A stretch of 21,406 nucleotides of DNA. Source: a virus. Below the pieces are notes generated by a model, which had not been told where the DNA came from, searched no databases, and saw nothing but the letters and a program-made list of their open reading frames with translations. How positions within the stretch are numbered: the first letter of the stretch is position 1; each line of letters starts with the position of its first letter. The position numbers were made by a program, and so were the translations under genes. The stretch covers positions 1-21,406 of the IMG/VR virus record IMGVR_UViG_3300040801_005951. One strand, written 5' to 3'. Below, piece by piece: positions 1 to 21,406 of this stretch.

Positions 1-1061
1 GAGAGTGTCCGGGCCTGGACTGTGCCATCAACATCGTGTGTCTCAGAGGAAGTGATGCCGGTGATGGTGTCATTGTTGGAAGGTGGAACACCGGTAAGCA
101 GTTGAACCCAAACCGTTCCGGTTTGAGCAAGTAAACTGCCGCCCATTGCCAGCAGCACACCAGTGCCAGCCGTGTCGCCCGACCCCCAGCTTAGCGTTTC
201 GTTTTGAGTGAATCCGCCGACACCGTCAGCATTGTCAAAATTCCATTGGTGGGTAATGCCACGAAATAATTCTCCGTCTATACCATAGAGTGTCTGCGAG
301 GTTTCTCGAACTGTAAGGAATTTAGCGTATTCATACAAATCGTTGATTGAATGGCCGACACGATCCCATTTGGAATAATAGGGATTATCGCCCTGACCAT
401 TGTTGAGATCGAGGAGCTGATAACCTTCAGAGTTTAAGATGTCAGACCAGGTTGCAACTGTTGCGGTGGCGGTGGTGTTATTAAGGTCAGCATTGGTAAA
501 AATAGCCGCAACCGAGTTACCAAGGCCCATGGTTACTTCAAATTCTGCATAGGTGTTGTTCCATTCACGAGCGTAGACACGGATTTTTTTGAGGTCGACA
601 TCTGCACCAGCGGTGCGAGTTTTAACCATACAACGCATCAAAATATTGGCAGCTGCATCGGCATTGATGCCTGAAGGAGCTTCATCCCAAAATGGAGAGT
701 CACCGTCATAAAGCACGTTGTTTTGCACGATTTGAAGAGTGGACGTAGCGGCGAGCGATCCCACGACAACCAGGCCGGAATAAAGTGTCCCGCCGTTGCT
801 TTGCTCAATCGAACCGCCGTATAGATATTGAGCCGTTGTATCATCAATGTTGTAAGGCGGATTAAGGGCGATAATATTGTCAGTCGCTCGTGCAGAGGGG
901 GTGGCGCTGGTAATGTCAAGCAGATCGTCGCCGGATGAGTTGGCGTCATCAGCTAAATCCTGCAACCACCTATGAAATTGGAGTACGGTCCAGTTGCTTG
1001 CGCCAGAGCTGTGCCGAATATCTCCATTGACTGATACGGAAAATTGGTCACCAATAGGCAT
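1..1061 (-). CDS. Virion structural protein, C-terminus cut by window edge
   Basis: The frame is open for 353 codons from ATG at 1061 to the left edge, so the C-terminus is missing. An AGGAG ribosome site lies about 8 nt upstream of the ATG. The protein begins MPIGDQFSVSVNGDIRHSSG and is rich in Gly, Asn, Thr and Ser, with repeated short beta-type stretches and no signal peptide or membrane segment. The opening part (a 'LHRWLQDLADDA…GDDLLDIT' type pattern) resembles large uncharacterised virion proteins I recall from phage genomes, probably tail or receptor-side structural proteins. It is the last gene of the minus-strand virion/glycan run in this window. It has its own putative promoter and palindrome in the gap upstream (1062-1200), so it may be expressed separately from the glycan genes. 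The exact structural role is not determined. Confidence 0.7.
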   Translation of the reverse strand, partial: MPIGDQFSVSVNGDIRHSSGASNWTVLQFHRWLQDLADDANSSGDDLLDITSATPSARATDNIIALNPPYNIDDTTAQYLYGGSIEQSNGGTLYSGLVVVGSLAATSTLQIVQNNVLYDGDSPFWDEAPSGINADAAANILMRCMVKTRTAGADVDLKKIRVYAREWNNTYAEFEVTMGLGNSVAAIFTNADLNNTTATATVATWSDILNSEGYQLLDLNNGQGDNPYYSKWDRVGHSINDLYEYAKFLTVRETSQTLYGIDGELFRGITHQWNFDNADGVGGFTQNETLSWGSGDTAGTGVLLAMGGSLLAQTGTVWVQLLTGVPPSNNDTITGITSSETHDVDGTVQARTL

Positions 1062-1102
1062 TTTGAGTCTCCTATCAATAAGTTTTTTTTAATAAATTAT
1101 TC

Positions 1103-1143
1103 TTTATGCTTATCTCTTACCAATAGTAAGAAATAAGCATAAA
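1103..1143. repeat. 18-position inverted repeat (operator or hairpin)
   Basis: The arms 1103-1120 and 1126-1143 pair over 18 positions with one mismatch (C1114/A1132) around the 5-nt centre CAATA. No T-run follows in either direction, so it does not look like a rho-independent terminator. The inner part, TCTTACCAATAGTAAGA (1115-1131), recurs with one change in the divergent promoter region at 9936-9952. A protein-binding operator is therefore more likely than an RNA-only structure. Confidence 0.6.
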
Positions 1144-1166
1144 AGAATGTGTTTCAGAGCTGTCAA
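1138..1166 (-). promoter_or_regulatory. Putative sigma70-type promoter for the 1-1061 gene
   Basis: On the minus strand TTGACA (1166-1161) is a perfect -35. It is followed after 16 nt by TTTTAT (1144-1139) or after 17 nt by TTTATG (1143-1138). It lies in the 139-nt gap upstream of the structural gene at 1061. The -35 is strong and the -10 is weak, and the -10 overlaps the outer end of the palindrome at 1103-1143. Inference from sequence only. Confidence 0.4.
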
Positions 1167-1200
1167 GAATATTTTATGATGGATAGATAAGAAAGGTCAA

Positions 1201-1767
1201 TTAAAACTTATGCCACGCCTGTTTGTTTGCGTGCATATGATAAAGGTATAGACCGGGAAGGATGTGGGCTTGATAGCCTTTTTTGATGAGGTCATTGTGG
1301 TAGTAGGTGTCGGGTGCACGGGAATCAAAACCGCCGACGTCTTCCCATGCTTTACGGTGAGTGAGAATCATAAAACCTGAAAGAACCGTAGGGTTATTAA
1401 ATAGAATCGTTGTGTCACCGAATTGTTCATAAGTTTTTTTTGCATGTCGCATATGATCCATAATGTCGTGGTTCTGGGGGGCATCGAAATCCATTTGAGT
1501 GGGGCTGCGGGTGGCATTAGCAGAAGTGCGCCCGGTAATCCAGCCTGTCCTATGTCCCAGTTTCCTGGCAGCTCGGCAGCACATCCGATACCAGTGCGGA
1601 TTGACCATTAAAATATCGTGATCGAATATCAAGCACCAATCTTCAATATTACGCATAATACTGTCATATGCTTCGGCAACATTGTTATCCAGACGCCAAG
1701 GGATAATGACCGGAATATCTTTGTCGCCAGTTTGAACCGGTGTGATCGGAGGAATTCGTGATGGCAT
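1201..1767 (-). CDS. Small GT2-like glycosyltransferase
   Basis: The 188-residue protein looks like a compact GT-A fold (family 2-like) glycosyltransferase. DHD at residues 49-51 is the candidate metal/nucleotide-binding DxD. The later GFMILTHRKAWEDVGGFD segment is the typical acceptor-side motif of GT2 enzymes (an aromatic/Gly run followed by 'W…GGFD'), and HNDLIKKGYQ follows. The first beta-alpha unit of ordinary GT2 enzymes is short, so the protein is smaller than usual (GT2 domains are about 220-250 residues). I chose ATG 1767 because it lies 1 nt after the upstream methyltransferase stop and has an AAGG about 10 nt upstream. An in-frame start at 1818 has no ribosome site. It is the last glycan gene before the structural gene. 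Sugar donor and acceptor cannot be told. Confidence 0.7.
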   Translation of the reverse strand: MPSRIPPITPVQTGDKDIPVIIPWRLDNNVAEAYDSIMRNIEDWCLIFDHDILMVNPHWYRMCCRAARKLGHRTGWITGRTSANATRSPTQMDFDAPQNHDIMDHMRHAKKTYEQFGDTTILFNNPTVLSGFMILTHRKAWEDVGGFDSRAPDTYYHNDLIKKGYQAHILPGLYLYHMHANKQAWHKF

Positions 1768-1768
1768 T

Positions 1769-2419
1769 TTACCAGCCTTTGTCTGATTGCTTGGCAAGCT
1801 GAAAAAAACCATTGCCATATTTGTATTTATGCCAGTTGTCCTTGAAACCGCGCACTCGATAAGAAAATTTTTCTACCTCCATGCGGGCACAGTCGAATTT
1901 GGCTTTCCACCATGCTTCATTTCGCCGGATCATATGCGTAAGGTCTTTTTCGTACTCTCTGATACGATATCTGCTTTGATCTCCAAACGGCACAATGACA
2001 AACATACGAGTACACAGATGTCGTAATTCGTTTAACACGTTCTGTATCTGGTTTTCATTGATATGCTCAAGAGTGTCTTTGATAAAAATAACATCCACTC
2101 GCGGAAGTTGATTATCGGGTGTATAAATAAAGGGCATGACTTCCTGTGGAGCCTTTGACACAGCATAGCGAGAAACTTCAAATCCATAAGCTTCGACATT
2201 GAGAAGCCGCAGCGCATGCACCAAAAATCCTTTAGCGCATCCAAAATCCAGAATAGATTGGTTTGGATACATAATTTTGAGTTCGCATGCCATGGGAAAA
2301 GATAGTTCCGGTTTCCATTCGTAGTTCTGATATAAGCTGACACCTGTTTTTGTGCCGTTTTCAAAGTAGGTTTCATCAAATGCATCGTCCCATTCAAACG
2401 AAGTTTTAAGCGAATTCAT
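1769..2419 (-). CDS. Class I SAM-dependent methyltransferase
   Basis: The 216-residue protein has a clear Rossmann methyltransferase core. Motif I, LDFGCAKGF, is at residues 57-65 (SAM-binding glycine loop). An acidic residue (E81) ends the second strand in GFEVSRYA, and motif IV/post-motif, DVIFIKDTLEHI, is near 109-120. This arrangement is typical of the Methyltransf_11/23 families that methylate small molecules or sugars in glycan clusters. No DNA-methylase signature (DPPY/NPPY) is present. The start overlaps the 3' end of the radical SAM gene by 14 nt, and the stop lies 1 nt before the following GT2-like gene, so the three are probably translationally coupled. The substrate is unknown. 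A methylated sugar is the natural guess from context. Confidence 0.85.
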   Translation of the reverse strand: MNSLKTSFEWDDAFDETYFENGTKTGVSLYQNYEWKPELSFPMACELKIMYPNQSILDFGCAKGFLVHALRLLNVEAYGFEVSRYAVSKAPQEVMPFIYTPDNQLPRVDVIFIKDTLEHINENQIQNVLNELRHLCTRMFVIVPFGDQSRYRIREYEKDLTHMIRRNEAWWKAKFDCARMEVEKFSYRVRGFKDNWHKYKYGNGFFQLAKQSDKGW

Positions 2420-3380
2420 TGAAATCAGTCCTTGTCATAACATCCTCGATCAGACTTTGTTGTAACGAGTATTTGCAATAAGAACAACTGTGATCAAGAA
2501 TTTTTCGAAAGTTCGGTGCGTTATAGAAAGCATAAATTTCACTGGCATGACAGATAGCAAATTTTTCATTGATGCTTTTGTTGTTTTCCATGGCCAGTTC
2601 TGCACTGGGGCAAGGATATACGTGACCGTCAGTGTATAGCGCAGGCTTAAGCATGTGGATATAACAATTCGAATTGCGGCGGGTTAAAGTGGTGTTGAAA
2701 TCAGATAGGAAAAGATAGGGACATTTGTATTTTTTTTCTCGTAAAAAGGTGCGTATGGTTTCCATTTCAGCTTCGATGTCACTTAGCGATTGGATGCAAT
2801 CTGGGCTGAGACGGCATGTTGCTTTATAAGTATTGATGAAGTCAGTGACTATATCCATGCGTGTGGCTGAGTGCTTGTTCCAAATATAGCAAAAACTGAA
2901 GTGCGTACCCGATCCGGTCAAAAGATTCATGGCGGTTCTAAGGGCCGTGGGCGGCTTGTAATCTAAAGTATTGAGCGATACCCTAACCCATGCCAATCGT
3001 GGCAGCAAATATGATATGCGGTCCAAGCTGAGGCCATTTGTAATCAAGCCGATTTTTAAATTTAATGACAAGAAATATTCCAGACACTTCTGAATGTGCG
3101 GGTATAATGTCGGTTCCCCTCCACCCGTTAGCTCGATGGCCCTCGTCCCCAGCATCCAGTATTGCGTCACACCCAACATGTAGAGATACGGATCGATATC
3201 AAGCTGGAAGTCCTGACGGTTTTTAAAACAGCAATGTTCACAGCTTAGCTGGCAGCGGTGGGTGGGCATGGTGTGCAGCATGATGGGTGCCGGCACATAG
3301 CCGTTTTGAATGGCTTTTAGTTTATCAAGGTGCTTGAGCAGTTTTACCGTATTTGAAGTGTGACTAAGAGACTCATTCAT
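2406..3380 (-). CDS. Radical SAM enzyme
   Basis: Cys43, Cys47 and Cys50 form the CX3CX2C motif (RCQLSCEHCC), which binds the 4Fe-4S cluster that cleaves SAM. GGGEPTLYP near residues 86-94 is the SAM-contacting 'GGE' motif, and ITNGLSLD follows. The C-terminal part holds further cysteines (YPCPSAE, then HSCSYCKYS), suggesting an auxiliary cluster (SPASM/Twitch-like). This class includes peptide- and sugar-modifying enzymes. I prefer ATG 3380, which overlaps the upstream acyltransferase stop by 8 nt and has AAAGGA upstream, though the spacing (13 nt) is long. The frame stays open to 3446, so a longer N-terminus is possible. It sits between an acyltransferase and a methyltransferase in the glycan run. 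The reaction is not predictable. Confidence 0.85.
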   Translation of the reverse strand: MNESLSHTSNTVKLLKHLDKLKAIQNGYVPAPIMLHTMPTHRCQLSCEHCCFKNRQDFQLDIDPYLYMLGVTQYWMLGTRAIELTGGGEPTLYPHIQKCLEYFLSLNLKIGLITNGLSLDRISYLLPRLAWVRVSLNTLDYKPPTALRTAMNLLTGSGTHFSFCYIWNKHSATRMDIVTDFINTYKATCRLSPDCIQSLSDIEAEMETIRTFLREKKYKCPYLFLSDFNTTLTRRNSNCYIHMLKPALYTDGHVYPCPSAELAMENNKSINEKFAICHASEIYAFYNAPNFRKILDHSCSYCKYSLQQSLIEDVMTRTDFNEFA

Positions 3381-3741
3381 ATTTTGGGTTAATTCCTTTA
3401 AAGCGTGCCGGATTGCCATACCAAATTTCTCCAGGCGGAATATCACAAGTCACAACAGAGCCCGCACCAATAATGGCATGTGCGCCGATCGACAAGCCAG
3501 GTAGAATGGTTGTGTTGGCTCCGATGCTGGCGTATTCACCGACGACAGTAGGGTCTTCTTTTTTCCATGCACCGTTTGAAGGTGGATATTTATCATTTGT
3601 AAAACAAACGTGCGGACCGATAAATACGTTATCGAAAATAAAGACATTGTCGGGGATAAAAGCAAAAGGTTGGATTTTGCAATTCTTGCCGATGACAGCA
3701 TTTGAGCCGATAAAGATTAATGCTTGGTATCGATTTTTCAT
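3373..3741 (-). CDS. Hexapeptide-repeat acyltransferase (WlbB/WbpD-like)
   Basis: The 122-residue protein is a left-handed beta-helix acyltransferase. Imperfect [LIV]-G-x4 hexapeptide repeats run through most of it (IGSNAVIGKNCKIQP…, VGEYASIGANTTILPG…), ending in the typical EIWYGNPARF cap. The insertion GPHVCFTNDKYPPS is the kind of loop seen in WlbB/WbpD-type N-acetyltransferases, which use acetyl-CoA to acetylate the 3-amino group of UDP-2-acetamido-3-amino-glucuronate. That match fits the WlbA-like dehydrogenase and aminotransferase encoded at 14316-16960. It overlaps the preceding acyltransferase gene by 4 nt. It is shorter than most WlbB proteins (about 160-190 residues), so the pathway assignment is an inference. 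The family assignment is firm. Confidence 0.8.
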   Translation of the reverse strand: MKNRYQALIFIGSNAVIGKNCKIQPFAFIPDNVFIFDNVFIGPHVCFTNDKYPPSNGAWKKEDPTVVGEYASIGANTTILPGLSIGAHAIIGAGSVVTCDIPPGEIWYGNPARFKGINPKYE

Positions 3742-4301
3742 AGAATTTCATCGATAGGCACATCGCCTTGATAAATTGCTGGATTGCCATACCAGATTTG
3801 GCGTGGCGGGACGTTTTTGGTAACATTGGAATGAATACCGATCAGCGCGTTTTCACCAATTTCAATGCCAGGTTTAAGCGAAACGCAAATAGCGATTCGA
3901 ACGGCTCGTCTGATAGTATATCCTTGCAATTTCAGTTCATAATTTCTTCCGTGAACAATTCGTGCTGTGTTGGCACCACAAAAAAATGGCGCAATAAAAA
4001 CGTCATCTTCGATAAGGACGTCTTTGGTTATGTGGCATTGCGCATGGATAAGCGTGCGGTTACCAATTTTGCAGTCCCCTTCGAAGACAGTCAGGTGCCC
4101 AATTGTGCAATTGTTTCCGATAATGGTGCGGGGGCGAAGCACTGTGTGATGGCCAATAAAGACATTGTCACCAACAACGCAGTCTTTTTCAATAACAACG
4201 CCATGGCCGACTTTAACATTTTGGCCAATTTTGGCGCTATGATGAATGGGGTGGGAATCGCCGATAATGTGCTTAACTTTTTCATCGTAGATGTTTGTCA
4301 C
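3738..4301 (-). CDS. Second hexapeptide-repeat acyltransferase, GTG start
   Basis: The 187-residue left-handed beta-helix protein has about ten hexapeptide turns (IGQNVKVGHGVVIEKDCVVG…, IGNNCTIGHLTVFEGDCKIG…). A loop insertion (FFCGANTARIVHGRNYELKL) follows, and it ends with the RQIWYGNPAIY cap shared with its neighbour. Such proteins transfer acetyl or other acyl groups to sugars. GTG at 4301 is the best start: it overlaps the upstream GT2 stop (GTGA) and has AGGGGG 5-6 nt upstream. The frame extends to a TTG at 4331, but that has no such site. With the next gene it makes a tandem pair of different acyltransferases, suggesting two acylated positions or two sugars. The specific substrate is unknown. 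Confidence 0.8.
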   Translation of the reverse strand: MTNIYDEKVKHIIGDSHPIHHSAKIGQNVKVGHGVVIEKDCVVGDNVFIGHHTVLRPRTIIGNNCTIGHLTVFEGDCKIGNRTLIHAQCHITKDVLIEDDVFIAPFFCGANTARIVHGRNYELKLQGYTIRRAVRIAICVSLKPGIEIGENALIGIHSNVTKNVPPRQIWYGNPAIYQGDVPIDEIL

Positions 4302-5044
4302 GAAAGCCCCCTTTTGCGCATGTCCTGCCAAATTATGTCAAAGGCTTTTGCCCGTTGTTCCTGCGATCTTTTTTGACTGACTTGTCCGAAATGCTGGCGA
4401 TAAAAATAAGTTGATGGCATTTGCGCACCAATATAACCGCTAAGGCAAAGTTTTAACCAAAAATGATAATCGTAGATATCGTAATCCTCATATCCACCGA
4501 CATCTTCATAGGCTTTGCGGCAAAGAATAGAACTGCCGTTTAGAAAGTTATTGTGCACTTTGAGCTGGGCCAAGCTATTATTGTCCCAATCTTTCATGAT
4601 GAATGTTTGCATTTTTTCAAAAACAGGCATCTTGTTCTTTTCAAAACTAGATGCAAAGTAAACAACTTTTTCAGGATAGCTCACACCGAGCATGGGATTG
4701 TCATGGCTGTTAAATGTTTCCAAAGCACTTTCAATATAATTGGCGGATACATGATCGTCAGAAGCAACAGAGAAAACTAAATCATAATCTGCTAAATATG
4801 ACATGCCGATTTTGAGTACAGCACCAACACCGCTTTGCTTTTCAACCGTATGAACTTCAAGGTTGAGTTCGGGATGTTTGTCGGCAAAGAGACGGACAAC
4901 ATCGGCTGACCGATCGGTAGAGGCATCATCAATAACAATTACCCGATCCGGTTTATGGGTTTGTGCAAGAAGTGAACGCAATGAATATATAATCAGATCC
5001 GCACGATTATGGACTGGGATTGTGCAACCGACTGTTTTTTTCAT
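4298..5044 (-). CDS. Family 2 glycosyltransferase
   Basis: The 248-residue protein is a complete GT-A domain. The start VGCTIPVHNRADLIIYSLRS is the classic GT2 nucleotide-binding opening. DD at 39-40 (VIVIDDASTD) binds the uridine, and SDD at 95-97 is the DxD-like metal site. LNGSSILCRKAYEDVGGYED is the acceptor-side segment. There is no transmembrane segment, so it is a soluble enzyme. ATG 5044 shares one base with the upstream TAA stop, so it is almost certainly translated by coupling from the GT4 gene. The 3' end overlaps the acyltransferase start by 4 nt. It is expected to add one sugar from a nucleotide-sugar donor. Donor and acceptor are unknown. Confidence 0.88.
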   Translation of the reverse strand: MKKTVGCTIPVHNRADLIIYSLRSLLAQTHKPDRVIVIDDASTDRSADVVRLFADKHPELNLEVHTVEKQSGVGAVLKIGMSYLADYDLVFSVASDDHVSANYIESALETFNSHDNPMLGVSYPEKVVYFASSFEKNKMPVFEKMQTFIMKDWDNNSLAQLKVHNNFLNGSSILCRKAYEDVGGYEDYDIYDYHFWLKLCLSGYIGAQMPSTYFYRQHFGQVSQKRSQEQRAKAFDIIWQDMRKRGLS

Positions 5045-5979
5045 TAAGATGCCGATAGATACTGAAAAAGGTTATTGATTTTTTTGAGTTTATCTATTTG
5101 GTTAAATCGGTGTTTGATGTATTGACGATATGAAAATGAGTCATATGTGGACTCTGGATCAACCATTGCGTTTAAATCATCAAAAGATGTCCATATCATT
5201 TCGGGTGCATAGACATGAGTGGCTCCCCAAAAATTATGAACCAGAGGTTTCATCCCGGTAGCCATGGCTTCACATAATGAAAGGTTCTGACTTTCCCAGG
5301 GTGAAGTACAAAGCATATAATTTTTGTCAGCCAAAAAATTAGGTATTTGATTGTGTTCCATTTTGCCGTAAAAATAAACCCGATCCCGCATCTCAAAAGC
5401 ATCGAGCATGTGCGCGAAATAAACCCGCTCGCGCTCATCCTGCCACTCACCAACAATATGTAGCCTAAAGTTATCGGGCAAAGATTGGAAAGCGTGCGCC
5501 ATAAGCATGATGCCCTTTTTGGCGGACAAGAGCCCGGAAACAGCAATGTCACATCCGTGTTGCTTCGAACCGACAAATTGGAATTTATCAAGATCGATGC
5601 CGTTTTCGATTACAATCTGATGAGGATGATCAATGTTGCAATATTTTCGAATATGATCTGAGACGAAAACAATCGTATCCACAACTGTCCAGTTGATCTG
5701 CTCGTGCATTTGAGCCAAGGCTTCGTACGAATGTAGCCGGACAATGACCTTTTTACGGCCCAGCAATTCAGCGCGGTGCAGGGTCAAGTTAACCGGAATG
5801 TCATTGGCCCATTCAAACCAAACAATATCAGAGTCCATGATCTTTTGATCGATTCCTTGCATGTTGGTCATGTAATACTTGTTAACCTTGAAACCGTTTT
5901 TGGCGCTTTGTTCTAATTGATTTGCAATAGGGTCAATAAAAGTTTCGAGCCCTTTGATGCAAAAAAATCCGACTTTCAT
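5044..5979 (-). CDS. GT4-type (GT-B fold) glycosyltransferase
   Basis: The 311-residue protein is a GT-B enzyme of the glycosyl-transferase group 1 type. The linker IVIENGIDLDKF lies near residues 122-133, and GLLSAKKGIMLMAHAF (149-164) is the donor-domain opening. E229 and E237 in ESQNLSLCEAMATG form the EX7E motif that holds the nucleotide-sugar. The N-terminal acceptor domain is compact, so the protein is slightly shorter than typical (350-400 residues). ATG 5979 is preferred over the adjacent GTG 5982 because AGGAG sits 6 nt upstream. It follows the GT2/TPR-like gene by 11 nt. It is likely a retaining transferase acting in the cytoplasm. Sugar identity is not visible. Confidence 0.85.
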   Translation of the reverse strand: MKVGFFCIKGLETFIDPIANQLEQSAKNGFKVNKYYMTNMQGIDQKIMDSDIVWFEWANDIPVNLTLHRAELLGRKKVIVRLHSYEALAQMHEQINWTVVDTIVFVSDHIRKYCNIDHPHQIVIENGIDLDKFQFVGSKQHGCDIAVSGLLSAKKGIMLMAHAFQSLPDNFRLHIVGEWQDERERVYFAHMLDAFEMRDRVYFYGKMEHNQIPNFLADKNYMLCTSPWESQNLSLCEAMATGMKPLVHNFWGATHVYAPEMIWTSFDDLNAMVDPESTYDSFSYRQYIKHRFNQIDKLKKINNLFQYLSAS

Positions 5980-5990
5980 CACGCTCTCCT

Positions 5991-7241
5991 TTAAATAGCC
6001 GGCAATTCGAGGTGCTGGCGCACAGGGAATTGCATTTGTTGTGGCGGTGGTTGTTGAACGGCATTTTGCACTTGGTTTTGCGGGTTTGGCGGTTTGACTT
6101 CAGCGCCGCCGATATCGACCAGTTGTGCTTGATTCATAATGTTTTGAAGTTTCATTAAAATTTCAGTGCGGTTTTTTTCATTCAATGCGGGAATCGTGCC
6201 CTTAAGTTTCCTGAGCATGACAACGCCGTTTTCGATTAGTCCGGTTGTAGCATAGAAAAGCGCTGAGGCCAGTGCGTTGGCATTGTAATTAAAAAAGAAA
6301 CGGCCTGGATGATCAAAGCGGTACTTGTCAAAATTTTCATAACAGTAAGTGAATCGTTGCGATGCCGCGACCAGTGTAGTGCGGTCTTCGTTTCTGATTG
6401 ACCATTGAATCAAATCCATCAAAAGATCAATATCGAGAGGATCGTCTTTAAGCCCCTGATCAATCCATGAGCGGCAATCTTTCTCGAGACCTTTTTTACC
6501 ACAAATGGCCGCATTGAGGTGATAAATTGAAGGGTTGAACTCTTTGCCGGCCGCCGCTTTCATTTTAACGTATCTTTTACCCCACAAAAGCGCGTTGTCC
6601 TCATCCTGTAAAAATGCCCCGTAAGCCTGAGCGATATAAAAAACGGATTCGTAGTCTTCGGGATTTTCCTCGATGCACTCTTTAAGCAAACCGATTGTTC
6701 GTTCGGCTTTAGCTTGATTTTGCGCAGGGCTTAGATCGTATCCGTGGTGACGGATGAACGCACCTTTCATAAGCGCCGAATCGCCTTCGATAACCGGGGT
6801 GTTGTGAACTTTGCGTCGCCATTTGACCTTGTCGCGCCTGAAAATTCTAAGCGAATCAAGGCGAGCAGCTACATTCCCGCGGGACGCCCGAAAATCTTCA
6901 ACCTCCATGCCGACCGAATTGATGTTTGACTCGGCATTGCCTAACAGTTCAACCAGGCGCTTGGTTGTCATTGGTGGTTGAAAAATTAATTCTTCATCAG
7001 CGTCGATAACAAAAATCCAATCCTGTGTGCAGAGACCGAAAGAATGATTACGATGCCAACCAAAGTCATTGCGCCACGGTTCGTGATAAATTTTATCGGT
7101 ATATTCTTTGGCGATTTCTACGGTTTTATCTGTTGATCCCGTATCAACAATGACGATTTCTTGGACAAAACTTTTAATCGACTCCAAACAACGCCTTAAA
7201 TTGCTTTCTTCGTTTTTGACCATCATGGCAGCAGAGATCAC
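5991..7241 (-). CDS. GT2 glycosyltransferase with helical C-terminal region
   Basis: Residues 1-100 are a GT2 domain of the WaaE-like type: SAAMMVKNEESNLRRCLES, EIVIVDTGSTDKT, EPWRNDFGWHRNHS and VIDADEE with DxD at 80-82. A long helical region with TPR-like character follows (about 165-370), which may be a protein-protein or acceptor-binding arm. The tail (about 380-416) is rich in Pro and Gln. GTG 7241 is the start: AGGAG lies 9 nt upstream, and the next Met codons would cut into the conserved first strand. It starts 3 nt after the preceding small protein gene. TPR-fused GT2 enzymes often modify proteins or peptides, which fits possible glycosylation of a virion protein, but that is inference. 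Confidence 0.85.
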   Translation of the reverse strand: MISAAMMVKNEESNLRRCLESIKSFVQEIVIVDTGSTDKTVEIAKEYTDKIYHEPWRNDFGWHRNHSFGLCTQDWIFVIDADEELIFQPPMTTKRLVELLGNAESNINSVGMEVEDFRASRGNVAARLDSLRIFRRDKVKWRRKVHNTPVIEGDSALMKGAFIRHHGYDLSPAQNQAKAERTIGLLKECIEENPEDYESVFYIAQAYGAFLQDEDNALLWGKRYVKMKAAAGKEFNPSIYHLNAAICGKKGLEKDCRSWIDQGLKDDPLDIDLLMDLIQWSIRNEDRTTLVAASQRFTYCYENFDKYRFDHPGRFFFNYNANALASALFYATTGLIENGVVMLRKLKGTIPALNEKNRTEILMKLQNIMNQAQLVDIGGAEVKPPNPQNQVQNAVQQPPPQQMQFPVRQHLELPAI

Positions 7242-7244
7242 AGT

Positions 7245-7841
7245 TTATTTCTCCTTTTGGGATTTAATTTTTTTTTCGATTTCGTCCAGTTCGGCTAATA
7301 ATTCTTCTTTGGTTTGAGGTGTGACGGGCTCAGACTCAGGGTCGGTTTGTGCGCTTACCTTTTCGCTCGTGTTTTCCTTAACAGGCTCTTTAACTTTGGA
7401 TTCAAGTTCGGCAAATTGTTCTTCTTCTTTGGCAATATCGCCTTTGACGTATTCCAATACCTCAGTTACCATGCGATCTTTGCCTGTTTTTGCCGTAAAT
7501 TTTACATCAAGCCGTGACTCTGCAAAAAGTTGTAGTTCGTTTTTACGAAGCTGTGAAATTTTTTTTCGCAGGGCTTCCAGACTGCCTGCGCCGTAATAAG
7601 TGCCGACATCATATCCAAATGTATCCAAATAAGTGGTGTCGATTTTATCTTCTTTGGCTTTTTCTTTTTCGTAAAGAAGATAGCGGCCAGATTTAATGCC
7701 TGGTTTGACATGACTTTCCGGAACAGAGGCCACTAGCGATCCATCTTTTTGAACAATAAAATCATAACCCCACATTTGTACTCGGTATCCACGGGGGTAC
7801 CCTTTATATTTTCTTGGTAGCATTACTTTTATTTCAGCCAT
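7245..7841 (-). CDS. Hypothetical acidic/coiled-coil phage protein
   Basis: I do not recognise this 198-residue protein. The N-terminal third (MAEIKVMLPRKYKGYPRGY…) looks like a small beta domain. The middle has LEALRKKISQLRKNELQLF, a helical stretch. The last 70 residues are Glu/Lys-rich and predicted coiled-coil or disordered (KEELLAELDEIEKKIKSQ). ATG 7841 is chosen because AGGAG is 5 nt upstream. The open frame extends back to 7910, but that would run through the terminator-like hairpin. It follows the major capsid gene, a place where head-completion or capsid accessory proteins are common, so a virion role is possible but unproven. Confidence 0.65.
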   Translation of the reverse strand: MAEIKVMLPRKYKGYPRGYRVQMWGYDFIVQKDGSLVASVPESHVKPGIKSGRYLLYEKEKAKEDKIDTTYLDTFGYDVGTYYGAGSLEALRKKISQLRKNELQLFAESRLDVKFTAKTGKDRMVTEVLEYVKGDIAKEEEQFAELESKVKEPVKENTSEKVSAQTDPESEPVTPQTKEELLAELDEIEKKIKSQKEK

Positions 7842-7854
7842 AACCTCTCCTTTT

Positions 7855-7897
7855 AAAAACAAAGAGCCATCCCATTGAAATTCAGGATGGCCCTTTG
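7855..7897 (-). terminator. Terminator-like hairpin after the capsid gene
   Basis: On the minus strand, arms 7897-7885 and 7872-7860 pair over 13 positions with one mismatch around a 12-nt loop, followed directly by TTTTT (7859-7855). It lies between the major capsid stop (7943) and the next ribosome site, so it would cut or reduce transcription from the capsid gene into the glycan genes. Such partial terminators after phage capsid genes are well known. Confidence 0.7.
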
Positions 7898-7942
7898 TCG
7901 GTTGCGCCAAGTTAATGGCTTTTTATCTGAGCGTCAAATATC

Positions 7943-8884
7943 TTAGTCAGATATATCTGTCAAGCGTGCAAGACCTTTGCGGTTAAAAATGGCGAGGTTG
8001 GCGTATTGCTTGACACGCCAAATTTCCTCGTCTTTTTGTTCCATGTAGCCAACCGGATGGACTTTGAGTCCGGCAGGAACCGCAATTGGATGAATAGCGG
8101 CTAAGCCAATTTTTTGAGAACCGTCATCCCAAACCCCTGCCCAGACTGACTTGAGAGTTCCGCCAGTTAAAGCTGCGCCAGTCGGAGTTTCCGTGGTAGA
8201 CAGAAAATCATTTTTGAAAACCGGGATGTCCTCAAACTTATAAACAGTCCGAGAGGTTCCATCGGGCATAACCAGTACATCAGATGGCATGGTACCGCCA
8301 AGGCCACGATACAGTGCCTTGAGTTTGCGGAGTGTAGAGGGAGCCATCATGATCCAATCGGCCTCACCGTCTTTAGATTTGACGAGATCAAGCACTTCAT
8401 CCATCAAATCAAAGGTTAATGAGCGGGTGGAACCAGATGCGTATTGAGTAGCGTCGCACAAACTGTGCAAAGAATTCATTTGTGGAGCTGTTCCGGAACC
8501 TCGCGCCATGCCTCTTTGAAACAAACGGCCGACCTCTTTGGCTTTAAGGCTGAGTTCCAGAGTGAGCTGATCGACACCACCACCAACGGATTCGGCTTGT
8601 ACCAGACCGTCCATTTCCGCGTCACCGATGATCTTGATTGCCGTGAATGTTTTGCGGGTAAAAGTAGCCGCTGCTTTTGCCGCTGCGGTAATGGTTCCTG
8701 CAACTGCAAAATGGCCAGCTCCACCGAGGGTCAATTCACGGTTTACGATGATACCTTGACCTTGATAACCGATAAAGGGCAAAAAGCTAAACATGGGGTT
8801 AATATTGATAATGTCTTCAGCTACGCCAGAAACGATTTCATCGTTAATGAGCAATGCGGCCTGGGCCAAAGTCTGTGTTGCCAT
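7943..8884 (-). CDS. Major capsid protein (HK97-fold type)
   Basis: The 313-residue protein has the pattern of HK97-fold major capsid proteins. An N-terminal helix (ATQTLAQAALLINDEIVSGV) is followed by a hydrophobic ENIIxxNPMF-like segment, a 'RELTLGG' extended-loop region and a long spine helix. A central domain contains WIMMAPSTLRKLKAL, and a C-terminal part contains IWRVKQYANLAIFNRKGLARL. The same features occur in capsid proteins annotated in many uncultured phages. The start has a GGAGG site just upstream. It follows the scaffold gene (stop at 8925) with a 40-nt gap, the normal scaffold-capsid order, and a terminator-like hairpin follows. Size (about 34 kDa) is in the usual range. Confidence 0.88.
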   Translation of the reverse strand: MATQTLAQAALLINDEIVSGVAEDIININPMFSFLPFIGYQGQGIIVNRELTLGGAGHFAVAGTITAAAKAAATFTRKTFTAIKIIGDAEMDGLVQAESVGGGVDQLTLELSLKAKEVGRLFQRGMARGSGTAPQMNSLHSLCDATQYASGSTRSLTFDLMDEVLDLVKSKDGEADWIMMAPSTLRKLKALYRGLGGTMPSDVLVMPDGTSRTVYKFEDIPVFKNDFLSTTETPTGAALTGGTLKSVWAGVWDDGSQKIGLAAIHPIAVPAGLKVHPVGYMEQKDEEIWRVKQYANLAIFNRKGLARLTDISD

Positions 8885-8924
8885 TTTTTACCTCCGTGTG
8901 TTGGCGTGGCCTGAAGACGTTATT

Positions 8925-9746
8925 TTATTGACCATACTGGTTATAATATTTCTTCAGACCAGCTTTAATTTTTTCTTTTCCAGTTACGCCAGGACCTGCA
9001 TTGGTTCCGCCCTCTAAATTGCCGGCGACACCAGGCCCTCGTCGTGCCGGGGCTCTAAATATATCATGGTGTTCAGCGTCTTGCTGGACAATCAGTTCGA
9101 CAGCTTCGTTGAAAGATGCGGGTTCTCCGTGGTTTTTTTTGGAGAGCAATGTTTTTCCGGTTTTTGGATCGACGGCATATACCTTGAGTTTTTTGTTTTC
9201 GCCAATATCGACTTTGAAACTATCCCCATAAATTTTGGCAGCATGTTCTGGTTTATAAAATGTTTTGGGTTTGTCGCCAGAAAAATATGGGTGGTTGGCG
9301 AACTGGTTGTTGACTGCTTGATCGTAGACAATACCCTCAAGGTTGGATATGGTCTTTTCGAAGGTTTCTTTTTCTGTGAGCCAAGCGTCTTCTTTGGCTT
9401 TGTGTTCTTCGTTTAAAGATGTAGCGACCTCCTCAGTCCATTGTTTTTGGTACCGTTCCAAACCGTGTTCATCGACAAGCTTTTGACCCTCAAGCTTTTT
9501 GACGGTTGCAGCGTATTCTCTGGCTTGCTTTGGTGTCAGTCTGCCAAACTCTTTTAATTTTTCCTCGATTGCTTTTTTGTCGTTGTAGTGCCGGTCCTTT
9601 TCATCAACCAGGTTGGCAATTTTGTTTTCAAAGTTTGCGACTGTTTGAGCTGCATCGAATGGCTGTTCCGTTCCATCTTCGTATTCGTAGACAGGCATCC
9701 CGTCCTGTACTACAACATAACCTTCTGAATCGAGCTTGAGTTTCAT
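8925..9746 (-). CDS. Capsid scaffolding protein
   Basis: The 273-residue protein begins MKLKLDSEGYVVVQDGMPVY. A long charged helical/coiled-coil section follows (about 35-140, rich in Lys and Glu), then a compact part around NQFANHPYFSGDKP. The flexible Gly/Pro tail (RRGPGVAGNLEGGTNAGPGV) ends in a basic patch, KEKIKAGLKKYYNQYGQ. This architecture, with a helical body and a short basic C-terminal hook directly upstream of the capsid gene, is typical of phage scaffolding proteins that guide procapsid assembly. It is the first gene of the minus-strand run, so the control region to its right probably drives it. The function rests on architecture and position. Confidence 0.8.
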   Translation of the reverse strand: MKLKLDSEGYVVVQDGMPVYEYEDGTEQPFDAAQTVANFENKIANLVDEKDRHYNDKKAIEEKLKEFGRLTPKQAREYAATVKKLEGQKLVDEHGLERYQKQWTEEVATSLNEEHKAKEDAWLTEKETFEKTISNLEGIVYDQAVNNQFANHPYFSGDKPKTFYKPEHAAKIYGDSFKVDIGENKKLKVYAVDPKTGKTLLSKKNHGEPASFNEAVELIVQQDAEHHDIFRAPARRGPGVAGNLEGGTNAGPGVTGKEKIKAGLKKYYNQYGQ

Positions 9747-9844
9747 GGCGTCCCGCCTTTCTACCGGAATCCCTCCGGGTTGAGTAAACGATTAGAGACC
9801 GTCAAAACAAGGGATCTCCCCCTATCCCGATAGTCTCCCAAATA

Positions 9845-9868
9845 TTTGATATCATTAATGATTTCAAA
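9845..9868. promoter_or_regulatory. 24-bp near-perfect palindrome (operator candidate)
   Basis: TTTGA-T-ATCATTAATGAT-T-TCAAA is symmetric over 24 bp with a single mismatched pair (T9850/T9863), and its centre is a perfect 12-bp palindrome. There is no unpaired loop, so it suits a dimeric DNA-binding protein better than an RNA hairpin. It lies in the weak minus-strand promoter candidate facing the scaffold gene. Confidence 0.5.
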
Positions 9869-9882
9869 GAGCGCACAGTGTA

Positions 9883-9912
9883 TTGCAGACCCCTGTAACA
9901 CCCTGTTATACT
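9883..9912 (+). promoter_or_regulatory. Plus-strand promoter candidate P1 (extended -10)
   Basis: TTGCAG (9883-9888), an 18-nt spacer and TATACT (9907-9912) preceded by TGT give an extended -10 promoter pattern. It would drive the terminase operon from about 9918. Inference from consensus matching only. Confidence 0.4.
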
Positions 9913-9923
9913 TGACAATTCTA

Positions 9924-9953
9924 TTGACATAAAGATCTCACCAATAGTAAGAT
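9924..9953 (+). promoter_or_regulatory. Plus-strand promoter candidate P2, overlapped by operator
   Basis: TTGACA (9924-9929) is a perfect -35. After 18 nt comes TAAGAT (9948-9953), four of six consensus bases. The motif TCTCACCAATAGTAAGA (9936-9952) covers the spacer and the -10, so a protein bound there would block this promoter. A transcript would start near 9960, about 30 nt before ATG 9990. Confidence 0.45.
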
Positions 9954-9989
9954 TTGTCAAGCAAATTTTAACCCATGGAGACAAAGACT

Positions 9990-10532
9990 ATGCCAAAGGT
10001 AGTGCTTGGATCAAAAAACTTACAGGCAAAGAACCGGCGCAGGAAACTCAATGTTTATCAACGCCGTAAACAAATCATGGAAATTTTGCGTAAAGAACCA
10101 ACGATGACTCAGCGTGATATTGCCCAAAGAATTGGTGTCAATAAATCCACAATCAATTCTGACATGAAGGCGATGAATGAAATGCTTAACGTAGAAAACC
10201 TTGATGCTTGGGCCATTCATCGTCAGCGAGTACTGCGCGAAGTTGAATTTAACAAACTAGAATGTATGGATCGGTTAAACCGCTGTGGCAAAGCGCATCA
10301 AGGCGCTCGCTGGATGGAAGAATGGGGTAAACTATTAGAAAAAGAAATCAAGATTTTGGGATTGGCCTCTCCTGAAAAAGTTATGATACACAACGAAACA
10401 ACCATTAAGACTGCTGAGGCCGATGCAGCGGTTAACGGTGTGATTAAATCAATGGAGGTCAATGCCAACAATGTAAAGGTCGATGAAGATGGCATCATTC
10501 GAATCCCACATCTTAAGAAAGCCAAGGGCTAA
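9990..10532 (+). CDS. terS: Small terminase subunit-like DNA-binding protein
   Basis: The 180-residue protein has a basic N-terminus (KNLQAKNRRRKLNVYQRRKQ). A helix-turn-helix follows, MTQRDIAQRIGVNKSTINSD, then a helical middle and a C-terminal tail. Small terminase subunits have this HTH plus oligomerisation-helix plan and bind the packaging site on phage DNA. The stop TAA directly abuts the large terminase ATG, the standard terS-terL order. I prefer ATG 9990 because GGAG lies 9 nt upstream of it. An in-frame ATG at 9975 contains part of that site and has none of its own. An alternative reading is an HTH regulator, but position makes the small terminase more likely. Confidence 0.75.
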   Translation: MPKVVLGSKNLQAKNRRRKLNVYQRRKQIMEILRKEPTMTQRDIAQRIGVNKSTINSDMKAMNEMLNVENLDAWAIHRQRVLREVEFNKLECMDRLNRCGKAHQGARWMEEWGKLLEKEIKILGLASPEKVMIHNETTIKTAEADAAVNGVIKSMEVNANNVKVDEDGIIRIPHLKKAKG

Positions 10533-12017
10533 ATGCTTGACCTGCAAAACCAACAAGCCATCGCACAGCTTAAAGATCTCCCACCTGCACAGCTCGCCCA
10601 TGCTAAGTTCTCAGCTTATATCGGTATGCAGGTTCCCAACTACAAATTTTCCCTTCATAACCTTGCTATTGCAAATGTACTGGAAAGGGTTGAGTCAGGA
10701 CACATCACCCGATTAATCGTGAATATGCCGCCCCGGCATGGCAAAACCATGCAAATCAGCGAATTGTTTCCAGCCTGGTATATGGGTCGTCATCCTGAGC
10801 GAGAAATTTTGTTTGCCACATATTCATTTGATCGCTCCGGTGACTGTGGTCGTAAAGTCAGAAACCAAATGACCGATCCGTATCACAAAATTATTTTCCC
10901 TGACTGTGAGGTTTCAAAAGATGCCGCTGGAGCCAATAGGATGATGACCAAACAAGGCGGTGCATATGTCGCAACTGGAGTCGGTGGCGGCATAGTTGGC
11001 CGAGGAGCGAATTTATTTATTATTGATGATCCGATCTCAAGCCGCGAAGACGCCGACAGCGATACCAGCCGCAAGAAGCTCTTAGACTGGTATCGTGGCG
11101 TGGCTTACACGCGTTTGATGAACCCGAATGTAATTATTCTGGTCATGACCCGTTGGCACTTTGATGATCTGGCAGGTTTTTTGCTCGAAGAAATGCAACA
11201 TGAAGGATGGGCGGTACTAAAAATGCCGGCGATTGCAGACGGTCATGATGACCCGATTGGACGGCAATCGGGCGAGGCTTTATGGCCAACTGAATATGGG
11301 GTCGAGCGTTTGCGTCAAATTAAAACAACTATTGGAACCAGGGAATGGAACGCTCAATACCAGCAAATACCGATGCCCGATGAAGGCTCAATGATCAATA
11401 TTAAGTGGTTTAAACGGTACCCGTGGAAAGACTGGTTGCCTTGGCACCTGGCCTTACAAATGGGTGCCACCCCACCCAAAGAATTGCCTTTTGGGATTCG
11501 TTCAATCGTTATGAGCTGGGACACAGCCTATAAAGAAGCTCAGATCAATGACCCTTCGGCTTTGACAATTTGGGGGGTCAACAAAAATCATGAATACCGA
11601 TTGCTTGGAACAATCAATGAACGAATGAATTATCCAAAACTTAAAAAAAGAATTATTAAAACATGGCAAAATTACTCGCAGTGCAATCTCCCCGGCCCTA
11701 TTCCCCTCTTAATTGAAGACAAAGCATCCGGACAGTCATTGATTCATGAACTCAGGCGCTTCACAGGTATCCCGGTAATCGCAATCAATCCCGATGCCAA
11801 TAAACAAACCCGCATGTCAGCAGTAACACCATTGATTGAATCTGGCCGTGTATTCCTGCCGGATGGTAATTTGGACTGGGTTATGGATTACGAGTCCCAG
11901 CTAGCCAGATTTCCCCTTTGGAAATGGGATGACTTGGTAGACTCTACATCTCAGTTTCTTGGTTGGATTTATAAGCCACGCTACAAGAAAAACCGTAAAC
12001 TCAGGTTTTGGAAATGA
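10533..12017 (+). CDS. terL: Terminase large subunit
   Basis: The 494-residue protein is the phage DNA-packaging motor. The ATPase domain shows the Walker A-like MPPRHGKT (65-72), Walker B LFIIDDP (161-167) and coupling motif VMTRWHFDDL (204-213). The RNase H-like nuclease domain shows MSWDTAYKE with D330, LIEDKASG with E395/D396, and WKWDDLVDS with D466/D467/D470. These are the acidic residues that bind two metals and cut the concatemer. Length is normal for the family. The gene begins immediately after the terS stop and its own stop overlaps the next ATG by 4 nt. All catalytic motifs are intact, so the packaging module looks functional. Confidence 0.96.
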   Translation: MLDLQNQQAIAQLKDLPPAQLAHAKFSAYIGMQVPNYKFSLHNLAIANVLERVESGHITRLIVNMPPRHGKTMQISELFPAWYMGRHPEREILFATYSFDRSGDCGRKVRNQMTDPYHKIIFPDCEVSKDAAGANRMMTKQGGAYVATGVGGGIVGRGANLFIIDDPISSREDADSDTSRKKLLDWYRGVAYTRLMNPNVIILVMTRWHFDDLAGFLLEEMQHEGWAVLKMPAIADGHDDPIGRQSGEALWPTEYGVERLRQIKTTIGTREWNAQYQQIPMPDEGSMINIKWFKRYPWKDWLPWHLALQMGATPPKELPFGIRSIVMSWDTAYKEAQINDPSALTIWGVNKNHEYRLLGTINERMNYPKLKKRIIKTWQNYSQCNLPGPIPLLIEDKASGQSLIHELRRFTGIPVIAINPDANKQTRMSAVTPLIESGRVFLPDGNLDWVMDYESQLARFPLWKWDDLVDSTSQFLGWIYKPRYKKNRKLRFWK

Positions 12018-12625
12018 TTGTTATTTCCTGTTTCGACTATACAACCAACATGGTTAGACCATGGGCGGAAGCTGGATATACCTGTTACTGCGTTGACATT
12101 AAACATCCACCCGGAGAAAGCCGCAAAGACAATATCATCAAAGTTGGCGGCGACATGCTGGATTGGGTGCCGCCCAGAAAAGACATTGCATTTGCATCAT
12201 TTTTTCCTCCCTGCACAGACGTATCAGCCAGTGGCGCAAGATGGTTTAAAGACAAAGGGCTTGGATATCTTTGGCGGGCGTTGCGATTATTTGATGTGGC
12301 AGTGAAACTGGCAGAGTGGACGGGAGCGCCTTATATGATCGAAAATCCGGTCGGAACCGTTTCAACCTATTGGCGAGAATCAGATTATACGTTTGATCCT
12401 TGTGACTATGGTGACCCTTATACAAAAAAAACCTGTCTTTGGACAGGCGGTGGATTTGTAATGCCAAAAAAAAATCGGATTGAGCCAGTTTGGGGAAGCT
12501 GGATGAACAAGTTTCCGGACAGTAAGGGCCGCAGCGACCGCAGAAGCGCAACACCATTAAAGTTTGCTTATGCTGTATTTGAGGCCAATAGGAAAGAAAA
12601 TCGTTTGAGGTTATGGAATCGATAG
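12014..12625 (+). CDS. Short cytosine-C5 DNA methyltransferase-like protein
   Basis: The 203-residue protein resembles compact phage cytosine-C5 methylases. FFPPCTDVSASG matches motif IV, whose Cys attacks the base. YMIENPVG corresponds to motif VI (ENV/ENP). FDPCDYGDPYTKKTCLW resembles the later 'F…G.PQ.R.R' region. Motif I is altered (VISCFDYTTNMVRPWAEAG in place of the usual FAGIGG-type loop), and there is no room for a separate target-recognition domain. The protein may act on a fixed simple sequence or on single bases, or may not methylate DNA at all. ATG 12014 overlaps the terL stop (ATGA); a TTG 6 nt earlier is less likely. In packaging modules such enzymes can protect DNA from host nucleases. 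Confidence 0.7.
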   Translation: MIVISCFDYTTNMVRPWAEAGYTCYCVDIKHPPGESRKDNIIKVGGDMLDWVPPRKDIAFASFFPPCTDVSASGARWFKDKGLGYLWRALRLFDVAVKLAEWTGAPYMIENPVGTVSTYWRESDYTFDPCDYGDPYTKKTCLWTGGGFVMPKKNRIEPVWGSWMNKFPDSKGRSDRRSATPLKFAYAVFEANRKENRLRLWNR

Positions 12626-12634
12626 GAGGATATT

Positions 12635-12766
12635 ATGACAAAAAACTGGATTGCAAAACTAAAGAAGGGGGCTTTGACCGCTCAAGCCAAACGGGCGGGG
12701 ATGTCTGTTGCAGCGTACTGCGCTCAACCAAAAACCGAGTTGAGTTCATTGGCGCAAAAAAGGTGA
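12635..12766 (+). CDS. Small basic phage protein, ends at UGA (see extended form)
   Basis: A 43-residue basic protein starts at ATG 12635 with a near-perfect AGGAGG 5 nt upstream, so it is surely translated. MTKNWIAKLKKGALTAQAKR and AGMSVAAYCAQP match a small phage protein type I recall from packaging/portal neighbourhoods ('KKPGALTAKAKRAGKS…FC…'). Relatives continue for about 15 more residues with a 'KR-C-x-LAKTL' ending. Here the frame meets TGA at 12764 exactly where that Cys is expected, and then continues in frame as NARKTLRRLAKRRKK to TAA 12812-12814. That TAA directly abuts the portal ATG. The function of this family is not known to me. Confidence 0.75.
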   Translation: MTKNWIAKLKKGALTAQAKRAGMSVAAYCAQPKTELSSLAQKR

Positions 12767-12814
12767 AATGCTCGTAAAACACTTCGTCGGTTGGCGAAGC
12801 GGAGGAAAAAATAA
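12764..12814 (+). other. In-frame UGA followed by conserved-looking tail and hairpin
   Basis: After TGA (12764-12766) the same frame gives 15 basic residues and ends in TAA at 12812-12814, immediately before the portal start. Bases 12782-12799 can form a 7-bp hairpin (CTTCGTC/GGCGAAG with one G-U pair) with loop GGTT, which begins 22 nt after the UGA. Bacterial SECIS elements need a short stem, a small loop with G in its first two bases, and 16-37 nt from UGA to the loop; this fits. Selenocysteine insertion, UGA readthrough or a recent Cys-to-stop mutation are the options. Other genes here end in TGA, so general UGA reassignment is excluded. Confidence 0.4.
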
Positions 12815-14347
12815 ATGGCTGAATTTAGAACAAAAGATGAAATGTACGCTAAATCAGATATTTACAAAACCCATGAGGTTGAGTGGCAAACATCTGATTT
12901 AATTTATAAGAGTGGCAAAGAATTGATTGAGGCCTCGCTTTACAAACATCCGCTTGAAACCCCGGAAAACCATCGAGCGCGATTGCGGGATGGTTATGTC
13001 TTTAACTTTGCCAAATCAATTATCAATATTTTCAATTTTTATTTGAACGAAAAAGAAGCAGTCAGAGATTTGTCCAGTATTGAAGATGATCCAGCTTGGA
13101 GAATGTTTACCAAAGATACGAATCTTTACGGAACTGATTACAATGTTTTTTGGAATGAATCGCAAAAATTTGCTTCAGCCATGGGAGCCCTTGGCATACT
13201 GGTCAATAAACCAGGAGATTATTCTGGCGGTGAAATCGTCGACATGGCGCTTGGCGATGAAATTAAGGATGGTATTTATCCGTATTATGCACCGTATTCA
13301 TTGCTTAATATTCTTGATTGGGAATGGCAGCGCGACTCACGCACACATCGGCGTTATCTGATTTATCTCAAATTACTTGAACCTGATAATAGTGTTACCG
13401 CATGGACGCCAGATTCGTGGGAACGTTGGCGCTTGATGCCTAAAACAAACTTGCCTGAAAGATTCGAATACGGCAGCAATGACTTGGGAGAGATTCCGTT
13501 TGTATGGCTAAAAAACATGACCAATATGATTACTCCAGAAATTGGCGACAGCGATATCAAAGATATTTCCCCTATTGTGATGACCATTGCACAAAACCTT
13601 AGTTGCGGCGAAGAAATGATGAAACTAGCCGGGTTTCCTATTAGAAGGCAGCCCATGGAAGGCCAGGACGATTTGCTTCAACTTGAAGACGACGATGACA
13701 AAGAAATACCAACAGGACCACGGTCGATTGAACAATTCAATCCGGAATTTGGCCAAGCTGGAAAACCGGATTGGATGCCAACCGAGGTGCTTGACCCGAT
13801 TGAAGCGGCATTAAAATGGATTGATCGCAAAATAGACGAAATTTATCGTATTGCACATTTGTCTGGAATTCACGCTCAGCGGCGCTCGAATAACAAAATC
13901 GCCAGCGGGTTGTCGATTCGCTATGAATTCTCACAGCTCAATGCGGTATTAAGCGCTAAGGCTAAAAATTTGTCCGAAGCGGAATTGAATTGTTTAAGAC
14001 TTTGGTTAAAATGGCAAAACAAAGAAGATTTATTCAAACAGATCGAAATCAAGCGGAGCAAAGAATTTTCAATTGATGAGATGGCTATTGCGCTGGACAA
14101 TGGAATCACATCAATGCGGAACGTGGCCAGCAAAACTTTCCGAGTTAACATGCAAACGAAAATAGCCATGTCAGCCCTGCCGGACATGACGCAAAAAGAT
14201 CGCCAGACAATTGTAGAAGAAATTAAAAGTAATACACCCGATAAGGTTGAAGTTGATTATGACCCCAAGAGCCCAACTGGAAGCAGCCATATTGTAAGAG
14301 ACGCAAAGGAAGCCTATGCCGACCACTCAAATGATCCCGTCCTGTAA
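12815..14347 (+). CDS. Portal protein
   Basis: The 510-residue protein has the size and position of a phage portal, the dodecameric ring at the head vertex through which DNA enters. The N-terminal helices contain an early tyrosine/acidic-rich section (WQTSDLIYKSGKELIEASLY). A helix-rich stem follows, with a KWIDRKIDEIYRIAHLSGIH segment and a QLNAVLSAKAKNLSEAELNCL helix, then a polar C-terminal tail. This pattern is like the DUF4055-type portals seen in uncultured phages. A GGAGG site lies 9 nt upstream and the start abuts the stop of the extended small basic protein. The 3' end overlaps the WlbA-like gene by 32 nt, so sugar genes are co-translated with a head gene. No alternative family fits better. 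Confidence 0.82.
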   Translation: MAEFRTKDEMYAKSDIYKTHEVEWQTSDLIYKSGKELIEASLYKHPLETPENHRARLRDGYVFNFAKSIINIFNFYLNEKEAVRDLSSIEDDPAWRMFTKDTNLYGTDYNVFWNESQKFASAMGALGILVNKPGDYSGGEIVDMALGDEIKDGIYPYYAPYSLLNILDWEWQRDSRTHRRYLIYLKLLEPDNSVTAWTPDSWERWRLMPKTNLPERFEYGSNDLGEIPFVWLKNMTNMITPEIGDSDIKDISPIVMTIAQNLSCGEEMMKLAGFPIRRQPMEGQDDLLQLEDDDDKEIPTGPRSIEQFNPEFGQAGKPDWMPTEVLDPIEAALKWIDRKIDEIYRIAHLSGIHAQRRSNNKIASGLSIRYEFSQLNAVLSAKAKNLSEAELNCLRLWLKWQNKEDLFKQIEIKRSKEFSIDEMAIALDNGITSMRNVASKTFRVNMQTKIAMSALPDMTQKDRQTIVEEIKSNTPDKVEVDYDPKSPTGSSHIVRDAKEAYADHSNDPVL

Positions 14348-15254
14348 TAACTTTATCTTGATTGGCGCGGCAGGTTATGTCGCGCCAAAACATTTAAAAG
14401 CGATCCAATATGTTGGCGGGAATTTGTTGGCTGCCTTTGATCCGCATGATTCGGTTGGTGTATTGGATTCATATTTCCCGCGAACCAAGTTTTTCACACG
14501 GCTCAATCCATTGGAACGTTATGTCGAACGGCTTTCGGTTAAAGGCATCAAAGTTGACTATGTGTCGATATGCAGCCCGAATTATTTGCATGACCAACAT
14601 TGTCGATTTGCATTACGCATTGGAGCCGAAGCGATATGTGAAAAACCATTAACACTTAATACTAGAAACTTGATGTTGCTTGCGAGACAGGAGCGGCGCT
14701 ATAAAAGCAAAATTAATGTTATTTTGCAGTTACGCTTAGGAGCCAAGGTTGAAGCCCTCAAAGAGCTGGCCGAAACAAATGGGCAAAAACGTCATCGCGT
14801 TTATGTTAGCTATGTAACTCCACGCGGCCCCTGGTATTATCGAAGCTGGAAAGGTGATGTCGTAAAAAGTGGCGGGCTGGCAACCAACATCGGTATCCAT
14901 ATTTTTGATTTGCTGGCTTATCTTTATGGTCCGATGGAAGATATCAATATCGAAAGAAAAACAAAAGATTTGGTGGCAGGTATCTTGAAACTTAAATCCG
15001 CTGATGTCGATTTTATGCTTTCGACCAGGCAAGATATAAAACCCGAACGAGCGATTGTGATCGATAATGAAAGTTTTAATTTGTCAGATGGATTTACTGA
15101 GATGCACAATAAAATGTATGAACGCATTATAGCGAACAAAGGCTTTGGTATTAAAGACGTCATAGAGGCAACTAGAATTGTAGAAAAAATTAGAAAGACG
15201 GATGCAATGACATCGCGCACCCGCGAAGGGGGTTTTGATGGCTTTAAGATTTGA
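14316..15254 (+). CDS. wlbA: Gfo/Idh/MocA oxidoreductase, WlbA/WbpB-like
   Basis: The 312-residue protein closely resembles UDP-N-acetylglucosaminuronate 3-dehydrogenase. The Rossmann opening FILIGAAGYVAPKHLKAI (residues 13-30) has the glycine-rich NAD loop. SICSPNYLHDQH is followed by AICEKPL with catalytic-type K110. VTPRGPWYYRSWKGDVVKSGG and TNIGIHIFDLL with H195 are family signatures. The enzyme oxidises C3 of UDP-GlcNAcA to the 3-keto sugar, using NAD+ regenerated with 2-oxoglutarate in known members. ATG 14316 has AAGGA 5 nt upstream and overlaps the portal gene. Its natural partner, the aminotransferase, lies one gene downstream. The UDP-GlcNAc 6-dehydrogenase that makes the substrate is not in this window. 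The symbol reflects family resemblance. Confidence 0.85.
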   Translation: MPTTQMIPSCNNFILIGAAGYVAPKHLKAIQYVGGNLLAAFDPHDSVGVLDSYFPRTKFFTRLNPLERYVERLSVKGIKVDYVSICSPNYLHDQHCRFALRIGAEAICEKPLTLNTRNLMLLARQERRYKSKINVILQLRLGAKVEALKELAETNGQKRHRVYVSYVTPRGPWYYRSWKGDVVKSGGLATNIGIHIFDLLAYLYGPMEDINIERKTKDLVAGILKLKSADVDFMLSTRQDIKPERAIVIDNESFNLSDGFTEMHNKMYERIIANKGFGIKDVIEATRIVEKIRKTDAMTSRTREGGFDGFKI

Positions 15255-15825
15255 TAACCATTGTTTTTATCATATTAAAAAAACTGGTGGCAATTGGGTC
15301 AGAGAAATTTTGACTCGAATAACAGATGACACAGAAGACATTAGTTTGAAACATATTGACCCGTTGTCGATCGATCCAAAAAATGAGCGTTTTTCAAAAA
15401 CCTTCTGTGTTGTTAGAAACCCGTTAGATTGGTATGCAAGTTTTTATCGTATGAAAAAAACCAATGGGATTATTTACCCAAATGGCCCAGATCATTTGAT
15501 TGAAGGACGTAGCTTTGAAGAATGGGTTAAAGAAATGATTTATGTTTACCCGTGTGGTTTTGTGAAATTAACCTATTGTACCATTTTTCCGTTTGTTGAA
15601 AAGGTATTCAAACAAGAATCCTTAAGACAAGATTTGCCGCCATTTTTGGAGCGGTTGGGTTATAAAGAAGTTTATAAAATAGCGAACGGGATGCCTAATG
15701 TAAATGTAACACCCCGTACAATTGACACCACATTATCAAAAGAGACCCTTGCAAAACTCTGCAATACTGAAAGAGCCATGTTTGACCATTTTGGATACGA
15801 CCGTAGCTTTGCCGAAAAAATATAA
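15238..15825 (+). CDS. Sulfotransferase-like protein
   Basis: The 195-residue protein shows both PAPS-binding motifs of sulfotransferases. A 5'-phosphosulfate loop, YHIKKTGGNW (residues 11-20), comes right after the first strand. The 3'-phosphate motif FCVVRNPLDWYASFYR (57-70) has Arg60 and Ser68. It would transfer sulfate from PAPS to a hydroxyl, most simply on a sugar. It is shorter than most sulfotransferases (250-300 residues) but keeps the core. I chose ATG 15238 because AAGGGGG lies 5 nt upstream. It overlaps the dehydrogenase gene by 17 nt and is followed after 10 nt by the aminotransferase. Sulfated sugars are rare in phages. A PAPS supply would have to come from the host. Confidence 0.75.
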   Translation: MALRFDNHCFYHIKKTGGNWVREILTRITDDTEDISLKHIDPLSIDPKNERFSKTFCVVRNPLDWYASFYRMKKTNGIIYPNGPDHLIEGRSFEEWVKEMIYVYPCGFVKLTYCTIFPFVEKVFKQESLRQDLPPFLERLGYKEVYKIANGMPNVNVTPRTIDTTLSKETLAKLCNTERAMFDHFGYDRSFAEKI

Positions 15826-15835
15826 AGGAGTAGCT

Positions 15836-16960
15836 ATGATCCAGCTTTTTGTCCCTAAGTTCCGTGTTGACGAAGTTTTAATTAACATCCGTGAATGTCT
15901 TGAAAAGGGCTGGACGGGGCTGGGCTTTAAGACTGTTGAATTCGAAGAAGCGTGGAAAGATTATATTGGTTTACCGCATGCGCATTTTATCAGTTCGAAT
16001 ACAGTTGGGCTGCATTTGGCATTAAGCATGTTTAAAACAAAGCATGGCTGGCGGGACCATGATGAGGTGATCACAACACCGTTGACATTCATATCAACCA
16101 ATCACGCTATTTCATATGTAAACCTTAAGCCGGTCTTTGCCGATGTAGATGAATATTTGTGTTTGAATCCTGAAAGTGTTGAATCACTGATTACACAAAA
16201 AACCCGGGCAATCTTATTTGTCGGTATGGCCGGCAGTATCGGACAATACCATCGTATTGCCGACATTTGCCGTGAGCATAAATTGAAATTAATTCTCGAT
16301 GCGGCGCATATGGCCGGCACTCGCTACAAAGGTCAGCACATCGGTAAAGAAGCGGATGCTGTTGTTTACAGTTTTCAAGCCGTCAAGAATTTGCCGACTG
16401 CTGATTCAGGCATGATTTGTTTTAAAGAAAAAAAAGATGATGAACGGGTACGCAAACTATCTTGGCTCGGGATTGACAAAGATACTTATACACGCACCAA
16501 ACAGGGAGGATCTTATAAGTGGATGTATGAAATTGAAGAGGTTGGTTATAAATACCACGGCAATTCAATTATGGCATCGATAGCTTTGGTGTCATTAAAA
16601 TATTTGGATCAAGACAATGCTTATCGTCGTCAGATTGCCAGGTGGTACCGGGAAAACTTAATATCCTGTAAGAATGTAACTGTGATTCGTGATGTGCCTG
16701 ACAGTGAATCGGCAACCCATTTGTTTCAACTTTTGATCGCAAACAGAGATGCTGTTGTCCTCGCTTTACATGAACATGATATTTTTCCGGGCGTTCATTA
16801 TCGGGACAACACCGAATATCCCATGTATAGATATGCCTATGGAACTTGTCCGTATGCAGCCAAAATAAGCAAAAATATTATTTCATTGCCGTTGCATGTT
16901 AATATGACGAAAAAAGATGTGGACATAATTTCCGCACTTATCTGTAAATATGCCACATGA
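15836..16960 (+). CDS. DegT/DnrJ/EryC1-family sugar aminotransferase
   Basis: The 374-residue PLP enzyme has the family hallmarks. GWTGLGFKTVEFEEAW precedes HFISSNTVGLHLAL (PLP phosphate region), and DEVITTPLTFISTNHAI follows. LILDAAHMAG has D155, which contacts the pyridine nitrogen. YSFQAVKNLPTADSGMI has K184, the Schiff-base lysine. Such enzymes aminate keto-sugar nucleotides. Next to a WlbA-like dehydrogenase, the obvious role is that of WlbC/WbpE: converting the 3-keto sugar to UDP-2-acetamido-3-amino-glucuronate with glutamate as donor. ATG 15836 has AAAGGAG 5 nt upstream. An upstream in-frame extension to 15722 lies within the sulfotransferase gene and is rejected. Its stop overlaps the next gene by 4 nt. 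Confidence 0.88.
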   Translation: MIQLFVPKFRVDEVLINIRECLEKGWTGLGFKTVEFEEAWKDYIGLPHAHFISSNTVGLHLALSMFKTKHGWRDHDEVITTPLTFISTNHAISYVNLKPVFADVDEYLCLNPESVESLITQKTRAILFVGMAGSIGQYHRIADICREHKLKLILDAAHMAGTRYKGQHIGKEADAVVYSFQAVKNLPTADSGMICFKEKKDDERVRKLSWLGIDKDTYTRTKQGGSYKWMYEIEEVGYKYHGNSIMASIALVSLKYLDQDNAYRRQIARWYRENLISCKNVTVIRDVPDSESATHLFQLLIANRDAVVLALHEHDIFPGVHYRDNTEYPMYRYAYGTCPYAAKISKNIISLPLHVNMTKKDVDIISALICKYAT

Positions 16961-17460
16961 AAGCGCAGATCAAACTAAAGCATTATTCTAATAAAAATCT
17001 TTGCCTGCGGATGCTGGCGTTAGAAGATTTGCCTTATACGTTAAGATGGCGCAATTTCCCAGAACACAGGATTTGGTTTCGTAATTCAAATCCCATATCT
17101 TGGAATGATCATTTAAACTGGTTTGAAATTTATTTAAAAAAAAACGATGATTTTGTTTTTATTCTTGAAGATGATGGTAAACGTGTCGGGCAAGCAGCGA
17201 TTTACAATATTTGTCAGCTTAACAAAATAGCCGAAGTCGGCCGTTTTGTGGTTGCACCAAAAGCAGCCAACTTTGGCTATATGAAAAAAGCATGTCAAAT
17301 GATTATTAAGATAGCAGATTTATTTTTTAAATTAAAAACATTGCATCTTGAAGTGCGCAAGAACAATCAAGTGGCCATGCATATTTATGAAAGAAACGGG
17401 TTCAAAGAATATAAAACAGTTGATGATTTTATTTATATGATGTGTTCCTTAAAGAATTGA
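16957..17460 (+). CDS. GNAT-family N-acetyltransferase (PseH-like)
   Basis: The 167-residue protein is a GNAT acetyltransferase. LRMLALEDLPYTLRWRN and the RIWFRNSNPISWNDHLNWF segment resemble PseH-type enzymes that acetylate amino groups of nucleotide sugars. VGRFVVAPKAANFGYMKKAC is the acetyl-CoA pyrophosphate-binding region (motif A), though its Q/RxxGxG/A is degenerate. HLEVRKNNQVAMHIYERNGF is motif B. It is translationally coupled to the aminotransferase (ATGA overlap) and ends the plus-strand operon. It could acetylate the new amino group made by the upstream aminotransferase. The hexapeptide protein at 3373-3741 is an alternative for that step, so the two may work on different sugars. 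Confidence 0.82.
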   Translation: MKAQIKLKHYSNKNLCLRMLALEDLPYTLRWRNFPEHRIWFRNSNPISWNDHLNWFEIYLKKNDDFVFILEDDGKRVGQAAIYNICQLNKIAEVGRFVVAPKAANFGYMKKACQMIIKIADLFFKLKTLHLEVRKNNQVAMHIYERNGFKEYKTVDDFIYMMCSLKN

Positions 17461-17504
17461 TTTCCATTTCCCTGAGTAACTCGCGGATGTAATACATGCT
17501 TGTT
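17461..17504. other. Convergent junction between the two gene arms
   Basis: Only 44 nt separate the stop of the plus-strand acetyltransferase from the stop of the minus-strand gene at 17505. I see small palindromes (GAGTAACTC at 17474-17482; ATGTAATACAT at 17487-17497) but no stem followed by a T-run, so no clear terminator for either operon. Confidence 0.6.
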
Positions 17505-17834
17505 TTAGGACTGCTCAGATAAAAATTCCCCCGAACTAGTTTCAACGCTTTTATCATCCGGTTCAATTTCTTCCACATCGGGTATCTCCGCTTTAGGCTG
17601 ATCATCAGAAAGTTTCAGTTTGTATTCAATGGGATTGTTTTCTTGTCTGGGAATACGGATTCTGACCGTTGCTTCCTGGTCTTGAATTTTTTTAGAATTT
17701 ATATCGAAAATAAACTCTCCGTCCTCATTGGCTAAACCGTGAGCCAGAATATCAATTTGTCCTTCGTAATCGCCTCTGGCATTTGGATAGCCGACCATGA
17801 CCCGTGCCCCGGGTTTTGTTTTTATAATTGGCAT
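17505..17834 (-). CDS. Small acidic hypothetical protein
   Basis: I do not recognise this 109-residue protein. The first 75 residues look like a small beta-barrel or beta-sandwich (MPIIKTKPGARVMVGYPNAR…, TVRIRIPRQENNPIEYKLKL). The last 30 residues are strongly acidic and probably disordered (DVEEIEPDDKSVETSSGEF). AAAGGA is 5 nt upstream of the ATG, and the gene begins 2 nt after the rhamnosyltransferase-like stop. It ends the right-hand minus-strand run. A virion decoration or accessory protein is possible from composition, but nothing shows it directly. Confidence 0.65.
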   Translation of the reverse strand: MPIIKTKPGARVMVGYPNARGDYEGQIDILAHGLANEDGEFIFDINSKKIQDQEATVRIRIPRQENNPIEYKLKLSDDQPKAEIPDVEEIEPDDKSVETSSGEFLSEQS

Positions 17835-17836
17835 AT

Positions 17837-18583
17837 TTATCCTTTAAGTGGTTGTTTAAGTTGAAGGGGAACCTTGATACCAACCCGGTTCATTTCCTCA
17901 CGAATTCTTATTTCTATGTCTATTGGAACAGGCATGCCTGTTACTTTATCGATAATCTGATTATAAGATGTTATGCCGCACACTCCCAAATATTGCTGAA
18001 ATTTTTGCGATGGAAAATGTTTTGGCATTGTGGTGTGTGAATCATAAAAAACAGTTCGGGGTATGCCATCAGTGATATCTTCCATAACAGATATAAACGG
18101 TGAGTTGGGAGAATGACGATTATCCAAAAAAAAAGTGTCTTCCTCAATGCGCCAAAAAATTCTGTAGAAATCAATCAGACAGGTTTGATTGGCATTTAAA
18201 AAAAGTTGTTGCAAATTTTCTATGGTTGTTGGCCATAAAAAATCATCGTTGTCCATGCGTGAGGTGATAAGCCATTTTGTATTGTATCTTTTATAGCTTT
18301 TTTGCACCCAAGGTTTGTGCATTTCATAGATAATTTGCACTTTGATACCAGGAAGTTTTTCGTATTTGTTGATCAGGCGCATGGGTGTGCGCTCATCAAA
18401 CGACAAAACCCAAATAAAATCTTTAGAACTTTGTGCTTTTATCATGGGAACAACGATTGAATCGAACAACAGTTCCCGATGTGCCATCCATTTTTCAGCA
18501 TCAAACTTAGCGTTGTCATAAATGCTGTCGTTGTTCGCATTGATGTTCCAGGATGTAAGTAATAAATGCGTATAGTCTTTCAT
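17837..18583 (-). CDS. Putative rhamnosyltransferase-like glycosyltransferase
   Basis: The 248-residue protein resembles the putative rhamnosyltransferase family (PF11316 type). VVPMIKAQSSKDFIWVLSFD (about 44-63) is its typical 'Q…F.W.…D' opening. WLITSRMDNDDFLWP (104-118) contains D111-N-D113-D114, the DxD metal site. The later GITSYNQIIDKVTGMPVPID part is like acceptor-side segments in that family. It is a soluble GT-A enzyme. Its ATG overlaps the stop of the exported carbohydrate-binding protein (ATGA), so the two are co-translated, and one could make or decorate what the other binds. Sugar specificity is inferred only from the family name. Confidence 0.75.
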   Translation of the reverse strand: MKDYTHLLLTSWNINANNDSIYDNAKFDAEKWMAHRELLFDSIVVPMIKAQSSKDFIWVLSFDERTPMRLINKYEKLPGIKVQIIYEMHKPWVQKSYKRYNTKWLITSRMDNDDFLWPTTIENLQQLFLNANQTCLIDFYRIFWRIEEDTFFLDNRHSPNSPFISVMEDITDGIPRTVFYDSHTTMPKHFPSQKFQQYLGVCGITSYNQIIDKVTGMPVPIDIEIRIREEMNRVGIKVPLQLKQPLKG

Positions 18584-19488
18584 TGAAGCCTTTCCAAACG
18601 GATCGTATCAAGTTTGGTGCCGTCTTCTCGGTTCAAAAAAACAATTGTATGTTCGCCAGCAGTTAGATCAAGAATGAGCGGGTCGAACTCGGCGTCGGGT
18701 AAAACCGCTGTGCCGCGGTCGCTGACGGTATCGGTTTGCCATTGGGTTGATTGACTGACATCCCAAAGATGTTCCGTTCCGCCGTCAACAGTTAAATAAA
18801 AAGAATCTTCGCTGCCACTCGGGGCAAGAGTATTCCCGCGAAGAACGTATTGGCCTGGTTGTGTGACAGTAAAAATAAACGTTGCAGATCCGGTACGAGG
18901 CGCATTGGAACCTTTTCCGGGGACGAAAATAAACTGTCCGCCTGAAGCGCTGATGTCGTTTTCGATAGCCATTGGGGCAACGATTTGACCGGCTTCGGCC
19001 TCAAATGACAACACTGACTGCATGGATTTGTGACCTTCAATTTCAAGTTGAGCAGGCGGGGCAATATATGCATACACCCAAAACAGTTTCCCGTTTTGTG
19101 TGAACTGGGCGTCGATTGAGTTTGCCCATGGAGAATATTTCAGGGTGTCGTCTGCGGCGTTGTTGTTTACAGCACGAACATAAAAAATATGATGCCCATA
19201 ACGGGCTGGAATGACAGTCAACGATGGACTGGCACTTTGAGGCGTTGTCCCCCTAATGACAAATTGTTGGGCTTCCATATTATAGGCGACTACTTCGTAG
19301 CCGGTGACTTCGGGTTCAATATTTGCATCCCAGGCCACAGTGATCGGATCACCCGTATGTTTGACATATAATCCCCAGCCTTCAATTGGATTGGGAATAG
19401 TTGGCGGCTCCGGATCAGCACCGAAAACCGCAACTGGCCATAGAGGGGCAAGCACGATGAAGACCACCAAGCAAAGCAGCTTCTTCAT
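18580..19488 (-). CDS. Exported FN3 plus carbohydrate-binding-module protein
   Basis: The 302-residue protein starts with a signal peptide, MKKLLCLVVFIVLAPLWPVA, with a likely cut after about residue 23. An FN3-like domain follows (about 50-135, with ITVAWDANIEPEVTGYEVVA). The C-terminal jelly-roll (about 165-302) is of the CBM6/35 or malectin-like type (FEAEAGQIV, ASGGQFIFVPG, LDLTAGEHTIVFLN, LDTIRLERL). The protein therefore probably leaves the cytoplasm and binds glycans. ATG 19488 has AAAGG upstream and is the only start placing the signal peptide first. The frame runs to 19563 but that gives an unlikely leader. A signal peptide is unusual for a phage structural protein. No catalytic domain is visible. 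Confidence 0.8.
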   Translation of the reverse strand: MKKLLCLVVFIVLAPLWPVAVFGADPEPPTIPNPIEGWGLYVKHTGDPITVAWDANIEPEVTGYEVVAYNMEAQQFVIRGTTPQSASPSLTVIPARYGHHIFYVRAVNNNAADDTLKYSPWANSIDAQFTQNGKLFWVYAYIAPPAQLEIEGHKSMQSVLSFEAEAGQIVAPMAIENDISASGGQFIFVPGKGSNAPRTGSATFIFTVTQPGQYVLRGNTLAPSGSEDSFYLTVDGGTEHLWDVSQSTQWQTDTVSDRGTAVLPDAEFDPLILDLTAGEHTIVFLNREDGTKLDTIRLERLQ

Positions 19489-19572
19489 GGCGTTACCTTT
19501 CGTCGTTTTCGCAAATGCCAAAAATATGCAGAAGTCGACAGACAATTTTGCAGAACCCAACACCCCAGAGAC

Positions 19573-19905
19573 TTACACAATCTCCAATTCGGTGGGGGCA
19601 TCGGGTGCAGTAAAATCCAAAGCCACGTCCAATACCGTGGCCATGCTGGATTCGTTGCCAGCTGCATCGACTGCGGTCAATCCGATATCATAACGCCCTT
19701 CAAGTGTTCGAACGAGATCAAAGGTTGCCATATCAATAGCAATTTTACCGTCAGTTCCAGGGGTCGGATTGCCGATTGTCTGCGATGGAGAACTATAATT
19801 AAGGTTGGTGGGATCGGCTGCAGGTTCGAAATAAACAATGTAGCCGGTAACATCGGGAGCCTGTGAAGGGGTGAATCGCAAAGTTTTGGATTTAACTTGT
19901 GCCAT
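19573..19905 (-). CDS. Single fibronectin type III domain protein
   Basis: The 110-residue protein is a single FN3-type beta-sandwich. FTPSQAPDVTGYIVYFEPA is the B/C strand region, and RYDIGLTAVDAAGNESS is the F-strand signature with AVDxxGNxS. It ends PDAPTELEIV. It lacks a signal peptide, unlike the exported protein downstream (gap of 84 nt), whose FN3 domain is similar in type. FN3 domains are common on phage virions, where they bind cell-surface glycans weakly. The start has AAGGA 7 nt upstream and a good promoter candidate just behind it. A small virion accessory protein is plausible. Confidence 0.78.
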   Translation of the reverse strand: MAQVKSKTLRFTPSQAPDVTGYIVYFEPAADPTNLNYSSPSQTIGNPTPGTDGKIAIDMATFDLVRTLEGRYDIGLTAVDAAGNESSMATVLDVALDFTAPDAPTELEIV

Positions 19906-19945
19906 AGTATTATCCTTTCATTAAGTATGACGATCCATCCCCTTA

Positions 19946-19975
19946 ATTGTACCGCTTCTGTTAAGATTTTTGCAA
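19946..19975 (-). promoter_or_regulatory. Sigma70-type promoter for the FN3/CBM/glycosyltransferase genes
   Basis: On the minus strand, TTGCAA (19975-19970) is followed after an 18-nt spacer by TACAAT (19951-19946). That is four and five of six consensus bases. A transcript would begin near 19938, about 33 nt before the FN3 gene. It sits in a 71-nt gap, one of the larger gaps in this arm. Confidence 0.5.
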
Positions 19976-19976
19976 G

Positions 19977-20468
19977 TCAGATTTGAGACTGGGTAATAAG
20001 TTTAATGGTTTTGTTGACTGACGGCAGCTTGTTGGCTTCTTTCGAAAGATCGGTAATAAGTTGGGGCAACCGTTCAAATGTTTCTTTAATCTTCTCGTCG
20101 ACACCGGATAGCTTGACGGAATAAATAAGATCATCGCGAGCTTTGAGAAGCTTTTGCTTGTAACCATTTTGAATTTGATCCATGCGTTCTCTGACCATTG
20201 AATCAATAGGGGATTCTCTGCGCTGTGTGTCCGGATTGTAGTTAGTTTCTTCCCATTTTTTGAGCTGATTTTTAATTTCATTTAATTCAAGTTTAAGTTG
20301 GTCGTGACGGACATAAAGATCATAAATGCCCAGTTCTTTTTTAACCTTGATTTCGATTTCGTTTCTAATTTGCAATTCGCGATTGTTCATTTTGGTAAAA
20401 AGTGGCTGGAATTTTTCATGGATCATATTTGTGTACATTTCAATCATTGCCATAGATAGCCTTGCCAT
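19977..20468 (-). CDS. Hypothetical helical/coiled-coil protein
   Basis: I do not recognise this 163-residue protein. It is almost entirely helical and charged. A section around IRNEIEIKVKKELGIYDLYV and LKLELNEIKNQLKKWEE looks coiled-coil, and a second around YKQKLLKARDDLIYSVKLSG lies near the C-terminus. No signal peptide or membrane segment is seen. ATG 20468 is preferred because AGGAG is 8 nt upstream. An ATG at 20495 is in frame but has no ribosome site. It overlaps the small gene before it by 29 nt. A role with the neighbouring winged-helix-like and VWA proteins is possible but not shown. Confidence 0.65.
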   Translation of the reverse strand: MARLSMAMIEMYTNMIHEKFQPLFTKMNNRELQIRNEIEIKVKKELGIYDLYVRHDQLKLELNEIKNQLKKWEETNYNPDTQRRESPIDSMVRERMDQIQNGYKQKLLKARDDLIYSVKLSGVDEKIKETFERLPQLITDLSKEANKLPSVNKTIKLITQSQI

Positions 20469-20658
20469 GTAACTCGCTCCTTTCTTTGAGTGCATTGTTG
20501 ACGATTTTGCGTGCGTGGTTTATGCCGTATTGGCGATGACAAAAAAAATAAACATGATAAGTGCCAATGTGTTCAGCGATAGCATCATTGGCATTGATGC
20601 CGTTGACAATTTTTCTGAGTTTTGTGTTATGGAATTTTTCGAAGCTTGCGCCATTCAT
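20440..20658 (-). CDS. Small hypothetical protein
   Basis: The 72-residue protein is not recognised. It has two likely helices and a His/Tyr/Phe-rich centre (HIGTYHVYFFCHRQYG). AAGGAG lies 5 nt before its ATG, and the ATG overlaps the preceding stop (ATGA), so expression is well supported. Composition gives no function. Confidence 0.6.
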   Translation of the reverse strand: MNGASFEKFHNTKLRKIVNGINANDAIAEHIGTYHVYFFCHRQYGINHARKIVNNALKERSELHGKAIYGND

Positions 20659-21092
20659 AACAACTCCTTGAGGTGTTTGATTACATCTGGATGTAGTCGA
20701 AAACGATTGGTTTTGGATTCCTGAACAAAGCCTGTGTCAACGATACGGCTTAGAACTTGAACCGTGTTTTCAACCGGCGAAGCGGCCAGTTCCTTAACGA
20801 CAGCTTGGTATTGCAGTTTGAAGTCATGATAAGCCACATTCCATAACGTCGACATCAAAGACGCCGATGACACAATGAAACCCTTACCGTCCCGTTGCTT
20901 GATGTTGGGGTTGTCCGGCAACCCCAGAATTTTGTCGGCAATTTTTTTGCGCAGTTCGATAGCTTTGAGCGTAAGATCTTGAATTTCAGATATATGGCAT
21001 GGCATTTTGTTGTTCATTTGTTTGCGGAGTTCGACGGCTTCAAGGGTAAGACCTTGAATTTCAGACATATGACTTGGCATTTTTTTATCCAT
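20655..21092 (-). CDS. Hypothetical protein with internal 25-residue duplication
   Basis: Residues 5-29 and 30-54 of this 145-residue protein are tandem copies. The first has MPSHMSEIQGLTLEAVELRK and the second has MPCHISEIQDLTLKAIELRK. This is a recent duplication visible also in the DNA. The C-terminal half (about 85-145) looks like a small helical or winged-helix domain (VLSRIVDTGFVQESKTNRFR, then HPDVIKHLKEL). It overlaps the VWA-like gene by 8 nt upstream and the next small gene by 4 nt downstream. The ribosome site is weak, so coupling is likely. Function unknown. DNA or protein binding is a guess from the shape of the C-terminus. Confidence 0.65.
   Translation of the reverse strand: MDKKMPSHMSEIQGLTLEAVELRKQMNNKMPCHISEIQDLTLKAIELRKKIADKILGLPDNPNIKQRDGKGFIVSSASLMSTLWNVAYHDFKLQYQAVVKELAASPVENTVQVLSRIVDTGFVQESKTNRFRLHPDVIKHLKELL
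20931..21080 (-). repeat. Tandem 75-bp coding duplication
   Basis: Two adjacent 75-bp units (21080-21006 and 21005-20931) encode near-identical peptides. The last part of each unit, after the shared 'ELRK', has diverged. The retained frame suggests the doubling is tolerated or useful. Confidence 0.7.
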
Positions 21093-21406
21093 ATTTTTCG
21101 TAATCTACCTCCAAAGGTACGACTGTTCCAAACGGTACATCCATACCGTCGGAATAGCGGTTGGTATTCATCCATAGAACCGGTTTGCCGGGATTGTACT
21201 GAGGAACTTCATCCCAGTCCCATGCACCCATATCTGTAAAAAACAATATTGCATCCACATTGGGATAGTGATCTCTGATATATTGGAGCGCCGGAACAAA
21301 CTTGGTGCCGCCTCCGCCATGAATTTCAAGCTTGATCGGCAAATCCTCGGTTTCAAAGTGCTGCGTGTGCCGGACAGACGTATCGCCGTAGACCACATCG
21401 AACTCA
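21085..21406 (-). CDS. VWA-like domain protein (DUF2201 type), N-terminus cut by window edge
   Basis: The frame is open to the right edge, so only the C-terminal 106 residues are seen. VYGDTSVRHTQHFETEDL, then LEIHGGGGTKFVPALQYIRD and VDAILFFTDMGAWDW resemble the VWA-like domain of DUF2201 proteins, with GGGGT as the metal/ligand-type loop. The family is usually encoded next to a MoxR-type AAA+ ATPase and has an N-terminal metallopeptidase-like part. Both would lie beyond the edge. Its stop overlaps the next gene. Such pairs occur in phages and may act as chaperone or protease systems in virion assembly or host takeover. Confidence 0.75.
   Translation of the reverse strand, partial: EFDVVYGDTSVRHTQHFETEDLPIKLEIHGGGGTKFVPALQYIRDHYPNVDAILFFTDMGAWDWDEVPQYNPGKPVLWMNTNRYSDGMDVPFGTVVPLEVDYEKYG

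Follow-up and report, generated by a model that had tools for sequence, protein, structure and literature searches.

Virion glycosylation has been shown for a few mycobacteriophages and alters immune recognition. In the mycobacteriophages Che8 and Rita, the subunits of both the capsid and the tail tube bear glycans (Freeman et al. 2023, as reported in PMC12619734 and PMC11256854). The glycosyltransferase (GT) genes of Maravista, which is related to Che8, are located toward the 3' end of its genome (PMC11256854). Chlorovirus PBCV-1 encodes glycosyltransferases without an ER signal peptide that glycosylate the major capsid protein (MCP) Vp54 outside the ER and Golgi (PMC7019647). Sugar gene clusters of the cyanophage type, in turn, have been interpreted as functioning in the modification of capsular polysaccharide (PMC7824862).

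Two described enzyme groups are soluble and join a GT to tetratricopeptide (TPR)-like helices. The glycocin S-glycosyltransferases SunS and ThuS (PDB 7MSN, 7MSP, 7MSK) have a GT2 GT-A domain followed by TPR-like helices and act on a peptide acceptor. The yolJ/SunS gene is present in phage SPbeta. The GT domain of GmaR, the bifunctional flagellin O-GlcNAc transferase of Listeria (PDB 22AO), adds GlcNAc to flagellin, a subunit of a self-assembling polymer, and its TPR has been proposed to bind flagellin (PMC9638930). We analyzed a viral DNA stretch of 21,406 nucleotides (IMG/VR record IMGVR_UViG_3300040801_005951), referred to here as the window, in which a sequence-only reading had proposed a glycan cassette that decorates a soluble acceptor, perhaps a virion protein. 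The lead gene of this cassette, GT2-TPR, has the same domain order as SunS and ThuS.

Organization of the cassette

Eight co-directional genes lie on the minus strand at positions 1201-7241. They follow a scaffold gene, the MCP gene and one further gene (cap2), all in the same direction. From the MCP gene onward, the features are as follows.

7943..8884, minus strand: major capsid protein, HK97-type, phrog_212/SU10_MCP (phrog_212 1.2e-37; PF17236 2.8e-5)
7245..7841, minus strand: cap2, between MCP and GT2-TPR, kept in place in relative loci L002 and L019-L024
5991..7241, minus strand: GT2-TPR, SunS/GmaR-like protein glycosyltransferase, lead gene of the cassette (PF00535 6e-20)
5044..5982, minus strand: GT4-type glycosyltransferase (PF00534 1.8e-14)
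4298..5044, minus strand: GT2 glycosyltransferase (PF00535 7.5e-17)
3738..4331, minus strand: hexapeptide acyltransferase, QdtC-like (PF00132 4.9e-25; QdtC 3fs8 3.7e-20)
3373..3741, minus strand: hexapeptide acyltransferase, NeuD/PglD-like (PF00132 1.2e-16; TIGR03570 2e-20, below cut-off)
2406..3446, minus strand: radical SAM enzyme with CxxxCxxC motif (PF04055 2.3e-8)
1769..2419, minus strand: class I methyltransferase, paired with the radical SAM gene (best Pfam match 1.3e-6, slightly under cut-off)
1201..1818, minus strand: GT_1201, small GT-A-type glycosyltransferase (two PHROG glycosyltransferase families, 6.6e-9 and 8.7e-8)
1102..1144, minus strand: hairpin of 20 pairs, within the 139-nt gap at the end of the cassette

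Pfam and PHROG matches bore out the run of four glycosyltransferases, two hexapeptide acyltransferases, a radical SAM enzyme and a methyltransferase that had been read from the sequence. GT_1201 was weak in Pfam (0.0088). Intergenic gaps within the cassette were -14 to +11 nt when Shine-Dalgarno (SD)-supported starts were used; the start is probably GTG 4301 for the QdtC-like gene, ATG 3380 or 3419 for the radical SAM gene and ATG 1767 for GT_1201. The longest open reading frame of cap2 is 7245-7910, and ATG 7841 (SD AGGAGA) is the better start. A scan for promoter-like and terminator-like sites found them no commoner than in shuffled sequences.

The absence of membrane partners also held. Transmembrane-like segments were not found in any cassette protein using 19-residue Kyte-Doolittle windows, the highest mean being 1.65, inside a left-handed beta-helix repeat. 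No Wzx, Wzy or polyprenyl-phosphate sugar transferase was seen among the examined proteins of the 21.4 kb fragment. As a packed, co-directional run after the MCP gene with no predicted transmembrane segments, the cassette appears to encode soluble glycosyltransferases placed with virion genes. Its proposed location between capsid and tail-type genes was borne out on the capsid side (phrog_212); on the other side the tail-type label is tentative, as the downstream gene at 3-1061 matched no family and no PDB structure. A relative of the 3-1061 gene comes after the GT_1201 glycosyltransferase in relative locus L019.

A protein of the Synechococcus phage SynMITS9220M01 matched the radical SAM protein with 35% identity and 93% coverage, and the methyltransferase was 39% and 38% identical to the neighboring methyltransferases of SynMITS9220M01 and HTVC008M, respectively. 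The sugar clusters of this cyanophage and pelagiphage have the pair in the same order as the cassette; however, in the stretches read they lie away from capsid genes and contain heptose or carbamoyl genes instead. Close relatives in IMG/VR were found neither for the radical SAM gene nor for the GT4 gene, and the latter had no relatives in cultured phages. Orthologues of GT_1201 were beside GT2-TPR, with their place kept, in L003, L019 and L021-L023. A 50% identical counterpart of the QdtC-like gene adjoins GT2-TPR in L015, where the order is MCP, cement, hexapeptide gene, and then a GT2-TPR fused to a hexapeptide domain. The cassette is modular, in that only the lead glycosyltransferase and GT_1201 recur in near relatives.

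Sugar genes elsewhere in the window

Further sugar-related genes are present outside the cassette.

14316..15254, plus strand: Gfo/Idh/MocA oxidoreductase (PF01408 5.8e-14)
15235..15825, plus strand: sulfotransferase-like protein (PF00685 0.0071, weak; KKTGGNW and RNPLDWYAS motifs seen in the sequence)
15818..16960, plus strand: DegT/DnrJ sugar aminotransferase, ArnB/PseC-like (PF01041 8.7e-84; ArnB 1.7e-47)
16957..17460, plus strand: GNAT N-acetyltransferase, PseH-like (TIGR03585 3.6e-21, 75.9 bits; cut-off 93.1)
17837..18583, minus strand: rhamnosyltransferase-family glycosyltransferase (PF11316 5.4e-12)

Homologues of the Gfo/Idh/MocA gene adjoin GT2-TPR in L042, L043, L052, L075 and L076. 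No conserved tie to the lead enzyme was found in near relatives for the GT4, sulfotransferase, DegT or GNAT genes, and the sulfotransferase gene had no close relatives in IMG/VR and none in cultured phages. The suggestion that the cassette and the plus-strand genes form a complete phage-encoded glycosylation system was not upheld. A 4,6-dehydratase, a C6-dehydrogenase and a nucleotidyltransferase are absent from this fragment, in which the nucleotide-sugar enzymes are limited to Gfo/Idh, DegT, GNAT and hexapeptide proteins. The supply of precursor sugars must therefore depend on the host or on phage genes outside the sequenced fragment.

The lead enzyme

The lead gene, at 5991-7241, decides which reading of the cassette holds. 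Its AlphaFold model (pLDDT 89.9) consists of a GT-A domain and a TPR-like solenoid with helix pairs spanning residues 172-371, and the 416-aa protein is predicted to be disordered beyond residue 377. In a Foldseek search against the PDB, the six top matches were all SunS/ThuS S-glycosyltransferases (E 1e-18 to 1e-19; next 9e-8), making these the best fold match. They aligned to residues 1-288, the GT-A domain and first TPRs, with Z scores of 24.6-26.4, and the next structural entry (Z 17) aligned to the GT-A domain only. GmaR was best in a PDB profile search (4e-42), with SunS at 7.5e-38. The SunS model TIGR04195 gave 1.6e-27 and 96.4 bits, short of the equivalog cut-off of 350; GT2-TPR is thus related to SunS but is not SunS. 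Catalytic-type residues D33, D80, D82, H146, N147 and H165 were invariant in 40 of 40 sequences, leaving the catalytic motifs intact, and the DxD is D80-A-D82. GT2-TPR therefore has the features of a SunS-type GT2, namely a GT-A fold with a DxD and catalytic-type residues and a C-terminal TPR/helical solenoid. In both fold and profile it is nearest to the soluble protein glycosyltransferases SunS/ThuS and GmaR.

There are differences as well. In contrast to SunS and ThuS, GT2-TPR sits in a virion module with the MCP, cap2 and glycan genes as neighbors, and no glycocin precursor or export genes were seen around it. GmaR has 637 aa in total and a C-terminal antirepressor domain, whereas GT2-TPR has no such domain and ends in the disordered tail. 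Homologues in cultured phages were limited to SPbeta yolJ/SunS, Listeria-labelled records and partial matches. The Listeria-labelled records may contain host gmaR.

Linkage to capsid and tail genes

The survey set comprised 54 distinct GT2-TPR clusters, including the window; the relatives were ranked by how similar they were to the query, and many of the contigs were fragments. In this set, GT2-TPR was directly downstream of the MCP gene in 26 clusters, adjoined tail terminator and/or major tail protein (MTP) genes in 8, and was in tail or portal neighborhoods in a further 8. No identity was found for the neighbors c20 and c31 in some relative loci, so the tube/sheath label of class C is based on position and size alone. 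In the window's clade (support 99/97), head/tail modules housed all 37 members, and the position labels on the tree of this clade require several changes. Phage structural genes were near none of 80 cellular homologues. Dozens of divergent phages thus have a relative of GT2-TPR adjoining their capsid or tail genes and probably sugar-coat their own particles, although genomic proximity bears on this only indirectly.

A second test started from the MCP, using a type that shares only 24% identity with the MCP of the window. GT2-TPR followed the MCP in 31/31 loci at MCP identities of at least 62% and in 0/32 at less than 55%; at intermediate identity it was present in 2/7. A few gains within clades may account for this pattern.

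Search for an acceptor

The window's MCP shares approximately 40% identity with the capsid proteins of PaMx28 and other cultured phages, and it is the most likely acceptor of the cassette's glycan. Comparison of MCPs from GT-positive and GT-negative phages yielded no acceptor site, and the columns that differed carried no clear Ser/Thr/Asn/Cys signal. A 2-residue insert in window-type MCPs and, in another subtype, a few differing columns were considered as sites and dropped; both were confounded with phylogeny.

The gene between the MCP and the GT was also considered. Cap2 has a small beta domain, helices and an S/T-rich tail, and the fold of its AF2 model (pLDDT 75, pTM 0.40) was not diagnostic. 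The spacer is a homologue of the Bbp16 capsid cement in some relative loci (Pfam 4e-13 and 1.7e-17), and in many others it belongs to the c8 family, which resembles Bbp16-type cement (hhalign 92.7%). The c8 form was found in 29/29 GT-positive loci but also in 9/29 GT-negative loci. Its co-occurrence with the GT is thus not specific, and the argument for cement as the acceptor was dropped.

Interpretation

Our explanation is that, during infection, the cassette builds a glycan in the host cytoplasm and attaches it there to a protein of the virion, and we place its probability at roughly 0.7. We infer the acceptor, the linkage, the sugars and the order of steps as follows. GT2-TPR would use its TPR solenoid to recognize a structural protein, either folded or still nascent; the likeliest one is the MCP encoded just upstream. 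It would then place the first sugar, taken from a nucleotide-linked donor, on a side chain of that protein. The GT4, GT2 and GT_1201 enzymes would lengthen the glycan. Modification of the glycan or its precursors may be the task of the hexapeptide acyltransferases and the radical SAM/methyltransferase pair, together with the amino-sugar and sulfotransferase proteins of the plus strand.

Alternatively, the cassette could remodel host surface polysaccharide (O-antigen or capsule) in infection or lysogeny, for instance as a barrier to superinfection; adjacency to the capsid gene would then be only a convenience for late expression. DegT, GNAT, hexapeptide and GT4 genes are commonly seen in polysaccharide loci, and cyanophage-type sugar clusters, a kind interpreted as capsule modification (PMC7824862), share the radical SAM/methyltransferase pair. 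We consider this unlikely, however, because no Wzx, Wzy, polyprenyl-phosphate glycosyltransferase or transmembrane protein was seen in the cassette, because the lead enzyme groups with the SunS/GmaR protein glycosyltransferases and has a TPR domain, and because members of the phage clade occur only in head/tail modules, with no such genes near the cellular relatives. The kinship with SunS/ThuS/GmaR and the capsid/tail-linked clade strongly support the earlier proposal of a soluble, virion protein acceptor over host polysaccharide.

The substrate of GT2-TPR could also be a protein other than the MCP or MTP, belonging either to the host or to the minor components of the virion (cap2/cement or the 3-1061 product). 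This scenario is quite unlikely, since the small gene varies by lineage, with its c8 form shared by GT-negative loci, and since the same GT clade also adjoins genes for the tail terminator or MTP, which suggests the major polymeric proteins instead. In its favor, cement or a small gene lies between the MCP and GT in most loci, the cap2 tail is S/T-rich, and the 3-1061 protein is without a family match and has a relative adjoining GT_1201 in L019. Glycosylation of phage DNA at modified bases, as protection from restriction, is highly improbable. The fold is nearest to that of peptide/protein glycosyltransferases and includes a TPR solenoid, no base-modification enzyme is named among the window's families, and GT2-TPR tracks MCP identity, which DNA modification would not specially predict. 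M6/YuA-type phages, whose capsids we take to be related to that of the window, do carry hypermodified thymidine. Phage glycosyltransferases that act on DNA are also on record (Pyle et al. 2024, as cited in PMC12619734).

Glycosylation of a virion protein by the cassette has parallels in the known systems. A capsid or tail acceptor would parallel the polymer subunit glycosylated by GmaR. The protein classes glycosylated in Che8 and Rita are the same two that flank GT2-TPR genes; in contrast to the Maravista genes, GT2-TPR is beside the capsid gene. PBCV-1, a eukaryotic virus with an N-linked glycan, offers a likeness at the level of the system. Virion glycosylation itself is already known from mycobacteriophages, but the GT2-TPR clade and its capsid/tail linkage appear to be new.

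A broader reading, to which we give even odds, is that the SunS/GmaR-like phage clade is a fixed part of the head/tail module in many divergent uncultured phages, with each enzyme dedicated to the neighboring major capsid or tail-tube protein and swappable glycan-building genes behind it. If so, the capsid glycan of the window's phage would carry amino sugars in acylated form, perhaps along with methyl and sulfate groups. Sugar-coated phage particles would be common, the GT2-TPR clade would be a sequence marker for finding glycosylated phages, and each enzyme would be paired with a named candidate acceptor. The clade would also provide a soluble protein-glycosylation toolbox with capsid and tail subunits as its natural substrates.

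Gene content of the window

The plus strand of this 21,406-base viral fragment carries the small and large terminase subunits and the portal, as annotated with Pfam and PHROGs, and the minus strand carries the scaffold and major capsid protein (MCP). Capsids of cultured phages, for example PaMx28 and Stenotrophomonas phage DLP4, are about 40% identical to this MCP. A gene between the terminase and portal (12008-12625, plus strand) encodes PC and ENP motifs like those of cytosine DNA methyltransferases and had no Pfam match.

Downstream of the MCP and one intervening gene is an eight-gene run (1201-7241) to which Pfam, NCBIfam and PHROGs assigned four glycosyltransferases, two hexapeptide acyltransferases, one radical SAM enzyme and one class I methyltransferase. 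With Shine-Dalgarno-supported starts, intergenic gaps were -14 to +11 nt, the genes overlapping or almost abutting, and a sequence scan found no membrane-like segments in any protein of the run. The family assignments, tight gaps and lack of such segments therefore confirm the run as it was described in the sequence-only reading. A 139-nt gap holding a 20-pair AT-rich hairpin (1102-1144, minus strand) closes the run before the next gene; beyond the run, gene 3-1061 had no family or PDB match in profile searches. Features discussed below are as follows.

5991-7241, minus strand: GT2-TPR, the lead glycosyltransferase (416 amino acids), adjoining the capsid block
1769-3446, minus strand: overlapping radical SAM and methyltransferase pair, conserved in two unrelated marine phages
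15235-15825, plus strand: sulfotransferase-like protein, both PAPS-type motifs readable, Pfam score weak

Lead enzyme

The case for glycosylation of a virion protein rests on the GT2-TPR gene. Its top NCBIfam model was the SunS peptide S-glycosyltransferase (1.6e-27, under the cut-off), and a profile of six relatives matched GmaR (4e-42) and SunS (7.5e-38) in the PDB, with a weaker match of the second half to designed TPR proteins. The substrate of SunS is a peptide (PMC8620827); GmaR transfers GlcNAc to flagellin, which its TPR domain is proposed to bind (PMC9638930). In an AlphaFold model built from 40 aligned relatives (mean pLDDT 89.9), residues 1-168 form a GT-A domain and residues 172-371 a helical solenoid, followed by a Pro/Gln-rich tail that is disordered. 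The top six Foldseek matches to this model in the PDB were all SunS or ThuS. With VIA-align, three SunS/ThuS entries gave Z scores of 24.6-26.4 across residues 1-288; the entry after these reached only Z 17 and matched the GT-A part only. Because D33, D80, D82, H146, N147 and H165 were invariant in 40/40 sequences, the enzyme looks active.

Linkage to virion genes

IMG/VR was scanned with the GT2-TPR profile and the best 80 of 407 loci were retained; grouping those with a usable gene at 70% identity gave 54 clusters, the window among them. Positions were assigned from PHROG labels and by clustering the genes of these loci. GT2-TPR was just downstream of the MCP in 26/54 clusters, usually separated from it by a single gene of about 150 amino acids. 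Because the set was selected by rank of similarity to the query and many contigs are incomplete, neither this fraction nor those that follow are population estimates. In eight clusters GT2-TPR adjoined the major tail protein, the tail terminator or both; in four it was next to a gene without an identified family and a tube-sized gene (an order we infer to be contractile-tail-like), and in four it was downstream of a portal (phrog_156). The other 12 were elsewhere or unclear, two of them adjoining a head-tail adaptor. The 37 rows that grouped with the window in the tree (99/97 support) were without exception part of head or tail modules; several changes of position label are required on this tree. 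Phage structural genes were found near none of 80 cellular homologues. At one locus (L062, 8624-11212), two GT2-TPR genes are in tandem downstream of a single MCP and cement gene.

Linkage was also examined from the capsid, with a second MCP type, just 24% identical to that of the window, as bait; only loci with at least 750 nt downstream of the MCP were counted. GT2-TPR followed the MCP in 31/31 loci at bait identity of at least 62%, in 2/7 at 55-61% and in 0/32 below 55%. Because some of these loci nearly duplicate one another or had been recovered in the enzyme-first set, the counts show that GT2-TPR is a constant feature of one capsid lineage and do not represent 31 events. Among relatives of the window-type MCP, the two found at 65% identity or more (L002 and L003) had GT2-TPR, and those at 63% or less with flanking sequence lacked it. 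The intervening gene is a homologue of the Bbp16 capsid cement in L015 and L042; c8, the family between MCP and GT2-TPR in many loci, is related to it and is found also in loci without GT2-TPR. A sister phage without GT2-TPR (L289) has other sugar-type genes in the same place, after the MCP and cement (about 6950-9630), including a KdsC-like phosphatase by eye.

Other sugar genes

The acyltransferases are tied to the lead enzyme by locus L015, in which the MCP, cement and a hexapeptide acyltransferase (50% identical to that of the window) are followed by a fusion (5162-6703) with a hexapeptide domain at the C terminus of GT2-TPR, the second hexapeptide gene being directly upstream. Orthologues of the small glycosyltransferase at 1201-1818 adjoin GT2-TPR in L003, L019 and L021-L023. 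Homologues of Gfo/Idh adjoin it in L042, L043, L052, L075 and L076, which links the plus-strand Gfo/Idh gene (14316-15254) to the same theme. The corresponding place in L024 holds a GT2, an epimerase and more sugar genes; the nucleotide-sugar epimerase-like gene (13866-14636, SQD1-like by eye) is seemingly interrupted by an intein. The same overlapping radical SAM and methyltransferase pair occurs within sugar clusters of Synechococcus phage SynMITS9220M01 (35% and 39% identity, respectively) and Pelagibacter phage HTVC008M (24% and 38%), and is probably a mobile glycan-modifying unit.

On the plus strand, the DegT protein (15818-16960) is closest to ArnB/PseC and the GNAT protein (16957-17460) is close to PseH, which suggests an N-acetylated amino sugar. 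The sulfotransferase-like protein, for which cultured phages yielded no relatives and IMG/VR no close ones, hints that the glycan is sulfated. The idea that both cassettes form a complete phage-encoded glycosylation system was not borne out, because the fragment contains no dehydratase, C6-dehydrogenase or nucleotidyltransferase and the pathway within it is thus incomplete. Separately, two overlapping minus-strand genes occupy 17837-19563. One is a rhamnosyltransferase-family gene; the other, overlapped at its end, encodes a protein with a signal-peptide-like segment (29-47) and, by eye, FN3/CBM-like sequence. They perhaps code for a secreted glycoprotein and the transferase that modifies it.

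Proposed mechanism and acceptor

Most likely, the TPR solenoid would dock onto a virion subunit, allowing the GT-A domain to add the first sugar in the cytoplasm, either ahead of assembly or while it proceeds. Lengthening of the glycan would fall to the other glycosyltransferases and its modification to the remaining enzymes. We favor the MCP as acceptor because GT2-TPR tracks MCP lineages; for clade members at tail genes, the tail-tube protein would fit. Mycobacteriophages offer a precedent for both acceptor classes: work cited in PMC12619734 reported glycans on their capsid subunits and on their tail-tube subunits. Comparison of MCPs between phages with and without GT2-TPR identified no acceptor residue. 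Window-type MCPs of GT2-TPR phages have a two-residue insert at about 66-67 (gene 7943-8884) that was absent in 9/9 relatives without the enzyme, a difference confounded with phylogeny.

Virion glycosylation and SunS/GmaR-type enzymes are already known; in open-licence papers we found no account of a phage clade among these enzymes that keeps a fixed position next to capsid or tail genes. The interest of the finding is that the pairing of enzyme and virion gene names acceptors that can be tested.
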